Shown in pieces: positions 1-64,000 of a DNA stretch of 64,000 nt; position 1 is the first letter of the stretch; each line of letters opens with the position of its first letter. This DNA comes from Solwaraspora sp. WMMA2056 (GTDB taxonomy: Bacteria; Actinomycetota; Actinomycetes; Mycobacteriales; Micromonosporaceae), in the NCBI RefSeq assembly GCF_030345095.1, contig NZ_CP128360.1, positions 5,394,001-5,458,000 of the forward strand, in the 5' to 3' direction. The notes beneath the pieces are model-generated. The model ran no database searches. It worked only from the letters and a program-made list of their open reading frames with translations, and was not told the origin of the DNA. A program made the position numbers and the translations under genes.

Positions 1-142
1 CGGCCATCGCGACCAACTCGATGACGACCTTGTCGGCGGGTGGGTCGTCCATGATGCTGCGAGCGGACGCGGGCGCCCCCGCGATCAGTGACGAGGCGAG
101 CAGCGCGAGCACCACACCGCCGCGCGTCAGCAGTTTGCGCAT
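1..142 (-). CDS. DUF4360 secreted protein, N-terminal part (cut by window edge)
   Basis: Only the first 47 codons are present; the gene runs off the left edge. The product starts MRKLLTRGGVVLALLASSLI and has a Sec signal peptide (Lys/Arg, hydrophobic stretch, PASA cleavage region near residues 24-27). The mature start, PPADKVVIELVAMA, is the typical opening of DUF4360 proteins, which usually continue with NGSGC. An AGGT-rich ribosome binding site sits just before ATG at 142. It diverges from a second DUF4360 gene at 624. DUF4360 proteins are small exported proteins of unknown function. Family assignment from so short a piece is moderately sure. Confidence 0.72.
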   Translation of the reverse strand, partial: MRKLLTRGGVVLALLASSLIAGAPASARSIMDDPPADKVVIELVAMA

Positions 143-183
143 GAAACTACCTCCAAGGCTTGATTTGACCTTGCATGCGCGCC

Positions 184-212
184 AACTTACTTCTGGCATC
201 GATGAATGTCAA
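184..212 (-). promoter_or_regulatory. Promoter for the left DUF4360 gene
   Basis: On the minus strand a perfect -35 box TTGACA (212-207) is followed after exactly 17 bases by TAAGTT (189-184). This lies 42 bases before the ATG at 142 and is a good housekeeping-type promoter. Confidence 0.5.
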
Positions 213-623
213 CGTCTAATGTTTATGCTGAACACTGACACAAAGTTGAGCCGAATCCGACCGAGAACCGGACGCAAGTCGCCATTATCCGAAGGTCGAC
301 CCGAAGCCGCGCCGACACACACTGCGAGCGCAACAGCCATTCCAGCCAGACATAAGCCCCGAAATCGGGACGGTATCTCCGGCAGATCGCGCCCAGCAGT
401 GATCAATTTGCGGACTCCTCCGGTATTGCATTGGTGAACAACAATGCTTGCGATGCTCGCCGCATCTGGTTATCATGCATTCGCGGGCCACCAGCGAGGT
501 GACCGTTCCAACCACTTGCGACCCTGCGCCAGGAACCCAGAGAGCAAGGAGCCGCGCGGGCTGTTCGGCACCACCGCACGTTTCCATCCGGTTGATATCG
601 GCTCCACCCGGGAGGGGATTGGT
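213..623. other. Intergenic region between two DUF4360 genes
   Basis: No coding signal is convincing on either strand. The region is lower in GC than its surroundings and holds the divergent promoter of the left gene at its left end. The right end carries the strong ribosome binding site GGGAGGGG in front of 624. I see no hairpin or repeat that I can name. Confidence 0.5.
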
Positions 624-1274
624 ATGTCTAGAAACCTCGTCGGCACCGGACGCGGAATCGGCACCGCACTCGGCGTGGCCCTCGCGCTGTGTCTGGTCGC
701 GCCGGCCCACGCGGCACCGGTCAACCCGGCGGGCGCCCCCGAGGGCAGCATCTCCGTCGAGGTGCTCGCCGCCAACGGCTCCGGTTGCGCGCCCGGTACG
801 GCCAGGGTCGTCGCCCAACCCGACGGCTCCGGCTTCCGGATCCGCTACTTCGATTTCGTCGCCAGCGCTGGCGGCGGAACCGACCCCGCCGCCAGTCGGC
901 GGAACTGCCAGCTCGGCGTCCTCGTCACGGTGCCGGCCGGTTGGACGTTCGCCGTCGCCACCGCCGACTACCGGGGCCGCGCCGCAGTGCCCGCCGGGGC
1001 GGCCGGTCTGCAGCGCACCAACTACTACTGGCAGGGATCCTCGGACTCCAGCCGCACCGAGGAGACCTTCGACGGGCCGTACCACGGGCTCTGGTCCACC
1101 CGCGACGCCGCACCGGTGCTGTCCTACCTGCCCTGTGGACAGCAGCGGGTGCTCAACATCAACACCGAGCTGCGGGTCGACGCCGGCACGTCCGCAGGCA
1201 TCACCACCATGTCGATGACCAGCACCGACGCTGACATCGACACCTTGTTCAACCTTGCCTGGCAGCGGTGCTGA
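624..1274 (+). CDS. DUF4360 family secreted protein
   Basis: The 216-residue product has a signal peptide (residues 1 to about 31, ending APAHA) and a single DUF4360 domain filling the mature part. Family landmarks are ISVEVLAANGSGC at the start, RRNCQLGVLVTVPAGWTF in the middle, NYYWQGSS, a CG pair in YLPCGQQ, NINTELRV, and a closing WQRC. The four cysteines visible in the mature part would fit two disulfides. ATG at 624 is chosen over upstream in-frame codons because GGGAGGGG lies 7 bases before it. The family's function is unknown; secretion is the only safe inference. It converges on the glycosyltransferase at 1411 with a terminator between them. Confidence 0.85.
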   Translation: MSRNLVGTGRGIGTALGVALALCLVAPAHAAPVNPAGAPEGSISVEVLAANGSGCAPGTARVVAQPDGSGFRIRYFDFVASAGGGTDPAASRRNCQLGVLVTVPAGWTFAVATADYRGRAAVPAGAAGLQRTNYYWQGSSDSSRTEETFDGPYHGLWSTRDAAPVLSYLPCGQQRVLNINTELRVDAGTSAGITTMSMTSTDADIDTLFNLAWQRC

Positions 1275-1364
1275 CCGCGCTGGGCTGACCTGCCACGCGC
1301 CAGCACCGAGGTCGCCACGACAGGCAGGCGAACAGCGTCGACGGGCACCGAGGCGCATCCGACG

Positions 1365-1394
1365 GGCGTGGGCAGCGGCTCCGCTGCCCACGCC
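1365..1394. terminator. Bidirectional terminator hairpin
   Basis: A perfect 13-base-pair stem (1365-1377 with 1382-1394) has a four-base loop GCTC and lies between two convergent genes. There is no clear T-run, as is common in high-GC actinobacteria. Confidence 0.7.
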
Positions 1395-1410
1395 TCGCGA
1401 CCGTGCCGCG

Positions 1411-2568
1411 TCATCGTCCGGTGAGCCGCAGGCCGACCGGGGTGCCCACCGTGCGATGGGCACGCAGAAACCCGTCCACCGACGCCGACCAGGGGAACCG
1501 TTCGGCCCGCGCCCGGGCCGCCGCCCGCCGGGCCGACTCCGGACGCCGCGCCAGCTCGACGATCGCGTCGGCGAAGCCGACTCCCCCACCGGTGGCGGCC
1601 AGTCCCGCGTCGGCGACCACCTCCGGCAGCGCGCTCTCGGCGGCGACCACCACGGGCGTGCCACTGGCCAACGCCTCCAGCGCGGCCAGCCCGAAGGTCT
1701 CCACCGGCCCCGGTGCGACCACCACGTCGGCGCTGGCCATCAACCGGGCGATCTCGGTGCGGTCGTCGACGTAGTTGGCGAAGTGCACCGCCAGGCCGGC
1801 GGCTGCGGCCTGTTCACGCAGCCCTGCCTGGCGAGGACCGGTGCCGACGAACACTCCCACCGCCGCGACCCGGCGGCGGCGCAACTGCGCGAGGGCGGCG
1901 AGCACCCGTTCCGGACATTTTTCCGCCGACAACCGGGCACAGTGCAGCACCAGCAACTCACCGGCCGGGGCGTACCGCTGCCGGACGGCAGGATCGTAGC
2001 ACCGAGGATGGAACCGTTCGAGGTCGACGCCGAGCGGGACCCGTACCAGATTGTCGACGCCGATCCGGGCGAACTCGCGGGCGGCCCACCCGGTGGTGCA
2101 CAGCACCGTGTCGAAGCTGGCGGCGGTGGCGGCGTTGAGCCGGTCGGCGATCCGGGTGGTCAGTCGTGCCGACGCGCGACGTCCGCCGAACGGCAGCCCC
2201 AACAGCCCGTCGAGGGTCTCGTGGGACACCATCACCGACGGCACACCGGCACGGCGCGCCCACCGCCCCGTCCACCGAAGCGTGGTCCGGTCGGAGACCT
2301 CCAGGCGGTCCGGGGCCAGCTCGGTCAACAACCGGCGTAGCCGCGACCGGGCCACCAGCACCCGGTAGCCGCCGGTCCCGGGGACCACCGGGCCGGCGAG
2401 GGTGATCACCCGGCCCTGGCCGGTCTGTTCGTCCGAGTCCACCGCCCCCGGCATGATCAGCACCGGCTCGTGGCCGGCGGCCAGGTAGCCGGTGCCCAGT
2501 TCACGCAGGGCGGTCCGGAGCCCACCGGAGCTGCCGGTGATGAAATTCGCCAGCCGGACGATCCTCAT
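1411..2568 (-). CDS. GT4 glycosyltransferase, PimC-like
   Basis: This 385-residue retaining glycosyltransferase has the GT-B fold of family 4. The N-terminal Rossmann half begins with VRLANFITGSSGGLRTAL, closely resembling mycobacterial PimC-type alpha-1,6-mannosyltransferases. The C-terminal donor-binding half holds HCARLSAEKCPERVL (about 210-224) and the E-x7-E signature in VETFGLAALEALASGTP (about 292-308). No membrane segment is seen, so it would act at the inner face of the membrane on a lipid or small-molecule acceptor. Mannosylation of phosphatidylinositol mannosides is suggested by family only; the acceptor cannot be read from sequence. It is monocistronic, followed by a terminator. 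Confidence 0.8.
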   Translation of the reverse strand: MRIVRLANFITGSSGGLRTALRELGTGYLAAGHEPVLIMPGAVDSDEQTGQGRVITLAGPVVPGTGGYRVLVARSRLRRLLTELAPDRLEVSDRTTLRWTGRWARRAGVPSVMVSHETLDGLLGLPFGGRRASARLTTRIADRLNAATAASFDTVLCTTGWAAREFARIGVDNLVRVPLGVDLERFHPRCYDPAVRQRYAPAGELLVLHCARLSAEKCPERVLAALAQLRRRRVAAVGVFVGTGPRQAGLREQAAAAGLAVHFANYVDDRTEIARLMASADVVVAPGPVETFGLAALEALASGTPVVVAAESALPEVVADAGLAATGGGVGFADAIVELARRPESARRAAARARAERFPWSASVDGFLRAHRTVGTPVGLRLTGR

Positions 2569-2676
2569 GACGCGGTCACCATGCGCCGAGCATGCGGGCT
2601 GCTGGTCGGCCTGCGGTCCACGGACACGTGACGTGTCGGCGAACTGTCGCTGACCGCGAGGTCAGCCCGATCCTGG

Positions 2677-3159
2677 TCAAGACCAGCCGTACCCGCCCCG
2701 TAACGCGTGGCACACCCGGTCGAACCGGGCCCGGTCCAGAATCGCGCCTTCGCGGCGGATGCTGTCCTCCCGCATGGTGAGCACCCGGTCGAGCCGGATC
2801 CAGCTGGGTCGGCCGTCCTTGCCCCAGGCGCCCAACGCCAGCCAGTGCCGCTGCCCGTCCCGGTCGGACTGGCTGGACAGCATCAGCCCGAACAGGGTGC
2901 GGCTGGTCCGCCCGACGACGAGCACCGGCCGGTCCTTGCCCTGGCGCGGGTCGTCCTCGTACGGCACCCAGGTCCAGACGATCTCGCCGGGATCGGCATG
3001 TCCGTCCAGCTCCGGCGCGTAGGACAGTTCCCGTCGCTGCAGCCTCGCCACCTGGCGGGGCCGGGCCGGGCGGGCCGGCTTCGGGGCCCGCTGCGCCGGG
3101 ACACGCTGCCCGGTGAGTCGGCCAACGGTCGCGGTCACGCCCTGCCAGAGTCTGCCCAC
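2677..3159 (-). CDS. PemK/MazF-like protein, no antitoxin partner
   Basis: The 160-residue product has a basic, proline-rich N-terminal third (to about residue 40) followed by a PemK/MazF-like barrel: GEIVWTWVPYEDDP, then DRPVLVVGRTSRTLFGLMLSS, then the conserved serine/arginine end SWIRLDRVLTM. In classical MazF toxins this fold is an mRNA-cleaving ribonuclease. Actinobacteria also carry this longer, solitary form, and whether it is a toxin is not established. No small antitoxin-like gene lies next to it on either side. Weak stem-loops (2650-2665 and 2672-2685) sit around its stop codon and may end transcription. Confidence 0.7.
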   Translation of the reverse strand: MGRLWQGVTATVGRLTGQRVPAQRAPKPARPARPRQVARLQRRELSYAPELDGHADPGEIVWTWVPYEDDPRQGKDRPVLVVGRTSRTLFGLMLSSQSDRDGQRHWLALGAWGKDGRPSWIRLDRVLTMREDSIRREGAILDRARFDRVCHALRGGYGWS

Positions 3160-3253
3160 GGCGCGACAGCCTAGCCGGATCCCCTCCGTGTCACCGCGCC
3201 GGGGCGCGGCGGGGGTGTCACCGGGAGGGCGACGACCGTCGCGGCGGGACGGG

Positions 3254-5575
3254 TCAGCGCGGTCCTCGCGGTGTCCGCAGGTGCGGCACCGGGACCCGCC
3301 GGAAGTCGGTGTCGGACGCCAGGTGGAAGCCGGGGTACGACGGCTGGTTGTAGGTGGTCTGCTGGCGGGCGACCTCGGCCCGGTACTGCGGGTCGTGCAT
3401 CAGCGTGTACATTTTGCGGTCGGTCACCTCGGTACTGAGGTAGATCCGGACCGCCGCGCTGTCGACCGTACGGACCAGCAACTCCTCCCGCCAGTCGCCG
3501 AAGACGTCGGCGACCAGACCCGGATTGCCCTTGGTGTGGTTGTTGGTCCGGGTGCCGTCGGCGGTGAGCAGCCGGCCCCGGCGCCAGTCGGTGATCGTCG
3601 GGGTCTGGTCGATCGCGCCGTCGACGATCTGGGTGGTGCCGTCGGCGGCCCACCGGATGCTCATGTTGGTGCCCGGGATCTGGTCGGCGATCCGGGCACC
3701 GGTGACGTCGCGCAGGCCGATGCCGCTGACCGCCCAGACCTCGTGGCCGGGCCGGTCGGGGTCGATGTCGCCGATCATGCCCCGACCGGTGTCCACCCCG
3801 GTGTAGTCGCCGAAGATCACCTCACCGGTGCCGGCGTCGAGCAGGGCGTGCCCGTACGGCGCCCACGGCCCGCCTTCGAAGACCAGGTAGGCCTCCAGAC
3901 CGGGTCGGGCCGGGTCGATGTCGGTGACGTGCATGGCGTCGCCGTGGCCGAGCCGGGCCGTGGTGCCCGGCGCGGCGCTGGCCGGCGGCATCGCCGCGAA
4001 CGCGCTGTAGAGCAGGCTGCCGTCGTGGTCGATGACGGCCGCGCCGTAGACGATCTCGTGACGGCCGTCGCCGTCGACGTCGGCGGCGCTGACCGAATGC
4101 TGACCCTGCGTGGTGATGGTGGCGAACTCGTCGTCGGTGCCGTCACGGCCGTGCGGGGAGTCGTTGAACGGATTGCTCATCGGCGTCCAGCCGCTGTCGA
4201 CGTACCACCGTTGGGTGAGCCGACGCCCGTTCCAGTCGTAGGCGACCAGAGTCGACCGGGTGTAGTAGCCACGGGCGAAGACCGCCGAGGGGCGTACGCC
4301 GTCGAGATAGGCCACGGCGGACAGGAACCGGTCGACGCGGTTGCCCGGCTCGATGCGCGCCATCGCGTAGTCGCCCCACATCAGGCCGTCGTCGTGCCGG
4401 CCCGGCTTGTACGGGATCGTCTGCAGTTCCCGGCCGGTGGCACCGTCGAAGACCGTCAGGTACTCGGGGCCGTCGACGATGAAGCCCTCGAAGGCACGCA
4501 GGTTGTTGCGCGCGCTGCGCGACGGGGCGTACGTGTCGACGAAGTGGTCGACCAGGGCCCGTGCGTCCGCGTCCGACAGCGGGTACGCGTACGTCGGCGC
4601 CAGCCCGAACGCCTGTTCCAGGGTGGCCGGCCAGTTGCCGGCGACCACCTCCGGATGCGTGTGCCAGCCACGGAACATCCCGACCAGGTGTTCGTGGTAG
4701 TCGGCGGCGGACATGCGGTGGTCGTCGGTGTGGGTGTGGCCGGCCCGGCGGTCGGCGGCCGGCATGGTGACGTACCGCTCGCTGGCCACCTGGCCGTCGG
4801 ACCGGTAGCGGATGCTCTTCGTGCCGGGGGCGGTCTTGAGCATCAGTTCGGCGCGGCCGTCGCTGTCGAAGTCGTAGACCAGGAACTGGGTGTAGTGCGC
4901 CCCGGCCCGGATGTTGACGCCCAGGTCGATGCGGTGCAGCAGGGTGCCGTCGAGGCGGTACGTGTCGAGGTAGACCGGCCCGGTGTAGCCGACCTGGGAG
5001 ACGTCCTTGGAGTTGGACGGGTCCCACTTGACGACGAACTCGTACCGGCCGTCACCGTCGACGTCGCCGACGCTCATGTCGTTGGCGGCGTAGGTGTACG
5101 GCTCACCGGCCGGGGTGACCCCGTCGGCCGGGCGGCGCAACGGCAGGTCGTGGTACGCCTGCGACCAAGGGGTGACGACGGCGCTGCGGTCGACCTCGCG
5201 ACCACGGACGAGGGCGGCGACCTGGTACCGGGCGCCGGCGGCGGGGGCGGCGGTGTCCAGGTGGTTGGTGCTGTCGGTGACGGTGGCGATCCGTCGGCCG
5301 TCCCGGTAGACGTGGAAGTCGACGCCGGTCATGCCGGTGGCCTGCCGACCGGTGACCTCGTCGCCACGCAGCCGCCAGCTGAGGAACACCCCGTCGGCGG
5401 TGGCGGCGGCGACCAGGCCCCGGTCGAGATGTTCGAGGTGGACGGCACCCGGCCCGGCACCCGGCGGACCGGGGTGGCCCGGCACGGCCGATGCCGGTGC
5501 GGCGGTCAGGGTCGACCCGGCGACGCAGGCCGCGATGATCAGTGCCCTTCCGGTGGTGGGGCGGCGACGGCTCAT
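3254..5575 (-). CDS. Secreted rhamnogalacturonan lyase (PL11)
   Basis: This 773-residue exported enzyme is predicted to cleave the rhamnose-galacturonate backbone of pectic rhamnogalacturonan I by beta-elimination. The order is: signal peptide (1 to about 33, ending APASA), a fibronectin-like region (about 45-135, GVDFHVYRDGRRIATV), then the eight-bladed propeller typical of polysaccharide lyase family 11. Calcium-binding loops of the type DVDGDGRYEF, DFDSDGRAEL and DVDGDGRHEI recur. The start MSRRRPTTGR is chosen because GGAGAG precedes it. It is longer than the Bacillus homologue YesW (about 620 residues). It is divergent from an ABC importer, and a promoter can be seen upstream. Confidence 0.88.
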   Translation of the reverse strand: MSRRRPTTGRALIIAACVAGSTLTAAPASAVPGHPGPPGAGPGAVHLEHLDRGLVAAATADGVFLSWRLRGDEVTGRQATGMTGVDFHVYRDGRRIATVTDSTNHLDTAAPAAGARYQVAALVRGREVDRSAVVTPWSQAYHDLPLRRPADGVTPAGEPYTYAANDMSVGDVDGDGRYEFVVKWDPSNSKDVSQVGYTGPVYLDTYRLDGTLLHRIDLGVNIRAGAHYTQFLVYDFDSDGRAELMLKTAPGTKSIRYRSDGQVASERYVTMPAADRRAGHTHTDDHRMSAADYHEHLVGMFRGWHTHPEVVAGNWPATLEQAFGLAPTYAYPLSDADARALVDHFVDTYAPSRSARNNLRAFEGFIVDGPEYLTVFDGATGRELQTIPYKPGRHDDGLMWGDYAMARIEPGNRVDRFLSAVAYLDGVRPSAVFARGYYTRSTLVAYDWNGRRLTQRWYVDSGWTPMSNPFNDSPHGRDGTDDEFATITTQGQHSVSAADVDGDGRHEIVYGAAVIDHDGSLLYSAFAAMPPASAAPGTTARLGHGDAMHVTDIDPARPGLEAYLVFEGGPWAPYGHALLDAGTGEVIFGDYTGVDTGRGMIGDIDPDRPGHEVWAVSGIGLRDVTGARIADQIPGTNMSIRWAADGTTQIVDGAIDQTPTITDWRRGRLLTADGTRTNNHTKGNPGLVADVFGDWREELLVRTVDSAAVRIYLSTEVTDRKMYTLMHDPQYRAEVARQQTTYNQPSYPGFHLASDTDFRRVPVPHLRTPRGPR

Positions 5576-5619
5576 ACCGGGCTCTCCTCGGGTGAGGATG
5601 AAACGATACAATGTACTGA

Positions 5620-5649
5620 AGGTTATGAATATGGTCGACCGACTGTCAA
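5620..5649 (-). promoter_or_regulatory. Promoter for the rhamnogalacturonan lyase
   Basis: On the minus strand TTGACA (5649-5644) is followed after 18 bases by TAACCT (5625-5620), 45 bases before the start codon. The surrounding AT-rich stretch (5600-5640) is unusual for this genome and could also hold a sugar-regulator site. Confidence 0.4.
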
Positions 5650-5739
5650 GGGTGGAAACCGCGATCCGCCGGCAATGAATCGTTCCACCATGGCTCCGGC
5701 CAGACCGTTCACCGTCGACAATCACCACACGTCGTCGAG

Positions 5740-5768
5740 TTGTGACCCATCGACCGATCGACTAGGGT
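5740..5768 (+). promoter_or_regulatory. Promoter for the peptide-type ABC operon
   Basis: TTGTGA (5740-5745), 17 bases, then TAGGGT (5763-5768), about 87 bases upstream of the first gene of the importer. Confidence 0.4.
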
Positions 5769-5855
5769 CGGCCTTTCATCCGGCGATGCCCAGGCCCGTC
5801 ACGCGACCGAGCCCGTCAAGCCCGCAACGGCGACAACGAGGTAGGAGATAGACGG

Positions 5856-7436
5856 TTGAACAACCTCCCGGCACCCCCGTACCGGCACCGGCCGGCACAT
5901 ACCACCCGTACCGCAGCGGCCCGCCTCACCGGTCTCGCCGCCGTCACGGCGCTCACGCTGGCCGCCTGCACGACCGGCGAATCCCTGGAGACCGACGACG
6001 GTGGCGCACCGTCCGACGGCACCCTGGTCGTGGCGATCTCCAGCGAACCGGACAGTCTGGACGTGCACGTCTCCACCGCCTCACCGACGTTCCTGGTGCT
6101 GGAGAACGTCTACGACACCCTCGTCGAGCCGGCCCCCGACCTCAGCTTCCAACCCGCCCTGGCCACCGAGTGGGAGGTCAGCGACGATCTGCTGACCTGG
6201 ACCTTCCACCTGCGTGAGGGCGTCACCTGGCACAACGGACGCGAGTTCGTCGCCGACGACGTGGTGGCCAGCTTCGACCGGATCACCGACGCGGAGACCG
6301 CCGCGAACGCCTGGCGCTTCGAAACCGTCGACGAGGTACGCGCGGTCGACGACCGTACCGTCGAATTCGTCCTCACCCAGCCGACGCCGAACCTGCTGGC
6401 CAACGTCGGCGGGTTCAAGGGGATGGCGATCGTCGCACCCGAGCTGATCGACGGTGACGGGCTGACCACCAACGCGATCGGCACCGGGCCGTTCCGGTTC
6501 GTCAGCTACACCCCCGGCGACCGGATCATCCTGGAGGCCAACCAGGACTACTGGGGCGACGGACCGCACGTCGACCGGGTCGAGTTCCGGTTCATCTCCG
6601 AGCCGACGACCGCGCTGACCAACCTGCGCACCGGCGCGGTGCACCTGACAAACAACGTGCCGCCGCAGGAGGTCGCCACCCTGCGCGACGACCCGGCGGT
6701 CGAGCTGGGCCAACTGGCCAGCAACGACTACTGGTACTTCACCTGCAACTTCGACCGGGCGCCGTTCGACGACATCGACGTGCGGCGGGCACTGTCCTTC
6801 GCCATCGACCGGGAGCAGGTCGCCCAGGCCGCGTACTTCGACGCCGCCACACCGGTGCAGTCGGCGATGCCGCCGGGCAACTTCTGGGCCACCGACTACG
6901 CCCCGTTCAGCTACGACCCGGACCAGGCCCGCGAACTGCTCGCCGGGGCCGGCGTGACCGACCTGAGCATGGACCTGATGCTCACCAACGAGTTCCCACA
7001 CACTCTTGCGGCCGCCGAGGTGCTCGCCAGCCAGTGGGGCGACGTCGGCGTCGACGTCGAGATCCGCACCCTGGACTTCGCCAGCTGGCTCGACGAGCAG
7101 GGCGCCGGCAGCTACGACTGCTACGTCCTGGGCTGGTTGAACAACCTCGACGGCGAGTACGCCTACTACGGCCAGCACCACTCGACCGGCTCGTTCAACT
7201 TCCACGGGTACGCCAACCCGCAGGTGGACCAGCTGCTCGACCAGGCACGGGCCACCGTCGCCGACGCGGACCGCAAGCCGCTGTACGACCAGGCCGCCCG
7301 GTTCATCATCGACGACGTCAGCTACGGCTACCTCTACAGTCCACAGGCCTCGCTGGCCTGGGTGCCGCAGGTGTCCGGGGTCGAGATGCACCCCGACGGA
7401 AAGACCCGACTGCGCACCGTACGGCTCGGCGGCTGA
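5856..7436 (+). CDS. ABC importer substrate-binding lipoprotein (SBP family 5)
   Basis: A 526-residue solute-binding protein of the oligopeptide/dipeptide/nickel family (SBP_bac_5). A signal peptide ends in the lipobox LAAC with Cys38, so it is anchored in the membrane outside the cell. Family landmarks include LENVYDTLVEP, the WTFHLREGVTWHNG signature near residues 113-128, and the repeated ADDV and RRALSFAIDRE blocks. The start is TTG at 5856, with GGAG placed correctly before it. It is the first gene of a five-gene importer. Members of this family bind peptides, but also sugars, opines and metals, so the ligand is open. The neighbouring lyase suggests a plant-polymer setting, but this is not proof. 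Confidence 0.9.
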   Translation: MNNLPAPPYRHRPAHTTRTAAARLTGLAAVTALTLAACTTGESLETDDGGAPSDGTLVVAISSEPDSLDVHVSTASPTFLVLENVYDTLVEPAPDLSFQPALATEWEVSDDLLTWTFHLREGVTWHNGREFVADDVVASFDRITDAETAANAWRFETVDEVRAVDDRTVEFVLTQPTPNLLANVGGFKGMAIVAPELIDGDGLTTNAIGTGPFRFVSYTPGDRIILEANQDYWGDGPHVDRVEFRFISEPTTALTNLRTGAVHLTNNVPPQEVATLRDDPAVELGQLASNDYWYFTCNFDRAPFDDIDVRRALSFAIDREQVAQAAYFDAATPVQSAMPPGNFWATDYAPFSYDPDQARELLAGAGVTDLSMDLMLTNEFPHTLAAAEVLASQWGDVGVDVEIRTLDFASWLDEQGAGSYDCYVLGWLNNLDGEYAYYGQHHSTGSFNFHGYANPQVDQLLDQARATVADADRKPLYDQAARFIIDDVSYGYLYSPQASLAWVPQVSGVEMHPDGKTRLRTVRLGG

Positions 7437-7445
7437 GCCGGCGCG

Positions 7446-8390
7446 ATGGCGCGCTTCCTGCTGTGGCGGGCGCTGCAGGCGGTGATCGCGATGCTCGGGG
7501 TGAGCGTCGCGGTGTTCCTCATCGTGCATCTGGTGCCCGGCGACCCGATCCGGCTGGCCCTGGGCACCCGCTTCGACGAAAGCCTGTACCAGGCGATGCG
7601 GGCCCGGGCCGGGCTGGACCAGCCGATCGTCGTCCAGTACTTCCGGTGGCTGGGCCGGGCGCTCACCGGTGACCTGGGGGTCAGCTTCCGCAGCGGTGAG
7701 CCGGTGACCCTGCTGCTGCTGGCCCGGCTCGGCCCGACCAGCCTGCTCGCCGGCGCCGCGCTCACCGTCGCGCTGGCCATCGCGCTGCCGCTGGGGATCA
7801 TCTCGGCGGTGCGCTCCGGATCGCTGATCGACCGGGTCGCCACCGCGTTCAGCCAGCTCTGGGTCTCGGTGCCGGACTTCTGGAGCGGGATCATGTACAT
7901 CCTGCTCTTCGCCCTGGTGCTGGGCTGGCTGCCGGCCTCCGGTTACGTGTCCCCGTTGGACGATCCGGTGCGGGCGCTGCGGCACCTGGTGCTGCCGGCG
8001 CTGACCGTCGGGCTGATCTCCGGCTCGGTGCTGACCCGGTTCGTCCGCTCGGCGGTGCTGGAGGCGCTGCACCAGGACTACGCGCGTACCGCCCGGGCCA
8101 AGGGGCTGTCCCGCTGGCAGACGGTCCGCCGGCACGTGCTGCCCAACGCCTGGATCCCGATCGTCACCGCAGTCGGCCTGCAGCTCGGCTTCCTGCTCGG
8201 CGGCGTCGTCATCGTCGAGGTGATCTTCGAGTGGCCGGGGCTGGGCCGGCTGGCGTACGACGCGGTGGTGCGCCGCGACTACAGCCTGTTGCAGGGCGCG
8301 GTGCTGGCCGTCGCGCTGATGTTCCTCGTCGTCAACTTCCTGGTGGACCTGCTCTACAGCTACCTCGACCCCCGGGTGCGCCACCGGTGA
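7446..8390 (+). CDS. ABC importer permease, DppB type
   Basis: The 314-residue inner-membrane permease has six predicted membrane segments. It opens with RFLLWRALQAVIAMLGVSVAVF and carries the DppB-family N-terminal block followed by the EAA loop ARTARAKGLSRWQTVRRHVL (about 217-236), which docks on the ATPases. The gene lies 9 bases after the binding protein and overlaps the next permease by four bases (GTGA), so the two permeases are translated together and form the channel. Confidence 0.92.
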   Translation: MARFLLWRALQAVIAMLGVSVAVFLIVHLVPGDPIRLALGTRFDESLYQAMRARAGLDQPIVVQYFRWLGRALTGDLGVSFRSGEPVTLLLLARLGPTSLLAGAALTVALAIALPLGIISAVRSGSLIDRVATAFSQLWVSVPDFWSGIMYILLFALVLGWLPASGYVSPLDDPVRALRHLVLPALTVGLISGSVLTRFVRSAVLEALHQDYARTARAKGLSRWQTVRRHVLPNAWIPIVTAVGLQLGFLLGGVVIVEVIFEWPGLGRLAYDAVVRRDYSLLQGAVLAVALMFLVVNFLVDLLYSYLDPRVRHR

Positions 8391-9247
8391 CCCGCCGACT
8401 GTTCACCCTGCTGCTGGGCAACCGGCTGGCACTGGCCGGGCTGCTGGTGCTCACCGGGCTGGCCGTGGTCGCCGCGTTCGGTCCGTGGCTGGCCCCGTAC
8501 GACCCGAACGCCATCGACGTGCCCGGCCGGTTGGCCGCACCGTCGCCCGCCCATCCGTTCGGCACCGACAACCTGGGCCGCGACGTGCTCAGCCGGGTGC
8601 TGGTCGGTGCCCGGGTGTCGCTGCAGGTGGGGATGGTCGCGGTCGGCATCTCGCTCGCCGCCGGGTTGGCGATCGGCCTGGTCGCCGGCTACTACGCGGG
8701 CGCGGCCGACGCGGTGCTGATGCGCACCATGGACGTCCTGTTCGCGTTCCCGGCGATCCTGCTCGCCATCGCCGTTCTGGCGATCCTCGGGCCCGGCATC
8801 ACCAACGCGATGATCGCGATCGGCATCGTCTACACCCCGATCTTCGCCCGGATCGTGCGGGCCGCGACCATGGTCGCCACCACCCAGCTGTACGTTCTGG
8901 CGGCCCGCGCCGTCGGTGCCGGTGATCTGCGAATCCTCGTCCGGCACGTGCTGCCGAACATCGCCGCGCCGGTGATCGTGCAGACCTCGCTGAGCCTGGC
9001 CTTCGCCATCCTGGCCGAGGCGGCACTGTCGTTCCTCGGCCTCGGGGTGCAGCGCCCCGACCCGGCCTGGGGCCGGATGCTCGCCGAGGGCCGCGACTTC
9101 GTCAGCCTGGCCCCGTGGATGGGCATCTTCCCCGGCCTGGCGATCCTGCTGACCGTGTTGGCGTTCAACGTGGTCGGCGACGGGCTGCGCGACGCGCTCG
9201 ACCCACGGCAGCGCTCCGTCATCGAGTCGAGAGGGCAGGGCGGATGA
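8387..9247 (+). CDS. ABC importer permease, DppC type
   Basis: The 286-residue second permease begins at GTG 8387, overlapping the previous stop. It shows the DppC features: a short N-terminal segment, then APYDPNAIDVPGRLAAPS, the FGTDNLGRDVLSRVLVGAR block, and six membrane spans. Its EAA-like loop is LAARAVGAGDLRILVRHVLP. It pairs with the DppB-type subunit. The stop overlaps the next ATG (ATGA). Confidence 0.92.
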   Translation: MTRRLFTLLLGNRLALAGLLVLTGLAVVAAFGPWLAPYDPNAIDVPGRLAAPSPAHPFGTDNLGRDVLSRVLVGARVSLQVGMVAVGISLAAGLAIGLVAGYYAGAADAVLMRTMDVLFAFPAILLAIAVLAILGPGITNAMIAIGIVYTPIFARIVRAATMVATTQLYVLAARAVGAGDLRILVRHVLPNIAAPVIVQTSLSLAFAILAEAALSFLGLGVQRPDPAWGRMLAEGRDFVSLAPWMGIFPGLAILLTVLAFNVVGDGLRDALDPRQRSVIESRGQGG

Positions 9248-10266
9248 GCGGCGACCCGACGGGCGACGCCCCGGCCACCGGAGACCCGGTGCTGTCGGTA
9301 CGCGACCTGACGGTGCGCATCGGCACCCGACGCGGCGTCGCCCGGGTGGTCAATGGGGTCAGCTACGACGTGCACGCCGGCGAGACCCTCGCCATCGTCG
9401 GCGAATCCGGTTCCGGCAAGACGGTCGCCGCGCTGGCGGTGATGGGGCTGCTCGACGAGCCGGCCCGGGTCGGTGGGCAGGCCCTGCTGGACGGCACCGA
9501 CCTGCTGGCCCTCGACGAACGGCAGTTGCGCCGGGTCCGGGGCAACCAGATCGCGATGGTCTTCCAGGACCCGATGACGTCGCTGAATCCGGTAAAGACC
9601 ATCGGGTCGCAGCTGGTCGAGCCGATCGTGCTGCACGGCCACGCCACCGGTGCCGCCGCCCGGGACCGGGCGGCCGACCTGCTCGACCAGGTCGGCCTGC
9701 CGGACGCCCGCCGCCGGCTCGACGACTACCCACACCAGTTCTCCGGCGGCATGCGCCAACGGGTCATGATCGCCATGGCGTTGGCCTGCGAGCCACGGGT
9801 GCTGCTCGCCGACGAGGCGACCACCGCGCTGGACGTCACCACCCAGGCACAGATCCTCGACGTCGTCGCCGGGCTGCAGCAACGGCTCGGGCTCGCCGTC
9901 GTGTGGATCACCCACGATCTCGGGGTGGTGGCCGGCATCGCCGACCGGGTCGCGGTGATGTACGCCGGCCGGATCCTGGAGGAGGCCGGCGTCGACAACC
10001 TGTACGCCGCACCCCGGCACCCGTACACCATCGGGTTGCTGTCGGCGGTGCCGCGCGTCGGCGTCGAGCGGCCACGTCGGCTGGCGACCATCGGCGGCCA
10101 GCCACCGGACCCGACGGCGTTGCCGCCCGGATGCGCGTTCTACCCGCGCTGCGGCTACCGGCACGACGAGCGGGCGGCCAGCGAGGTGCCGCCGCTGCGT
10201 ACCGTTGCCGCCGGCGGGCACCGGGTGGCCTGCTTCTACGACGTACCGGCAGGCCAGGATGGCTGA
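9244..10266 (+). CDS. ABC importer ATPase, DppD type
   Basis: A 340-residue ATPase with Walker [10 protein letters not shown]-loop [12 protein letters not shown], signature FSGGMRQR, Walker [13 protein letters not shown] and an H-loop WITHDL. The C-terminal oligopeptide-transporter extension carries [12 protein letters not shown], whose cysteine spacing (with a later Cys) fits the iron-sulfur cluster motif known in DppD/OppD. ATG 9244 overlaps the upstream stop. It forms a heterodimer with the DppF-type ATPase that follows. Confidence 0.92.
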
Positions 10267-11248
10267 GCATGGGCCGCTGCTGCGGGTGACCGACCTGCAG
10301 GTGCACTTTCCGCAGCGCGGCATGGGCCGGTCGGCCCAGCCGATTCGGGCCGTCGACGGGGTCAGTTTCGACATCGCCGCCGGCGAGACCCTCGGCCTGG
10401 TCGGCGAGTCCGGCTGCGGCAAGAGCACCACCGGGCTGGCGGTGCTGCGGCTGGTCGAGCCCACCTTCGGCACGGTCACCCTGGGCGACGTCGAGCTGAC
10501 CGCGCTCGGTCTGCGCCGGATGCGGGCGATGCGCCGGCACCTGACGATGATCTTTCAGGATCCGTACGCCTCACTCGACCCACGGATGTCGGTCGGTGCG
10601 ATCATCGCCGAGCCGTTGGACGTGCACGGCCTGCACAAGGGCGCGACGGCCCGCCGGCACCGGGTCGGTGAGCTGCTGGAACTGGTCGGCCTGGACCCCG
10701 ACCACGCCAACCGGCATCCGCACGAGTTCTCCGGCGGGCAGCGCCAGCGCATCGGGATCGCCCGTGCGCTGGCCGGGGAGCCGGACCTGATCGTCGCCGA
10801 CGAACCGATCGCCGCCCTGGACGTGTCGATCCAGGCGCAGATCATCAACCTGCTGGAGGACCTGCGCGACTCGCTCGGGCTGGCGTACCTGTTCGTCGCC
10901 CACGACCTGGCCGCCGTCGGGCACCTCAGCGACCGGATCGCGGTGATGTACCTGGGTCGGATCGTCGAGATCGCCGACCGGGCCACCCTGTTCACCCGGG
11001 CGGCCCACCCGTACACCCGGGCGCTGTTGTCGGCGGTGCCGGTGCCGGACCCGGTCGCCGAACGCTCCCGCCAGCGGATCATCCTGCAGGGCGCTGTCCC
11101 CTCCCCCGCCGATCCGCCGAGCGGCTGCCGGTTCCGGACCCGCTGCCCGGCCGCGTTCGACCGCTGCGCCGTCGACGATCCGGCCCTGACCGTACGCGGC
11201 GACGGTCACCTGGCCGCCTGCCATCTCGTCGACGAGCGTCGCGGTTGA
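10259..11248 (+). CDS. ABC importer ATPase, DppF type
   Basis: The 329-residue partner ATPase has Walker A GESGCGKS, Q-loop MIFQDPYASLDP, signature FSGGQRQR, Walker B LIVADEPIAALD and H-loop FVAHDL. The C-terminal extension contains the Cys-rich block SGCRFRTRCPAAFDRC. The start at 10259 overlaps the preceding gene by eight bases. Last gene of the operon; the stop lies one base from that of the convergent DUF397 gene, leaving no room for a separate terminator. Confidence 0.92.
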   Translation: MAEHGPLLRVTDLQVHFPQRGMGRSAQPIRAVDGVSFDIAAGETLGLVGESGCGKSTTGLAVLRLVEPTFGTVTLGDVELTALGLRRMRAMRRHLTMIFQDPYASLDPRMSVGAIIAEPLDVHGLHKGATARRHRVGELLELVGLDPDHANRHPHEFSGGQRQRIGIARALAGEPDLIVADEPIAALDVSIQAQIINLLEDLRDSLGLAYLFVAHDLAAVGHLSDRIAVMYLGRIVEIADRATLFTRAAHPYTRALLSAVPVPDPVAERSRQRIILQGAVPSPADPPSGCRFRTRCPAAFDRCAVDDPALTVRGDGHLAACHLVDERRG

Positions 11249-11249
11249 G

Positions 11250-11450
11250 TCAGTCGGTCAAGTCGAACGCCCCGAGCTTCGCGCCACCGATGAACGCCTG
11301 CCACTCAACCTGTGTGAACGTCAGGATCGGCCCCTGCCCCCGGGCCTTGGTGTCCCTTACCCCGACAGCGTTCCCGCCCAGGTCAGCGACCTCCACACAC
11401 GACCCGTTGTTGCCGGATCGACTGGACTTGAACCACTTAACCGAGTCCAT
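11250..11450 (-). CDS. DUF397 small protein
   Basis: The 66-residue product is almost exactly one DUF397 domain: WFKSSRSGNNGSCVEVADLG, then VGVRDTK and the closing FTQVEWQAFI. DUF397 proteins in actinobacteria sit next to XRE/DUF5753 regulators in WhiJ-type developmental loci and may act as their partners. Here the gene overlaps the upstream XRE gene by 14 bases, fitting that arrangement. The molecular activity is unknown. Confidence 0.9.
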   Translation of the reverse strand: MDSVKWFKSSRSGNNGSCVEVADLGGNAVGVRDTKARGQGPILTFTQVEWQAFIGGAKLGAFDLTD

Positions 11451-12294
11451 CCTTTTTCTCCTGAATCAATCGGATCGACTCCCTGGGCGACAGCGCCAGG
11501 GAGAGCAGGTGATCGAACACGCCCGTGAGCCGCCGAATCTCCTCTGGCGACTCCAGGAACAATTCTCCCGCCAGGGTCTCAATGTAGCCAAGAGGCGGAT
11601 CACCATCCACGAACGTCAGGACCTCGAACCCACCGTGCACGGCGAGGTGGGCACCGGCGGCGAGCGTCAGGACCTGCACGGTGACGTTGGGTAGCGCGGA
11701 GACCTTGATGAGGTGGTCCAGTTGCTCGCGACGAAGATTGACGTCGCCGACCTCCAACATCAACGACTGCTCCGTGATGGTCGCCTGCAGCCGAAGCGGC
11801 GGCTGGCGCAGCGTCAGCACCTCCTGACGCTTGAGACGCGCCTCGACACGCTGAACGATCTCCTCTTGGTCGGTCTCCCGACCGATGCGGATCACCGATT
11901 CGGCGTACGCGCGGGTCTGGATGAGCCCAGGGATGAGGGTCGGCTGGAACTGCCGAAGATCCGTAGCCTCAGCCTCGTAGGCGATGAACGTGGCGTAGCG
12001 GGCCGGCAGCGTGTTGAGCCGCTGCCACCAGCCCTGTTCCCGCACCTGCTCGGCCATGTTACGGAGCGCCAGCCCGTGCTCTTCGTCGTGTGGGACGCCG
12101 TAGGCGACGAGGATCTCCAGCACATCGCGCGGACGCGGCTTGATGTCGCCGGACTCGATACGGGCGATCCGCTGCTGCGAGCACTTGAGCAGCTTGGCCG
12201 CGTCTCCCTGCGTGAGACTGCGTGCCTCGCGTAGTCGCCGCAGCTCCCTGCCGAGACGGCGAGACCGAGGCGTCGGTGGAGTGAAACCGGCCAT
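11437..12294 (-). CDS. XRE regulator with DUF5753 (WhiJ-like)
   Basis: A 285-residue DNA-binding regulator. The N-terminal helix-turn-helix (about residues 10-70) contains LRRLREARSLTQGDAAKLLKCSQQRIARIE. The rest is a DUF5753 (Scr1-type) sensor domain with LRQFQPTLIPGLIQTRAYAE and the later LPNVTVQVLTLAAGAH. ATG 12294 is preceded by AGGGAGGAT. Such proteins usually repress their own locus together with a DUF397 partner and affect sporulation or antibiotic onset; here this is inference from locus layout. A 12-base palindrome in the divergent intergenic region is a candidate target. Confidence 0.88.
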   Translation of the reverse strand: MAGFTPPTPRSRRLGRELRRLREARSLTQGDAAKLLKCSQQRIARIESGDIKPRPRDVLEILVAYGVPHDEEHGLALRNMAEQVREQGWWQRLNTLPARYATFIAYEAEATDLRQFQPTLIPGLIQTRAYAESVIRIGRETDQEEIVQRVEARLKRQEVLTLRQPPLRLQATITEQSLMLEVGDVNLRREQLDHLIKVSALPNVTVQVLTLAAGAHLAVHGGFEVLTFVDGDPPLGYIETLAGELFLESPEEIRRLTGVFDHLLSLALSPRESIRLIQEKKDGLG

Positions 12295-12359
12295 GCGTTG
12301 ATCCTCCCTTATGCGCCACCAGCGAGTCCACGTAGGCATCGCGGCCTGACACTTGCCTA

Positions 12360-12371
12360 CATCGTACGATG
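12360..12371. promoter_or_regulatory. Palindrome between divergent regulators
   Basis: CATCGTACGATG is a perfect 12-base palindrome in the middle of the 166-base region between the two divergent helix-turn-helix genes (start codons at 12294 and 12461). It is well placed to control both, but which protein binds is unknown. Confidence 0.4.
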
Positions 12372-12460
12372 CTGCATCACTATCGGACAGTAGGCCGCGA
12401 CGCAAAACGGCGACAGGTCGCACTCGTACGCATTTCTCGGCAGACGAGACAGGTGATCAA

Positions 12461-13120
12461 ATGGACTCGGCCCTCGGGACGGTTACTTCTGAACAGATTC
12501 GCGAGGTGCAAAAATCGTTGGGTCGTCGACTAGCTCACTGGCGCAAGGCAGCCGGCATGACCCAGGCTGCCCTCGCCAAGCGGACCGCCTACTCCCGAAG
12601 TGCAGTAGCTAATGTAGAGATCGGCCGAGAATCAATACCCCGTAGCTTCTGGGAACGAGCCGATCGCGAACTTGGCGCCGGAGGAACGCTGGTGGATGCG
12701 TTCGACAAGCTCCACACCCTGGTCAACACGCTCCGGGCACATCGAACGTGGGCCGCCGAACAGGACAGACTGCGACGCCGTCAGGCAGCCGCGCCGACGT
12801 ATCCGGCTGACGGATGGATGGCCAGTTCAGCCGGCTGTGAATGCGCGCTCACGATCGCTCGATGGGGCAGGCAGGAAGTTCTCGCGTTGAGAGAGGCATT
12901 GCGGCTCAGCGTCGAAGCGTTCGCCGAACGGATTCGCGTCGCCACTTCGACCGTCACCGCGTGGGAGGACCACAGGCAGCCCACGCAGCCCAGTCTGGCG
13001 ATGCAGGCGGCTCTCGACGACCTACTCAAGATCGCCGATCAGGATGTCCGCACCCGCTTCACCAAGATCCTTCGGATGCCGCCAGCATCCAGCGACCTTC
13101 TTGACGCGCCTGAAGTCTGA
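12461..13120 (+). CDS. Regulator with two helix-turn-helix regions
   Basis: The 219-residue protein has an XRE-type helix-turn-helix near residues 20-75 (HWRKAAGMTQAALAKRTAYS, then SRSAVANVEIGRE). A second, shorter helix-turn-helix-like region lies near residues 140-200 (LREALRLSVEAFAERIRVAT, then STVTAWEDHRQ). Between them is a helical stretch rich in Arg and Trp. Two DNA-binding modules in one chain would allow recognition of paired sites or dimer-like binding by a monomer. ATG 12461 has AGGTGA before it. The target is unknown; the adjoining palindrome is the obvious candidate. Confidence 0.72.
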   Translation: MDSALGTVTSEQIREVQKSLGRRLAHWRKAAGMTQAALAKRTAYSRSAVANVEIGRESIPRSFWERADRELGAGGTLVDAFDKLHTLVNTLRAHRTWAAEQDRLRRRQAAAPTYPADGWMASSAGCECALTIARWGRQEVLALREALRLSVEAFAERIRVATSTVTAWEDHRQPTQPSLAMQAALDDLLKIADQDVRTRFTKILRMPPASSDLLDAPEV

Positions 13121-13151
13121 TCGCCAGGTAGTGAGGACTGTGCGTGCCTGG

Positions 13152-14324
13152 TCAGAGCAGGCGGGCCACCTCGTCGCGCATCACCTCGGTGGAGCCGCCG
13201 CCGATGGCCAGGAACCGCACGTCGCGGGCGATCCGCTCCACCGGTCCGTCCTGCACGAACCCGGCACCGCCGAGAAACTGCACCGCACTGTACGCGATCT
13301 CGTTGGCCAGCTCCGGCAGCTGTGACTTGAGCACGGCGGCGTACGCCCGCGTGTCGGCACCCCGGTCGGCCTGCGTGGCGGCGTGGTACAGCAGCGTCTT
13401 GCCGGCGGCGAGCCGGCCGACGAGGTCGGCGACCCGGTGCCGGATCGCCTGCTTGTCCCAGAGCACCCCGCCGTACGCGGGTCGGAGCCGCACCGAGGCC
13501 AGGACCGCGGCCAACGCCGCCTCGGCCAGCCCGACCGCCTGCGCGGCCAGGCAGAGCCGCTCGTGGTCGAGGCCGGCCATCATCAGCGCGAAGCCGTCTC
13601 CTTCGGCGCCGATCCGGGCGTACGCCGGCACCCGGCAGCCGGTGAGGACCAGTTCGCCGGTGTCGGAGCTGTGCCAGCCGGACTTGTCGAAGGTGCGCCC
13701 GTTGGCCAGGCCGGGGGTGTCTCGTTCGACGGCGAACAGCGACAGTCCGTGCCGACCGGGTCCGCCGGTGCGGGCCACGACGAGGAAGATCCCGGCGATG
13801 TTGGCGTTGGTGATGAACGTCTTGGTGCCGTCGAGCTGATAGCTGTCCCCGTTGCGGCGGGCCCGTACCGCCAGCCGGGTCAGGTCGGAGCTCGCGTCCG
13901 GTTCGGTCACCGCGAGCGCGGCGACGGTACGCCCGGCCAGGATCCCCGGCAGCCAACGGTCGATCTGCCCGGCCGTGCCGGCGCGCGCCAGGTGCAGCGC
14001 CGAGAAGTCGGTGTGGGTACCGACCGAGCTGGCCACCCCGCCGAAGGTGGACCGGGCCAGTTCCTCGTTGAACACCACCGCGCCCCGGACGCCGGCACCC
14101 CCGCCGCCGAGCTCCGGCGGAAACGACAACCCGAGCAGGCCGAGCTCACCGAGGCGGGCGAAGGCTGCGGGTGGCACCCGCCGTTGCCGTTCCCAGTCGG
14201 GCGCGGCGGGCACGATGTCGCGGGTGACCACCTGGCGGGTGAGGGTGCGCAGCGCCCGATGCTCCTCCGCGAGAAACGTGGCGTCCAGGTCGAGGCCGGC
14301 GAGGATCCGGTTGTCACCGGCCAT
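13152..14324 (-). CDS. Acyl-CoA dehydrogenase (base on helix G)
   Basis: A 390-residue FAD-dependent acyl-CoA dehydrogenase. FAD/substrate motifs are LAVTEPDASSDL and the KTFITNAN block. At the usual catalytic position of medium-chain enzymes the sequence is AIGGGSTEVM, that is Gly instead of the Glu of YEGT. A Glu is found in LDHERLCLA, matching the helix-G position used by isovaleryl- and long-chain acyl-CoA dehydrogenases, so the enzyme is probably active with a branched or bulky acyl-CoA. Last gene of the 14-gene operon, overlapping the upstream thioesterase-like gene by 11 bases. Confidence 0.88.
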   Translation of the reverse strand: MAGDNRILAGLDLDATFLAEEHRALRTLTRQVVTRDIVPAAPDWERQRRVPPAAFARLGELGLLGLSFPPELGGGGAGVRGAVVFNEELARSTFGGVASSVGTHTDFSALHLARAGTAGQIDRWLPGILAGRTVAALAVTEPDASSDLTRLAVRARRNGDSYQLDGTKTFITNANIAGIFLVVARTGGPGRHGLSLFAVERDTPGLANGRTFDKSGWHSSDTGELVLTGCRVPAYARIGAEGDGFALMMAGLDHERLCLAAQAVGLAEAALAAVLASVRLRPAYGGVLWDKQAIRHRVADLVGRLAAGKTLLYHAATQADRGADTRAYAAVLKSQLPELANEIAYSAVQFLGGAGFVQDGPVERIARDVRFLAIGGGSTEVMRDEVARLL

Positions 14325-15111
14325 CGGCGGCTCCCGGCGACGCGGCGTCGGCCTGCACCCGGTCGGGGCGCGGATCCCGCCACTGGATCGCCCGACCTTG
14401 ACGGAGCTGGGCGATCGGGTTACCGGCCCGGTCGTGCAGTGTCGACTCGTCGACGCAGAAGCCGGCCGTCGACCAGACCGTCCGGTTGGTCACGTGGTGC
14501 CATTGGCCGGCGACGTCACCGAGGTCGGGGGCGAAGTGGATGGTGAAGTCCACCGAGGGCACGAAGTGCGGCGGCTCGGCCAGGGCGAACAGCCCCGGCG
14601 GCAGCGCGTCGAGGTAGACCGAGGCGACGGCGTGCGGGCCGAGCGTCTCACCCAGATCGGTCTGCGGCGAGATGCGGACCCAGGCGGCGGTGCCGTCGGT
14701 GAGGCTCGGCGGGCCGGCGGCCCGCACGTCCAGTTGGGCGCTGTAGGCCAGCGGCCGGTGCCGGGGCGCGTACGCCGGCAACTGCTCGGGGTCGCCCCAC
14801 GGTGCCGGATCCTCGCGACGACGCCAGCTGAACTCCTGCCCGACCGGCACCAGGGACGCCAGCGCATGCACCCGGGCCCGGCCCTGCTGGGCCAGGGTGA
14901 TCCGCAGGCTGGCGGTGGACCGGCCCCGGTGCAGCGTCTCGGTGATCAGCTCCACCGGACCGGGGCGCACCCCGGCCACGAAGTGCATGGTGACGGCCTG
15001 CGGGGCGAAGCCGTCGACGCTGTCGGCGGCCTCGACGACCCGGCCGAGGACGAAGCCGCCGAAGATGCCCTGCATGCCGAGCCACCGCTGGGTGAAGACC
15101 GGAGCGCCCAT
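14314..15111 (-). CDS. Double-hotdog acyl-CoA thioesterase-like protein
   Basis: The 265-residue product fits the TesB-like family with two hotdog folds in one chain. The N-terminal hotdog contains GMQGIFGGFVLGRVVEAADS and VAGVRPGPVELITETLHRGR. The C-terminal hotdog ends with VDFTIHFAPDLGDV and HDRAGNPIAQLRQGRAIQWR. TesB enzymes hydrolyse acyl-CoA to free acid and CoA; in catabolic operons they often relieve CoA trapping. ATG 15111 lies four bases after the upstream cupin gene, indicating cotranscription. Substrate unknown. Confidence 0.75.
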   Translation of the reverse strand: MGAPVFTQRWLGMQGIFGGFVLGRVVEAADSVDGFAPQAVTMHFVAGVRPGPVELITETLHRGRSTASLRITLAQQGRARVHALASLVPVGQEFSWRRREDPAPWGDPEQLPAYAPRHRPLAYSAQLDVRAAGPPSLTDGTAAWVRISPQTDLGETLGPHAVASVYLDALPPGLFALAEPPHFVPSVDFTIHFAPDLGDVAGQWHHVTNRTVWSTAGFCVDESTLHDRAGNPIAQLRQGRAIQWRDPRPDRVQADAASPGAADGR

Positions 15112-15115
15112 CCGG

Positions 15116-15706
15116 CTACTTCTCCACTCGGACGTAGTCGCCCGGCCGTGGTGCCGGTCCGGTGCCGAGTCGCCGCCAGCCGGACAGGTCGGCGCTGACC
15201 ACGTCCCCGGTGGCCCCGCCGGGGATCTGATCGCCGGGCGTCCAGGTGGCACCGGGCAGGTCCGGCAGTGCGGCTCCCGGTCCGAGGTGGACGGTTTCGG
15301 CGACCGGCGCGGCACCGGCGGGCAGCGCGTCGGCGGGATGGAACACCGCCGGGCCGCCGAACCAGGCGAGCACGGTGGCACCGCCGGGTGCCGTCATCCG
15401 GGTCCGGACCGCGCCGGCCGGGATGTAGGTCAGGTCGCCACGCCGGTAGGTGGCGTCACCGAGGTGCAGCTCCCCGGCGAGCACGACGAACTCCTCGTCG
15501 ACAAGGTAGCCGCCAGCGACGTCGCGGGAGAAACCGGGCGGGAAGTGGCCGTGCACGACGAACGCCCCCGACCGGGAGGCCAGCCGGGTGAGGTGGAAAC
15601 CGAGGTTGGCACCGGGCATCGGCACCTCCTGCCACGGATGCCGCGCCGCGGTCAGGTCGACCTGCTCCGGCCGTGGAGCGCGTGGGGCACGGTTGCCGCC
15701 GCTCAT
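15116..15706 (-). CDS. Cupin-domain protein
   Basis: A 196-residue protein with a cupin beta-barrel. The first half holds VHGHFPPGFSRDVAGGYLVD and EEFVVLAGELHLGDATYRRG, the latter a typical cupin E...G-x-L motif. The second half contains a degenerate repeat (GPGAALPDLPGATW). One His and one Glu fit a metal site, but a full 3-His/1-Glu set is not evident. It may be a metal-dependent enzyme or a ligand-binding accessory protein. A second, longer cupin gene lies at 34790 in the same presumed regulon. ATGA overlap with the lyase gene. Confidence 0.6.
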   Translation of the reverse strand: MSGGNRAPRAPRPEQVDLTAARHPWQEVPMPGANLGFHLTRLASRSGAFVVHGHFPPGFSRDVAGGYLVDEEFVVLAGELHLGDATYRRGDLTYIPAGAVRTRMTAPGGATVLAWFGGPAVFHPADALPAGAAPVAETVHLGPGAALPDLPGATWTPGDQIPGGATGDVVSADLSGWRRLGTGPAPRPGDYVRVEK

Positions 15707-16563
15707 CCCAGGCCCGCCCGTTCGGCCAGGGTCAGCGTACGGCGGGCGCCACGCAGCACCGCCGCGTCGACCAGCCGGCCGGCCGCGTCCAGCATCACGC
15801 CAGTGCCGTCGGCGGTGGCCGCCTCGAGCAGGGCGATGGTGTCGCGGGCCGCCCGGATCTCGGCGGCCGTCGGCGTGTAGACGTGATGCACCACCGGCAG
15901 CTGGTTCGGGTGGATGCAGGCCCGGCCGACGAAGCCCTGCCGGCGCAGCCGGCGGGTCGAGGCGTCCAGCGCCGCCTCGTCGGCGGTGATCCGGGAAACC
16001 GGGCCGACCGGCGGGTGGATGCCGGCGGCGGCGCTGGCCACCACGACCTGGCTGCGGGTCGGGGCGAGTTCGGCGTCGTCGGCGCCCGGTTCCAGGCCGA
16101 GTTCGCCGGCCAGGTCGACCTCACCGAGCTGCAGCTGGTACACCCGGGGCTGCCGGGCGATGGCCGCGATGTCGAGCAGCGCGGCGGCGGTCTCCACCAT
16201 CGGCATCAGCAGCGTGTCGTGGTCGGCGGCGTCGGCGAGCACCCGGGCGGCGGCAGCGACCTCGCTGGCAGTGCCGACCTTGGCCAGTACCACGCCGGTG
16301 AGCCCCGGCTGGCCGGCGACGGCCCGTAGGTCCGTGTCGCGCAGCGGGCCGGAGTTGACCCGTACCCAGATCGGCAGGTCGCCGGGTCCGGCGGTGAGCC
16401 AGCCGACGACGGCCTCGCGGGCGGCGGCCTTGCCGGCCAGCGGCACCGCGTCCTCCAGGTCGACGATCAGCGCGTCGGCGCCGCGCCGCGCCGCCTTGGC
16501 CAGCTTGTCGGCGGCGTGGCCGGGCACGTACAGGTAGGACCGGGGGGGCACCGGGTCGCCCAT
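15703..16563 (-). CDS. CitE-like CoA-ester lyase (HpcH/HpaI family)
   Basis: A 286-residue TIM-barrel protein of the citrate-lyase-beta-like family. Seen are SYLYVPGHAADKLAKA, the Mg-binding ADALIVDLEDAVPLAGK (about 29-45), WVRVNSG, MPMVETAAALLDI with the metal-ligand Glu, LGEVDLAGELG and the family end GRACIHPNQLPVV. Relatives cleave 3-hydroxyacyl-CoAs such as malyl-CoA, beta-methylmalyl-CoA, citramalyl-CoA or (R)-3-hydroxy-3-methylglutaryl-CoA. Together with MaoC dehydratases in the operon this suggests hydration of an enoyl-CoA followed by C-C cleavage. The specific substrate cannot be deduced. It starts one base inside the stop of the dehydrogenase gene (TGATG). Confidence 0.85.
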   Translation of the reverse strand: MGDPVPPRSYLYVPGHAADKLAKAARRGADALIVDLEDAVPLAGKAAAREAVVGWLTAGPGDLPIWVRVNSGPLRDTDLRAVAGQPGLTGVVLAKVGTASEVAAAARVLADAADHDTLLMPMVETAAALLDIAAIARQPRVYQLQLGEVDLAGELGLEPGADDAELAPTRSQVVVASAAAGIHPPVGPVSRITADEAALDASTRRLRRQGFVGRACIHPNQLPVVHHVYTPTAAEIRAARDTIALLEAATADGTGVMLDAAGRLVDAAVLRGARRTLTLAERAGLG

Positions 16564-17720
16564 CAGACGGTCACCTCGCCACGTACGAGGGCCTTCGCCA
16601 CGACGGTACGCAGCACATCGTTGGTGCCTTCGCCGATGCTCATCAGGATCGCGTCGCGGTACAGCCGCTCCACTTCGAACTCGGTCGAGTAGCCGTAACC
16701 TCCGTGGATCTTCATCGCGTCGATGGCGGCCTCCAGGGCGACCTCCGAGCAGAAGATCTTCGCCATGCCGGTCTGCGCGTCGGCGCGACCCTGGCGGACC
16801 GCGTCGGCCGACCAGTACGCCATCAGCCGGGCCGCCTGCACCTGGGTCGCGATGGTGGCGAGCTTGAGCTGGATGGCCTGGAACTCGGCGATGTGCTTGC
16901 CGAACGCCTTACGTTGGCGGGCGTAACCGAGGGCCTCCTCGTGGGCCCGCTGGGCGATGCCGACCGACCGGGCGGCGATGTTGACCCGGCCCCATTCCAG
17001 GGCGGACAGCGCCTGCTTGAGACCGATCCCTTCGACGCCGCCGAGCAGCCGGTCGGCGGGCACCCGGACGTCGTCGAGCAGGATCTCGCAGGACTCGGTG
17101 CCCTTGTAGCCGAGTTTGGGGATGTCCTTGGTGACGGTGAAGCCGGGCAGGTCGGCGTCGATCAGCAGGATGCTCATGCCCTTGTGTGCCGGGCTGGCCT
17201 GCGGGTCGGTCTTGACCAGGACCGGCAGCGGGTCGGCGTACCGGGCATTGGTGATCCAGATCTTGGTGCCGTTGACCACGTAGTGGTCGCCGTCGCGGCG
17301 GGCGGTGGTGCGGATGCCCTGCAGGTCGGTGCCGGCGTCGGGTTCGGTCAGCCCGATGCCGGTGCGCCGTTCACCGGTGGCCAGAGCGGGCAGGTACGCC
17401 TGCTTCTGCTCCTCGGTGCCGTGCATGGCGATCATGCGGCAGGCCAGCGAGTGGCTGCCGAGGATGCCGGCGATGCCCATCCAGCCCCGGGAGATCTCCT
17501 CGAAGACCAGGGCGAACGACACCGGATCGAGGTCGAGGCCGCCGTAGGACTCGGGGACGGTGACGCCGAACAGGCCCATGTCGGCCATGCCTTTGACGAT
17601 CTCCGTCGGGTAGCGGCCGGTCTGCTCCCATTCCCGGGCCACCGGGATTATCTCGCGGTCCACGAAGGAGCGCAGCAGCTGCTGGAACTCGCGCTGTTCC
17701 TCGGTGAGGGTGAAGTCCAT
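16563..17720 (-). CDS. Acyl-CoA dehydrogenase
   Basis: The 385-residue enzyme matches short/branched-chain acyl-CoA dehydrogenases over its full length. Landmarks are MDFTLTEEQREFQQLLRSFV, IGLTEPDAGTDLQGI and KIWITNARYAD. The C-terminal MKIHGGYGYSTEFEVERLYRD is followed by IGEGTNDVLR with the canonical catalytic Glu. It would oxidise an acyl-CoA to the 2,3-enoyl-CoA and pass electrons to ETF. AGGAG precedes ATG 17720. With the helix-G-type enzyme at the operon end, two desaturation steps are available. Confidence 0.92.
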   Translation of the reverse strand: MDFTLTEEQREFQQLLRSFVDREIIPVAREWEQTGRYPTEIVKGMADMGLFGVTVPESYGGLDLDPVSFALVFEEISRGWMGIAGILGSHSLACRMIAMHGTEEQKQAYLPALATGERRTGIGLTEPDAGTDLQGIRTTARRDGDHYVVNGTKIWITNARYADPLPVLVKTDPQASPAHKGMSILLIDADLPGFTVTKDIPKLGYKGTESCEILLDDVRVPADRLLGGVEGIGLKQALSALEWGRVNIAARSVGIAQRAHEEALGYARQRKAFGKHIAEFQAIQLKLATIATQVQAARLMAYWSADAVRQGRADAQTGMAKIFCSEVALEAAIDAMKIHGGYGYSTEFEVERLYRDAILMSIGEGTNDVLRTVVAKALVRGEVTV

Positions 17721-17746
17721 CGGGGTCTCCTGGGTGGTCGGCGGGC

Positions 17747-18211
17747 TCAGCGGGGATCGGCCGGCGTGGGTCGGCGTGGCGTGGGTCGACGGAAGACCGG
17801 CAGGGCGCGGCCGTCGGGCAGGTCGACCCAGTCGACGGTGACCGGGTCGCCGATCCGCCAGCCGGCATCGTCGGCGTCATCGTCCGGCCCGGTGCCGGGG
17901 CTGAAGCCGTCGAGGCGGGTGAGTAGCAGCGGGCCTTCGGCGAGCCGGACCCGGGCGATGGTGTACGGCACCGCCAGGTCGCGGCGCGGCGCCCGGTGCA
18001 CGACGGTGAACGTGTCGACGGTGCCGTCGCCGCTGGCTTCGGTGAAGCCGAGCCGCGTGGTGTCGCCGCAGCGGACGCAGACCGCGCGGGGCGGATGCTG
18101 ATGGTGACCGCAGCCGGTGCAGGTCTGCAGCACGAGGCGGTGTTCACAGGTCGCCTGCCACCAGTCGGCGGTCAGGTCGTCGGCGGGTGGTACCTCGGGC
18201 AGCGGGTTCAT
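17747..18211 (-). CDS. OB-fold/zinc-ribbon protein (DUF35)
   Basis: The 154-residue protein has a rubredoxin-like zinc ribbon, CTGCGHHQHPPRAVCVRCGD (about residues 30-49), followed by an OB fold with VPYTIARVRLAEGP. DUF35 proteins hold acyl-CoA substrates for a neighbouring thiolase-like enzyme. In steroid side-chain degradation the DUF35 domain of ChsH2 forms a complex with the retro-aldolase Ltp2. Here the gene overlaps the thiolase-like gene just upstream, which is the expected partner. ATG 18211 and GTG 18214 are both possible starts. Confidence 0.85.
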   Translation of the reverse strand: MNPLPEVPPADDLTADWWQATCEHRLVLQTCTGCGHHQHPPRAVCVRCGDTTRLGFTEASGDGTVDTFTVVHRAPRRDLAVPYTIARVRLAEGPLLLTRLDGFSPGTGPDDDADDAGWRIGDPVTVDWVDLPDGRALPVFRRPTPRRPTPADPR

Positions 18212-19368
18212 CACGACACCCCCAGCACGACGGTGGCGTGGGTGGACAGGATCGCGCCGGTGCCGTGCGCGACGGCGATCCGCGCGCCCGGCACCTGCCG
18301 GGCACCGGCCTCGCCGCGCAGCTGGCGGACCGCCTCGACCAGCAGCAGCACCCCGAACTGGCCGGGGTGGCAGTACGACAACCCGCCGCCGGAGGTGTCC
18401 AGAGGCAGGTCACCGCCGGGGCGGATCCGGCCGCCGGCGATGTAGTCGAGCACCTCGCCCTCGCCGCAGAAACCGAGAGCTTCGACGCTGAGCGCGGCGG
18501 TGATGGTGAACGAGTCGTACACCTGCAGCACGTCGACGTCGGCGGCGGTGATCCCGGCCCGGGCGAACGCCTCCGCGCCGGCCTCGCGGGCCCCGGTGTC
18601 CAGGATGTCGTCGGCGGCGGTCATCGACGTGTTGGTGGAGCGTTCGCCGTAGCCGAGCACCGCGACCGGCACCCGGCGCAGGTCACGGGCCCGGTCCGCG
18701 CTGGTCAGCACGATCGCGCCGCCGCCGTCGGTGACCAGGCAGCAGTCGGCGACGGTCAGCGGGGTGCAGACCGTCGGGGCGGCCCGCACCTCGTCGACGG
18801 TCAGCGGCGGCGCACCGTGGCGGTAGGCGGCCGGGTTGAGCCGGGCCCATTCGCGGGCGGCGACGGCGATCTCGGCCAGCTGCTCCGGGCTGCCGCCGTA
18901 GCGGTGCAGGTACGCCTGGGCGGCCATCGCGTAGTAGGAGATCGGGAACAGCGGCGCGTACGGCGTCTCGAACTGCGCCTCCGGGGTGTGCTCCTCGATC
19001 ACCCCGGCGAGGCTGCGCGAGCGCGCCGACCGCTGGTTGGAGGCAAAGCTGACCACCACGACGCTGGCCTGGCCGGCGTCGATGGCCTGCACGGCGCGGG
19101 CCACCATCATCTCGGCGGCGCTGCCGCCGACGAAGCTGGCCTCGACCCAGCGGGGCCGCAGCCCGAGGTGGTCGGCGAGCGCGGTGGTCGAGAAGCGGGA
19201 GATGCCGGTGGTGGCCAGCCCGTCGACGTCGGCGAGGGTGAGCCCGGCGTCGGCCAACGCCCGGGTGACCGCCTGGGTCTGCAGGGTCAGCGTCGACGCG
19301 GTGGTGACCCCGAGGTCGGATTCGGCCGCCCCGACGATCGCCACCGCCGCCCGGTCCCGCCCGGTCAC
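18211..19368 (-). CDS. Thiolase-fold lyase, Ltp2-like
   Basis: A 385-residue thiolase-superfamily protein of the lipid-transfer (SCP2-type) branch. It starts GRDRAAVAIVGAAESDLGV. The nucleophilic Cys of true thiolases is absent: the corresponding segment reads EASFVGGSAAEMMVARA. The C-terminal active-site region is SGGGLSYCHPGQFGV. Loss of the Cys is what distinguishes retro-aldolases such as Ltp2 from thiolases, so C-C cleavage of a 3-hydroxyacyl-CoA is more likely than CoA-dependent thiolysis. GTG 19368 overlaps the upstream MaoC gene (GTGA), and the end overlaps the DUF35 gene. Confidence 0.82.
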   Translation of the reverse strand: MTGRDRAAVAIVGAAESDLGVTTASTLTLQTQAVTRALADAGLTLADVDGLATTGISRFSTTALADHLGLRPRWVEASFVGGSAAEMMVARAVQAIDAGQASVVVVSFASNQRSARSRSLAGVIEEHTPEAQFETPYAPLFPISYYAMAAQAYLHRYGGSPEQLAEIAVAAREWARLNPAAYRHGAPPLTVDEVRAAPTVCTPLTVADCCLVTDGGGAIVLTSADRARDLRRVPVAVLGYGERSTNTSMTAADDILDTGAREAGAEAFARAGITAADVDVLQVYDSFTITAALSVEALGFCGEGEVLDYIAGGRIRPGGDLPLDTSGGGLSYCHPGQFGVLLLVEAVRQLRGEAGARQVPGARIAVAHGTGAILSTHATVVLGVS

Positions 19369-19814
19369 GGCACACCGTCGGCGGTGCCCGCGCCTGGTCC
19401 GTCGGCGGTGCCGAGCAGGACGACAGCCCGGGCCGGCCGGGCCGCCGGACGTTCGGGGCCGTAGTCGCTGGCGGCGATGACGGCGGCCAGTTCGACCTCG
19501 ATCCGGTCGCCGTCGACCTTGACCACCGTGCCTGTGCAACGCACCGTCTCACCGGCGAACATCAGGTTGCGGAAGGTGAAGGAGAGCTGCCGCACGAAGC
19601 AGTACGGCCCGAAGGCGTCCTGTACCAGTTCGACGAAGAGCGCGCCGAAGACCTGGCCGTCGACGACCGGGCCGGGCACCTTGGCGGCCGCCACGAACTC
19701 CGGGTCGTAGTGCAACCGGTACCAGTCCCAGGTGGCGCCGGCGTAGGCGACCATGTCGGCCAGGGCGATGGTGCGTTCCAGCCCCGGCAGGGTGTCACCG
19801 ACCTGCGCGATCAC
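19365..19814 (-). CDS. MaoC-like enoyl-CoA hydratase, catalytic half
   Basis: The 149-residue hotdog protein carries the hydratase dyad: Asp and His five residues apart in GATWDWYRLHYDPEF (about 27-41). The remaining strand pattern (PGPVVDGQVFGALF, FTFRNLMFAGETV) is typical of MaoC. It overlaps by four bases both the following thiolase-like gene and the preceding gene for a second hotdog protein lacking the His. This pairing mirrors ChsH1 (catalytic) with ChsH2 (non-catalytic), where a heterodimer hydrates enoyl-CoAs with bulky acyl parts. Confidence 0.82.
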   Translation of the reverse strand: MIAQVGDTLPGLERTIALADMVAYAGATWDWYRLHYDPEFVAAAKVPGPVVDGQVFGALFVELVQDAFGPYCFVRQLSFTFRNLMFAGETVRCTGTVVKVDGDRIEVELAAVIAASDYGPERPAARPARAVVLLGTADGPGAGTADGVP

Positions 19815-20314
19815 GTCGGATCACCGCCCATCGCGACCAGGATGATGGTTTCCTCGTTGACCGCCAGCAGTTCGCCGTGCTGGTTGGTGTAGGTGGCCCG
19901 GGAGCCGACGACCAGCATGTCGCCGCCGCCCCGGGTGCGTTTCTCGGTCAGGTCGTGGATCTCCCAGGTCGCGGTGATCACGTCGTCGGGACGGACCCGC
20001 CGGTGGAAGGTGTACGTGTTGCCGCCGCGTACCTGCCGGGTGCCGGGCACGTCCAGGTGCCAGGAGTGGCCGGCGTAGCCGTCGGAGGCCATCGGCAGCC
20101 CGGTGTACTGGCCGGTCTCGCAGATCAGCGTCGGCGGGGCGGTCACCCCGGGCAGGCCGTGCGCCCGGGCGTAGTCGCCGTCGCGGTAGATCGGATTGTC
20201 GTCGCCGACCGCCATCGCGAAGTAGCGCCCGGCGGCCGCACCGAGCGCCTCCGGCGCGGTGTAGACCTTGCGGGTGCCGAGCAGCGCCCGCAGCTCGTCG
20301 GTGAGCAGACCCAT
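19811..20314 (-). CDS. FAS1-like dehydratase / MaoC N-half, His replaced by Tyr
   Basis: This 167-residue hotdog protein belongs to the MaoC_dehydrat_N group. At the hydratase motif it reads AVGDDNPIYRDGDYAR (about 36-51), so the catalytic His is Tyr, as in non-catalytic partners. PGVTAPPTLICE and the long FHRRVRPDDVITATWEI strand follow. It probably supports binding of a large acyl group next to the catalytic MaoC encoded directly downstream. Start ATG 20314 has a GGAGGT site and overlaps the stop of the RidA-repeat gene by one base. Confidence 0.8.
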   Translation of the reverse strand: MGLLTDELRALLGTRKVYTAPEALGAAAGRYFAMAVGDDNPIYRDGDYARAHGLPGVTAPPTLICETGQYTGLPMASDGYAGHSWHLDVPGTRQVRGGNTYTFHRRVRPDDVITATWEIHDLTEKRTRGGGDMLVVGSRATYTNQHGELLAVNEETIILVAMGGDPT

Positions 20315-21591
20315 CAGCTACCTCCAGCGGTGCTCGGCCCGTCGGCGGGCTCGACCCGGTCGACGGCCAGCTCGGCCGGTTCGTCGGCGGGCTCGGGGTA
20401 GACGGCGGTCGGGAAGACCTCCAGCAGGAACTCGGGGCGCAGCAGCGCCGCGCAGATCGCCCCGGTCGACGCCGGCCAGGGCGGGCTGAGCAGCCGCTCG
20501 CGTACCCCGGCGACCGCCCGGTAGTCGCCGATCGCCGAGGCGACGCAGAATTCGGTGGTCTCCACCAGGTCCTGCGGGCCGAGCCCGGCGTGGTCGAGCA
20601 GTTCGCGGATCGCCCCGTAGGTCACCTCGGCCTGCGCGCCGATGTCGTCGGGGTGCAGTGCCTGCTGGGTCCGCATGTCCAGGGCGGCGAAACCGGACAT
20701 GTACAGGGTCCGGCCGGCCTTCACCCCGGGGGCGTAGGTCAGCGAGTCGTACCGCGACCAGCCGGGGTTGACCAGTTCCAGCGGATGCCGCGACGCGGTG
20801 ACGTCGATCGCGACCAGCGCATCGGGATGGTGCAGCCGGCTCATCAGGATGCCACCGGCTCCCGGGTAGACGCCGGCACCGCCGAGCCGTTCGGCGCGGA
20901 CCCGGTGGGTTCTGCGGTACACCTCTCGGGTCGCCGGGGTGGAGTAGTCGTAGGTGGTGACGGCGGCGTCGAGCGACAGACCGGCGGCGACGAGCAGGTC
21001 CTGCGCCCGGTCCAGGCAGTACGCGTACTGGCTGACGAAGTCGCCCGGGTGGACCACCTCGCCGGTGGCGTCGACCGGCAGCATGGTCGGCAGGTAGACG
21101 GCACCGTCGTGGCCGCCGCGCACCGGTGAGGGCACCCAGCTGCCGGCGGCTCGCGGTTCGCTGGCGACAAGCAACTGGCCGCCGCCGCCGACGGCGTGCA
21201 GTTCGATCTCGATCAGCGCGGCCCGGCGGACCAGCCGCTCGACCACGACGGTACGGACCACCGGCTGGTGCTCGCCGAACACCTCGGCGCGCACGGCGGC
21301 CGCGGCGGCGTAGTCGTCGAGGCCGGCCACGGTGACGTTCTCGGTCACCCGGGTGACGTCGGCCGGTCCGTAGCCGGCGGCTTCCAGGATGGTCAGCACC
21401 TTGCGGTACGCGGTGGCGGTCTGGGTGGCCAGGTCACCGCCGACGGTCATCTTGCCGAGCGTGGTGTCGAGCGCGGCGGCGGTGTGCCCGGAGGTCCAGG
21501 CGGCGTCGCCGTCGGCCAGCCCGAGGCAGAAGGTGAACCCGTCGTACGGGAACCAGGGGAAGTCGGCGGGTCGGATCGCGGCGGGCGGCAC
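20314..21591 (-). CDS. Three-domain RidA/YjgF-family protein
   Basis: The 425-residue protein appears to hold three successive RidA-like units. Unit 1 (about 1-132) has GHTAAALDTTLGKMTVGGDL and YRKVLTILEAAGYGPADV. Unit 2 (about 150-275) has GGHDGAVYLPTMLPVDATGE and DRAQDLLVAAGLSLDAAVTT. Unit 3 (about 282-395) has LTYAPGVKAGRTLYMSGFAA and YGAIRELLDHAGLGPQDLVE. RidA proteins are normally about 130 residues and form trimers with active sites between subunits; here one chain could form the whole trimer. RidA hydrolyses reactive enamines/imines, but many relatives in catabolic operons have other roles. Start is GTG with GGGAG before it. Confidence 0.75.
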   Translation of the reverse strand: MPPAAIRPADFPWFPYDGFTFCLGLADGDAAWTSGHTAAALDTTLGKMTVGGDLATQTATAYRKVLTILEAAGYGPADVTRVTENVTVAGLDDYAAAAAVRAEVFGEHQPVVRTVVVERLVRRAALIEIELHAVGGGGQLLVASEPRAAGSWVPSPVRGGHDGAVYLPTMLPVDATGEVVHPGDFVSQYAYCLDRAQDLLVAAGLSLDAAVTTYDYSTPATREVYRRTHRVRAERLGGAGVYPGAGGILMSRLHHPDALVAIDVTASRHPLELVNPGWSRYDSLTYAPGVKAGRTLYMSGFAALDMRTQQALHPDDIGAQAEVTYGAIRELLDHAGLGPQDLVETTEFCVASAIGDYRAVAGVRERLLSPPWPASTGAICAALLRPEFLLEVFPTAVYPEPADEPAELAVDRVEPADGPSTAGGS

Positions 21592-21605
21592 GGGCGTCTC
21601 CCTGG

Positions 21606-22964
21606 TCAGTCACCGGCGGCGGCCAGCGCCGCCATGATCGGGTCGAGGTCGTCGAGGTCGTCGAGGCGGCGCAGCAGGTCGACGACGGGCGCGCCGGCCG
21701 GGCCGGCGTTGCCGAGGAACTTGGCGGCCAGTTCGTCGTCGGTCAGCGGGGTGTCCGGGCCGCCGCCGCTGCGCGGCACCGCGCCGCGTACGGTCGTGCC
21801 GTCGGCCAGGGTGACCACGACGGCACCGGGGGCGTCGGCGGCGTGCCCACCGGTGGCGACGATCCGCCAGTGCAGCCGGGCCGCGAGGGCGGTCACGTCG
21901 GCGCGGTCGATGACGTCGGGCCGGTAGCTGGCGGTGGTCAGGTCGCCGTCGAGCAGTGTCGCGGCGACGCTCCACGGCAGCGAGAACTTCGCCGCGTACG
22001 GGGTGGCCGGCCGGGTCAGGTCCCGGCCGGGCCCGCAGACCGTGGGTGCCGAGTCGGGGTGCACGTCGACGTCGATCCGGGCGATCGCGGCCGGGTCGGC
22101 GGGAAAACCGGGCTGGCGGCGGGCGGCGCGGGCGGCGTCGATCGCGGCGTGCGACAGCTGGCAGGCCGGGTAGGGCTTGATGCCGATCCGGAGGGTTTCC
22201 CAGCGTTGGCCGAGGCCGGCGATGATCGACGCCGGGTCGACGGGGCCGGCGGCCAGGGCGTCGAAGACGCCGTGCGGGCCGTCGAAGACGTTCGCCGGGC
22301 CGGCCGCGCCGGCGGCGGCGAGCCGGGCGGCGAGGATGCCGGCGTGCGAGGCGAAGCCGGGGTGCAGTTGTTTGGTGGCCGCCCCGGTGTGCAGGAAGGC
22401 GAGCAGCCCGCCGGCCTGGCTGCCGGCGATGCCGAGCGCGTCGGTGGCGCGGGCGGCGTCCAGCCGCAGCAGCCGGGCGGTGACCAGCGCGCTGGAGAAG
22501 ACCCCGGCGACCATGGTGGCGTGCAGGCCGCGGGCGTGGAAGCCGTGCGGGGCGGCGGCGGCGACCCGGCAGACCGTCTCGTACCCGGCGATGGCGGCGT
22601 GCAGTACGTCGCGGCCGCTGGCGCCGACCTGCTCGCCGACGGCGAAGGCGGCGGGCAGCACCACGGCGGTGGCGTGCACCAGGCCGGCGGCGTGGGTGTC
22701 GTCGAAGTCGAGCGCGTGCACCATGGCGCCGGCGGCCAGCGCGGCGGCGGGGGCACCGATCGTGTCCCGGCCACCGAGCAGGGTGGCTTCCGGTGGGCCG
22801 CCGAGGTCGCGGGCGACGTGCAGCGCCGGGTCGACGGTGCCGCCGCGCCGGCCGGCCAGGGCGGTGCCAAGGCCGTCGAGCAGGTGCCGTAGCGCGGCCC
22901 GCCGGACCGCCGCCGGCGGGTCGAGCGGTCCGGTCGCCCAGTCGGCGAGCGCTGCGGCGATCAT
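21606..22964 (-). CDS. MmgE/PrpD family protein
   Basis: A 452-residue member of the MmgE/PrpD superfamily, which includes 2-methylcitrate dehydratase and cis-aconitate decarboxylase. The N-terminal all-helical domain contains GLGTALAGRRG and the conserved DFDDTHAAGLVHATAVVLPA (about 87-106). The middle has IAGYETVCRVAAAAPHGFHARG followed by HATMVAGVFSSALVTARLL. The C-terminal lid has GIKPYPACQLSHAAIDAA. These enzymes eliminate water or CO2 from tricarboxylic-type acids. The actual substrate in this operon is unknown; a carboxylated intermediate of the degraded compound is a reasonable guess. Ten bases separate it from the CoA-transferase gene. Confidence 0.82.
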   Translation of the reverse strand: MIAAALADWATGPLDPPAAVRRAALRHLLDGLGTALAGRRGGTVDPALHVARDLGGPPEATLLGGRDTIGAPAAALAAGAMVHALDFDDTHAAGLVHATAVVLPAAFAVGEQVGASGRDVLHAAIAGYETVCRVAAAAPHGFHARGLHATMVAGVFSSALVTARLLRLDAARATDALGIAGSQAGGLLAFLHTGAATKQLHPGFASHAGILAARLAAAGAAGPANVFDGPHGVFDALAAGPVDPASIIAGLGQRWETLRIGIKPYPACQLSHAAIDAARAARRQPGFPADPAAIARIDVDVHPDSAPTVCGPGRDLTRPATPYAAKFSLPWSVAATLLDGDLTTASYRPDVIDRADVTALAARLHWRIVATGGHAADAPGAVVVTLADGTTVRGAVPRSGGGPDTPLTDDELAAKFLGNAGPAGAPVVDLLRRLDDLDDLDPIMAALAAAGD

Positions 22965-22974
22965 GGCGGGCCGG

Positions 22975-24222
22975 TCATCGGGCGGTGTCCTCGGAACCGG
23001 CGGCGGCCGGGCCGGGGCTACGGGGGGTGCCGAACGCGCCGGCGGCGGTCAACTCGGCCAGGGTCTGCGGGTCGAGCCCGAGGATGTCGCCGGTGACGGT
23101 GGCGAAGTCCTCGTTGCGTTGCGGCGCGCGGCGGTACGCGGGCGGTTCGGCGCCGACCCGCACCGGGCTGGCGAGCTGCGCCACGGTGCCGAACCGGGGG
23201 TGTTCGGTGGTGACCACGAGGTCCCGGGCGGCGGTGTGCTCCTCGGCCAGCGCCGCCGGCACGTCGTTGATCGGCCCGCAGGGGATCGCGGCAGCGTACA
23301 GCTGGGTCAGCCACTCCTCGACGGTGCGCTGCCGGAAGATCTGCTCCAGTTCGGCGAGCAGCTCGTCGCGGTTGTCGCGGCGGGTGCCGAAGGTCCCGTA
23401 CGGCGATCCGGCGGCGGCCCATTCGGGGTGGCCGACGACGTCGGCGAGCCGGGTCCAGAACTTCTCCTTGGCACAGCCGACCACCATCCAGCCATCCTTG
23501 GCCTGGAAGACCTGGAACGGCACCAGCGACGGGTGCGCCGAGTGGTGGGTGCGGGCCGGCTGGAAGCCGGCGTTGAGATGCCAGGTGGCCGGGTAGGTGA
23601 GCATCGAGATCGCGGTGTCGTAGAGACTGACGTCGCAGTCCATGCCGACGCCGTCGCGGCGGGCGGCGTGCACCCCGGCGAGCAGCGAGATGGCGGCGAC
23701 GAACCCGCCGGAGTAGTCGACCAGGGACAGTCCGGACTTGGTCGGTGGTCCGTCGGGTTCACCGGTGAGCTCCATCCAGCCGGCGAGTCCCTGCAGGATG
23801 TAGTCGTAGCCGGGTTCGGCCCGACGCGGGCCGGTCATCCCGAAGCCGGTCAGCGAGACGCAGACGATCCGCGGGTTGATGTGCTTGAGGTCGTCGTAGC
23901 GAATTCGCATCTTCTCCGGCACGTCGCCACGCAGGTTGGAGTAGACGACGTCGGCGACGGCGACGAGCTTCTCGAACACCTCGCGGCCGGCGTCGGTGGT
24001 CAGGTCCAGTGACAGGCTGCGTTTGTTGCGGTTGAACGTCTCGAAGAACAGCGAGTCCTCGTCCTCGGCGTACGGCGGCACGTAGCGGCCGACGTCGCCG
24101 CCGGCCCGTGGATCCTCGATCTTGATCACTTCGGCGCCGAGGTCGGCCAGGTGTACGGTGCCGAACGGGCCGGCGCCGTACTGCTCCACGGCGATGATCC
24201 GGATGTCGGCCAGCGGCGTCAT
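22975..24222 (-). CDS. CaiB/BaiF family CoA-transferase
   Basis: The 415-residue class III CoA-transferase begins ADIRIIAVEQYGAGPFGTVH and continues LADLGAEVIKIEDPRAGGDV. The catalytic Asp lies in KSGLSLVDYSGGFVAAI (about 175-191). The C-terminal part has the small-domain motif CGPINDVPAALAEEHTAARD. It would activate a free acid by taking CoA from an acyl-CoA donor, an ATP-free entry into the pathway that complements the AMP-forming ligase at 32058. Overlaps the upstream oxidoreductase gene by four bases (ATGA). Confidence 0.9.
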   Translation of the reverse strand: MTPLADIRIIAVEQYGAGPFGTVHLADLGAEVIKIEDPRAGGDVGRYVPPYAEDEDSLFFETFNRNKRSLSLDLTTDAGREVFEKLVAVADVVYSNLRGDVPEKMRIRYDDLKHINPRIVCVSLTGFGMTGPRRAEPGYDYILQGLAGWMELTGEPDGPPTKSGLSLVDYSGGFVAAISLLAGVHAARRDGVGMDCDVSLYDTAISMLTYPATWHLNAGFQPARTHHSAHPSLVPFQVFQAKDGWMVVGCAKEKFWTRLADVVGHPEWAAAGSPYGTFGTRRDNRDELLAELEQIFRQRTVEEWLTQLYAAAIPCGPINDVPAALAEEHTAARDLVVTTEHPRFGTVAQLASPVRVGAEPPAYRRAPQRNEDFATVTGDILGLDPQTLAELTAAGAFGTPRSPGPAAAGSEDTAR

Positions 24223-25256
24223 GCTGCGGCTCCCGTCAGCTCGGCGATCAGCGCGATGATCTCGTCCTGGGCGGCTCGGGTCTCGGCGGCGGGCAGCCCG
24301 TGGGTGGGTGGACTCAACTTGACCGAGTCGGCGATGCCCGCGTACCCGGCGATCCGCTCGGCAACCTCGGCGCGGTCACCCGCCAGGGTCAGCGTGTCGA
24401 CCATCCGGTCGCTGACGGAGTCGGCGAGGTGGTCGGCGCCGGCGCCGGCCCGGAACGCGTCGATCACCTGTTGCTGGTCGTCGGCGAGGCCGTGGAAGGC
24501 GAAGAAGTCGGCGTAGGTGCGCACGGTGGCGTAGAAGCCGACCAGGCCGGCGGCGCGGCGGCGGGCCAACGCCCGGTCGTCGGCGACCGAGCAGCAGGCG
24601 GAGACGACGACGTCGAGGTCGGCGCGGGTCCGGCCGGCCCGGTCGATGCCGGCGGTCAGGTCGGGCAGGATCTGCCCGGCCAGGTACGCCGGAGAGCAGA
24701 GTTCGTGGCTGATCCAGCCATCGCCGATCTGCCCGGCCAGCCGGGTCATCAGCGGCCCCATCGCGGCCAGGTAGACCGGGATGCCGGCCGGCGGCACCGG
24801 GAACGGGCGTTCGTAGCCGCGGATGCGCATCGGCTCGTACTCGCCGTCGAGCATCATCGGTTCGCCGGTGGCGCAGTTGGCCCAGAAGTGCCGGATGTTG
24901 CGGACGGTCTCCCGCAGGTGGGCGACGGGTTTGCCGAAGTCGACGTGGTGCCAGTCCTCGTTGAGTCGCCGGACGCCGGAGCCGAGGCCGAGGATGAACC
25001 GTCCATCGGAGAGCTCGTCGAGGTCGAGCGCCTCCAAGGCGGTGATCATCGGGCTGCGGGTGAAGGCCAGCACGATCGAGGTGCCGATCCGGGCGGTCGT
25101 GGTGGTGCCGGCCAGCGCGGCGGCGGTGCCGGTTGCGCTACGGTGCAGTTCGGAGACCCAGAGCACCTCGGCGCCGGCCTGCTCGGCGCGACGGCCGGCG
25201 GCGGCGAGTTCGGCGAGGGTCTCTCCCCAGGGCTGGTAGGTCAGGCGCAGGCTCAT
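24219..25256 (-). CDS. Luciferase-like F420-dependent oxidoreductase
   Basis: A 345-residue TIM-barrel protein of the bacterial-luciferase superfamily. It shows the cofactor-binding features AEVLWVSELHRSATGTAAAL and TTTTARIGTSIVLAFTRSPM, then LDELSDGRFILGLGSGVRRL (about 94-113). Actinobacterial members of this clade mostly use F420 rather than FMN; the choice cannot be made from sequence alone. It may oxidise or reduce an intermediate or insert oxygen. A second, distinct family member lies at 26818. It overlaps both neighbours by four bases and is the second gene of the 14-gene operon. Confidence 0.82.
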   Translation of the reverse strand: MSLRLTYQPWGETLAELAAAGRRAEQAGAEVLWVSELHRSATGTAAALAGTTTTARIGTSIVLAFTRSPMITALEALDLDELSDGRFILGLGSGVRRLNEDWHHVDFGKPVAHLRETVRNIRHFWANCATGEPMMLDGEYEPMRIRGYERPFPVPPAGIPVYLAAMGPLMTRLAGQIGDGWISHELCSPAYLAGQILPDLTAGIDRAGRTRADLDVVVSACCSVADDRALARRRAAGLVGFYATVRTYADFFAFHGLADDQQQVIDAFRAGAGADHLADSVSDRMVDTLTLAGDRAEVAERIAGYAGIADSVKLSPPTHGLPAAETRAAQDEIIALIAELTGAAA

Positions 25257-25786
25257 CCGGTCGCCTCGTTCTCCAGCGACAGCGGGGTGGCGGCGGCCGG
25301 GAAGATTCCCTCGACCTGCTTGGCGCCACGCTTGTAGACGTAGAAGGTGCGTTTGAAGGCGCAGACCTGTGCGCCGTCCTGGTTGAGGGTGCGGGTGCGG
25401 ACCGTCACGATCCCGGCGTACGGGCGGGACCCGGATTCACGCTTGTCGAGTACCAACGATTCACTGTAGAGGGTGTCGCCGGCGAACACCGGGTGCGGCA
25501 GGACGATCTCGTTCCAGCCGAGGTTGGCAAAGGCGTTCTGGGTGAGGTCGGTGACGCTCTGCCCGACCGCGATGGCCAGGGTCAGGGTGGAGACGACCAG
25601 TGGCCGCTCGAACTCCGACCGGGCGGCGTACTCGGTGTTGAAGTGCATCTGGCTGGTGTTCATCGTCAACAGGGTGAACCAGGTGTTGTCCGCCTCGGAC
25701 ACGGTGCGCCCGAGGGGATGCTGATAGACGTCGCCGACGCCGAAGTCTTCAAAGAAGCGTCCGGTCCACCCCTGCCGTACCGACAT
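25253..25786 (-). CDS. MaoC family dehydratase (Asp to Asn in dyad)
   Basis: First gene of the 14-gene operon. The 177-residue hotdog protein starts with GRFFEDFGVGDVYQHPLGRT and resembles mesaconyl-CoA-hydratase-like MaoC proteins often linked to CitE-like lyases. The dyad region is LLTMNTSQMHFNTEYAA (about 40-56): His is kept but the Asp position is Asn. Further on, HPVFAGDTLYSESLVLDKRE is typical of the family. It probably hydrates a branched enoyl-CoA whose product the CitE-like lyase cleaves. The promoter immediately upstream contains the GTCAGAC operator. Confidence 0.85.
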   Translation of the reverse strand: MSVRQGWTGRFFEDFGVGDVYQHPLGRTVSEADNTWFTLLTMNTSQMHFNTEYAARSEFERPLVVSTLTLAIAVGQSVTDLTQNAFANLGWNEIVLPHPVFAGDTLYSESLVLDKRESGSRPYAGIVTVRTRTLNQDGAQVCAFKRTFYVYKRGAKQVEGIFPAAATPLSLENEATG

Positions 25787-25821
25787 CGACCGATCCTCTC
25801 GCCCGCCCGTGAACTGCCACC

Positions 25822-25850
25822 AGCTTATTTGTCTGACTTTTACGAGTCAA
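25822..25850 (-). promoter_or_regulatory. Promoter plus GTCAGAC operator of the 14-gene operon
   Basis: On the minus strand TTGACT (25850-25845), 17 bases, TAAGCT (25827-25822). The spacer holds GTCAGACA, followed by AATAAG at the -10 end. GTCAGAC (25837-25831) has the GTC-N-GAC core of FadR-type GntR operators. TGACT/AGTCA (25834-25838 and 25845-25849) also form an inverted repeat. A repressor here would block the RNA polymerase directly. The same core recurs at four other unit starts in this region. Confidence 0.65.
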
Positions 25851-25879
25851 GGGCCAGCAACTCAACCAGGCCAACGAAA

Positions 25880-25908
25880 ACGCCCTGCTCAGCACGACAG
25901 CAGGGCGT
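25880..25908 (-). terminator. Intrinsic terminator after the gntR unit
   Basis: Perfect 10-base stem (25880-25889 with 25899-25908), nine-base loop, followed on the minus strand by TTTTCG. It lies 39 bases beyond the GntR stop codon and separates that unit from the promoter of the 14-gene operon. Confidence 0.8.
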
Positions 25909-25946
25909 AGTTCCGAAACATCAGGTATTTAGTTGTGAGTTTGTCT

Positions 25947-26723
25947 TCAGTGTCCGTCGTACGCCCGGCGGACGGTACCCAGGTGGGCCCGCATCGCCGC
26001 CTGCGCACCCTCGACATCACCGGCCTCGACATAGCCGCAGATCTCGGTGTGTTCGGCGTCGATCTGGCTCCAGTACTCCGCGGGCATGTCGCGGTCGGCG
26101 GTCCGCGCCTGCAGCACCCGGAAGACCGGCTCGGCCATCACCCCGAGCAGCTGGTTACCGGTCGCCTCGACCAGCACCCCGTGGAAGGTCCGGTGCTCAC
26201 GGAACTTGCGGCCGCGGGCCCGGGTCGACTTCTCCCGCTCCACCGCTTGACGCATCAGCACCAGATGTTCGTCGGCGCGGCGCAGCGCGGCCAGCCCGGC
26301 CGCCGGCACCTCCAGGCACTCCCGCGCCTCCAGCAGGTTGTCCAACGTGATGTCCCGGGCCCCGGACATCAGCCCGAAGCTCATCTCCAGATACTCGCTC
26401 ACCTGGTCGAACTGCACCCGGGCCACGAAGGTGCCGCCGGTGGTTCCCCGGGTGGTGCGGATCAGATCCTTGGACGCCAGCACCCGCAACGCCTCCCGTA
26501 CCGTGCTACGGCTGACCCCGAAGATCTCCGACAGCTCGACCTCGGTCGGCAACCGGTCCCCCGCGGTCAGCGACCCGTCCAGGATCCGCTCCCGCAACTG
26601 GTCGGCGACCTGCTGGTACGCGGGTTGGACCCGGGTCACCCCGAGCACCCCAGGATCCCGGCGGTGCCCCGGGATCGCCTTTTCCGACCGGCTCGCCGGC
26701 TCGTGCGTCACGTCCTTGGCCAT
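25947..26723 (-). CDS. GntR regulator, FadR subfamily (FCD domain)
   Basis: A 258-residue regulator. The N-terminal winged helix (about 25-100) shows QQVADQLRERILDGSLTAGD and LPTEVELSEIFGVSRSTVRE followed by ALRVLASKDLIRTTRG. The C-terminal all-helical FCD ligand domain (about 115-245) has EARECLEVPAAGLAALR and the metal-site pattern EHRTFHGVLVEATGN, with a late His in IDAEHTEICGYVEAGD. FCD regulators bind carboxylic acids or acyl-CoA and release GTC-N-GAC-type operators. It is the only GntR in the island, so I infer that it controls the GTCWGAC sites. ATG 26723 is chosen because the HTH spacing then fits the family. Confidence 0.88.
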   Translation of the reverse strand: MAKDVTHEPASRSEKAIPGHRRDPGVLGVTRVQPAYQQVADQLRERILDGSLTAGDRLPTEVELSEIFGVSRSTVREALRVLASKDLIRTTRGTTGGTFVARVQFDQVSEYLEMSFGLMSGARDITLDNLLEARECLEVPAAGLAALRRADEHLVLMRQAVEREKSTRARGRKFREHRTFHGVLVEATGNQLLGVMAEPVFRVLQARTADRDMPAEYWSQIDAEHTEICGYVEAGDVEGAQAAMRAHLGTVRRAYDGH

Positions 26724-26817
26724 GGTCACTTCGGCTCCGCATCCTTTCGGACCCGCACACCGGAGTGCGGATTCGTCGCGAACCACCACGGTAGGGCATG
26801 GCGGACGCCGATCCGCG

Positions 26818-27744
26818 TCACTGTCGGCCATCCCCGGTCGAACGGGTGGTCCCGGCCAGCTCGCCGATCAGCGCCCGCGTTGCCGCCCGTTCCTCCGGGG
26901 TGCCGTAGAACTGGGCCGCGAAGGTGCTCGCCCCGGCCCGCGCATAGCGGTCGATCTCGGCCCGCACCTCGTCTGCGTCACCGACGATCGCCATCTGGTT
27001 GGCCCGCTGTAAACCTTCGCGGTCCAGCATCGCCCGGTAGGACGGCTTGTCGTCGTACCAGCCGAGCACCGGGTCGATCGCCGCGCGGGCCCGGGTCGGG
27101 TCGTCGGTGACGCAGACCGCGGCGGTCACCACGATCTCGGGGGCCGGCCGACCAGCCGTCCGCGCGGCGGCGGTGATCGCCGGTACGGTCAGCTCGGTCA
27201 GCGTGCGCGGGCCGACCATCCAGGTGATCGTGCCGGCGGCAAGGGCACCGGTCAGCTCCAGCATCTTCGGGCCCAGCGCGGAGACCATCACCGCCGGTGC
27301 CGGCGGGTCGCCGCTGATCGTCAGGTCACCCCGGGCGGTGATCACCTCACCGGTGTAGCGGACCCGCTGGGTCAGCGCGCCGGTCAGCGCGGTCAGGTAC
27401 TCGCGCATGTAGCGCGCCGGCCGCTCGTAGGACATCCCCCAGCAGGGCTCGACCACCTGCGGGTGCGACGGCCCGACGCCGAGCACCAACCGGCCGCCGA
27501 GCAGCATGTTGGTGGTGAGCGCCTGCTGGGCCAGGGCCATCGGGTGACGCGGGTAGACCGGCACCACGGCGGTGCCGATCCGCAGCCGGCTCAGCTGCCG
27601 ACCGTACGCGCCGATCACGGTCAGCGTGTCGTGCCCGAAGCCCTGCGTCAGCCAGTAGCTGGCGATCCCGTCGGCGTCGGCGGCCCGCAGGTCACGCTCG
27701 AGGTCGTCGAGCCGTTCGATGTGGCTGAAGATCCCGTAGTCCAT
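26818..27744 (-). CDS. Luciferase-like F420-dependent oxidoreductase
   Basis: The 308-residue protein starts MDYGIFSHIERLDDLERDLR and has the superfamily barrel with GTAVVPVYPRHPMALAQQAL, LLGGRLVLGVGPSHPQVVE and a long helical insert. The motif ALGPKMLELTGALAAGTITW is typical of the F420-dependent MSMEG_2516-like group. A GAGGGG site precedes ATG 27744; nine bases separate it from the hydratase gene. It may catalyse hydride transfer to or from F420 on a pathway intermediate; the substrate is unknown. Confidence 0.83.
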   Translation of the reverse strand: MDYGIFSHIERLDDLERDLRAADADGIASYWLTQGFGHDTLTVIGAYGRQLSRLRIGTAVVPVYPRHPMALAQQALTTNMLLGGRLVLGVGPSHPQVVEPCWGMSYERPARYMREYLTALTGALTQRVRYTGEVITARGDLTISGDPPAPAVMVSALGPKMLELTGALAAGTITWMVGPRTLTELTVPAITAAARTAGRPAPEIVVTAAVCVTDDPTRARAAIDPVLGWYDDKPSYRAMLDREGLQRANQMAIVGDADEVRAEIDRYARAGASTFAAQFYGTPEERAATRALIGELAGTTRSTGDGRQ

Positions 27745-27752
27745 CGTGCCCC

Positions 27753-28523
27753 TCAGTGCCGGAATTCCCGCATGGACTCGCCGCGCCGGGCGGTCGAGGC
27801 GTCGGAGCGGGCCAGCATCGCCAACCCGAACCCCTCGGCCGCGGACCGCTGCGCCTGCACCGCCGTCCACACCGTCTCCACCGTGGTGGTCAGCACGTCG
27901 AGCGGATGCTGGGCGATCTCGGTGGCGATGGCCAACGCCCGGTCCACCAGATCGGCGGGAGCGGTCACCTCGGTCACCAGACCGAGCTCCAGCGCCCGGC
28001 GGGCGTCGATGCGGTACGCGCGCCCGGTCAGCACCATCCGCATCAGCTCGCCGAGCGGCAGCCGCCCCAGCGCGCCGACCGCCTCGACCGGGTTGGCCAG
28101 GCCCACGTCGTGGTGGGTGTCGAAGAAGGTCGCCGTCTCGGTGCAGAGCACCACGTCGGCGTCGTTGACGAAGTGCCAACCACCGGCGCAGCAGTGCCCG
28201 TTGACCGCCGTCACCACCGGCTTGTAGACGCCCAGGTCGCGGGCGGTCAACGCGACCCGGCCGGCGTGGTCCAGCGACGGACTGGTGACCCCGGCGTCGA
28301 GGGTGTCGTCGACGTCGAAGCCGGTGCAGAAGCCGCGCTCGCCGGCTCCGGTCAGCACGGCGACGTGCAGGCCGTCGTCGGCACCGAACCAGCGCCAGGT
28401 ACGCCGCAGTTCGTCGACCATCACCCGGTCGTAGGCGTTGAGCCGGTGCGGCCGGTCCAGGGTGACCAGCAGCACCCGCCCGTGCCGGGTCAGCGTGAGG
28501 GTGCTGGTCGACGGCGGTTTCAC
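27753..28523 (-). CDS. Enoyl-CoA hydratase/isomerase family protein
   Basis: A 256-residue crotonase-fold protein. The first oxyanion element is GERGFCTGFDVDDTLDAG (about 61-78) and the second is AVNGHCCAGGWHFVNDADVV (about 107-126). The two catalytic Glu positions of classical hydratases are not clearly kept: the second-loop region reads THHDVGLANPVEAVG. It could be a hydratase, isomerase, hydrolase or C-C bond lyase of the superfamily. The start is GTG 28523, overlapping the MaoC-like gene (GTGA). Confidence 0.82.
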   Translation of the reverse strand: MKPPSTSTLTLTRHGRVLLVTLDRPHRLNAYDRVMVDELRRTWRWFGADDGLHVAVLTGAGERGFCTGFDVDDTLDAGVTSPSLDHAGRVALTARDLGVYKPVVTAVNGHCCAGGWHFVNDADVVLCTETATFFDTHHDVGLANPVEAVGALGRLPLGELMRMVLTGRAYRIDARRALELGLVTEVTAPADLVDRALAIATEIAQHPLDVLTTTVETVWTAVQAQRSAAEGFGLAMLARSDASTARRGESMREFRH

Positions 28524-29059
28524 GGCTGCTCCGGGTTTGCCGCGCCGACGCCCGGCGCAGAATCGGACTCGGACTCCGGCTCGGGCTCGGGCAGTGGGCG
28601 CAGCAGGTAGGAACGCGTCATCCGCAGGACGGTCTCGTCCCGCTGGTTGCGTACGTCGTCGTGCACCACGCCCACGTACATCCGCCCGCCCGGGGTCGGC
28701 TCCAACCGCGTCACCTCGATACGCACGCGTAGCGTGTCACCGGCGGACACCGGCCCGGTGTAACGGATCTCGTCGATGCCGAGCGCGGCGTGGCAGTCCA
28801 GGCCGGCGGCGTACCAGGCGGCGTACATGGTGGTCGAGGTGAGCCCGGCGGCGAGCGCGATCAGGCACGGCCCGCCCAGGATCGGCCGGCCGAACCCGGT
28901 GCCGCGCATGTACTCGGCGTCGGTGTGCAGCGGGCCGTTCTCCCAGGAGACGTTGACGATCGCGGCGAAGTCTCCGTCGGTCAGCGTCCGGGCCGGGGTG
29001 AGCAGCACCGCCCCGGCCGCGAACGCGGTCGGCAGCCGGGGTCGCAGCGCGCCGGTCAC
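28520..29059 (-). CDS. MaoC-like hotdog protein
   Basis: The 179-residue hotdog protein has TLTDGDFAAIVNVSWENGPL followed by HTDAEYM, so the His of the hydratase dyad is present and the acidic partner is Glu. RPILGGPCLIALAAGLTSTT and GPVSAGDTLRVRIEVTRLEP complete the fold. The C-terminal tail is acidic and repetitive (PEPEPESESDS). Probably a hydratase or dehydratase for an acyl-CoA intermediate. It begins with GTG overlapping the ABC ATPase gene, so transporter and enzymes are translated as one unit. Confidence 0.75.
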   Translation of the reverse strand: MTGALRPRLPTAFAAGAVLLTPARTLTDGDFAAIVNVSWENGPLHTDAEYMRGTGFGRPILGGPCLIALAAGLTSTTMYAAWYAAGLDCHAALGIDEIRYTGPVSAGDTLRVRIEVTRLEPTPGGRMYVGVVHDDVRNQRDETVLRMTRSYLLRPLPEPEPESESDSAPGVGAANPEQP

Positions 29060-29877
29060 GACGCACCCGGCCCGGCGAGTCGGGTGTGTGCCTCGTCGAC
29101 GACGAGACCACCGTCGTCGGTGGCGGTCATCGTCGAGATGATCTCGTGGGTGAGTTCGCGGCTGACGTCGAACAGCCGGGGATCGTCGTAGCTGCGCGGC
29201 AACGGCACCTCGACGTCGACCACCCGGCGTACGGTCGACGGCCGGTTGGACATCAGCACCACCCGGTCGGAGAGCACCGCGGCCTCGAACACGTTGTGGG
29301 TGACGAAGACGAACGCCTTGCCCGCCGTCTGGGTACGCAGTTCCAGCAGCAGCTGACGCAGGCTGCGGGCGGTGAACTCGTCCAGCCCGCTGAACGGCTC
29401 GTCCATCAGCATCACCGGCGCGTCCAGCACGAACGCCCGGGCTAGCGCGGTGCGCTGCTGCATGCCGCCGGAGATCTGGTGCGGATAGTGGTTCTCGAAG
29501 CCGGCCAGTCCGACCCGACGCAGCACCGGCATCACCCGGTCGGACCACTGCGCCCGGTCCACCCCGGTCGCCTTCAGGGCGAACTCGACGTTCTGCCGGA
29601 CTGTCTTCCAGGGCAGCAGCCGCGGCTCCTGGAACACGTAGCTGAACTGCACCCCCGGTGCCCCGCTGCGGATCTCGGCTGTGCCGGTGAAGTCGGTGTC
29701 CAGCCCGCTGAGCATGTTCAACACGGTCGACTTGCCACAACCGGACGGTCCGACCAGCGCGACGAACTCGCCGTCGGCAATCTCCAGGTTCATCCGCTCG
29801 ATGACCGTGATGAAGCCGTTGCGGGTGTGGAAGCCCTTGACCAGGTCGGATATGACGATCCGGGCGTCGGCGCTCAT
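29056..29877 (-). CDS. ABC ATPase, SsuB/TauB type
   Basis: The 273-residue ATPase shows Walker A GPSGCGKST, Q-loop YVFQEPRLLPWKTV (typical of the nitrate/sulfonate/taurine importer group), signature ISGGMQQR, Walker B VMLMDEPFSGLD and H-loop FVTHNVFEA. It works with the permease at 29874 and the binding protein at 30773. ATGA overlap with the permease. Confidence 0.92.
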   Translation of the reverse strand: MSADARIVISDLVKGFHTRNGFITVIERMNLEIADGEFVALVGPSGCGKSTVLNMLSGLDTDFTGTAEIRSGAPGVQFSYVFQEPRLLPWKTVRQNVEFALKATGVDRAQWSDRVMPVLRRVGLAGFENHYPHQISGGMQQRTALARAFVLDAPVMLMDEPFSGLDEFTARSLRQLLLELRTQTAGKAFVFVTHNVFEAAVLSDRVVLMSNRPSTVRRVVDVEVPLPRSYDDPRLFDVSRELTHEIISTMTATDDGGLVVDEAHTRLAGPGAS

Positions 29878-30737
29878 CGGGCCCCCTCCGGACGCCAGCG
29901 GAACAGCTTGGCCTCGATCGGTTTGAACACCGCCAACTCCAGCACCACCATCAGGATCGAGAAGAACAGCGTGAGTGCGAAGACCTGTTCCATCCGGAAG
30001 AGCTGGAACCAGTAGTTGAGCCGGTAGCCGATGCCGTCGGTGCGGCCGAGCAGCTCGGCGAGGACGACGACCTTCCACACGATGCCGAACCCGAACCGGG
30101 CCGAGGCCATCACCGCCGGCAGCACCTGGGGCAGGGTCACCTCCCGGGTACGCAGGCCCCGCGACGCACCGAGAGTGCGGGCCATCTGGCCGAGCCGGGG
30201 GTCGATCGCCTTGACCCCGGACCACATGTTGATCGCGATGATCGGAAAGGACGTCAGGGTGATCGCCACGACGGTGGCGGTGTCGTTGAGGCCGAACATG
30301 ATGAACGCGACGATCACCCAGCAGAGGCTGGGGATGGTCTGGCCGACGGCGATCCAGATGTCCAGCAGCCCTTCGGCGATCCGGGACAGCCCCATCACCA
30401 GACCGACCAGCACACCGAGCACCATGGAGGCGGCGAAGCCGATCAGGATCCGGACCATGGTGACCTGCAGGTCGGTCCAGAAGACCGTCTCCTGCACGCT
30501 GGTCACCAACGCCGACGCGGTGGTCCACGGGGTCGGCAGGATCCGCTCACCGACGGCCAGTGAACCCAGCCACCAGATGACGATCAGCATGAACACGGAG
30601 GCGATCCGCAGCGAGACGCCGTGCCGCAGGAAGCGGTGGGCACCACCGCGCCCACCGCCACCGCGGCCACCCGCCGCGCCACGATCCGCCGCTCCGGCCG
30701 TCGCGAGCGCCGGCTGGGTGGTTTCGGACAGGGTCAT
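29874..30737 (-). CDS. ABC permease, SsuC/TauC type
   Basis: A 287-residue permease with a glycine-rich cytoplasmic N-terminus (about 15-35) and six membrane spans. The EAA loop is MARTLGASRGLRTREVTLPQ (about 183-202), and the SsuC-like block GQTIPSLCWVIVAFIMFGLN precedes it. AGGAG lies before ATG 30737. It imports the compound captured by the SBP encoded 35 bases upstream. Confidence 0.92.
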   Translation of the reverse strand: MTLSETTQPALATAGAADRGAAGGRGGGGRGGAHRFLRHGVSLRIASVFMLIVIWWLGSLAVGERILPTPWTTASALVTSVQETVFWTDLQVTMVRILIGFAASMVLGVLVGLVMGLSRIAEGLLDIWIAVGQTIPSLCWVIVAFIMFGLNDTATVVAITLTSFPIIAINMWSGVKAIDPRLGQMARTLGASRGLRTREVTLPQVLPAVMASARFGFGIVWKVVVLAELLGRTDGIGYRLNYWFQLFRMEQVFALTLFFSILMVVLELAVFKPIEAKLFRWRPEGAR

Positions 30738-30772
30738 CGTGCGTCTCCTCGCGAGGCGGGGGGTGGTCGACG

Positions 30773-31807
30773 TCAGACGAACAGCCCGTCGGGCACCTCG
30801 GGCAGGAACTCCGGCTCACCGTTGTCGCTCAGGAAGGTGAGCAGCTCGGCGGCCTGCTGCTTCTCCTGCTCGCCCCACTGCTCGACGAGCCGGCCGCGCT
30901 GGTTCTCCCAGATGACGTCGAGCACTGCCTGGTCGTCGATCTCGTACAACTCCCGCAGGGCGCTGTCCCACAGCGACTGGTCGCCGTTGAACCGGGTCTG
31001 GTACTCGAGGTTCACGTCGACGAAGGCCTGCACGGCCTCCTGGTTGGCGTCGATGAAGTCGGTGGCGAAGTCCCAGCCGGCGGTGAACGCCTGCAGCCCG
31101 GTGGCCTCCTCCAGCAGCACGCCGAGGTCGCCCAGCGACCGGTACTCGCCGCTGACCACCCGGTCCGCACCGGCCGGGTCGATCACCAGTGCCATGTCCA
31201 CGTCGCCCTGGCCGAGCAGTTCGGCCATCAGGTTCGGGGCGCCGTACTGCACCTCGCAGTCGGTGGTGGGGTTGAAGCCGTGGTATTCGCGGCAGAGTGC
31301 GAAGAACTGGTTGGTGGAGGAACCGATCGCACTGCCGAACAGACCAAGCTTGCGCCCACGCAGGTCACCGAGGGACTGGATGTCGCTGTCGGCGCGCACC
31401 AGGATGCCGTTGGTGGTGCGCTGCAGCGCGCAGACGACCTTGCGGTCGACGCCGGTGGCGACCAGGTTGGCGGTGGACGGGATGCCGCCGAGGCCACCGT
31501 CGACCTCGTTGGCCCGGTACGCGGTGTAGACGGCGGCCGCCTCGGCGTACTCCTCGTACTGGATGTCGAGGCCGGCGGCCTCGAAGGCACCGTCGGACAT
31601 GGCGAGCTTGAACGCGGCGAGCGCCGAGGCCGGTAGTCCGGCGAGTCGGATCGTGGTGAGGTCGCCGTCGGCGGCGCCGGTGGAACCGGAGTCGGAGTCG
31701 TCGCTGCCGCAGGCGGTCAGCAGTACGCCGCCCATGAACGCGCCGCCGAGACCGGCGAGCACGGAGCGACGGGAGAGGGCGACACCGGAACTATTGAAGT
31801 GGGACAC
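30773..31807 (-). CDS. ABC substrate-binding protein, SsuA/NMT1-like, Tat lipoprotein
   Basis: The 344-residue binding protein has a twin-arginine signal (LSRRSVLAGLGGAF, about 11-24) ending in the lipobox LLTAC, so it is probably exported folded and lipid-anchored. The mature part is a two-lobed NMT1/SsuA-like fold: TTIRLAGLPASALAAFKLAM, YTAYRANEVDGGLGGIPSTA and SIQSLGDLRGRKLGLFGSAI. GTG 31807 has a perfect AGGAGG. Members bind sulfonates, nitrate, thiamine precursors, aromatic acids and more; the catabolic context favours an organic acid. The upstream region carries GTCAGAG/GTCAGAC sites. Confidence 0.88.
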   Translation of the reverse strand: MSHFNSSGVALSRRSVLAGLGGAFMGGVLLTACGSDDSDSGSTGAADGDLTTIRLAGLPASALAAFKLAMSDGAFEAAGLDIQYEEYAEAAAVYTAYRANEVDGGLGGIPSTANLVATGVDRKVVCALQRTTNGILVRADSDIQSLGDLRGRKLGLFGSAIGSSTNQFFALCREYHGFNPTTDCEVQYGAPNLMAELLGQGDVDMALVIDPAGADRVVSGEYRSLGDLGVLLEEATGLQAFTAGWDFATDFIDANQEAVQAFVDVNLEYQTRFNGDQSLWDSALRELYEIDDQAVLDVIWENQRGRLVEQWGEQEKQQAAELLTFLSDNGEPEFLPEVPDGLFV

Positions 31808-31892
31808 GATGGCCTCCTGATCACGAAGTCCGTGCGGTCGACAGGTGAGCCGCGAGCCGCATCGGGACCTTGGTGCGGATGACACTAACGGC

Positions 31893-31923
31893 CTCTGACC
31901 AGCCAGTCCACTAAAAGTCAGAG
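31893..31923. promoter_or_regulatory. Paired operator CTCTGAC-N17-GTCAGAG
   Basis: CTCTGAC (31893-31899) and GTCAGAG (31917-31923) form a perfect seven-base inverted repeat separated by 17 bases. Each half resembles the GTC-N-GAC operator core, and the context TAAAAGTCAGA (31912-31922) matches the operator upstream of the 14-gene operon. It lies 86-116 bases upstream of the transporter-led unit. Confidence 0.5.
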
Positions 31924-32024
31924 TTTTACCGTACTGACACAATCTCCACCGCTGGCAGCAGCGCAACAAGCGGGCAGCGCCGCGTTTCAATACGGGTACA
32001 GCGACGAAAACCGTCCCACCCACA

Positions 32025-32037
32025 TTGGTCAGACATT
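32025..32037. promoter_or_regulatory. GTCAGAC operator-like site
   Basis: TTGGTCAGACATT contains the exact GTCAGAC core (32028-32034). It sits in the 250-base gap between the transporter unit and the end of the ligase gene, so it most likely serves the transporter unit from a distance, together with the paired site at 31893-31923. Confidence 0.45.
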
Positions 32038-32057
32038 GGAAGAGAAGGCGCCTACAA

Positions 32058-33593
32058 TCAACCCTTACCAGGTTGACTGACGTACTCGTCGCGGATCGTC
32101 CGCTTGAGGATCTTCCCGCTCGGGTTGCGCGGCAACTGGTCGACCACGTGCCATTCCCGGGGAACCTTGTACCGCGCCACGTGCTCCCGTACGTAGCCAT
32201 CCAGCGTGGAGACGTCGATCTGCTGGCCGGCACGGCTCACCACGAACGCGGCGATCCGCTCGCCGTACACCTCGTCCGGAACGCCGACCACCGCGACCTC
32301 GTCCACCGGCCCGTGCCGCGCGATGACCTCCTCGATCTCGCGGGGGAAGATGTTCACCCCACCCGCGATGATCATGTCCTTCTTCCGGTCGACGATCGAG
32401 ATGAAGCCTTCCTCGTCACGGACCGCGATGTCGCCGACCGAGAAGAAGCCGTCGGCGTCGTACCCGGCCCGGGTCGCCTCCTCGTCGTTGAGATAGCCGG
32501 TCAGCAGCAGCGGCGAACGCGCGTACAGCTCGCCGGGCTCACCCGGGCCGACCTGCGCCCCGTCCTCGTCGACCAGCCGTACCTCGTTCCAGAACCACGG
32601 ATGACCCACGCTGCCCGCCCGGTCCAGCGCGAACTCCGGCCGCAGGTTGGTCACGATCGAGCACTCCGTCGACCCGTAGAGCTCGTGCACCTCCACGCCG
32701 GGAAACGCCTCGATCACCCACTCCTTGAGCGCGACCGGCAACGCGGCGGCGTTGAAGTAGAGGGTCTTCAGCGCCGACAGGTCGTAGCGGGCCGCCGGCT
32801 CCGGACAGAACCGGCGGATGTGCTGGGCGTGGGTGGGCACCAGGAAGACCGTCTCCGCCCGGCTGCTCACCATCAGGTCGAGCAGCCGCTGCGGATCCCA
32901 GCTCGGCAGTACCGTGCAGGAGCCGCCGAGCATCGGTGCCGCGTACGCGAACTCGAAGCCGGCGCCGTGGTACATCGGCGCCACCGCGATCGTGCTGCGG
33001 TTCGGGCCCAGCCCGTAGTCCAGCCCCACCCCGAACGCGGTCAGCACCCGACCCCGGTGGGTGAGCAGCACGCCCTTGGGTCGCCCGGTGGTGCCGGAGG
33101 TGTACGTGACGCAGAACGGGTCCAGTTCGTCGACCGGCACCTGCGGGTCGACCGCCCGCCCACCGTCGAGGAACCTCCCGTAGTGCTCGCCCACCCCGCC
33201 GTCGAAGCTGAGCACCAGCCGCAGGCCGTCGAGCAGCCCGTCGACCCGGTCGGCGAGGTCGTCGGCGACGATGATCCCCTGGGCGGCCGAGTGGGCCAGG
33301 ATGTACGCGTTGTCGGTCACGTTGTTGCGCGGGTTCAACGGCACCGTCGGGATGCCGGCCTTGGCCATCGCCGCGGAGATCTCGAAGTACTCGTACCGGT
33401 TGTTGCTCAGCACCGCGATCCGCTCGCCGGGGGCCAGCCCCCGGGCGAGGGTGGCACTGGCCAGTTGACTGGACCGCTGGTGCAGGGCGCCGAAGGTGAC
33501 CTCGCGGTCGCCGTCGACCACCGCGACCCGGCGCGGCGTGGCGCGGCCGAACTCCCGGATCCCGGCCGCCATGTTGAGCTGCACACCCGTCAC
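32058..33593 (-). CDS. AMP-forming acyl-CoA ligase (FadD-like)
   Basis: A 511-residue ANL-superfamily ligase. The P-loop is YTSGTTGRPKGVLLTHRG (about 164-181). ELYGSTECSIVT (A5), FFSVGDIAVRDEEGFISIVD (A7/A8 with the hinge) and GKILKRTIRDEY with the catalytic Lys (A10) are intact. It converts a carboxylic acid, ATP and CoA to acyl-CoA, AMP and PPi and would activate the imported acid. GTG 33593 overlaps the upstream hotdog gene (GTGA). It is the last gene of a four-gene unit. Confidence 0.9.
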   Translation of the reverse strand: MTGVQLNMAAGIREFGRATPRRVAVVDGDREVTFGALHQRSSQLASATLARGLAPGERIAVLSNNRYEYFEISAAMAKAGIPTVPLNPRNNVTDNAYILAHSAAQGIIVADDLADRVDGLLDGLRLVLSFDGGVGEHYGRFLDGGRAVDPQVPVDELDPFCVTYTSGTTGRPKGVLLTHRGRVLTAFGVGLDYGLGPNRSTIAVAPMYHGAGFEFAYAAPMLGGSCTVLPSWDPQRLLDLMVSSRAETVFLVPTHAQHIRRFCPEPAARYDLSALKTLYFNAAALPVALKEWVIEAFPGVEVHELYGSTECSIVTNLRPEFALDRAGSVGHPWFWNEVRLVDEDGAQVGPGEPGELYARSPLLLTGYLNDEEATRAGYDADGFFSVGDIAVRDEEGFISIVDRKKDMIIAGGVNIFPREIEEVIARHGPVDEVAVVGVPDEVYGERIAAFVVSRAGQQIDVSTLDGYVREHVARYKVPREWHVVDQLPRNPSGKILKRTIRDEYVSQPGKG

Positions 33594-34006
33594 CGTGGGT
33601 CCGCCTTTCCCGATTCGTTCATCAGCATGACGGCCTCGGCCTCGGCGAGCAGTGCCCCGTCGGCGTCGACGGCGGTCCACCGCAGCTCGGCCACGACCTT
33701 GCCACTGGAGGTGCTCCGGCTGGCAAGGCGCTCGATCCGCACCCGCAGCGTGGTGCCGGCCCGGACCAGCCGATGGAACCGCATCCGGCGCAGCTCCAGC
33801 AGCGCGATCGCGTCGTCGAGCTGCCCGGACTGCTCGGCCAGGCCGCCCATCAGCAGCAGCACCGCCTGGCCGGGCAGCGGCGGGCCACCGTCCCTGCCCG
33901 GGTCGGGCGGGTTGAACAGCGGATGCGTGTAGCCGCCCCGACCGATCAGGGTGTCGACCAGCTCCGCGGTGACGGTGACCGACGGTTCAGCCGAGGTCGC
34001 GGACAT
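33590..34006 (-). CDS. Hotdog-fold protein
   Basis: The 138-residue protein fits a single hotdog domain: VDTLIGRGGYTHPLFNPPDP, then LPGQAVLLLMGGLAEQSGQL and RAGTTLRVRIERLASR. The MaoC Asp/His dyad is not clearly present, so a thioesterase-like or accessory binding role is as likely as a hydratase. It overlaps the upstream hydratase gene by 20 bases. Confidence 0.65.
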   Translation of the reverse strand: MSATSAEPSVTVTAELVDTLIGRGGYTHPLFNPPDPGRDGGPPLPGQAVLLLMGGLAEQSGQLDDAIALLELRRMRFHRLVRAGTTLRVRIERLASRSTSSGKVVAELRWTAVDADGALLAEAEAVMLMNESGKADPR

Positions 34007-34793
34007 CGACGTCCCCCCAGACCGGCTCGCGCTTGTCGACGAACGCCCGATAGCCCTCGGCCACCTCGGGCACCTCCTCGTGCAGCCGGGAGAACATCTC
34101 GCGCTCGTAGCGCAGGCCCTCCTCCAGCGTCATCGTGTGCACCGAGTTGAGCAGCCGCTTGGTGATCGCCATCGCCGGTCGGGACCGGCCGCGCAGCGAC
34201 GACAGCAGTTTGCCGACCTCGTCGTCGAGCTGCGCCCGTGGTGCGCTGGCCAGCGCGACCCCCCACTGCACCAGCTCCGGCCCGCGCAGCCACAGCGGGG
34301 TGAGCATCAGCGCCTTGGCCCGCTGGTCGCCGAGCTTGCGCGGAGCACGCTGGCTGGAGCCGGCCCCGGGCGGCATGCCGAACTCCAGGTGGATGTCGCC
34401 CACCTTCGCCTCGTCGGCGGCGATCACGAAATCACAGGCCAGGATCAACTCGAAGCCACCGGCGCGGGCGAGGCCGTTGACCCGGGCGACGACCGGTACG
34501 CCGAGCCGCTCGATCCGACGCAGTACCGCGTGGTACGAGCGCAGGAACGGCAGGAAGATCCGCTGTGGATCGGCGAAGCAGGATTCCAGGAAGTCGATGT
34601 CCATGCCGACGCTGAACGCCCGGTCCCCCACTCCGGTGATCACCACGGCCCGCAGGGTGTGATCGACCTCGGCGGCGGCCAGGGCGGCGTCCAGTCCGGC
34701 GATCGCCGCCGGCGTCAGGCTGTTCATCGTCTCCGGGCCGTCGAGGACGATCGTCATCACCTGGTCGTCGGTGGCGTACCGTACGTCGGTCAC
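33987..34793 (-). CDS. Enoyl-CoA hydratase/isomerase family protein
   Basis: A 268-residue crotonase-fold enzyme. The first oxyanion loop is DRAFSVGMDIDFLES (about 57-71); the second is NGLARAGGFELILACDFVIA (about 107-126), with family end DIHLEFGMPPGAGSSQRAPR. The helical C-terminus has SVHTMTLEEGLRYEREMF. It could hydrate an enoyl-CoA, shift a double bond or cleave a ring. GTG 34793 overlaps the cupin gene by four bases. Confidence 0.85.
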   Translation of the reverse strand: MTDVRYATDDQVMTIVLDGPETMNSLTPAAIAGLDAALAAAEVDHTLRAVVITGVGDRAFSVGMDIDFLESCFADPQRIFLPFLRSYHAVLRRIERLGVPVVARVNGLARAGGFELILACDFVIAADEAKVGDIHLEFGMPPGAGSSQRAPRKLGDQRAKALMLTPLWLRGPELVQWGVALASAPRAQLDDEVGKLLSSLRGRSRPAMAITKRLLNSVHTMTLEEGLRYEREMFSRLHEEVPEVAEGYRAFVDKREPVWGDVDVRDLG

Positions 34794-35737
34794 GTCGTCG
34801 TCTCCCCCACCTTGACGAACAGTTCGACGTCGGTGTCGGCGACGAACGCGGGTGCCGGCACCCCGGCCGGTACGTGCACCAGCGAGCAGGCGGTCAGGGT
34901 CCGCCCGGCGACCGTCGCCGTCCCGCCGGTGGTGACGAAGAACCGTTCCCGGTCGACCGGCCGCGGCGTGCCGGTGTAGCCGGCCGGCAACCGGACCAAC
35001 GCGCTGCATGCCCCGGTGGCCACGTTGCGGCTCAGCGGCTTGCCGACCGGCACGGTCGGCGACGCGACGCCCGCCGGGCCGACCTCCGGGACCGCCGGCG
35101 TCACCGGCCCGGCCGTCACCGGCAGACCGAGTACGCCGGGGTCGAGGCCCGACCATCGGGCGTCGATCGGTGCCCAGGGCAGGTGCCGCGACTCGACCCG
35201 GCGCAGGTACCCGCGCGGTCCGACGCCGTCGGCGTGCGCGCCGGTCCCGCCAGCCGCGCCGGTCCCGCCAGCCACGGCGATGGCCTGCTCCCCGGCCTGG
35301 TGGTCCGGGCAGACCACCCGGGTCACCCGGTCGCTGCCCTCGCTGGCGACCGCACCCTCCATGCAGAGGATGTTCTCGAATCCCTCGTCGCTCCAGGCCT
35401 TGTGCACCCAGCCCGGCGGACGCCAGAAGTAGTCCCCGGCGATCAGCCGGCCTTCGGCGCTGAGTTCGGCGGCACCGTCGAGGAAGTACGCCTCCTCGAC
35501 GCTGTCGTGGTACGCCTCGCTGAGGTCGCGGTAGCCGGCGACGGCCCGGACGTGATCGATCCGCCGGGTGCTGTCGCGGTCCAGCCACAACGACCGCATC
35601 CAGTACCGGGACAGCAGTTCACGCACCTGGTCGGGGTCGCCGCCGAAGTTGTCGCGGAAGGCGGGCTCCATCGAGTCGTACACCTGCTCGCCGTTGACCC
35701 ACGGCACGTCCTCGGCGTCGACGATCGTGACTGTCAT
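34790..35737 (-). CDS. Two-domain cupin protein
   Basis: The 315-residue protein shows two cupin-like halves: residues about 60-150 (SVEEAYFLDGAAELSAEGRL followed by IAGDYFWRPPGWVHKAW, with Glu and a PPGWVH motif) and about 230-315 (RERFFVTTGGTATVAGRTLT, HVPAGVPAPAFVAD). Between them is a Gly/Ala linker with a short tandem repeat. Bicupins include dioxygenases and decarboxylases; only some metal ligands are recognisable, so no reaction is assigned. A GGAGGT site precedes ATG 35737. First gene of its unit; the operator/promoter lies about 53 bases upstream. Confidence 0.65.
   Translation of the reverse strand: MTVTIVDAEDVPWVNGEQVYDSMEPAFRDNFGGDPDQVRELLSRYWMRSLWLDRDSTRRIDHVRAVAGYRDLSEAYHDSVEEAYFLDGAAELSAEGRLIAGDYFWRPPGWVHKAWSDEGFENILCMEGAVASEGSDRVTRVVCPDHQAGEQAIAVAGGTGAAGGTGAHADGVGPRGYLRRVESRHLPWAPIDARWSGLDPGVLGLPVTAGPVTPAVPEVGPAGVASPTVPVGKPLSRNVATGACSALVRLPAGYTGTPRPVDRERFFVTTGGTATVAGRTLTACSLVHVPAGVPAPAFVADTDVELFVKVGETTT
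35240..35275. repeat. Two copies of an 18-base tandem repeat in the cupin linker
   Basis: GCCGGTCCCGCCAGCC recurs after 18 bases (35240-35255 and 35258-35273). It encodes a repeated six-residue AGGTGA-type linker between the two cupin domains. Confidence 0.6.
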
Positions 35738-35789
35738 CCGGGTACCTCCACCTCCCGCCGCCACCGGCGGGTGCGCCCACGGTCTCAAA

Positions 35790-35803
35790 CTAATATGTCT
35801 GAC
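35790..35803 (-). promoter_or_regulatory. GTCAGAC operator at the cupin-ligase unit
   Basis: Read on the minus strand, GTCAGACATATTAG matches GTCAGACAAATAAG at the 14-gene operon in 12 of 14 positions, including the position directly in front of the presumed -10 box (TATTAG). No strong -35 box is evident. It lies about 53 bases upstream of ATG 35737. Confidence 0.6.
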
Positions 35804-35933
35804 GTTAAGCGGAACGATATCGGCGACCAGCGTCCGGAGCCGGCTCTGTTTCCACTTGGTAAACCGGGAACTGCCAGCAAAGAGGCACTTCCTGACCACA
35901 CTCTGCCGGCGGGAGACCCGGTCTGGCAAGACC

Positions 35934-35963
35934 TTGACAGCCGCCATCCCTATTCATCAGACT
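35934..35963 (+). promoter_or_regulatory. Promoter with operator for the MFS gene
   Basis: TTGACA (35934-35939), 18 bases, CAGACT (35958-35963), then TTTTG. ATCAGAC (35956-35962) overlaps the -10. The same layout, TTGACA-N18-CAGACTTTTG, occurs at 39282-39253 on the other strand. The site is about 23 bases upstream of GTG 35986. Confidence 0.6.
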
Positions 35964-35985
35964 TTTGCCCGGAAGGCGGTGGCCG

Positions 35986-37260
35986 GTGTCGACCTCTCCG
36001 CTGGAGGAACCCTTACGGCGCGGCGACGCGACCGACAGCCCGGTCATCGGCGACCGGCGAGCGCCGACGACCGGATCGGCGTACCCGCCATCGGCGCGGA
36101 TGGCCGCCGCCTCCGGCGCGCTGATCCTCGTCGCCGTACTGGGCAGCTTCGCCGCCTCGCCGCTGTTCGCGATCTACGCCGACCGCTGGGCGCTGACCCC
36201 GGCGCAGGTCGCCGTGGCGTTCGCCGGCTATCCCGTCGGGGTGATCCTGGTCGTCACGCTGCTCGGCGGCCTGTCCGACCTGATCGGCCGGCGGGCGGCG
36301 ATGTTCGGCGGCGTCGCACTGGTGCTGGCGGCGTGCCTGGTGACCGCCACCGCGACGTCGCTGCCGGCGCTGGTCGCCGGGCGGATCGTGCAGGGGATGG
36401 CGACCGGCATGGTCAGCGCCACCACCGCCGCCGCGCTGTTGGACTTCCACCCTCGGGGCACCCGGGCGGGCACCCTGACCCATTCGGTCTGCACCACTCT
36501 CGGCATGGGGCTCGCACCGCTGATGTCCGGGCTGCTCGCCGACCACACCCGGTACCCGCTGGTGCTGCCGTTCGTCGTCATCGGCGCGGCCGCCCTGGTG
36601 CCGCTGACCCTGCTGGTCCGCACGCCGCCCGACCGCCGGACGACGCAGCGGGTCCGACTGGTCCGCGCGGTCCGGGTCCCCCGCGACATCCTGCTGCCGT
36701 TCAGCATCGCCGCCTGCTCGCTGATGACCCTCAACGGCTGCATGGCGCTGTTCGGAACCTTCGGCTCCCGGATCCTCGCCGAAGGCGCCGGCGTCACCGC
36801 CGCCGGTGGCGCCGGCGGACTGCTCACCCTGCTGATCGGCATGACCCTGCTGTCCCAGGTGCTGCTGAACCGGCTCGACGCGACCCGGTCGCTCTGCTTC
36901 GGCGTCGTGGCGATCACCGCCGGCGCGGGGGCCACCGCGCTCGCCCTGCACCTGGGCAGCCCGGCCGTCACCGTCACCGGGGCCGTACTGATCGGCTTCG
37001 GTGGCGGGCTGACGCTGCTCGGCGCCACCAGGCTGATCGGCGAGTCGGCACCGATCCACCGGCGGGCGGAGATCTTCGCGGCGTGGATGGTGGCCGCCTT
37101 CGCCACGCTCGGCGGCAGCTCACTGCTCAGTGGCGTCGCGTTGACCGGCGCCTCGCTGCCGGCGGTGCTGACCGTCGCGACCGGCGTCATCGCCCTGCTC
37201 TGCGCGTACACGCTGGTCGCCGCCACGGTCCACGGCCGACGCCGGCGCGCACGGCGCTGA
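35986..37260 (+). CDS. MFS transporter
   Basis: The 424-residue membrane protein has about 12 predicted spans. The cytoplasmic loop 2-3 motif GGLSDLIGRRAAMFGG is the MFS signature. An AR-rich N-terminal tail (about 40 residues) precedes the first span. It may export a pathway product or import the substrate. GTG 35986 is preferred over TTG 35965 because the latter would lie inside the promoter/operator and the former has AAGGCGG before it. Divergent from the cupin-ligase unit, convergent with the nitronate monooxygenase. Confidence 0.85.
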   Translation: MSTSPLEEPLRRGDATDSPVIGDRRAPTTGSAYPPSARMAAASGALILVAVLGSFAASPLFAIYADRWALTPAQVAVAFAGYPVGVILVVTLLGGLSDLIGRRAAMFGGVALVLAACLVTATATSLPALVAGRIVQGMATGMVSATTAAALLDFHPRGTRAGTLTHSVCTTLGMGLAPLMSGLLADHTRYPLVLPFVVIGAAALVPLTLLVRTPPDRRTTQRVRLVRAVRVPRDILLPFSIAACSLMTLNGCMALFGTFGSRILAEGAGVTAAGGAGGLLTLLIGMTLLSQVLLNRLDATRSLCFGVVAITAGAGATALALHLGSPAVTVTGAVLIGFGGGLTLLGATRLIGESAPIHRRAEIFAAWMVAAFATLGGSSLLSGVALTGASLPAVLTVATGVIALLCAYTLVAATVHGRRRRARR

Positions 37261-37271
37261 GCCCCGGCCCG

Positions 37272-38414
37272 TCAGTCGCTGGCGCGAGCGGGGTCGTCGC
37301 TGGCATCGTCGTCGGCCAGGGCGGTGAGGTCGCCGACCGCGTCGGCCATGCCGGTCCGCAGGTCGTCCAGCACACTGGCGACGGAACGCACCCGGTCCAC
37401 CAGGCCGACCGCCTGACCCGCCGCCGAACCCATCACCGGCGTGACCTGGTGCTCGAACGAGCTGACCACGGCGTCGCGGGCCAGCAGTTGCTGCACTGGG
37501 GAGGCCAGTGGCGCCGGGGCGTCCGGTTGCCGCCAGGCCCGGGTCCACGCGGTGCTCAGCTGCCGGGTCGGCTTGCCGGTGTACGACGTCGTCTTCGCGG
37601 TGTCGGTGGCCGCCGCCGTCACGATCTTGTCCTTGACGACCGGGTCGAGGTCGCTCTCGGCGGTGGCGAGCCAGATCGATCCCGTCCACACCGCCTGGGC
37701 GCCCAGTGCCAGCGCGGCGACCACCTGGCGGCCGGTGGCGATGCCGCCGGCGGCGACGACCGGCACCTCACCGGCGGCGGCCACCACCTGCGGCACCAGC
37801 ACCATCGAGGTGATCTCTCCGGTGTGCCCGGCCGCCTCGTAGCCCTGGGCGACGATCACGTCGACGCCGGCGGCCAGTTGGTGCCGTACGTGTCGTGGGT
37901 CGCCGACCAGGCCGGCGACCAGCATGTCGAGTTTCGTCGCGGCGGCCCGCACCGGGGCGGGCGGCGGCCCGAGCGCGCTGGCCACCAGCCGCACCGGGTG
38001 GGCCCGTACGACCTCCCACAGCGCGTACGCGTTCGCATGGGTCATCAGGTGGTCGATCTCGGTCGGCATCCCGCCGAGCCGGGTCCGGCCAGGTTCACTG
38101 CGGCGCAGCGGAATACCGAGTCGGGTCCGCAACCCGGCAACGAAGTCCTGGTGCCCGGCCGGGATCTGGGCGAGCAGGTCGGTCGGGTCGTCACCGGCGG
38201 ACCTGGCGGGAAAGAGCAGGTCGACACCGTACGGGGAACGTCCGCACTCGCGGTCGAGCCAGGCGAGATCCTGCTCGAGGTCGTCCGGGGACATCGAGGC
38301 CGCGCCGAGCACCCCGAGCCCACCGCCCCGGCTGACCGCCGCCACCACGTCGCGGCAGTGGCTGAAGGCGATCACCGGCAGGCCGATGCCGACCCGTCGA
38401 CACAGCGGGGTCAC
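37272..38414 (-). CDS. Nitronate monooxygenase family (NMO/2-nitropropane dioxygenase-like)
   Basis: A 380-residue FMN-dependent TIM-barrel protein. GGGLGVLGAASMSPDDLEQDL (start of the phosphate-binding part), VDVIVAQGYEAAGHTGEITS (with the conserved GH), then VPVVAAGGIATGRQVVAALA and LGAQAVWTGSIWLATAES are typical. NMOs oxidise nitronates, but many relatives are enoyl reductases or unknown. Its C-terminal 80 residues are longer than the core family. GTG 38414 overlaps the racemase-like gene (GTGA). Confidence 0.83.
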   Translation of the reverse strand: MTPLCRRVGIGLPVIAFSHCRDVVAAVSRGGGLGVLGAASMSPDDLEQDLAWLDRECGRSPYGVDLLFPARSAGDDPTDLLAQIPAGHQDFVAGLRTRLGIPLRRSEPGRTRLGGMPTEIDHLMTHANAYALWEVVRAHPVRLVASALGPPPAPVRAAATKLDMLVAGLVGDPRHVRHQLAAGVDVIVAQGYEAAGHTGEITSMVLVPQVVAAAGEVPVVAAGGIATGRQVVAALALGAQAVWTGSIWLATAESDLDPVVKDKIVTAAATDTAKTTSYTGKPTRQLSTAWTRAWRQPDAPAPLASPVQQLLARDAVVSSFEHQVTPVMGSAAGQAVGLVDRVRSVASVLDDLRTGMADAVGDLTALADDDASDDPARASD

Positions 38415-39235
38415 GACGACGTGCCCAGGGTCACCGCGCAGACCTCGCAGCCGTCGTCGTCGACGGTGCAATTCGAGCCCGGCTGCACCGCGACACCCAG
38501 GTAGGCGTCGACCAGCGCGCTGACCGCGCCGAGCCGGCCGGTCGGCGGCACCGGTCGGGTCGCGGCGAGGGCCGCGGCGTGCCCGGCTGCCAGTCCGACG
38601 ACCGACGGGTCGACGATCTCGATGCCGACCCGGCCGGCCACCTCGGCGGTCACCGGGGTCATGCAGGTGCAGCCGAAGAAGATCAGGTCGGTGCCGTCCC
38701 GGTCGGCGGCCCGCAGGCACGCGGCGGAGATGGCGTCGACGACGACGGTCTCGCCCCGGGCCATCCGTGCCTTGACCCCGGCGTCGGTGCCGACCCGGTC
38801 CAGTTCCGTCTCGTCGGACAGGTAGTGCACCCCGGCGGCGAGGGCACCACCGGCGCACCTGCTCAGCCGCTCGGCGTAGAGGTAGTCCATCGAGGCGGGC
38901 CAGACGGTGACGATGCTGAACCGCCGACCGAGCCGGGCCGCCCAGGCCAGGGACGCCTCGCCGGCACCGACGATCGGCACCGAAGTGGCGGCGCGCAGCC
39001 GGTCCACGCCGTAGTCGCCGAACGTGTCGATGTAGACGGCGTCGCAGCCGGCGGCGATCGCAGCCTCGGCGACGTCGACCGTGCCGACCTCGGTGAGCAG
39101 GTGCTCGTACGGGGTACGGGCGAACCGGCGCAGCCGTGGATCGACGAGTTCGGTGACGAGGCCGGGTGGATCGGGCAGCACCGGGGCCCGCTTCGCGTCG
39201 GAGTTGATGACCGCCAGCCGTCGCAGCTCACTCAT
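38411..39235 (-). CDS. Asp/Glu racemase superfamily protein with only one active-site Cys
   Basis: The 274-residue protein belongs to the Asp/Glu/hydantoin racemase superfamily. The C-terminal catalytic Cys is present in FFGCTCMTPVTAEVAG (about 199-214). The N-terminal Cys of two-base racemases is missing: the segment is DAVYIDTFGDYGVDRLRA with Thr in its place. One-Cys members include arylmalonate decarboxylase, which keeps only the C-terminal Cys. A decarboxylase or isomerase role is therefore as likely as racemisation. GGGAGGT precedes ATG 39235, and the promoter/operator lies directly upstream. Confidence 0.8.
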   Translation of the reverse strand: MSELRRLAVINSDAKRAPVLPDPPGLVTELVDPRLRRFARTPYEHLLTEVGTVDVAEAAIAAGCDAVYIDTFGDYGVDRLRAATSVPIVGAGEASLAWAARLGRRFSIVTVWPASMDYLYAERLSRCAGGALAAGVHYLSDETELDRVGTDAGVKARMARGETVVVDAISAACLRAADRDGTDLIFFGCTCMTPVTAEVAGRVGIEIVDPSVVGLAAGHAAALAATRPVPPTGRLGAVSALVDAYLGVAVQPGSNCTVDDDGCEVCAVTLGTSS

Positions 39236-39252
39236 GTCGACCTCCCGCCAAA

Positions 39253-39282
39253 AGTCTGACTTATCAAGGTCGGCAGTGTCAA
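39253..39282 (-). promoter_or_regulatory. Promoter with palindromic operator for the racemase-NMO unit
   Basis: Minus strand: TTGACA (39282-39277), 18 bases, CAGACT (39258-39253). AAGTCTGACTT (39252-39262) is a perfect 11-base palindrome around the -10 box. This is the clearest copy of the operator and overlaps the promoter, as expected for a repressor. Confidence 0.7.
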
Positions 39283-39356
39283 CGACTGCGTCTACCTCGA
39301 CTTCTAGCTGGATTTATGCTTGGGAGCAAAAAGTCGGATCTCTAACGAACGGGAGA

Positions 39357-40661
39357 TCAGCCGGTCTCGGCGGCCATGGCCTCGACGGCGGCGAGCCGGC
39401 GGCGCAGATGGTCGCGGTCCGGTTCGCTGCCGGCCAGCTGCAACGCCTGCCGGTAGGCGCCCGCCGCGTCGGCGTGCCGGCCGAGCCGGTGCAGCAGGTC
39501 GGCCCGCGACGCCGGATAGAGGTGGTAGGTGCGCAGCCTCGGATCCCCGACGAGCTCGTCGAGCAGCACCAGGCCGGCGGCCGGGCCGTCGCGCATGGCG
39601 ACCGCCACCGCCCGGTTCAACGCCACCACCGGCGAGGGCGCGACCCGCATCAGTACGTCGTAGAGGGCGACGATCTGCGGCCAGTCGGTGCCGGCGAGGT
39701 CGGGTGCCTCGTCGTGCAGGGCGGCGATCGCGGCCTGCAACCCGTACGGACCGGGTGGGCCGCCGGTCAACGCCACCCGGGCCAGGGCACACCCTTCGTC
39801 GATCATCGGTCGGTCCCACCGGTCGCGGTCCTGCTCGTCGAGCAGGACGACGGCCCCGTCCGGGCCGGTCCGGGCGTGCCGGCGGGCGTGCACCAGCAGC
39901 AGCAACGCCAGCAGTCCGGCCACCTCCCGTTGCGCGGGCAGCAGCCGCCGCAGGATGCGGGCCAGCCGGATGGCCTCCTCGGCCAGGTCCAGTCGTTGCA
40001 GGTCCGGGCCGGAACTGGCCGCGTACCCCTCGGTGAAGATCGAGTACACCGCCTGCAGGACGCCGGGAAGGCGCTGCGGCAGCTCGTCGACGCCGGGAAC
40101 CCGGAACGGGATACGGGCGTCGCGGATCTTCCGTTTCGTCCGGACGATCCGCTGGGCCATGGTCGCCTCCGGCACCAGGAAGGCCCGGGCCACCTCGGCG
40201 GTGGTCAGCCCGGCCAGGCAGCGGAGGGTCAGCGCCACCCGGTCCTGCGCGGTCAGCGCCGGGTGGGCGCAGGTGAAGAAGAGCGCCAGGCGGTCGTCTG
40301 GCAACTCCTGGTCGCCGTCGGCCGCCGGCGCCGGATCGGCCCGGTCCGCCTCGGCCTGCAGGACGGCCAGCCGTAGTGCCAGGTTGCGGTCGCGCCGGAT
40401 CCGGTCGACCGCCCGGCGCCGGGCGGTGGTCAGCAGCCAGGCGCCGGGTCGGGTCGGTACGCCGGAGACCGGCCAGTGCCGCAGGGCCGCCTCGACTGCC
40501 TCGGCGGCGACCTCCTCGGCCAGGTGCAGGTCACCGAAGCGGCGTACCAGGGTGGCGAGCAGCCGGCCGTGCTCCTCCCGGAACACGGCCTCCACCGAGG
40601 TCCGCACCGCGGCGACGGCTTCCTCGTCGCCATGGTGCTCCCGCCGCCCGTCGGTGACCAT
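39357..40661 (-). CDS. ECF sigma factor, ECF42-like, with C-terminal helical-repeat domain
   Basis: The 434-residue protein has an ECF core in the first 175 residues: sigma-2 with HLAEEVAAEAVEAALRHWPV followed by RPGAWLLTTARRRAVDRIRR (about 47-90), and sigma-4 with LTLRCLAGLTTAEVARAFLV (about 142-161). The rest (about 180-434) is a TPR-like extension with VYSIFTEGYAASSGPDLQRL and ALNRAVAVAMRDGPAAGLVL, the hallmark of ECF42. This group has no anti-sigma factor; the C-terminal extension is thought to control it. The DGPF gene upstream is the usual neighbour and target. Confidence 0.88.
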   Translation of the reverse strand: MVTDGRREHHGDEEAVAAVRTSVEAVFREEHGRLLATLVRRFGDLHLAEEVAAEAVEAALRHWPVSGVPTRPGAWLLTTARRRAVDRIRRDRNLALRLAVLQAEADRADPAPAADGDQELPDDRLALFFTCAHPALTAQDRVALTLRCLAGLTTAEVARAFLVPEATMAQRIVRTKRKIRDARIPFRVPGVDELPQRLPGVLQAVYSIFTEGYAASSGPDLQRLDLAEEAIRLARILRRLLPAQREVAGLLALLLLVHARRHARTGPDGAVVLLDEQDRDRWDRPMIDEGCALARVALTGGPPGPYGLQAAIAALHDEAPDLAGTDWPQIVALYDVLMRVAPSPVVALNRAVAVAMRDGPAAGLVLLDELVGDPRLRTYHLYPASRADLLHRLGRHADAAGAYRQALQLAGSEPDRDHLRRRLAAVEAMAAETG

Positions 40662-40667
40662 CCGCGC

Positions 40668-41021
40668 TCACATCCCGAAGTCGGCGACCGGCCGCACCTG
40701 CACGGACCCGCCGTCGCGGGCACCGGGCGAGCGGGCCGCCCAGTCCAGGGCGACGTCGAGGTCCGGCACGTCGATGATGTCGTACCCGCCGAGCACCTCG
40801 CGGGCTTCGGCGAACGGCCCGTCGGTGACGACCCGTTGCCCGTCGGGGTCGACCTTCACCGACGTGCAGGTGGTCAGGTCGGCCAGGGCGTTGCCGCTGA
40901 CCCAGATCCCGGCGTCCTTCATCTCCTTGTCGTACGCCATCCAGTCCTCGACCGTGCACTGCGGCACGGTCGGCTCGGGGGCGTCGGTGGGCGCGCTGAC
41001 GAACAGCAGCATGTACTTCAT
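40668..41021 (-). CDS. DGPF/YCII-domain protein
   Basis: A 117-residue YCII-like protein containing VVTDGPFAEAREVLGGYDII (about 64-83), the DGPF motif that names the family. A GAGGAG site precedes ATG 41021. DGPF genes are conserved partners and targets of ECF42 sigma factors, which fits the sigma gene six bases downstream. The biochemical function is unknown. It begins MKYMLLFVSAPTD. Confidence 0.9.
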   Translation of the reverse strand: MKYMLLFVSAPTDAPEPTVPQCTVEDWMAYDKEMKDAGIWVSGNALADLTTCTSVKVDPDGQRVVTDGPFAEAREVLGGYDIIDVPDLDVALDWAARSPGARDGGSVQVRPVADFGM

Positions 41022-41096
41022 GGTTCTCCTCGCTGAGGCGTACGTCGCCATCTGCGGTAACGACGATCGGCGACCGGCCGGATCGACACCACCACC

Positions 41097-41741
41097 TCAA
41101 CCGTCTTGAGACCGACCCGGGCCGGCGTCGTCGGTTTCGGCGAGGATGCCGTAGAGCTTGCGGCGGGTCTCGTCGAGCACCCGGACCGCCCGCTCGCGCT
41201 GCTCCGCGTTGCCGTTCATCAGCACGTGCCGCAGCACCTGCATCGTCTGCATCCCGGACTCGCGCACATCGTGCCAGCTGTCGACGGTCTCCGGGGCGAG
41301 CTCGGTCCACGGGGCGGCCTGCGCCGCCTGCTCGGCCTCGGGCCGACCGGCGTCGGTGAGCGCGTAGCGCTTGCGTCCGCCGCCGGCGCCTTCGGCAGTG
41401 CCGACGATCAGGCCCTCGTCCTCGAGTAGTTGCAGGGTGGGATAGATGGAGCCGGGGCTGGGGCGCCAGGCGCCCCCGGTGCGGGAGTCCAGTTCCTGGA
41501 TCATCTCGTAGCCGTGCATCGGCCCGTCGACGAGCAGGGCCAGCACCGCGGCCCGCACGTTGGGTCGCCGCCGCCGACCGCCACCTCGGCCACCGCCGCC
41601 CATGCCCCGGCCACCGAACGGGCCGCCGGGCCCGAATGGCCCGCCCGGTCCGCCGGGTCCACCGAAGCCGGGCCCGAAGGGTGGGAACCCGGCGCCGCGC
41701 AGGAAGGCCCCTGGGCCACCCCGTGATCTGTCGCGTCTCAT
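41097..41741 (-). CDS. PadR family regulator with Gly/Pro-rich N-terminus
   Basis: The 214-residue regulator has a low-complexity N-terminal arm (about 8-60) of repeated G-G-P and F-G-G units with arginines, then a PadR winged helix (about 62-140): VRAAVLALLVDGPMHGYEMI, SPGSIYPTLQLLEDEGLIVG and GRKRYALTDAGRPEAE. A C-terminal helix dimerises. The arm may add non-specific DNA or ligand contacts. GGAGGT precedes ATG 41741. Divergent from nrdAB; a palindrome 33 bases upstream may be its own operator. Confidence 0.88.
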   Translation of the reverse strand: MRRDRSRGGPGAFLRGAGFPPFGPGFGGPGGPGGPFGPGGPFGGRGMGGGGRGGGRRRRPNVRAAVLALLVDGPMHGYEMIQELDSRTGGAWRPSPGSIYPTLQLLEDEGLIVGTAEGAGGGRKRYALTDAGRPEAEQAAQAAPWTELAPETVDSWHDVRESGMQTMQVLRHVLMNGNAEQRERAVRVLDETRRKLYGILAETDDAGPGRSQDG

Positions 41742-41773
41742 GTAAACCTCCACTGAAGGATCGTTGATACGTT

Positions 41774-41787
41774 CACGATATATCGGG
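41774..41787. promoter_or_regulatory. Palindrome between padR and nrdAB
   Basis: CGATATATCG (41776-41785) is a perfect palindrome; the wider CACGATATATCGGG agrees with the NrdR-box pattern CAC-W-ATATAT-W-GTG at 11 of 14 positions. It may be an NrdR box for nrdAB or a PadR operator; sequence alone does not decide. Confidence 0.4.
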
Positions 41788-41841
41788 AAGCTGTCGGCGA
41801 CAACCCGGAGTGCCAAGTGAAATACGCGACACCCCGACACG

Positions 41842-42078
41842 ACATGTAGGTGCCTACCGCGAAGCCACCCACCAGATATAGTCCCGGACGCAACTGGTTC
41901 GGCCGGGCAGCCAGCCCGGCCGAGGCAACAGGGAACCCGGCGCGAATCCGGGACTGCCCCGCAGCGGTGAGTGGGAACGACCGCCGTCGAGCACACTGGG
42001 CCACCCCGGCCTGGGAAGTGACGGCCAGTAGGTGACCGGCATGTCCGGTCCGGCCCACAAGTCCGAAGACCTGCCGTT
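41842..42078 (+). promoter_or_regulatory. Cobalamin (B12) riboswitch upstream of nrdA
   Basis: The conserved elements are in order: GTAGGTGCC at 41846, the core AACAGGGAACCCGG (41927-41940), CGAATCCGGGACTGCCCCGC (41943-41962) corresponding to the B12 box, GTGGGAACGACCGCC, CTGGGAAGTGACGGCCAGTA (42011-42030), and the 3' end AAGTCCGAAGACCTGCC. Bases 41846-41851 pair with 42069-42074 to close P1. It should lower nrdAB expression when adenosylcobalamin is plentiful. Bases 42079-42221 between riboswitch and start codon would be the expression platform; I could not settle its fold, but TGCC and GGCA flank the ribosome binding site AGGA(GG). Confidence 0.93.
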
Positions 42079-42221
42079 GTGCCGGATACGCCGAACGCGT
42101 ACCCGGTGGTCCGATCGCCGCGCGGGACGGCCGACGGCTGCGACGCGTTGGCCATCGCGCGTTCGCGCCCGTCTGCCTGCCCGCCCGGCCTCCCACGAGG
42201 CGATGCCAGGAGGCACCACAG

Positions 42222-44633
42222 GTGACCGTCGTCACACATCCCGCCGCTACCGCACCGGCGGCCACGCCCGGTCAGCAGCCGACCCGAATCCGCGACCGAG
42301 CGGGGACCGCCACGCCGGTCGACCCCGACCGACTCCGCGACGCGGTACGGCGCCACGCCGACGGCCTCGCCGACGTCGACCCGGGGCGGGTCGCGGCCAG
42401 GACGCTCAGCGGTCTCTACGACGGCATCACCACCGCCGAGTTGACCCGGCTGCTGATCCAGACCGCAGCCGACCTGATCGGCGAGGACCCGCAGTACTCC
42501 CGCCTGGCCGCCCGGCTGCTCGCCGACCAGATCGGCACCGAGGTCCGCCGGCAGGGCATCGGCTCGTTCAGCCAGGCGATCCGACTCGGGCACACCCACG
42601 GACTCGTCGGTGACGAGACGGCCCGGTTCGTCGCCGAGCACGCCGCCGACCTCGACGCCGCCACCGACCCGGCCGCCGACCGCCGGTTCGAGTACTTCGG
42701 GCTGCGGACCGTCTACGACCGCTACCTGCTGCGCCACCCCACCAACCGACAGGTGGTCGAGACACCGCAGTACTGGCTGCTGCGGGTGGCCTGCGGACTG
42801 TCCGACACCCCGACCGAAGCGGTCGACTTCTACCGGCTGATGTCGTCGCTGGCGTACCTGCCCAGCTCGCCGACGCTGTTCAACTCCGGCACCCGGCACA
42901 CCCAGATGTCGTCGTGCTTCCTGGTCGACTCCCCCCGCGACGAGCTCGACTCGATCTACGACCGGTACGCCCAGGTGGCGAAGCTGTCCAAGTACGCCGG
43001 TGGGATCGGCATCTCCTGGTCCCGGATCCGCTCGCGGGGTGCGCTGATCCGGGGCACCAACGGACTGTCCAACGGGATCGTGCCGTGGCTGCGCACCCTG
43101 GACGCCTCGGTGGCCGCCGTCAACCAGGGCGGCCGACGCAAGGGCGCGGCCTGCGTCTACCTGGAGCCGTGGCACGCCGACATCGAGGAGTTCCTGGAGC
43201 TGCGGGACAACACCGGCGAGGACGCCCGGCGCACCCACAACCTCAACCTGGCCAACTGGATCTGCGACGAGTTCATGCGCCGGGTCGACGCCGACGCGAC
43301 GTGGTCGCTGTTCAACCCGGCCGACGTACCGCAGTTGCCCGACCTGTACGGCGCCGAGTTCGACACCGCGTACCGGGCCGCCGAGGCCGCCGGGCTCGCC
43401 GTGCGCCAGGTTCCCGCCCGCGACCTGTACGGACGGATGATGCGCACCCTGGCACAGACCGGCAACGGCTGGATGACCTTCAAGGACCGGTCCAACCTGC
43501 TGTGCAACCAGACCGGGGAACCGGGCAACGTGGTGCACCTGTCCAACCTGTGCACCGAGATCGTCGAGGTCTCCTCGGACACCGAGACCGCCGTGTGCAA
43601 CCTGGGCTCGATCAACCTCGGTGCCCACCTGACCGCAGCTGCGACCTCGACTGCGGCCGGGGCCACGGCCGCCGACGTGGACTGGGCACGGCTGCGCGAC
43701 ACGGTCCGCACCGCCGTGGTCTTCCTCGACCGGGTCATCGACATCAACTACTACCCGAGTACGCAGGCCGCGGCGTCCAACCCGCGCTGGCGCCCGATCG
43801 GGCTGGGCATGATGGGGCTGCAGGACGTGTTCTTCGCCCTCGGTCTGCCGTTCGACTCAGCGCCCGCCCGGGAGCTGTCCACCCGGATCGCCGAGGAGAT
43901 CTACCTGACCGCACTGGAGACCTCCGCCGGGTTGGCGCAACAGTACGGGCCGCACCCGGCGTACCCGCAGACCCGGGTGGCGCGCGGGCAACTGCACCCC
44001 GACCTGTGGGGCGCCGAGCCGACCCAGACCGAGCGCTGGGCGGCGCTGCGGGTGCGGGTCGCCGAGCACGGACTGCGCAACTCGCTGCTGGTGGCGATCG
44101 CCCCGACGGCGACCATCGCCTCGATCGCCGGCTGCTACGAGTGCATCGAGCCACAGGTGTCCAACCTGTTCAAACGCGAAACCTTGTCCGGGGAGTTTCT
44201 GCAGGTCAACACTGCCCTGGTGGGACGGCTGAAGGCAGCCGGGCTGTGGACGGCGGCGGTCCGCGAGCAGATCACCCGGGCCGAGGGGTCGATCCAGCAG
44301 ATCACCGCCATCCCGGCCGAGGTACGGCAGCTGTTCCGTACCGCCTGGGAGCTGCCGCAGCGGGCGCTGATCGACCTGGCCGCCGCCCGAGCACCGTACA
44401 TCGACCAGAGTCAGTCGTTGAACTTGTTCATGGCCGCACCGACGATCGGCAAACTGTCGTCGATGTACCGCTACGCCTGGCAGTCAGGTCTGAAGACCAC
44501 CTACTACCTGCGGTCGCGTCCGGCGACCCGGATCCAGCAGGCCACGGTCTCCGTCACGCCGACCGCACCGGTCGACACCGGGGCGGTGGCCTGCTCCCTG
44601 GAGAACGCCGAGTCCTGCGACGCCTGCCAGTGA
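42222..44633 (+). CDS. nrdA: Class Ia ribonucleotide reductase large subunit
   Basis: The 803-residue catalytic subunit reduces ribonucleoside diphosphates. A degenerate ATP-cone region (about 30-105) is followed by the RNR barrel: SSCFLVDSP with Cys232, NLCTEI with the thiyl Cys444 flanked by Asn442 and Glu446, CNLGSINL with Cys459, and PTATIASIAG. The radical-transfer tyrosine pair is seen in LKTTYYLRS, and the C-terminal shuttle is CDAC. GTG 42222 follows AGGAGG. It is controlled by the cobalamin riboswitch; in Streptomyces, class Ia nrdABS is repressed by B12 in the same way while class II NrdJ takes over. Followed by nrdB after 35 bases. Confidence 0.95.
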   Translation: MTVVTHPAATAPAATPGQQPTRIRDRAGTATPVDPDRLRDAVRRHADGLADVDPGRVAARTLSGLYDGITTAELTRLLIQTAADLIGEDPQYSRLAARLLADQIGTEVRRQGIGSFSQAIRLGHTHGLVGDETARFVAEHAADLDAATDPAADRRFEYFGLRTVYDRYLLRHPTNRQVVETPQYWLLRVACGLSDTPTEAVDFYRLMSSLAYLPSSPTLFNSGTRHTQMSSCFLVDSPRDELDSIYDRYAQVAKLSKYAGGIGISWSRIRSRGALIRGTNGLSNGIVPWLRTLDASVAAVNQGGRRKGAACVYLEPWHADIEEFLELRDNTGEDARRTHNLNLANWICDEFMRRVDADATWSLFNPADVPQLPDLYGAEFDTAYRAAEAAGLAVRQVPARDLYGRMMRTLAQTGNGWMTFKDRSNLLCNQTGEPGNVVHLSNLCTEIVEVSSDTETAVCNLGSINLGAHLTAAATSTAAGATAADVDWARLRDTVRTAVVFLDRVIDINYYPSTQAAASNPRWRPIGLGMMGLQDVFFALGLPFDSAPARELSTRIAEEIYLTALETSAGLAQQYGPHPAYPQTRVARGQLHPDLWGAEPTQTERWAALRVRVAEHGLRNSLLVAIAPTATIASIAGCYECIEPQVSNLFKRETLSGEFLQVNTALVGRLKAAGLWTAAVREQITRAEGSIQQITAIPAEVRQLFRTAWELPQRALIDLAAARAPYIDQSQSLNLFMAAPTIGKLSSMYRYAWQSGLKTTYYLRSRPATRIQQATVSVTPTAPVDTGAVACSLENAESCDACQ

Positions 44634-44668
44634 CGCCCCCCACCGAGATGCCGGGAGAGACCACCACG

Positions 44669-45679
44669 ATGACACCGCGCCCGATGCTGCTCGACCCGGG
44701 GATGGACCTGACCCTGCGGCCGATGCGCTACCCGCACTTCTTCGACCGCTACCGCGACGCGATCAAGAACACCTGGACGGTGGAGGAGGTGGACCTGCAC
44801 TCCGACCTGGCCGACCTGGACCGGCTCAGCCCGGCCGAACGGCACCTGGTCAGCCGGCTGGTCGCCTTCTTCGCCACCGGGGACACGATCGTCGCCAACA
44901 ACCTGGTACTCAACCTCTACCAGCACGTCAACAGCCCGGAGGGGCGGCTCTACCTGTCCCGGCAGCTGTTCGAGGAGGCGGTACACGTCCAGTTCTACCT
45001 GAACCTGCTGGACACCTACGTCCCCGACGAGCAGGAGCGGACCGCCGCGTTCGCCGCGATCGACAACATTCCGTCGATCAAGCGCAAGGCCGACTTCTGC
45101 TTCCGCTGGATCGACTCCCTCTTCGGGGTGCGGGAGCTGCGGACCCGCGACGACCGGCGGGCCTTCCTGCTCAACCTGATCTGCTTCGCCGCCTGCATCG
45201 AAGGGCTGTTCTTCTACGGGGCCTTCGCCTACGTGTACTTCCTGCGGTCCCGGGGGCTGCTGCACGGCCTCGCCTCCGGCACCAACTGGGTGTTCCGCGA
45301 CGAGTCGATGCACATGGCGTTCGCCTTTGACGTCGTCGACACGGTCCGCGGGGAGGAGCCGGACCTGTTCGACGACGAGATGGCCGAGCAGGTCCGCCAG
45401 ATGCTCGCCGAGGCGGTCGAGGCCGAGGCACAGTTCGCCGAGGACCTGCTCGGCCGGGGCGTGCCCGGGTTGTCGCTGGCCGACATGCGCCTGTACCTGC
45501 AGCACGTCGCCGACCGCCGGCTCGCCCAGCTGGGCATCGCCCCGCTGTACGGCGCGACCAACCCGTTCGCCTTCATGGAGCTGCAGGACGTACAGGAGCT
45601 GTCGAACTTCTTCGAGCGCCGGGTCTCCGCGTACCAGGTGGGGGTGAGCGGGGCGGTGAGCTTCGACGAGGAGTTCTGA
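44669..45679 (+). CDS. nrdB: Class Ia ribonucleotide reductase small subunit
   Basis: The 336-residue diiron protein generates the tyrosyl radical used by NrdA. The iron ligands are in FEEAVHVQFY: Glu103 and His106, followed by Tyr110 in the E-x2-H-x3-Y spacing of radical-bearing enzymes, so this is not a Tyr-less class Ic form. The second site is RDESMHMAF (ExxH). The C-terminal tail SFDEEF resembles the acidic peptide that docks on NrdA. ATG 44669 is preferred over 44648 because GGGAG is placed before it. No nrdS-like gene follows. Confidence 0.94.
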   Translation: MTPRPMLLDPGMDLTLRPMRYPHFFDRYRDAIKNTWTVEEVDLHSDLADLDRLSPAERHLVSRLVAFFATGDTIVANNLVLNLYQHVNSPEGRLYLSRQLFEEAVHVQFYLNLLDTYVPDEQERTAAFAAIDNIPSIKRKADFCFRWIDSLFGVRELRTRDDRRAFLLNLICFAACIEGLFFYGAFAYVYFLRSRGLLHGLASGTNWVFRDESMHMAFAFDVVDTVRGEEPDLFDDEMAEQVRQMLAEAVEAEAQFAEDLLGRGVPGLSLADMRLYLQHVADRRLAQLGIAPLYGATNPFAFMELQDVQELSNFFERRVSAYQVGVSGAVSFDEEF

Positions 45680-45704
45680 GCGGCCCGCCGCCGAGGTGGG
45701 GTCG

Positions 45705-45722
45705 GCCGGTCATCCGACCGGC
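45705..45722. terminator. Hairpin between convergent nrdB and MFS gene
   Basis: GCCGGTC (45705-45711), loop ATCC, GACCGGC (45716-45722). It overlaps the last codons of the MFS gene and follows nrdB by 26 bases. No T-run, so only a moderate call. Confidence 0.4.
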
Positions 45723-46978
45723 TGGCCCACCGGCTGCGCTTCGCCGACCCGCCCGCGCCGGAATCCCGGGTACGTCAGCACGAAGGTGCTCACCGCGGCC
45801 ATCAGCACCGCGCCGACCAGCACCGGCAGCGGCGCCCAGACCGCGTACAGGGCGGTGCTGGCGGTCGGTGCCAGGACGAAGGTCAGCCCGTTGGTGACGC
45901 CGATCAGCCCGGCGAGGCCGCCCTGTTCTTCCCGGTCGACGGCGAGCGTCGGTCCGGCGACGTAGCCGGGCATGGCGACGCCGAGGCCGAGACCGATCAG
46001 CGCCATCGCGACGATCAGCACGGCCCGGTGGGTGTCCGGGACGAGCAGCACGAAGCCGATCAGCGCCACCAGACAACCGACCCGTAGCAGCAGCGCCGGC
46101 CGCCAGCCGCTGCGGGGCACCACCACCGTCTGGGCGAGCACCATCCCGGCCCCGGCGGCCAGCAGCGCGCCGCCGGTGAGCAGGCCGGTGGCCTCGGCGT
46201 CGAGGCCGAACCGGTCCTGGACGAGGAAGCCGCTGACCACCTGGACGAACCCGAGCGCGGTGAACATGCCGAGCCCGGTCAGCAGGTACGGCCACACCCG
46301 GGCGTCCCACGGGCTGACCCGGACCGGGTCGGCGATCAGGTCGGTACGGGTCTGCCGGCGCAGCCGTACCGCGACGGCGGTGAGCCCGACGGCGAGCAGC
46401 GCCGGGACCGCCAGCAACGGCGCCATCAGGCCGAACCCGGCCAGCAGGCCGCCGACGAGGGCACCGGCGACCATCGCGACGCCCTGCACCGCGCCGATCC
46501 CGGCCATGCCGCGCACCCGGGCCGCCGGGTCGGGGGTGACGTCGGCGATGTACGCCTGGGCGGTGGGCGCCACCGCCGCGATGGCGGTGCCGAAGCCGAC
46601 GCCCCGGAACACCACGAAGAGCAGGAACAGCGCGGTGCCGGTGACGATGCCGCGCATGCCGAGGTCGGCGAGCAGCGCGAACAGTGCCGTCGTCGTGGTG
46701 GCCAGGGCGAGCGCCGCGACCAGCACCGGTTTGCGGCCCCACGATTGGCTGCGCCGGCCCCACATCTGACTGGTCACCACCATCATCAGGGCGGAGACAC
46801 TGATCATGACACCGACCTGCCATTCGGCGAGGCCGATCTGACGCGACAGCGGGGCGATGATCGGGTTCAGTGACATCTGGCCGAGGAAGACCAGGAACAC
46901 CGCGCCGAGCAGCAGCGGGATCTGCGGCCGTGGCGCGGTGCCCGACTCGGGCACGACGGTGGCGCCACGGGGGATCAT
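45710..46978 (-). CDS. MFS transporter
   Basis: A 422-residue protein with 12 predicted membrane spans and the loop 2-3 motif SQMWGRRSQSWGRKPVLVAA. RGVGFGTAIAAVAPTAQAYI and LIGLGLGVAMPGYVAGPTLA follow the drug:H+ antiporter pattern, so efflux is likely; the substrate is unknown. It lies downstream of the copper/haem genes in the same direction, but a 107-base gap argues for its own transcription. Confidence 0.87.
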   Translation of the reverse strand: MIPRGATVVPESGTAPRPQIPLLLGAVFLVFLGQMSLNPIIAPLSRQIGLAEWQVGVMISVSALMMVVTSQMWGRRSQSWGRKPVLVAALALATTTTALFALLADLGMRGIVTGTALFLLFVVFRGVGFGTAIAAVAPTAQAYIADVTPDPAARVRGMAGIGAVQGVAMVAGALVGGLLAGFGLMAPLLAVPALLAVGLTAVAVRLRRQTRTDLIADPVRVSPWDARVWPYLLTGLGMFTALGFVQVVSGFLVQDRFGLDAEATGLLTGGALLAAGAGMVLAQTVVVPRSGWRPALLLRVGCLVALIGFVLLVPDTHRAVLIVAMALIGLGLGVAMPGYVAGPTLAVDREEQGGLAGLIGVTNGLTFVLAPTASTALYAVWAPLPVLVGAVLMAAVSTFVLTYPGFRRGRVGEAQPVGQPVG

Positions 46979-47085
46979 GCGGCCACGCTAGCCACCGGTG
47001 ATCAGCTGCCCAAGGACGCCGGTCACATCCGTCGACCCGGGCGTGAGCTACGACGACCCGGGGCTGAGCTGCGACGGCGCCCGCG

Positions 47086-48333
47086 TCAGCTGAGCAGACT
47101 GTCGCCGATCCAGCCGTCGGGCGCGCACCCGGGCGGGATCGCGAAGACCGCCGACCCGATCGGGGTGACCCACTCGTTGAGCAGGTCGTGTTCGGCCAGC
47201 CGGCGTTGGATCGGCAGGAACTGCGCGTCGATGTCCGCCTGGTAGGCGGCGAAGATGAGCCCGCTGTCGGGGGTGCCGTCGGCACCGGGGACACCGTCGT
47301 AGTTGTACGGCCGACGCAGGATCTTGTAGCGGTCGTCGGAGACGTGCGCCCGGGTGACATGTGCGAAGTCCGGCATGATCGGCAGCCCGACCTCGTTGAC
47401 CGCCGCGAAGTCGGGGACGTCGGTCTCCTTCTCCCCTGTCAGCGGCGCGCCGGTGTCGAGCCGGCGGCCGATCACCAGTTCCTTGTCCACCCGGCCGAGC
47501 TTGTCCCAGGTCTCCATCTCGGTCCGGATCCGGCGGACCACCAGGGTGCTGCCGTCACGGTGCCAGGCCGGACCGTCGTCGACCCAGACGGCGGTGTCGA
47601 AGTCGGCGGTGCCGGGCGTCGGGTTCCCGGTGCCGTCGATCTGCCCCATGATGTTGCGCTGGGTGTGCGCCTCGTGCTCCACGCCCCGGCCACGGCGGAA
47701 GCCCTGCTGCACCCAGCGGACCGAGGCGAACGGCCGGGTGTCCTTGATCAGCATCCGCTGGGCGTGCGCGACCGTGATCGGGTCGTCGGCGCAGATCTGC
47801 AGCAGCAGATCACCGCCGGACCAGCCCGGCTCCAGCCGGTCGATGGCGAACGGCGGCAGATCGGTGACCGACGACGGGCGGCGCTCGGCGATCCCGGCGG
47901 CGGCGTACAGCTGTGGTCCGAACCCGAAGGTGACGGTGAGCCGGGCCGGCAGCACGGCGAGCTCGGGTTCGGTGTCGGCCAGCGGTGGCACGCCCTGGGT
48001 GAGCCGGGCGGCGTCGTCGCTGAGCAGCCGCAGCAGCCGGACCAGCGCGGCCCGGTCGGTCGCCGGGCCCAGGGTGAAGGCGACGAACGCGGCGTACGCC
48101 TGCGGCGGGGTGTCCACCCCGGCCTGGCGGGGTCCGTGGAACGGCACCGTCTCGGTGCCGAAGTCGACCGGCGCCAACGTGGCCGCCCCGGTCGGGGCGG
48201 CCGCCGGAGACTCCTCGCGCGAGGCCGCCGCCGAGACCGCCGCCCCGCCTGCGAGGGCACCGCCGAGCGCGGCGGCCCCGCCGGTGAGCAGCAGCCGGCG
48301 GTCCACCTGCGGTGGTACGGGTTGATCGGTCAT
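47086..48333 (-). CDS. DyP-type haem peroxidase, Tat-exported
   Basis: The 415-residue dye-decolourising peroxidase has a Tat signal (VDRRLLLTGGAAALGGALAG), so it is exported folded with haem. The GxxDG motif with the distal Asp is GQIDGTGNPTPG (about 230-241). The proximal His is in DFAHVTRAHVSDDRYKILRR (about 325-344), and the end IFAAYQADIDAQFLPIQRRL is typical. Class A relatives (EfeB/DtpA) act in iron uptake or in copper-dependent oxidase maturation. Here the gene is last in a unit with a PCuAC chaperone and CopC, favouring the copper-linked role described for Streptomyces DtpA. Confidence 0.92.
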   Translation of the reverse strand: MTDQPVPPQVDRRLLLTGGAAALGGALAGGAAVSAAASREESPAAAPTGAATLAPVDFGTETVPFHGPRQAGVDTPPQAYAAFVAFTLGPATDRAALVRLLRLLSDDAARLTQGVPPLADTEPELAVLPARLTVTFGFGPQLYAAAGIAERRPSSVTDLPPFAIDRLEPGWSGGDLLLQICADDPITVAHAQRMLIKDTRPFASVRWVQQGFRRGRGVEHEAHTQRNIMGQIDGTGNPTPGTADFDTAVWVDDGPAWHRDGSTLVVRRIRTEMETWDKLGRVDKELVIGRRLDTGAPLTGEKETDVPDFAAVNEVGLPIMPDFAHVTRAHVSDDRYKILRRPYNYDGVPGADGTPDSGLIFAAYQADIDAQFLPIQRRLAEHDLLNEWVTPIGSAVFAIPPGCAPDGWIGDSLLS

Positions 48334-48339
48334 GCCGGT

Positions 48340-48927
48340 TCAGCCGTGGTCCATGCCCGTGCCCGGGTCGTAGCTCTCCTCGGCACCGGCGAACGGCTTG
48401 GCGACGGCGGTGAACTGCGACGTCGCGCCGTCGGCGAAGGTCACCGTGAAGGTGACCTCGTCGCCGGGCTGCACCGGTTGCGCGATGTCCATCAGCATGA
48501 TGTGGTCGCCGCCGGGTTCGAGGGTGTGGCTGCCGCCGGCGGGAACGACGATCCCGCCCGGCTTCTCCCGCATCACCATCGCGCCGTCGGCCATCGCCAT
48601 CTCGTGCAGCTCGATCGGCGAGATGTCAGTGCTGACGCCGGTGATGGTGATGTCGGCGTCGGTGTCGTTGACCAGCACCCCGAACGCGGCGGTCATGCCG
48701 TCGTCGGCGGCCTTCACCCACGGGTCGCGCACCACGAGGCCGGCCGTGGCCTCGGCCGACGCCGTCGCACCGGCCGACGCGTCCGGGCTGGGCTGCGCCT
48801 GGCTGGAAGCGTCGCCGTCGCCGCAGCCGGCAAGGGTGACGGCGAGGGCGAGGCCGGCGACGCCGGACAGCACCGCACGGAGCGTGGCGGTGCGCCGGAC
48901 CGGGGCCGGCTGGAGCGCTGATGACAT
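48340..48927 (-). CDS. Copper chaperone PCu(A)C, lipoprotein
   Basis: The 195-residue exported protein has a lipobox LAGC (about Cys35), a Ser/Ala-rich linker and a PCuAC domain. The copper ligands fit the family pattern His-Met at HEMAMADGAMVM and His-x-Met at GGDHIMLMD, separated by about 40 residues. PCuAC proteins hand Cu(I) to the CuA/CuB sites of cytochrome oxidase. The C-terminus ends GMDHG, possibly an extra weak copper site. ATG 48927 has GAGGAG before it. Six bases separate it from the peroxidase gene. Confidence 0.88.
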   Translation of the reverse strand: MSSALQPAPVRRTATLRAVLSGVAGLALAVTLAGCGDGDASSQAQPSPDASAGATASAEATAGLVVRDPWVKAADDGMTAAFGVLVNDTDADITITGVSTDISPIELHEMAMADGAMVMREKPGGIVVPAGGSHTLEPGGDHIMLMDIAQPVQPGDEVTFTVTFADGATSQFTAVAKPFAGAEESYDPGTGMDHG

Positions 48928-48996
48928 GCGGGTTCTCCTCACGAGTCGTACGACGGAAGTAGTCGCCGCACCGGCCCGGTCGGTTCCCGCAGTGAA

Positions 48997-49554
48997 CTAG
49001 CTCACACGCCGGCGGCCGCGCAGGACGACGACGGCGGCCCCGCCGATCAGCAGCACCACGGCACCGGCGAAGGCGAGCAGCCACCCTCGGCGGCTCCCGT
49101 CCCCGGCCTCGTCCGAACCGGCCGCCGCACCGTCCTGGGCCGAATCCGCCGACGCACCGGTGAGCGGGACGTTCACCGCGAACCGGAACGCACCCTGCAC
49201 CGGATGTCCGTCCACCGAGACCACCCGGTACGCGACCGTGTAGACGCCGTCGGGCAACGGCTGCACCGGGCGCACGATGCCCCGTTGCTGGTCGACGGTC
49301 GGCCCGTCGACCGGCATCTGAGCGCCGGCGGCGTCGCTGACCACGATCGTGGTGTAGTCGCCGTTGAGCGGTTCGGTGAAGGTCAGCACGATCTCCTCGG
49401 GCGACTGCGCCACCCGGGTGTTCTGGCCTGGTTGACTAGCCGACAGTGCGGCGTGCGCCGCAGCCGGGGAGGCCGGACCGACGACCACCACGGCGGCGAA
49501 CAGCGCCGCCATGGCCCCTCGGGCGACCCGGACGGGTAGGGCTGATCTGGGCAC
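48997..49554 (-). CDS. CopC-domain copper-binding membrane protein
   Basis: The 185-residue protein has a signal peptide ending AAAHA, so the mature chain begins with His as in CopC, where the N-terminal His binds Cu(II). The CopC beta-barrel (about 36-130) has SPEEIVLTFTEPLNGDYTTI and YTVAYRVVSVDGHPVQGAFR with the conserved DGH. A C-terminal span (about 158-180) with a basic end anchors it. GTG 49554 has GGAGGT. First gene of the CopC-PCuAC-DyP unit. Confidence 0.9.
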   Translation of the reverse strand: MPRSALPVRVARGAMAALFAAVVVVGPASPAAAHAALSASQPGQNTRVAQSPEEIVLTFTEPLNGDYTTIVVSDAAGAQMPVDGPTVDQQRGIVRPVQPLPDGVYTVAYRVVSVDGHPVQGAFRFAVNVPLTGASADSAQDGAAAGSDEAGDGSRRGWLLAFAGAVVLLIGGAAVVVLRGRRRVS

Positions 49555-49726
49555 GGACGGGACCTCCTGTCACAACGGCACCAGCGGCGGCCGGATCGCC
49601 ATTCGATCATCCGACGGCGGCACCGGGCGAGGCCCGGCCGGTGCGATTCCACGGCCGGTCGCGGTCGCGGGAACCCGACCCTACGACGGGCCGACTGATG
49701 TTGCGTCGACGAGGGGAGGGCATCGG

Positions 49727-50959
49727 GTGCGGTCACGGACACGATGGTGGGTGCCGACGACGGTGGCGACCGCGGCGATGGCGGTGTCGATGCTGCCGCT
49801 GTACGCGGTCAGCGCGCTCGGTCCATACCTGGCCGAGGACCTGGGCGTGTCCCGGGCGGCGGTCGGGGTGCCGGTGACGGTCGCGTTCGCGGTGGCCGCG
49901 ACGGTGTCGCTGGTCGCCGGTCGGCTGGTCGACACGGTCGGCGCCCGCCGGGGGTTGCTGTGGTTGGCCGCGATCGTCGCGGCGGCGCTGCTGACCGGTG
50001 CCACCGCCGGCAGTTACCCGGTACTGGTCGTCGCGGTGGCGGTGACCGGCCTGGGCATGGCGTTGGCGAATCCGGCGACGAACGTGCTGGTGGCGACGAT
50101 GGTGCCGGCGCACCGACGGGGCGACGCGATCGGGGTGAAGCAGTCCGGGGTGCAGCTCGCCGCAGCACTGTGCGGGCTCGGGCTGCCGGTGGTCGCGGCG
50201 GTCCGGGGGTGGCCGGCCGGCCTGGGTCTGGCCGGGCTGTTGGCCCTGGGGCTGCTCGCCGCGACGTGGTGGCAGGTGCCACGCCCGGCGCCACGTGACG
50301 CCGCAGGCGGACCGTGGTGGCGGTGGTCGCGGCCACCGGGCTGGGTGGTCGGGCTGATGGGCTACTCGCTGCTGCTGGGTACCGGCCTGTCCGCGGTCAA
50401 CACCTACCTGCCGCTGTACGGCGTACAGCAGCTGAGATTGACCGGATGGTCGGCCGGGACGCTGCTGGCGGTGTTCGGTGCCGCCGGTGTCGTCGGCCGG
50501 CTGTGGTGGACCCGGTCGGCGGACCGGCGCGCGGAGGTGACCTCGGTGCTCGCCGCACTGTCGCTGGTGGCCACCGCGTCGGCGGTGCTGGTGCTGGCGG
50601 CCGGGCTCTTCCCGCCGCTGGTGTGGTGCGGCGCGATCGGCGTCGGGATCTCGGCGACCGGGGCGAACGCGGTGTCGATGCTCGCCGTGGTCCGCGCCAC
50701 GACCACACCCGGGCACGCCTCGGCGCTGGTGTCGACCGGGTTCTTCGGCGGGTTCGTCGTCGGGCCGGTCGGTTTCGGGGTCGTCGCCGATCTCGGCGGG
50801 TACGGGGTCGCCTGGTCGACGGTCGCCGTCGTGTTCGCCGCCGCTGGCGTGGCCGGGTGGCGGCTGGCCGTCACCCGGGCGGCAGCCCGGTCCGACACGA
50901 CCGGCGGCGGGCCGCTCACCCGGCCCGTCGCACCGGCCGACAGGACGGCACCGTCGTGA
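49727..50959 (+). CDS. MFS transporter
   Basis: A 410-residue membrane protein with about 12 spans and the motif GRLVDTVGARRGLLWLAA in loop 2-3. VKQSGVQLAAALCGLGLPVV is typical of cyanate/nitrate-like or unknown MFS clades. GTG 49727 follows GGGGAGGG. The stop overlaps the next start (GTGA), so it is coupled to the GH88-like hydrolase and may import an unsaturated oligosaccharide. This link is inference. Confidence 0.85.
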   Translation: MRSRTRWWVPTTVATAAMAVSMLPLYAVSALGPYLAEDLGVSRAAVGVPVTVAFAVAATVSLVAGRLVDTVGARRGLLWLAAIVAAALLTGATAGSYPVLVVAVAVTGLGMALANPATNVLVATMVPAHRRGDAIGVKQSGVQLAAALCGLGLPVVAAVRGWPAGLGLAGLLALGLLAATWWQVPRPAPRDAAGGPWWRWSRPPGWVVGLMGYSLLLGTGLSAVNTYLPLYGVQQLRLTGWSAGTLLAVFGAAGVVGRLWWTRSADRRAEVTSVLAALSLVATASAVLVLAAGLFPPLVWCGAIGVGISATGANAVSMLAVVRATTTPGHASALVSTGFFGGFVVGPVGFGVVADLGGYGVAWSTVAVVFAAAGVAGWRLAVTRAAARSDTTGGGPLTRPVAPADRTAPS

Positions 50960-52047
50960 CCCGACCGCGTACGCCGTCGCCGACCGGGACGGCCGCCGCG
51001 CCCGCGCACCGGGCCGCGCTGGACGCGATGCTGGGCCGGCTCCCCCGGATCCACGCCGCCGTCGGCGACCGCTTCCCGCTCTACGCCGACCCGGCCACCG
51101 GGGAGTGGACCAGCACCCGGCGCGGGTCGTGGACCGGGGGCTTCTGGGCCGGGCTGCACTGGCTCAGCCTGGCCGTGCACCCGGACACGCTCGCGCGGGA
51201 GCAGGCGTCGACGGTGACCGGCCGGTTGTCGGCGCGGGCCGGCGACGACACGGTGACCCGGGCGATGACGTTCTGGTACGGCGCCGCCGCGACCGGCGGA
51301 CGGCTCTGCCGGGACCCGGCGGCCGACCAGGTGGCGGCGGTCGGCGCGCGGGCGCTGGCCGCGTCGTTCGAACCCGGGTACGGCGTGTTCCCGGTCGGGA
51401 CGGCGTTCGGCGGGCCGCCGCAGCCCCGGATCGGCATCGATGCGCTCGCCGCCGTGGTGGCGCTGATGAGCTGGGCCGACGAACCGCCCGGGTACCGGCG
51501 GCTCGCCCGCCGGCACGCCCGGGCCTGCGCCCGACTGCTGGTCACCGACGAGGGCCAGGTGCTGGCCGAGCGCACCCTGCCCGCCGACCGGCCGCCGCCG
51601 GCCCGCGAGCAGGTGTGGGCACGCGGGCAGGCGTGGGGCATGCTCGGTTTCGCCGTCGCCGCCGACCGGCTCGGCGGCGAGTTCACGTCGGTGGCGCGGC
51701 GGGTCACCGACTGGTGGCTGGCGACCGTGGGTCCGCCGGGGGCGCCGCTGGCGGTGTTCGGCCGGGCCGGTGCCCCGCTGGACAGCTCGGCGGCGGCGAT
51801 CGCAGCCGCGGCGATGTGGACGCTCGGCGGTCAGCCGGCGCGGTGGGCGCAGCGGTACCGGCAGGCCGCCACCGCCACCGTCGACGCCCTCGTCGTCGGC
51901 CACCTGGCCGACAACGGGGCGCTGCGGGACGGCTGCTACGACCCCGACCGCGACATCGCCTGCCGGCACGAGCTGATCTGGGGTGACTACTTCCTGGCCG
52001 CCGTGCTGGCGCTGCGCTGCGGCGCGGTGCCGGTGGCCGCCTGGTAG
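50956..52047 (+). CDS. GH88-like unsaturated uronyl hydrolase
   Basis: The 363-residue (alpha/alpha)6-barrel protein shows GH88/GH105 features: GSWTGGFWAGLHWLS, IGIDALAAVVALMSW with a candidate catalytic Asp, REQVWARGQAWGMLGFAVAA and ELIWGDYFLAAVLA. Such enzymes hydrolyse the unsaturated uronic acid left by polysaccharide lyases. No signal peptide is seen, so it would act inside the cell on imported material. A PL11 lyase is present at 3254, though far away. Its last 61 bases overlap the convergent acyl-CoA dehydrogenase gene. Confidence 0.8.
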   Translation: MTRPRTPSPTGTAAAPAHRAALDAMLGRLPRIHAAVGDRFPLYADPATGEWTSTRRGSWTGGFWAGLHWLSLAVHPDTLAREQASTVTGRLSARAGDDTVTRAMTFWYGAAATGGRLCRDPAADQVAAVGARALAASFEPGYGVFPVGTAFGGPPQPRIGIDALAAVVALMSWADEPPGYRRLARRHARACARLLVTDEGQVLAERTLPADRPPPAREQVWARGQAWGMLGFAVAADRLGGEFTSVARRVTDWWLATVGPPGAPLAVFGRAGAPLDSSAAAIAAAAMWTLGGQPARWAQRYRQAATATVDALVVGHLADNGALRDGCYDPDRDIACRHELIWGDYFLAAVLALRCGAVPVAAW

Positions 52048-53183
52048 TCGGCGAGCAGTCGGGTGGCGACGGTGGTGACGTGCCACTCGTCCGGGCCGTC
52101 GAGGATCCGGGCCGCCCGCGCGGCACGCAGCAGCATCGCCAGTGGCGTGTCGTCGGTCAACCCTTCGGCCCCGTACACCTGGATGGCCCGGTCCACGACG
52201 GCGTGGAACGCCCGGGCGGTGACGACCTTGGCGGTGCCGGTCGGGATCCGGGCGTCGCCCCCGGCCGCCACCGACGCGACCGCCGCGTGGGTGAGGGCCC
52301 GGGCGGCGGCCAGTTCGGCGTGGCTGTCGAAGACGTGACCGTGCAGCAGCTGCTTGTCGGCCAGCGGGTGCGGCCCGACCCGGCGACGCACCAGCCGGTC
52401 GCGCATCAGGTCGAACGCGCGGGCGGACTGGCCGAGCCAGCGCAGGCAGCGCAGGGTACGGCCCAGGTGCAGCCGGCCGGCGACGATCCGCAGGCCGGCT
52501 CCGGCGTCGCCGATCAGATGATCGGCGGGGACCCGGACGCCGTCCAGGTCGATCTCGTACTGCCCGCCCACGCCGAGCACCGGCAACTGCCGCACGATCC
52601 GGTAGCCGGGCGCGGTGGTCGGCACCAGCAGCAGGCTGAATCCGGCCTGGCCGCTGCCGCCTGCGGCGGCCAGCTCCGGTGCGGTCCGGCAGACCACGGT
52701 GGTGAAACCGGCGTCGGCCGCCCGGCTGGTGAACCACTTGCGACCGGTGATCACCCAGCTGCCGCCGTCGCGCTCCGCGCGGGTGGCCAGCGACATCGGG
52801 TCGGTGCCGGGCACCCCGGGTTCGGTCATCGCGAAACTGGGCGGGCAGCGGCCCTCGACCATCGGCCGGAGATAGCGCTCACGCGCGGTCGGCGTCGCGT
52901 GCGTGTCCAGCATCGTGGCGTCGAGCAGCAGGTCCGAACCGAGCACGGTCGGCCCGAAGTCGCTGTACGCCTCGACCTCGGCGAGGCGGGCGTACCCGGT
53001 CAGCGTCAGCCCCTGCCCGCCGAGCGTCGTCGGCAGCGGGAGCGTCCACAGCCCGGCCGTACGAGCCTGCCCTTGCAGCTCGGCCAGGAGGCTGCGGGCC
53101 GGGTCGCCGCCGGCCGCGAGCAGCCCCTCCACGGGCACGACGCGGCTGTGGACGAAATCCGCCACCCGATGTTCAAGATCCAT
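51987..53183 (-). CDS. Acyl-CoA dehydrogenase (ACAD10/11-like active site)
   Basis: A 398-residue acyl-CoA dehydrogenase. FAD motifs are FAMTEPGVPGTDPMSLATRA and GRKWFTSRAAD. At the catalytic position it reads ARILDGPDEWHV, the DGPDE pattern of the ACAD10/11 group, with Asp in place of the usual Glu. A GGAGGG site precedes ATG 53183. It is divergent from the CoA-transferase/ligase/transporter operon and, sharing a 92-base promoter region with it, is probably co-regulated. Substrate unknown. Confidence 0.88.
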   Translation of the reverse strand: MDLEHRVADFVHSRVVPVEGLLAAGGDPARSLLAELQGQARTAGLWTLPLPTTLGGQGLTLTGYARLAEVEAYSDFGPTVLGSDLLLDATMLDTHATPTARERYLRPMVEGRCPPSFAMTEPGVPGTDPMSLATRAERDGGSWVITGRKWFTSRAADAGFTTVVCRTAPELAAAGGSGQAGFSLLLVPTTAPGYRIVRQLPVLGVGGQYEIDLDGVRVPADHLIGDAGAGLRIVAGRLHLGRTLRCLRWLGQSARAFDLMRDRLVRRRVGPHPLADKQLLHGHVFDSHAELAAARALTHAAVASVAAGGDARIPTGTAKVVTARAFHAVVDRAIQVYGAEGLTDDTPLAMLLRAARAARILDGPDEWHVTTVATRLLADYQAATGTAPQRSASTAARK

Positions 53184-53223
53184 CGCTGTCCCTCCAGGAC
53201 GGCACCGTCGTGGTGGGACGGCG

Positions 53224-53235
53224 CGGTTCGAACCG
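53224..53235. promoter_or_regulatory. Palindrome in the divergent promoter region
   Basis: CGGTTCGAACCG is a perfect 12-base palindrome midway between the divergent dehydrogenase and CoA-transferase genes. It could be the operator of a regulator outside this window. Confidence 0.35.
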
Positions 53236-53275
53236 TCCGGGAACCGGAACGGCTCGGTGCACGACTACTGCAGAC

Positions 53276-55150
53276 GTGACAGTTGATGTCGGAGGCACCG
53301 GTACCGTAGTCGGTCCGGCGGCCGGTCCGGTTCCAGGCGGGACGTTGGCGGGTCACGTCGTCGCCGGCACGACCGCCACCACCGCAGATCAGGTCCTCGC
53401 CTGCCACCTTGTCGATCTCGGCGCCACGCGGGACCCCGGCGACGGGCCGCTGCGGCTCACCGTGCCCGGTGGGATGGAGCTGCCGGTCCAGATCGACTGG
53501 TCGCATCCGGGCGTCACCGCAGGCGACGCAGCGATGTGGCCGCTCGACGAGGTGACCGCCCAGGCCCGGTGCGCGCTGATGGCGGTGCACGGACGCGCCC
53601 GGGGCGGTCCGGCCCGGATCGCCCTGGACTACGTCGGCACCGCCGCCGGGCTGCTGGCCTGCCAGGGTGTCCTGGCGGCGCGGTTGGCCGGACTGCGCGG
53701 TGGTGCGCCCGCCGGCCCGGTGACGGTCTCGGTGGCCGGGGCCGCGCTGCTGACCGTGTCGCAGTATCTCGCCGCCGGCAGCGCCGTCGACCCGGAGTAC
53801 GTCGAGCTGCCGGCGACCGCCGGCACACCGCCACCGTTCGCCTGCGCCGACGGGGCGTTGGTGGAGCTGGAGACCCTCGACCCGGCACCGTGGCACCGGC
53901 TGTGGACCGAGCTCGGCGTGGCCCCGTCGGTGGCGGGACACGCCTGGCGGGGCTTCGTGCTGCGGTACGCGACCGCGACCGCCCCGCTGCCCGTGCAGCT
54001 GCACGCCGCGATCGGGCAGGTGCCGTTTGGGCGGCTACGTGACCTGGCGCAGGCGGCCGGTGTCGCCGTCCAGCTGGTACGCGGGCACGCCGAGCGCTGC
54101 CACGACCGGTACCAGCCGGGAGTCGACAGCCCGCCGTGGCGCATCGGTGCCGGTCCGGTGGCGGCGGCGTCACCGGCGTCCGGGACGCGATGGCCCGCAG
54201 CCGAGGGGCCGCTGGCCGGGCTGCGGGTGGTCGAGGCGGGCCGGCGCATCCAGGGACCGCTCGCCGGTCAGCTGCTGCGGCTGCTCGGCGCCGAGGTCGT
54301 CCGGATCGAACCGGTGGGCGGTGACCCGCTGCGCGGCATGCCGCCGATGGTCGGCGACTGCTCGGCCCGGTTCCTGGCGCTCAACCGGGGCAAACGCATC
54401 GTCGAGGCTGACCTGCGCAGCCCGGCTGGCCGGGCGACGGTGCGTGACCTGGCCGCCGAGGCCGACGCCTTCGTCCAGAACTGGGCGCCCGGCAAGGCCG
54501 CGCAACTGGGGCTTGACGCCACCGACCTGTGGGCGGCGAACCCCCGGCTGGTCTACGCCTACGCCTCCGGCTGGGGGGACGCGGCCGGCAGCGACCCGCC
54601 GCCGGGCACCGACTTCATGGTGCAGGCGTACGCCGGTCTCGGCACCCACCTGCGCCCCTACGGCGAGGCACCGGCGGGTTCGTTGATGACCCTGTTGGAC
54701 GTTCTGGGTGGACTGGTGGCCGTCGAGGGAGTCCTCGCCGGACTTGTCGCCGGCCACCGCGACAGGCGTGGACAGCGGGTGGACAGCAGCCTGCTGTCGG
54801 CAGCCGGGGTGCTGCAGGGTCCGGTGCTGCGTGGGGAACGCCCCGCCCGGCGTGAGCGCGACCCGCTCGACGGTCCGCTACCGGCCATCGGTGGCCAGCT
54901 GGCCGTACCGGCCGGCACGACACCGCAGTCGCTGACCCGCGCGACCAGCGCCGTCGGGCCGGCGGATGCGCTCGACCGGCTGGCGGGACTCCCGGTCGAC
55001 GACGCTGTCGCCCTGCTGCGGGCCGGTGGTGTCGCGGCGGTACCGGTCTGTCCCGATCCCGGCCTGCTCGCCACCGATCCGGCCTTCGCCGAGCTGCTCG
55101 ACATCGACGGCTGCGCCTACGTCCGTGCGCCCTGGAGGTTCGTCCGTTGA
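53276..55150 (+). CDS. Two-module CaiB/BaiF CoA-transferase
   Basis: The 624-residue protein is about 1.5 times the usual length. Its C-terminal part (about 325-624) is a recognisable class III CoA-transferase: PLAGLRVVEAGRRIQGPLAG, LLRLLGAEVVRIEPVGGDPL, FLALNRGKRIVEADLRSPAG and PPPGTDFMVQAYAGLG with the expected catalytic Asp. The N-terminal part (about 60-310) looks like a second, degenerate copy (LDYVGTAAGLLACQGVLAAR, AWRGFVLRYATATAP). The start is uncertain: GTG 53276 has no good ribosome site; GTG 53210 would add 22 residues. The stop overlaps TTG of the ligase gene. Confidence 0.78.
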   Translation: MTVDVGGTGTVVGPAAGPVPGGTLAGHVVAGTTATTADQVLACHLVDLGATRDPGDGPLRLTVPGGMELPVQIDWSHPGVTAGDAAMWPLDEVTAQARCALMAVHGRARGGPARIALDYVGTAAGLLACQGVLAARLAGLRGGAPAGPVTVSVAGAALLTVSQYLAAGSAVDPEYVELPATAGTPPPFACADGALVELETLDPAPWHRLWTELGVAPSVAGHAWRGFVLRYATATAPLPVQLHAAIGQVPFGRLRDLAQAAGVAVQLVRGHAERCHDRYQPGVDSPPWRIGAGPVAAASPASGTRWPAAEGPLAGLRVVEAGRRIQGPLAGQLLRLLGAEVVRIEPVGGDPLRGMPPMVGDCSARFLALNRGKRIVEADLRSPAGRATVRDLAAEADAFVQNWAPGKAAQLGLDATDLWAANPRLVYAYASGWGDAAGSDPPPGTDFMVQAYAGLGTHLRPYGEAPAGSLMTLLDVLGGLVAVEGVLAGLVAGHRDRRGQRVDSSLLSAAGVLQGPVLRGERPARRERDPLDGPLPAIGGQLAVPAGTTPQSLTRATSAVGPADALDRLAGLPVDDAVALLRAGGVAAVPVCPDPGLLATDPAFAELLDIDGCAYVRAPWRFVR

Positions 55151-56769
55151 CCGTGCTGACCGCCACCGACCTGGTCCCCGCCGCCCTGCGCCGCTGGTGG
55201 CGTCATTCCGGCTACTACCCCGATGCCGACCTGCACACCCTGTTCACCCGGCAGGTCACCGCGGCACCGCAGCGGGCAGCGGTGATCGACGACGAGGGAA
55301 CACACTCCTACCTCGACCTCGCCGACCGAGTGTCCCGGCTGGCCGCAGCGTTGCGCGCCGCCGGGGTCGCTGCCGGCGAGGTGGTCGCGGTACAACTGCC
55401 CAACGGCTGGCAGGCGGTGGCGGTGGACCTGGCCGTCGCCGCGATCGGCGCCGTGGTGCTGCCGTACCCGATCGGCCGGGGCCGCCGCGACACCCTCACC
55501 TTGCTGCGCCGGTCCCGGGCGGTGGCCGCGGTCGTCGCGCACAAGTTCGGCGACGTCCCCTACGCCGACGTGCTCGCCGACCTACGCGGCGACCTGCCGG
55601 ACCTGCGTACCGTGATCGTGGCCGGTGGCGGCGGCCCGGACAGCCTGGAGGGCCTGGCCCGCGACGGGGCCGCGACGACCCGGCGGCCGGCGGTACGGCC
55701 CGACGCCCCGGCCCGGATCCTCGTCTCCTCCGGATCCGAGGCCGCCCCGAAGATGGTCGTCTACTCGCACGAGGCCCTCGCCGGCGGACGGGGCGCGTTC
55801 ATCGACGCGTTGCACACCGGGCCGGGGCCGATGCGCAACCTGTTCCTGGTGCCGCTGGCGTCCTCGTTCGGGTCGTCCGGCTCCGCGGTGACGGTCGCCC
55901 GCTTTGGCGGGACCCTGCTGGTGCAGTCCCGTTTCGACGCCGCGCGGGCGCTGGAGCTGATCGACCGGCACGGCCCGCACCTGGTGTTCGGGGTGCCGAC
56001 GATGTTCACGATGATGCTCGATCATCCCCACTTGTCGAGGGTGGACATGTCGACGGTCCGGGCCGTCGTGGCGGGCGGGTCGCGGGTCGACCCGGCGACC
56101 GTCGCCGCCTGCCGGGACCGGTTCGGCTGCGCCTACGTCAACTGCTACGGCTCGGCGGACGGGGTCAACTGCACCACCGACCCGGCCGACCCGCCGGAGG
56201 AGGTGCACGACGCGGTCGGCCGGCCGAACCCGGCGGTCGCGGCGGTCCGGGTGGTCGACGAGGAGGGCCGGGACGTGGCCCCGGGCGAGGTCGGCGAGAT
56301 CTGGGGGCTCGGGCCGATGAGCCCACACTGCTACGTCGACGCCGACTTCGACGTCCGCTACCGCACCGACGACGGCTGGGTTCGCACCGGCGACCTCGGC
56401 CGAATCGACGTCGATGGGTTCCTGCACGTGGTCGGCCGGCGCAACGAGATCATCATCCGGGGTGGGCGGAACCTCTCCCCGGTCGAGGTGGAATTGCTGG
56501 TGGCCCAGCATCCGGCGGTGCGTCAGGTGGCGTGCGTCGGCGTACCGGACCGGTTGATGGGTGAACGGATGGCGGTCTGCCTCGCCCTGCGCGAAGGCGC
56601 CACCGCCCCCACCCTTGGCGAGCTGGCTCACTATCTGACCGACGTGCACGGGCTGGAACGCGCCAAGCTTCCCGAACGTCTCCGGGTGTTCGACACGCTG
56701 CCACTGTCGCCGGCCGGCAAGGTCGACAAGCGGTGGCTGCGGGAGCAGTTCACCGAGACGCCCCAATGA
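55147..56769 (+). CDS. AMP-forming acyl-CoA/acyl-AMP ligase
   Basis: A 540-residue ANL-superfamily enzyme. The P-loop is unusual, ILVSSGSEAAPKMVVYSHEA (about 195-214), with the Lys kept but the TTG of TSGTTG changed. The other core motifs are CYGSADGVN (A5), RTGDLGRIDVDGFLHVVGRR (A7/A8) and LSPAGKVDKRWLRE with the A10 Lys. It may activate an unusual acid for CoA or for a carrier protein. TTG 55147 overlaps the upstream stop and GGAGG precedes it. The ATGA overlap at the end couples it to a metal ABC ATPase. Confidence 0.86.
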   Translation: MTVLTATDLVPAALRRWWRHSGYYPDADLHTLFTRQVTAAPQRAAVIDDEGTHSYLDLADRVSRLAAALRAAGVAAGEVVAVQLPNGWQAVAVDLAVAAIGAVVLPYPIGRGRRDTLTLLRRSRAVAAVVAHKFGDVPYADVLADLRGDLPDLRTVIVAGGGGPDSLEGLARDGAATTRRPAVRPDAPARILVSSGSEAAPKMVVYSHEALAGGRGAFIDALHTGPGPMRNLFLVPLASSFGSSGSAVTVARFGGTLLVQSRFDAARALELIDRHGPHLVFGVPTMFTMMLDHPHLSRVDMSTVRAVVAGGSRVDPATVAACRDRFGCAYVNCYGSADGVNCTTDPADPPEEVHDAVGRPNPAVAAVRVVDEEGRDVAPGEVGEIWGLGPMSPHCYVDADFDVRYRTDDGWVRTGDLGRIDVDGFLHVVGRRNEIIIRGGRNLSPVEVELLVAQHPAVRQVACVGVPDRLMGERMAVCLALREGATAPTLGELAHYLTDVHGLERAKLPERLRVFDTLPLSPAGKVDKRWLREQFTETPQ

Positions 56770-57452
56770 CCCTCCCGGCCGCCACGACCGACCCGTCGTC
56801 GCCCGGTGACGCTCTGCCACCGGCCGGCGCCGCCGTGGCCTTCAGCGGCGTGACCTGCCGGTACGGCCGGCGTACCGTGGTCGACGCGGTGGACCTCACC
56901 GTCGACGCCGGTGAGCACCTGACGTTGACCGGGGCGAACGGCTCCGGCAAGACGACGCTGCTGCGTACCGTCCTCGGGTTGCATCCGGTGGCCGCCGGCA
57001 CCGTCTCGGTCGGCGACGAGGTGGCACGCGGTCGGGCCGGCTGGGCGCGGCGCCGGCGGGACGTGGCCTGGGTACCGCAACGGCTCGCCCCCGGCCGGTT
57101 CCCGCTGCTCGTCGCTGAGCTGCTGGCCAGCGGTGGCGCCGCGTCGGCGGCGGCCGACGCCGCCACCACACTCGGCGTCGGCGGCCTCGACGACCGACCG
57201 TTGCACACCCTGTCCGGTGGCCAGCTGCAGCGGGTGTTCCTGGCCCGTGCCCTCGGCGCGGTCGCCGCCGGGGCCCGGGCGTTGCTCGCCGACGAACCGA
57301 CCGCCGCGCTCGACTTCGACGGCCAGGAACAGGTCGCCGGGCTGCTGGCGGCACTGCCGGTCACCGTCGTGGTGGTCTCCCACGATCGGGCCATGGCTCG
57401 TGCCTGTGACCGGGTCGCCGAGATGGCGGCCGGCCGGCTGCGGGTGATCTGA
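56766..57452 (+). CDS. Metal ABC importer ATPase (ZnuC-like)
   Basis: The 228-residue ATPase has Walker A GANGSGKTT, Q-loop VAWVPQRLAPG, signature LSGGQLQR, Walker B ALLADEPTAALD and H-loop VVVSHDR. Size and neighbours fit the zinc/manganese/iron importer family. It is translationally coupled (ATGA) to the ligase gene, which is unusual for a metal importer. Confidence 0.87.
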   Translation: MTLPAATTDPSSPGDALPPAGAAVAFSGVTCRYGRRTVVDAVDLTVDAGEHLTLTGANGSGKTTLLRTVLGLHPVAAGTVSVGDEVARGRAGWARRRRDVAWVPQRLAPGRFPLLVAELLASGGAASAAADAATTLGVGGLDDRPLHTLSGGQLQRVFLARALGAVAAGARALLADEPTAALDFDGQEQVAGLLAALPVTVVVVSHDRAMARACDRVAEMAAGRLRVI

Positions 57453-57456
57453 CCAG

Positions 57457-58344
57457 GTGGAACACTTCCTCGACCTGTTGAGTCTGCCGGCGGTGCAGCG
57501 GTCGGCGATCGGGTTGGCCGTGGCCGCCGTCGGGTTGCCGATCGTCGGGGTGTTCATCGTCGGGCTGGACATCATCGCCGTCCGGTTCGCCATCATGCAC
57601 GTGGCGTTGCTCGGCATCGCCGTCGGCCTGCTCGCCGGACTGGACCCGATGCTGTGCGGGCTGGTGGCCTGCGGACTGGCCGGAGCCGGCGTCGCCCCGC
57701 TGGCCCGCCGGCCCGCCGGTCTGCCGGGCGCGATGGGCCTGCTGATGACGTTCGCGATCGCCGCCGCACTGCTGGTGCTGTCGGTGTCCGGGGTGAACGC
57801 CACCGGCGCGTTCGAGCTGCTGTGGGGGTCGATCCTGGCCACCCGCGACATCGACCTCGTTGTACTGGCGGTCCTCACCGTCGCCGTGCACCTGCTGTTC
57901 TGGCGCTACCGGCGGCAGCTGGCGCTGCTGCTGTTCGACCGCGAACTGGCGCTGTGCTCCGGGGTGGCCGCCAGCGGCCTGATGCTGGCACTGCTGGTCG
58001 TCGTCGCGGTGGCGATCGGCGCGTCCATCCGGCTCACCGGCGCGCTGCTGGTCGACGCACTGACCATCCTGCCGGCCCTGGCGGCCCGCAATCTGGGCCG
58101 GTCGCTGACGTCGATGGCCGGCTGGGCGGTCGGCTTCGGGGTCGTCGGCAACGCCCTGGGCTTCACCGCCGCGCTCCTGCTCGACCAGCCACCCGGACCG
58201 GTGCTGGTCCTGGTGGCCGGCACCTTGACCCTGCTCACCTATCTCATCCCTGAAGGAGCACGTGATGCGCTGGTCCCGAACCGTCGTGGCGTTGACCGCG
58301 ACGGCAACCCTCGCCCTGTCGACGACCGGGTGTGGCAACACTGA
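57457..58344 (+). CDS. Metal ABC importer permease (ZnuB/TroC-like)
   Basis: A 295-residue permease with about 8 membrane spans. VGVFIVGLDIIAVRFAIMHV, ALLGIAVGLLAGLDPMLCGL and IRLTGALLVDALTILPALAA are typical of the ABC-3 permease family. GTG 57457 starts five bases after the ATPase stop. The last 26 codons run into the binding-protein gene (80 bases shared), coding a polar tail that the family does not need; it may be a product of lost stop codons. Confidence 0.87.
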   Translation: MEHFLDLLSLPAVQRSAIGLAVAAVGLPIVGVFIVGLDIIAVRFAIMHVALLGIAVGLLAGLDPMLCGLVACGLAGAGVAPLARRPAGLPGAMGLLMTFAIAAALLVLSVSGVNATGAFELLWGSILATRDIDLVVLAVLTVAVHLLFWRYRRQLALLLFDRELALCSGVAASGLMLALLVVVAVAIGASIRLTGALLVDALTILPALAARNLGRSLTSMAGWAVGFGVVGNALGFTAALLLDQPPGPVLVLVAGTLTLLTYLIPEGARDALVPNRRGVDRDGNPRPVDDRVWQH

Positions 58345-59059
58345 CACCGATCCGGCACCGTCGAACAGCACCGGCGCCCCGGACGGCGGCCCGGCCGTCG
58401 TCGCCTCCACCACCTGGGTCGGTGCCCTGGCCAAGGCCGCCGGGATCGCCGAGGTCACGGTGATCGCGCCGGCCAACGTCCAGCACCCGCCGGACTACGA
58501 CCCCAAGCCCAGCGACCTGGCCGCCGTCGCCGACGCCGACTACGTGCTGTACGCCGAGTTCGACGGCTTCGCCGACCGGCTCACCGAGGCGGCCGGCGGT
58601 GACGCCGAGCTGGTCCCCGTACAGTTGGAGAACACTCCGGCGGTGATCACCGCCGAGGTGACCCGCCTCGGTGAGCTGTTCGGCACCGCCGACGCTGCCG
58701 CCGCCTGGCTTGCCGAGTTCGACAGCACCTACGCCGAGTTGTCCGGCGAGGTGAAGGCGGCCAGCGCTGAGCCTCAGACGGCGGTGACCCACCTGTTCAT
58801 GGCGTACTGGGCGGAGTTCGCCGGGTTGCAGGTCACCGGCACGTACGGGCCGGCGCCGGTGACCGCGAGCCAGCTTGCCGAGCTGACCGCCGTCAAGCCG
58901 GCAGTGGTATTGGCCAACGCGCACCTGCCGGGCGCCAACCCGGACGTCGACGGGGCCACCCGGGTGGACATCGTCAACTTCCCCGGCGCGGACCTTGACC
59001 TGTTGGCGGTCTTCCGGAACAACGCGGAAAGTATCAGCGCCGCGCTGGCCGGACCCTGA
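58265..59059 (+). CDS. Metal ABC importer substrate-binding lipoprotein (ZnuA-like)
   Basis: The 264-residue protein has a signal with lipobox STTGC (about Cys23). The metal-binding cluster A-I layout is compact: VVASTTWVGALAKAAG, then NVQHPPDYDPKPSDLAAVAD with a His and Asp placed as in ZnuA, and THLFMAYWAEFAGLQVTGTY with a second His. The His-rich loop of zinc-specific proteins is absent, so manganese, iron or a metal complex are also possible. ATG 58265 has AGGAG at a better distance than GTG 58262. Confidence 0.83.
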   Translation: MRWSRTVVALTATATLALSTTGCGNTDTDPAPSNSTGAPDGGPAVVASTTWVGALAKAAGIAEVTVIAPANVQHPPDYDPKPSDLAAVADADYVLYAEFDGFADRLTEAAGGDAELVPVQLENTPAVITAEVTRLGELFGTADAAAAWLAEFDSTYAELSGEVKAASAEPQTAVTHLFMAYWAEFAGLQVTGTYGPAPVTASQLAELTAVKPAVVLANAHLPGANPDVDGATRVDIVNFPGADLDLLAVFRNNAESISAALAGP

Positions 59060-59071
59060 GTCGGTGATGTC

Positions 59072-59318
59072 GTGGAGCACGCCGCAGTACTGGTCGTCGG
59101 GGGCGGGCCCGTCGGGCTGGGCCTGGCGATCCGGCTGGCCCAGCTACGGGTCCCGACGGTGCTGGTGGAGCGGCACTCCTCGACCGCGACGTTTCCGCCC
59201 GGACGGTCATGTCGCCTGGCGCGCCCGCGGTACGCCGGCCGACAGTCTCGACCTCGTGTTGACGGCGATTCTGGCGCGACCGGATGGAGGCACGTCACAC
59301 TCTCGACAGCCCCATTGA
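59072..59318 (+). pseudogene. Remnant of a FAD-dependent aromatic monooxygenase (internal deletion)
   Basis: The first 45 or so codons from GTG 59072 encode a normal FAD-binding start: VLVVGGGPVGLGLAIRLAQL, then VPTVLVERHSS. At about 59185-59200 the reading frame changes. In another frame the sequence RPDGHVAWRARGTPADSLDL, ending at TGA 59316-59318, matches the C-terminus of the same TfdB/PheA-like enzymes. A gene of about 500 codons has therefore lost its middle, leaving both ends with a shifted frame. No functional product is expected. Confidence 0.75.
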
Positions 59319-59334
59319 GGGTAGGCTCACCTAA
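59316..59334. promoter_or_regulatory. Iron box (DtxR/IdeR-type operator)
   Basis: TGAGGGTAGGCTCACCTAA matches the actinobacterial consensus TTAGGTTAGGCTAACCTAA at 16 of 19 positions. It lies 28 bases upstream of the siderophore-interacting protein gene and overlaps the stop codon of the monooxygenase remnant. Iron-bound IdeR/DmdR should repress the gene. Confidence 0.8.
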
Positions 59335-59362
59335 CAGTCACCACGTCCCGGGAGCTCTCGCG

Positions 59363-60097
59363 ATGCCGTTCACGCTCACCCGAACCGCCGCCGAGCGGGT
59401 GTTCCGCCGGACCGCCCGGCTGTCCGACCGCACCTGGCTGACGCCGGGCTACCTGCGACTGCGCCTGACCGGAGCCCAGCTGCGCGGCTTCACGTCGCCC
59501 GGAGCGGACGACCATATCCGACTCTTTCTCCCGCTCGGTGCCGACGGTCCGCACGACGGCCCCAGCCGGGAGGTGACCCCGCTCGACTGGGACCCTACGG
59601 CCGGCTGGCTCGACCTGGAACTCGTGGTGCACCCTGGCGGGCTGGCCAGCGACTGGGCGGTCGGGGCTCCGCTGGCCTCCCCGGTGGCGGTCGGTGGGCC
59701 ACGCGGCTCGACCGTCCTGCAGGGCACCCCGGACGCCTGGTTCCTGGCCGGGGACGAGACCGCGATCCCGGCCATCCGCCGGTTCGTCGCCGCGATGCCA
59801 CAGACCGCGTCCGGACGAATTCTGATCGAGGCGCCCGACCGGGATCACCAGGTCGACCTGGCGCCACCACCTGGTGTCGACCTGGACTGGATCCACCGTG
59901 GCGACGGGCCACCGGGCCGGGCCCTGACCGGCGCGATCGACGCCGTCGACGCCGGGCAGCGACCGGCCGGTGCGGTGTTCGGCTTCGTCGCCGCCGAGCA
60001 GGCCGTGGTGCCGGCCGGCCGGGCGCTGCTGCACGACCGCTGGGCGCTCCCGCCGGAGCAGACGATCGTCAAGGGCTACTGGAAACACTCGGAGTAG
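59363..60097 (+). CDS. Siderophore-interacting protein (FAD-dependent ferric reductase)
   Basis: A 244-residue SIP-family flavoprotein. The FAD domain has RLRLTGAQLRGFTSPGADDH followed by IRLFLP. The reductase half has FLAGDETAIPAIRRFVAAMP (about 132-151) and the C-terminal FVAAEQAVVPAGRALLHDRW, followed by GYWKHSE, a typical SIP end. It releases iron from ferric siderophores in the cytoplasm using NAD(P)H or ferredoxin. The start follows GGGAG; control is by the iron box just upstream. A terminator follows. Confidence 0.9.
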   Translation: MPFTLTRTAAERVFRRTARLSDRTWLTPGYLRLRLTGAQLRGFTSPGADDHIRLFLPLGADGPHDGPSREVTPLDWDPTAGWLDLELVVHPGGLASDWAVGAPLASPVAVGGPRGSTVLQGTPDAWFLAGDETAIPAIRRFVAAMPQTASGRILIEAPDRDHQVDLAPPPGVDLDWIHRGDGPPGRALTGAIDAVDAGQRPAGAVFGFVAAEQAVVPAGRALLHDRWALPPEQTIVKGYWKHSE

Positions 60098-60107
60098 TCG
60101 AACCAGC

Positions 60108-60141
60108 GCCGGTGCCGACGGGGCGCCCCGTCGGCACCGGC
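60108..60141. terminator. Bidirectional terminator, 34-base perfect palindrome
   Basis: 17-base arms (60108-60124 and 60125-60141) are perfectly complementary. It lies 10 bases after the SIP stop and 8 bases before the stop of the convergent SPFH gene. Confidence 0.8.
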
Positions 60142-60149
60142 GGCACGGG

Positions 60150-61454
60150 TCAGGCCGGGTCGTCGGCGGCGCGGTCGGCCGTCGGCAACGCGGCGGCGCG
60201 GGGCAGCAGCTGCGCGGTGAGCAGGGTGGACAACGCGGAGGTGTCGATGCCGCCACCGCCGGCACCGTCGGTGCGCACCACCACCGGCTGCGGGGCCTTG
60301 CCGGCCAGTTCCGCGCCGACCTCCAGACGCCGCAGCGCCAGCTCGTACTGCAGCACGGCCCGGTTGTCCCGGTACGCCTGGGCGAGTCGCCGCTGTGCCT
60401 TGGCCTCGTTCTCGGCGGCGATCAGCCCGCTGCGGCCCCGGGTCTCGATCTCGAACCGGACCCGTTGGGCGTTGGTCTCCTGCTGCTCCAGCAGCCCGGC
60501 GACCTGCTCCCGGGCCTTGTTCAGGGCCGCCTTGACCTCGACGAACCGGGCGTCGCGCACCTTCTTGGCGCGCTCGATGTCCATCTGCAGGCTGTCGATG
60601 CGCCGCTTACGGGTCAGACCCCACTCCTGCTCGTACGCGGCGTGCTCCTTGGCGACCCGTTCCTGGGTGGCCAGGTGCTGCTGGTACTGGGTGGGCAGCT
60701 GCACGTCCGGGATGTTGCAGCCGGTAATCCGTACCCCGTAGCGGGACAACTGCCGGTTGAGCAGATCCTGCATGTCGGCGACGTCGGAGCCGCGCAGGTC
60801 GTACGCCCGCTCGGTCTGCACCTGGCGGGCCCGCTGCCGGATGGCGTCCTGCACGGCGCTGGACAGCACCAGGTCGAAGTTGCCGGCACCGATGGTCCGC
60901 ACGAACAGCACCGCGTCGGTGATCCGCAGCTTCATGAAGAACTCGATCGAGCGCAGCGGCACGTTCTCCCGGGTCGGGCAGGCCATCACCGGCGCCGAGT
61001 ACGGGATCTCGGTGGCGACGTCGACGACGAAGTCGACCCGCGACCACGGGTGCCACAGGTAGTGCCGGCCCGGCTCCAGGGTGCGGGTGACCGCGCCGTA
61101 GCGGGTCAGGACGCCGTGCGTGCCCTGTTCGATCTCCACGATGGACGACCGCCACCACCAGAGCGCGCCGAGCAGCAGCAACAACACGCCGACGAACCAG
61201 CTGGCACCGGCGAGCGCGCCGTAGGCGGCACCGATCAGCCCGTCGTCGCCGCGGACGGCGAACATCACCCCGCTGAGCAGGGCGAGCAGACCGAGCCAGA
61301 GCGGCACCATCCAGCCGAGCCGACGGCGGTGCTTGGGGATGACCACGGGGACGAGGCTGCCGGCGTCGCCGCCGCGCAGCAGTTGGGCGAGCTCGCTCCA
61401 GGGTGCGACGGCCTCGGAGATCACCGAACGGCCGCTGGCGAACTTGTTGATCAC
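60150..61454 (-). CDS. SPFH/prohibitin-domain membrane protein (second of pair)
   Basis: The 434-residue protein has two membrane segments (about 48-68 and 80-100), then an SPFH domain (about 105-270; VEIEQGTHGVLTRYGAVTRT, PGRHYLWHPWSRVDF) and a coiled-coil rich in Lys/Arg/Glu (about 280-385). SPFH proteins form ring-like scaffolds in the membrane, as HflK/HflC do around FtsH. The gene overlaps the preceding SPFH gene (GTGA), so the two products probably form a hetero-oligomer. Confidence 0.85.
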   Translation of the reverse strand: MINKFASGRSVISEAVAPWSELAQLLRGGDAGSLVPVVIPKHRRRLGWMVPLWLGLLALLSGVMFAVRGDDGLIGAAYGALAGASWFVGVLLLLLGALWWWRSSIVEIEQGTHGVLTRYGAVTRTLEPGRHYLWHPWSRVDFVVDVATEIPYSAPVMACPTRENVPLRSIEFFMKLRITDAVLFVRTIGAGNFDLVLSSAVQDAIRQRARQVQTERAYDLRGSDVADMQDLLNRQLSRYGVRITGCNIPDVQLPTQYQQHLATQERVAKEHAAYEQEWGLTRKRRIDSLQMDIERAKKVRDARFVEVKAALNKAREQVAGLLEQQETNAQRVRFEIETRGRSGLIAAENEAKAQRRLAQAYRDNRAVLQYELALRRLEVGAELAGKAPQPVVVRTDGAGGGGIDTSALSTLLTAQLLPRAAALPTADRAADDPA

Positions 61455-63118
61455 GGCCGAACCTCCGTGGTGTCGTCGGTCAGCTCCGGCGTACCGGAGG
61501 TCAGCGGGTTGGCATCGACTGTGGTGACGGTCGGGCGGTCGGCCTCGCGCAGCGCGGCGATCTCCGGTTCCCGTTCGGCGATGCGGGCGGCGACCTCGGC
61601 CAGCCGGGTACGCATGGCGGCCATGTCGGTGTCGCTGAACAGTTCCGCGCCCCGCTCACCGACCATTTCGCGGGCCAGCTTCAGCAGGTCGACACCGACC
61701 GCGCCGTTCGGGTCGGCCGAGCCGCCGATGCGCACCAGCCGGGGCAGGTGGTCGGCCACCTCCTCCAGGGTGTCGAGCACCTCGCGCTGGTAGCGGTACT
61801 CGAGGATCTCGGGAGCCTCGGCGGCGGTGACCGCCCGGATGTCCAGGGCCTGGGCCTCCAGCAGCGCCGCGTTCGCCTTCGCCTCGGACTCGGCGGAGAC
61901 GTAGCGCTGGCGGGCCAGCGCCTCGGCCCGGTTGGTCTCCCGCTCCACGGCGGTGTCCATCTGCGCCTGGTACTGGGCGATGTCGGCCTGGATCGCCGAC
62001 AGGGTCTCCTGCAGGGTGGCCAACTCCTTGGTCAGGTCGCCCTCGTCCTGTTCCTTGCGCAGCTGCAGCGCGTACTGGTGGGTGTAGGCGTCCTTGGCGA
62101 CCCGCACCATCTCCGGGGCGGCCAGGTCCATCCGGTACTCACGGTCGGAGGGTTCGGCGTGGGTGATGTTGGCGTTGGTCAACTCGACCGCCGGGCGGAA
62201 CTGCTGATTGAGCTGTTCCAGCAGGCGTCCGGTGTCCTCGCCGACCATGTTGTAGATCTCGGCCGCCTCCTGCTCGTAGATCAGGCTGCGGATGGTCTCG
62301 CTGACCGCGTTGCTGAGCTTCTCCTCGAAGCCGCGCACCGCGCCGAGGGTGTAGACGAACTCGACCGGGTCGCTGATCCGGAACTGGATGAACAGGTCGA
62401 TGGAGGCCTTCACCCCGCCCTTGGTGGGGGCTTCGCGCACCGGGGCGTTGAACGGGTACTCGCGGGTGGTGTTGACGATGTACGACACCCGCTTCCACGG
62501 GTTCAGCAGGATCACCCGGCCGGGGCCGACGACCTGCTCCAGCTTGCCGAAGCGGGTGATCAGCGCGGCGCAGCCGTCCGGCACCATGACCATGCCCTGC
62601 CGCCACCAGACGAAGCCGACGGCGAACAGCGACAGCAGCCAGTAGTGGATGCCGAAGAACGGGTTGAACAGCACGCTGCCGCCGGCCACCGCGATGACGA
62701 CGGCGGCGACCGCGCCGAGGACGAGCAGCAGCGACACCGGCAGCATGGTCGCCAGGGACCGGCCACGCGGGATCACCATCGGGCAGATGACGTGCGCCTG
62801 CCCGGACTCGTCGCGGCGTTGCTCGCTGCGGTTGAGCACCTCACCGGCGTCGTCGAGTGGAACCCGGCGCTGCTCCATGACGGTGTCGATGCTGCCGCCG
62901 AGGTCGCGGGCGGCCGGGAAGTCGACCGGGTCCATCCCGTCCTCGGCCAACTGCCCCCGACTGCCCCCGCCGGACCGGCCGGCCCCGCCGGGCTGGCCGC
63001 CCCCACCGGTCATGGCGGCGCCCCGGCGCTGCAGTTCCGCCATCGCCACCTGTCGGGGGTCACCACCCTGGGCGATCGCTTGGGCGGCGGTACGTATTCC
63101 TTGCTGGACCCGTGACAC
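61451..63118 (-). CDS. SPFH/prohibitin-domain membrane protein (first of pair)
   Basis: The 555-residue protein has a Gly-rich N-terminal part (about 37-60), two membrane segments (about 124-148 and 154-172), an SPFH domain (about 175-330; VPDGCAALITRFGKLEQVVG, PGRVILLNPWKRVSYIV), a coiled-coil (about 345-430) and an acidic tail. The layout is HflK-like with HflC-like partner downstream. No protease gene is adjacent. A purine-rich ribosome site lies before GTG 63118. Confidence 0.85.
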   Translation of the reverse strand: MSRVQQGIRTAAQAIAQGGDPRQVAMAELQRRGAAMTGGGGQPGGAGRSGGGSRGQLAEDGMDPVDFPAARDLGGSIDTVMEQRRVPLDDAGEVLNRSEQRRDESGQAHVICPMVIPRGRSLATMLPVSLLLVLGAVAAVVIAVAGGSVLFNPFFGIHYWLLSLFAVGFVWWRQGMVMVPDGCAALITRFGKLEQVVGPGRVILLNPWKRVSYIVNTTREYPFNAPVREAPTKGGVKASIDLFIQFRISDPVEFVYTLGAVRGFEEKLSNAVSETIRSLIYEQEAAEIYNMVGEDTGRLLEQLNQQFRPAVELTNANITHAEPSDREYRMDLAAPEMVRVAKDAYTHQYALQLRKEQDEGDLTKELATLQETLSAIQADIAQYQAQMDTAVERETNRAEALARQRYVSAESEAKANAALLEAQALDIRAVTAAEAPEILEYRYQREVLDTLEEVADHLPRLVRIGGSADPNGAVGVDLLKLAREMVGERGAELFSDTDMAAMRTRLAEVAARIAEREPEIAALREADRPTVTTVDANPLTSGTPELTDDTTEVRP

Positions 63119-63203
63119 GGCTCCCCTTCCGGCAAGTTCCAGGTCCCGCGAATGCTAGCGGCCCTGGTCAAGTCCGGTGGTGCGATGCCGTGACGGGCTG
63201 CGG

Positions 63204-63818
63204 TCAACCGCGGTCGGCGACCAGGGCCGGGCCCACCGTGAGCGTCAGCTCGGTTACCGATAGTCGCTGCCGCGGTGCACGTTCGCGCTCGCCGAGCGTG
63301 GCGTCGAGTGCGTCGAGGCCGTCGGCCGGAGCGCGCCGCCCGACCGCGACGACGGCCAGCGGGGTGACGGTCGGGTCGTGGTCGAGCAGGGCGGCGAGCC
63401 GGTCCCGGTCGAAACCGCCCATCTGGTGCACGGCCAGACCTTCGTGCTGCGCCTGGACGGACAGGTGCGCGACCGCCTGGCCGGTGTCGTAGGCGGCCCA
63501 GGGGCGGCTGGTGCCGTCGGCGGTGACCGTCTGCGCCGCGACCACGATCAACGCGGCGGCGGCGGGCGCCCAGAGCTGGTTGCCGGGATCCAGGGTGTCC
63601 AGCACCCTGGTGTGGGCGGCGCTGCCCCGGCGGGCGACCGCGAAACGCCAGGGCTGACTGTTGCCGGCGCTCGGCGCCCACCGGGCGGCCTCCAGCAGCG
63701 CGGTGACCTGCTGGTCGGTGAGCTGGTGGTCCGGGTCGAACGCCCGGGGGCTCCACCGCTGCGCGAGCAGCGGGTGCAGTGGCTCGGCGGTTGTCGCGGT
63801 CTTGCGCAGGTCGGACAC
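63204..63818 (-). CDS. Nitroreductase family protein
   Basis: A 204-residue FMN-dependent nitroreductase-fold protein. RWSPRAFDPDHQLTDQQVTA and LLEAARWAPSAGNSQPWRFA (about 41-60) form the FMN-binding N-terminus, and AYDTGQAVAHLSVQAQHEGL followed by AVHQMGGFD is the family middle. It reduces nitro compounds, quinones or enones with NAD(P)H; the natural substrate is unknown. CAGGAG precedes GTG 63818. A palindrome about 60 bases upstream may bind a MarR-like regulator. Confidence 0.88.
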   Translation of the reverse strand: MSDLRKTATTAEPLHPLLAQRWSPRAFDPDHQLTDQQVTALLEAARWAPSAGNSQPWRFAVARRGSAAHTRVLDTLDPGNQLWAPAAAALIVVAAQTVTADGTSRPWAAYDTGQAVAHLSVQAQHEGLAVHQMGGFDRDRLAALLDHDPTVTPLAVVAVGRRAPADGLDALDATLGERERAPRQRLSVTELTLTVGPALVADRG

Positions 63819-63876
63819 CGGGCGCTCCTGTCGGGTCGAGGTGGGTGACGGTCCGATCGACCGTACGACGATGTCG

Positions 63877-63890
63877 GTTGAGCATTCAAC
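63877..63890. promoter_or_regulatory. Inverted repeat upstream of the nitroreductase
   Basis: GTTGA-GCAT-TCAAC is a perfect inverted repeat of the type bound by MarR-family regulators. The remaining right edge (63891-64000) shows no gene on either strand that I can support. Confidence 0.4.
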
Positions 63891-64000
63891 TATAAGACGG
63901 GTGTCGTGGCCACAGTGGGCCGACCGCTCGCCGCCACGCCGCCGGCAGCATCCGGGCCAACCCGCAGATCATCGACTTTCATCGCTCAAATACTTATCCT

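Follow-up and report, generated by a model that had tools for sequence, protein, structure and literature searches.

A Predicted GntR/FCD Repressor and Its Candidate Operators in a Catabolic Gene Island of Solwaraspora sp. WMMA2056

Gene Content of the Island and Its GntR/FCD Protein

We analyzed a stretch of 64,000 nucleotides from Solwaraspora sp. WMMA2056 (contig NZ_CP128360.1, positions 5,394,001 to 5,458,000; referred to as the window, in whose coordinates all features are given). It contains an island of five gene groups that appear, from their encoded families, to break down an acid. Unit 1 (13152..25786, minus strand) is a 14-gene operon encoding a MaoC protein, an LLM oxidoreductase, CaiB, MmgE/PrpD, a RidA-like protein, FAS1-DH, a second MaoC, a thiolase-like protein, an OB/ChsH2-like protein, an acyl-CoA dehydrogenase, HpcH/CitE, a cupin, a thioesterase, and another acyl-CoA dehydrogenase. 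The seven genes of Unit 2 (25947..31807, minus strand) encode an NMT1/SsuA-type solute-binding protein (start at 31807 picked by eye), a permease, an ABC ATPase, MaoC, an enoyl-CoA hydratase, an LLM oxidoreductase, and a GntR protein. Unit 3 (32058..35737, minus strand) consists of four genes for a cupin_7 protein, an enoyl-CoA hydratase, a 138-aa protein without an assigned family, and an AMP-forming ligase. Unit 4 is a single MFS transporter gene on the plus strand (35986..37260, with the GTG start at 35986 picked by eye), and Unit 5 (37272..39235, minus strand) encodes an Asp/Glu/hydantoin racemase family protein and a nitronate monooxygenase (NMO) family protein. Our gene list gives 14 + 7 + 4 + 1 + 2 genes, the same 28 as counted in a preliminary description of this DNA. 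The pathway that we infer from these families would proceed through CoA transfer, dehydrogenation, hydration, and CitE-like cleavage. Comparison with the nearest solved structures points only as far as a diacid-CoA route for a short, branched compound, with no named substrate, and gave weak hydantoin-racemase matches for the Unit 5 racemase.

The regulator gene gntR (25947..26723, minus strand, 258 aa) is the last gene of Unit 2 and is parted from the 14-gene operon by a terminator-like hairpin followed by TTTT (25880..25908, minus strand; z = -2.1, with 7 of 200 shuffles folding as well). Its product combines an N-terminal GntR winged helix-turn-helix (PF00392, 74.7 bits, cut-off 27) with a C-terminal FCD domain (PF07729, 76.3 bits, cut-off 24.3), both scored on a longer ORF (25947-26831). 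It falls below the curated cut-offs of all the named NCBIfam families compared, i.e., FadR (28.3 against 189 bits), LldR (82.8 against 311), NanR (101 against 260), GlcC (78.3 against 301), and PdhR (71.1 against 330). The earlier label "FadR-type" holds for the domains that define the subfamily, but not as a sign of closeness to E. coli FadR, which is only a remote cousin.

Three histidines of the FCD pocket (H181, H225, and H247), which we take to be metal ligands, are shared by at least 32 of 33 alignment rows. In place of an Asp that would precede the first of them by four residues, presumably with a role in the pocket as well, the window protein has His at position 177; the aligned homologs have His, Asn, Thr, or Gln there, and Asp occurs in one of them only (L034). 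Given the three conserved histidines and the metal role assumed for them, the ligand would be a small carboxylate with no less likelihood than an acyl-CoA.

A 15-bp Operator Pattern before the Five Units

The preliminary description had proposed the core GTCWGAC as the mark of the five units. The bare 7-base core is uninformative: the genome contains 408 copies against 351 for a reversed control, and the window contains 6 against 12.5 expected from shuffles, including two (30772 and 60613) that were absent from the earlier list and have no A/T flanks. This is the background frequency that the preliminary description had itself named as grounds for refutation, and we rejected the core alone as a genome marker. 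The claim that a motif marks the five units does stand for a 15-bp operator, AAANGTCWGANNWAT, which is the informative marker. Exact copies number three in the 7.01-Mb genome, all in the window, and of the 10 places with at most one mismatch (3 for the reversed control), six are exactly the sites preceding the five units; since the sites were already known when this pattern was drawn up, p-values for the clustering are descriptive. A matrix built on the six sites ranks them at the top of the window with 22.2-34.0 bits, the next match scoring 17.8, a partly circular comparison. The shorter string AAAAGTCWGA occurs five times in the genome, four of them inside 13.4 kb of the island, and not at all in its reversed form. 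Its fifth copy (C1:4843717), at the 5' end of a seemingly unrelated gene (judged by eye in the ORF list), was taken as a chance match. The four near-matches outside the island recur as identical 15-mers in G002, a genome without gntR, and are therefore unlikely to be operators of GntR. The predicted regulon is local, as none of the places elsewhere in the genome that match the operator with at most one mismatch resembles a target.

We refer to the six predicted operators as S1 to S6. S1 (25827..25841, minus strand, AAAAGTCAGACAAAT) lies upstream of Unit 1, between the hexamers TTGACT and TAAGCT of its putative promoter. S2 (35793..35807, minus strand, TAACGTCAGACATAT) precedes the cupin-ligase Unit 3. 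S3 (39250..39264, plus strand, AAAAGTCTGACTTAT) and S4 (35952..35966, minus strand, AAAAGTCTGATGAAT) lie over the putative -10 hexamers of the racemase-NMO unit and the MFS gene, respectively, and together with S1 have the placement expected of repressor sites. The transporter unit has two predicted operators 111 bp apart, S5 (31913..31927, plus strand, AAAAGTCAGAGTTTT) and S6 (32024..32038, minus strand, CAATGTCTGACCAAT), about 110 and 224 bp ahead of the solute-binding-protein gene and without clear overlap with a promoter; the right side of S5 does not follow the pattern, and S6 is the weakest of the six. Judged by sequence only, the sites have the palindromic form and GT-N3-AC core of operators of GntR/FadR (FCD) regulators.

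Most of what had been reported about these sites was confirmed. The cores at 25831-25837, 32028-32034, 35797-35803, and 39254-39260 are present, as are ATCAGAC at 35956-35962 and GTCAGAG at 31917-31923, so that GTCWGAC itself occurs in four of the six sites while S4 and S5 are one base off. Two shared layouts are also exact and each occurs twice in the window, TTGACA-N18-CAGACTTTTG at 35934 (plus) and 39282 (minus), and GTCAGACAWATWAG at 35803 and 25837 (both minus). Of a proposed CTCTGAC/GTCAGAG pair, we retained GTCAGAG (31917) and dropped CTCTGAC at 31893, which has no flanks and is outside the 25 best matrix matches in the window. The "perfect palindrome" AAGTCTGACTT is palindromic except at its central base, because the site length is odd.

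Across three congeneric species, 88 of 90 columns of the six sites are identical, compared to 489 of 689 in the rest of the same spacers, although mid-island this conservation rests on two effective sequences because G005 is nearly identical to the window there. S1 to S5 are each conserved in all 15 columns (for S3, against 66 of 121 across its whole spacer), and S6 in 13 of 15 within an otherwise divergent stretch, its counterpart in G006 being more than one mismatch from the pattern. Three of seven species of the genus contain gntR, each with three exact sites, all in the island, whereas no exact site was found in the four species without gntR.

Association of the Operator with gntR across the Order

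The exact operator is present in 20 of 32 gntR-containing genomes of the order but in only 42 of 365 genomes without it (Fisher p = 2e-10), a few gntR-negative labels being possibly wrong, as only the best six candidates per genome were scored. In each of the 20, the nearest copy is at most 6.4 kb from gntR, and 21 of the 22 exact matches in gntR-containing genomes fall within 10 kb of it. Over 18 other loci, the six-site matrix scored 383.6, compared to 207.9 +/- 18.4 (maximum 297) for 300 column-permuted matrices. At 16 bits or more, 41 of 49 sites in the 32 loci lie just upstream (from 40 bp inside to 350 bp upstream of the projected gene start) of homologs of gntR, MaoC, PrpD, HpcH, ACAD, or ligase genes, a count that comes with no separate shuffled control, includes several loci from close relatives, and uses a threshold set after seeing the scores. 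One strong site, in L005, falls within a coding region.

The exact operator was not found in the remaining 12 gntR-containing genomes. Six of these (G011, G073, G166, G239, G260, and G339) have a 16-bit site upstream of gntR or a pathway gene, and no such site was found in the other six (G014, G069, G144, G288, G318, and G355). Recognition helices of the R[NG]T type occur throughout in three of these six and also in G144, and G014 and G069 have an RST helix. At four loci with R[NG]T instead of RST, the motif is missing before gntR and the pathway genes, and altered palindromes are present. With somewhat less than even confidence, we propose that an undescribed actinobacterial FCD family controls a widespread, uncharacterized diacid-CoA pathway (MaoC, CaiB, acyl-CoA dehydrogenase, CitE-like lyase, and MmgE/PrpD), and that a natural series of specificity variants exists within it, in which the change of S73 (of R72-S73-T74) to Asn or Gly is paired with a core switch from GTCWGAC to GTCCAAT or to palindromes of the AAACCT-N3-AGGTTT type. 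The RST/R[NG]T contrast offers a way into the question of how DNA sites are selected by FCD regulators.

Among genomes without gntR, the 42 with an exact match exceed the 10 matched by the reversed control, so other regulators probably use similar sites. Near the exact match in 8 of the 42 corresponding loci (L057-L062, L065, and L066), neither a gntR homolog nor a core pathway cluster was found. Two control loci with distant FCD relatives, L006 (30%) and L007 (27%), contained no site within one mismatch of WWWNGTCWGACNWWW.

Proposed Regulation and Alternative Explanations

The best reading of these data is that GntR is a FadR-subfamily repressor dedicated to a short-chain diacid-CoA pathway and subject to autoregulation. 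Very probably, it controls the five units (28 genes) from the six operators and is released by a pathway intermediate. A GntR dimer would bind the near-palindromic 15-bp sites at or near the promoters, block the units, and leave once the intermediate binds, the inducer most likely being a di- or tricarboxylate of short chain length that sits in the metal pocket of the FCD domain. With gntR closing the unit that follows S5 and S6, the protein would also control its own supply. The preliminary description had already named GntR as the reader of the sites and the controller of the five units, and this assignment, in which binding is what we infer, is supported by the conservation of the operators inside diverging spacers, by the tracking of gntR by the operator across the order and its position beside gntR, by relatives in which the operator is upstream of gntR and of the homologous pathway genes, and by the four changed-helix loci without the motif before those genes.

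GntR could instead bind the operators and activate the units, or repress some and activate others, as would be allowed by the distance of S5 and S6 from the start of their unit and by their lack of clear overlap with a promoter. We consider this unlikely, since S1, S3, and S4 occupy positions that normally block polymerase, and AnsR, whose operator shares this core, is reported to be a repressor (PMC9145765). It is considerably less probable that another regulator reads the motif, whether a distant GntR paralog or the neighboring ECF sigma factor (39357-40661), with gntR as a passenger. The sigma factor gene adjoins S3, GTCWGAC cores are common to several GntR regulators, and exact operators do occur above the control level in genomes without gntR; yet the motif accompanies gntR into many genera of the order despite differing neighbor genes, is found ahead of gntR itself at 14 of the 32 loci (at 7 of these in a shared divergent spacer), and, at loci with a different recognition helix, is missing ahead of these genes.

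Two explanations would deny the repeats a regulatory role. Duplication of a single promoter could account for the two promoter pairs with layouts shared beyond the core, but this is hardly credible when the operators stay constant amid changing spacer sequence on either side and the same motif stands before homologous genes in distant genera. Least plausible of all is a chance coincidence picked by eye: the 7-mer is indeed at background frequency, but chance is contradicted by the link to gntR in genomes that had no part in finding the motif, as well as by the genomic clustering, matrix scores, conservation, and placement before homologous genes.

Repression by GntR, the preferred reading, is a well-supported, ordinary kind of bacterial control. 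It turns a guess from bare sequence into a specific, testable assignment of regulator, operator, and targets, covering 28 genes here and a gene set that recurs among other actinobacteria. The operator would mark membership in one pathway, including for the MFS and racemase-NMO units, for which homology would not suffice as a basis for assignment. The substrate could be identified with a promoter-reporter built on any one of the sites.

Comparison with Known GntR Systems

In the portions of the open-access literature covered, neither this operator nor a regulator assigned to this gene set was found. E. coli FadR, whose ligand is acyl-CoA, gives the subfamily its name, yet the island protein remains far below its family cut-off. 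Nothing at the island points to an acyl-CoA ligand as in E. coli FadR. The GntR protein of PDB 2di3, which we take to be C. glutamicum LldR, is alignable with the window protein over residues 35-248 (51.5 bits) and has, at the place of His177 in the window protein, the pocket Asp described above; the NCBIfam LldR score is likewise far under its cut-off.

Two other regulators resemble the island system in their DNA sites, one of which, LhgR, we assume to be FCD-type. The core of the island operator is the same as in operators of LhgR and AnsR that were footprinted or tested by mutation, as given in the accessible parts of the two reports (PMC8206213, PMC9145765). LhgR of Pseudomonas putida W619 is a GntR-family regulator of L-2-hydroxyglutarate catabolism with the operators TAGTCTGACAA and TTGTCTGACAA (PMC8206213). 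It resembles the island system in the GTCTGAC core of its palindromic operators (footprinted for LhgR), its organic-acid catabolic target, and binding to its own promoter, which is predicted for the island GntR. It differs in its flanks (TA/TT..AA, compared to AAAN..NNWAT at the island), in its pathway, and in the two promoters named in the accessible text, compared to five units here (PMC8206213). AnsR of Corynebacterium glutamicum is a FadR-subfamily repressor of asparagine use with the operator ACCTGTCTGACAGCT, and the same source quotes the consensus TNGTNNNACNA for GT-N3-AC-type operators of the subfamily (PMC9145765). Like the island GntR, AnsR is actinobacterial, has the same operator core, and is encoded inside its own operon; unlike it, AnsR has other flanks and genes, and its operator is placed downstream of the transcription start in the text available (PMC9145765).

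Gene units and predicted operators

The 28 genes considered here form five units, within which co-transcription would be expected from strand and spacing. Unit 1 (25,786 down to 13,152) comprises 14 genes, beginning with one for a MaoC hydratase and also including those for CaiB, MmgE/PrpD, acyl-CoA dehydrogenases, and a CitE-like lyase. Unit 2 (31,807 down to 25,947) encodes an ABC transporter, followed by a MaoC protein, an enoyl-CoA hydratase, an LLM oxidoreductase, and the 258-aa GntR/FCD regulator (gntR, 25947..26723, minus strand). Between gntR and unit 1, at 25,908-25,880, is a hairpin that resembles a terminator and is followed by a T run. Unit 3 (35,737 to 32,058) encodes a cupin, an enoyl-CoA hydratase, a small protein, and an AMP ligase, while unit 4 is an MFS gene and unit 5 consists of racemase and NMO genes. 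An ECF-type sigma factor gene with DUF6596 (39357-40661) adjoins unit 5, and a DyP-type peroxidase gene is found at 47086-48333.

The preliminary description had proposed that the core GTCWGAC marks the start of these units. All of its core positions were correct, and the core as a marker of regulated units is near background, with 6 copies in the window vs. 12.5 expected from shuffles, and 408 in the 7,010,427-bp genome vs. 351 for the reversed pattern searched in the same way. The informative signal is in the A/T flanks rather than in GTCWGAC alone: AAAAGTCWGA has five genomic copies, four of them at 25,832-39,259 of the window, and its reversed control has none. The pattern AAANGTCWGANNWAT, based on sites in the window and in relatives, occurs exactly three times in the genome, always in the window island; with up to one mismatch it has 10 genomic matches (three for the reversed control), six of which are exactly the predicted operators S1 (25827..25841), S5 (31913..31927), S6 (32024..32038), S2 (35793..35807), S4 (35952..35966), and S3 (39250..39264). 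In putative promoters assigned by eye, S1 lies between TTGACT and TAAGCT (17-bp spacer), and S4 and S3 lie over the CAGACT hexamer of TTGACA-N18-CAGACT. S5 and S6 are spaced at 111 bp (31913-32038), and paired sites also occur at four loci of other genomes, L039 (115 bp), L043 (76 bp), L076 (74 bp), and L071 (84 bp), a spacing that could permit looping.

Conservation within Solwaraspora

The gntR gene is present in three of the seven Solwaraspora species searched, including that of the window, at 99-100% identity. Each of the three has three exact operators, all in the island; in the four species lacking gntR no exact operator was found, and allowing one mismatch gave scattered matches only. 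In a three-way alignment of four spacers, S1 to S5 are each identical in 15/15 columns and S6 in 13/15, giving 88/90 vs. 489/689 for the remaining spacer columns (one-sided Fisher p = 1.8e-10, the columns not being strictly independent). The contrast is clearest for S3, which is fully identical within a spacer of 66/121 identity. S6, the lowest-scoring operator, is a conserved block amid a stretch scrambled in Solwaraspora G006, where it has more than one mismatch from the operator pattern.

The permease-to-CaiB genes (26000-31800) are 100% identical at the protein level to those of Solwaraspora G005, compared with 85% for the racemase and MFS proteins and 76% for the cupin. This unevenness suggests that part of the island has been recently exchanged.

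Association across the order

A search of 397 genomes from the order identified gntR homologs in 32 (E at most 1e-30) and an exact operator in 62. The operator occurs in 20/32 genomes with gntR (19/31 when the window's own genome is excluded) vs. 42/365 without (p = 2.2e-10). In the 20 genomes with both, gntR and its closest operator are separated by 15 bp to 6.4 kb; of the 22 exact matches, only S3 of the window lies more than 10 kb away from gntR. As the reversed control matches only 10 genomes in the same order-wide search, the 42 genomes with an operator and no gntR exceed what composition would give, and some of their matches probably serve other regulators. An identical AAAAGTCAGATAAAT occurs in six genomes of the same family without this gntR (G021, G151, G234, G250, G360, and G383), and no core pathway genes were seen near it in L059 and L060, loci from two of the six; it may belong to a different FCD regulator.

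We then considered 32 loci with a gntR homolog, several of them close relatives: 31 from 28 of the 31 other gntR-containing genomes (two each for G027, G260, and G265; G119, G133, and G271 covered to 3.7 kb only), plus the Homoserinimonas locus L005, found separately. MaoC, CaiB, acyl-CoA dehydrogenase, HpcH, and MmgE/PrpD are recurrent gntR neighbors. A matrix built from the six window sites alone, with a 16-bit threshold set after the window and permutation scores had been seen, identified 49 sites of at least 16 bits; 41 of these lie upstream of genes homologous to gntR, MaoC, PrpD, HpcH, acyl-CoA dehydrogenase, or ligase, or no further than 40 bp into them. In 14/32 loci a site precedes gntR itself, seven of these being shared divergent spacers. 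Over 18 of the loci, the window matrix totals 383.6 vs. 207.9 +/- 18.4 (maximum 297) for 300 column-permuted matrices. In L005, whose regulator is 66% identical, a near-match stands directly before gntR, two sites are found ahead of an operon for a dipeptide-type ABC transporter and an amidase, and one strong site is within an ABC ATPase gene. Two transposase genes (DDE and IS110-type, L005:6186-9718) separate its pathway genes from gntR, which suggests that the Homoserinimonas island may be mobile.

Recognition helix and operator

The recognition helix reads RST (R72, S73, and T74, numbered from P0001) in 28/32 loci. At least one 16-bit site is present in 26 of these 28 (exceptions L042 and L047), and in 24 such a site precedes gntR or one of the pathway genes (further exceptions L005 and L056). 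The remaining loci, L064, L067, L068, and L069, have an R[NG]T helix and no 16-bit site upstream of pathway genes or gntR, with L068 having one elsewhere. Instead of GTCWGAC, their spacers before MaoC and gntR carry altered palindromes (AAACCT-N3-AGGTTT, GTCCAAT core): TAAACCTCCAAGGTTTA and AAACCTTGGAGGTTT upstream in L064, CAAAGGTAGAACCTTTG in L069, and, by eye in the printed spacers, two TAAACGTCCAATAGTTAGG-like repeats each in L067 and L068. The AAACCT-type palindrome was not found in the 13 RST loci checked. That helix and operator may change together is a lead, from a small sample of four genomes in three genera.

Ligand, pathway, and comparison with known regulators

By its domains, the gntR product is a FadR-subfamily regulator, and the cut-off was reached for none of the best 25 of 27 NCBIfam models. 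Across 33 alignment rows there is almost no variation at H181, H225, and H247, which presumably bind a metal that holds carboxylates, as in LldR-like proteins; a small organic acid is therefore the likeliest ligand. The nearest solved structures are beta-methylmalyl-CoA dehydratase for MaoC, formyl-CoA or succinate-HMG CoA-transferases for CaiB, IDS-epimerase and then IRG1/cis-aconitate decarboxylase for MmgE/PrpD, CitE-like lyases for HpcH, and FadE3 for the acyl-CoA dehydrogenase. We infer a pathway in which a short diacid would be converted to a CoA ester, oxidized, hydrated, and split.

In the open-access literature, 11-base strings of the operator gave, among the matches listed, no title naming this regulator or gene set, and GntR combined with these pathway genes gave no match to this system by title or start of abstract. 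The reading of these units as a genuine, local regulon under a new FCD regulator is sound, useful, and testable, though the regulon is of a familiar kind. GTCTGAC forms the core of the operators footprinted for LhgR (PMC8206213) and of an AnsR site tested by mutation (PMC9145765), and GTGTGGTCAGACCACAC has been predicted as a site in M. smegmatis (PMC2018728).
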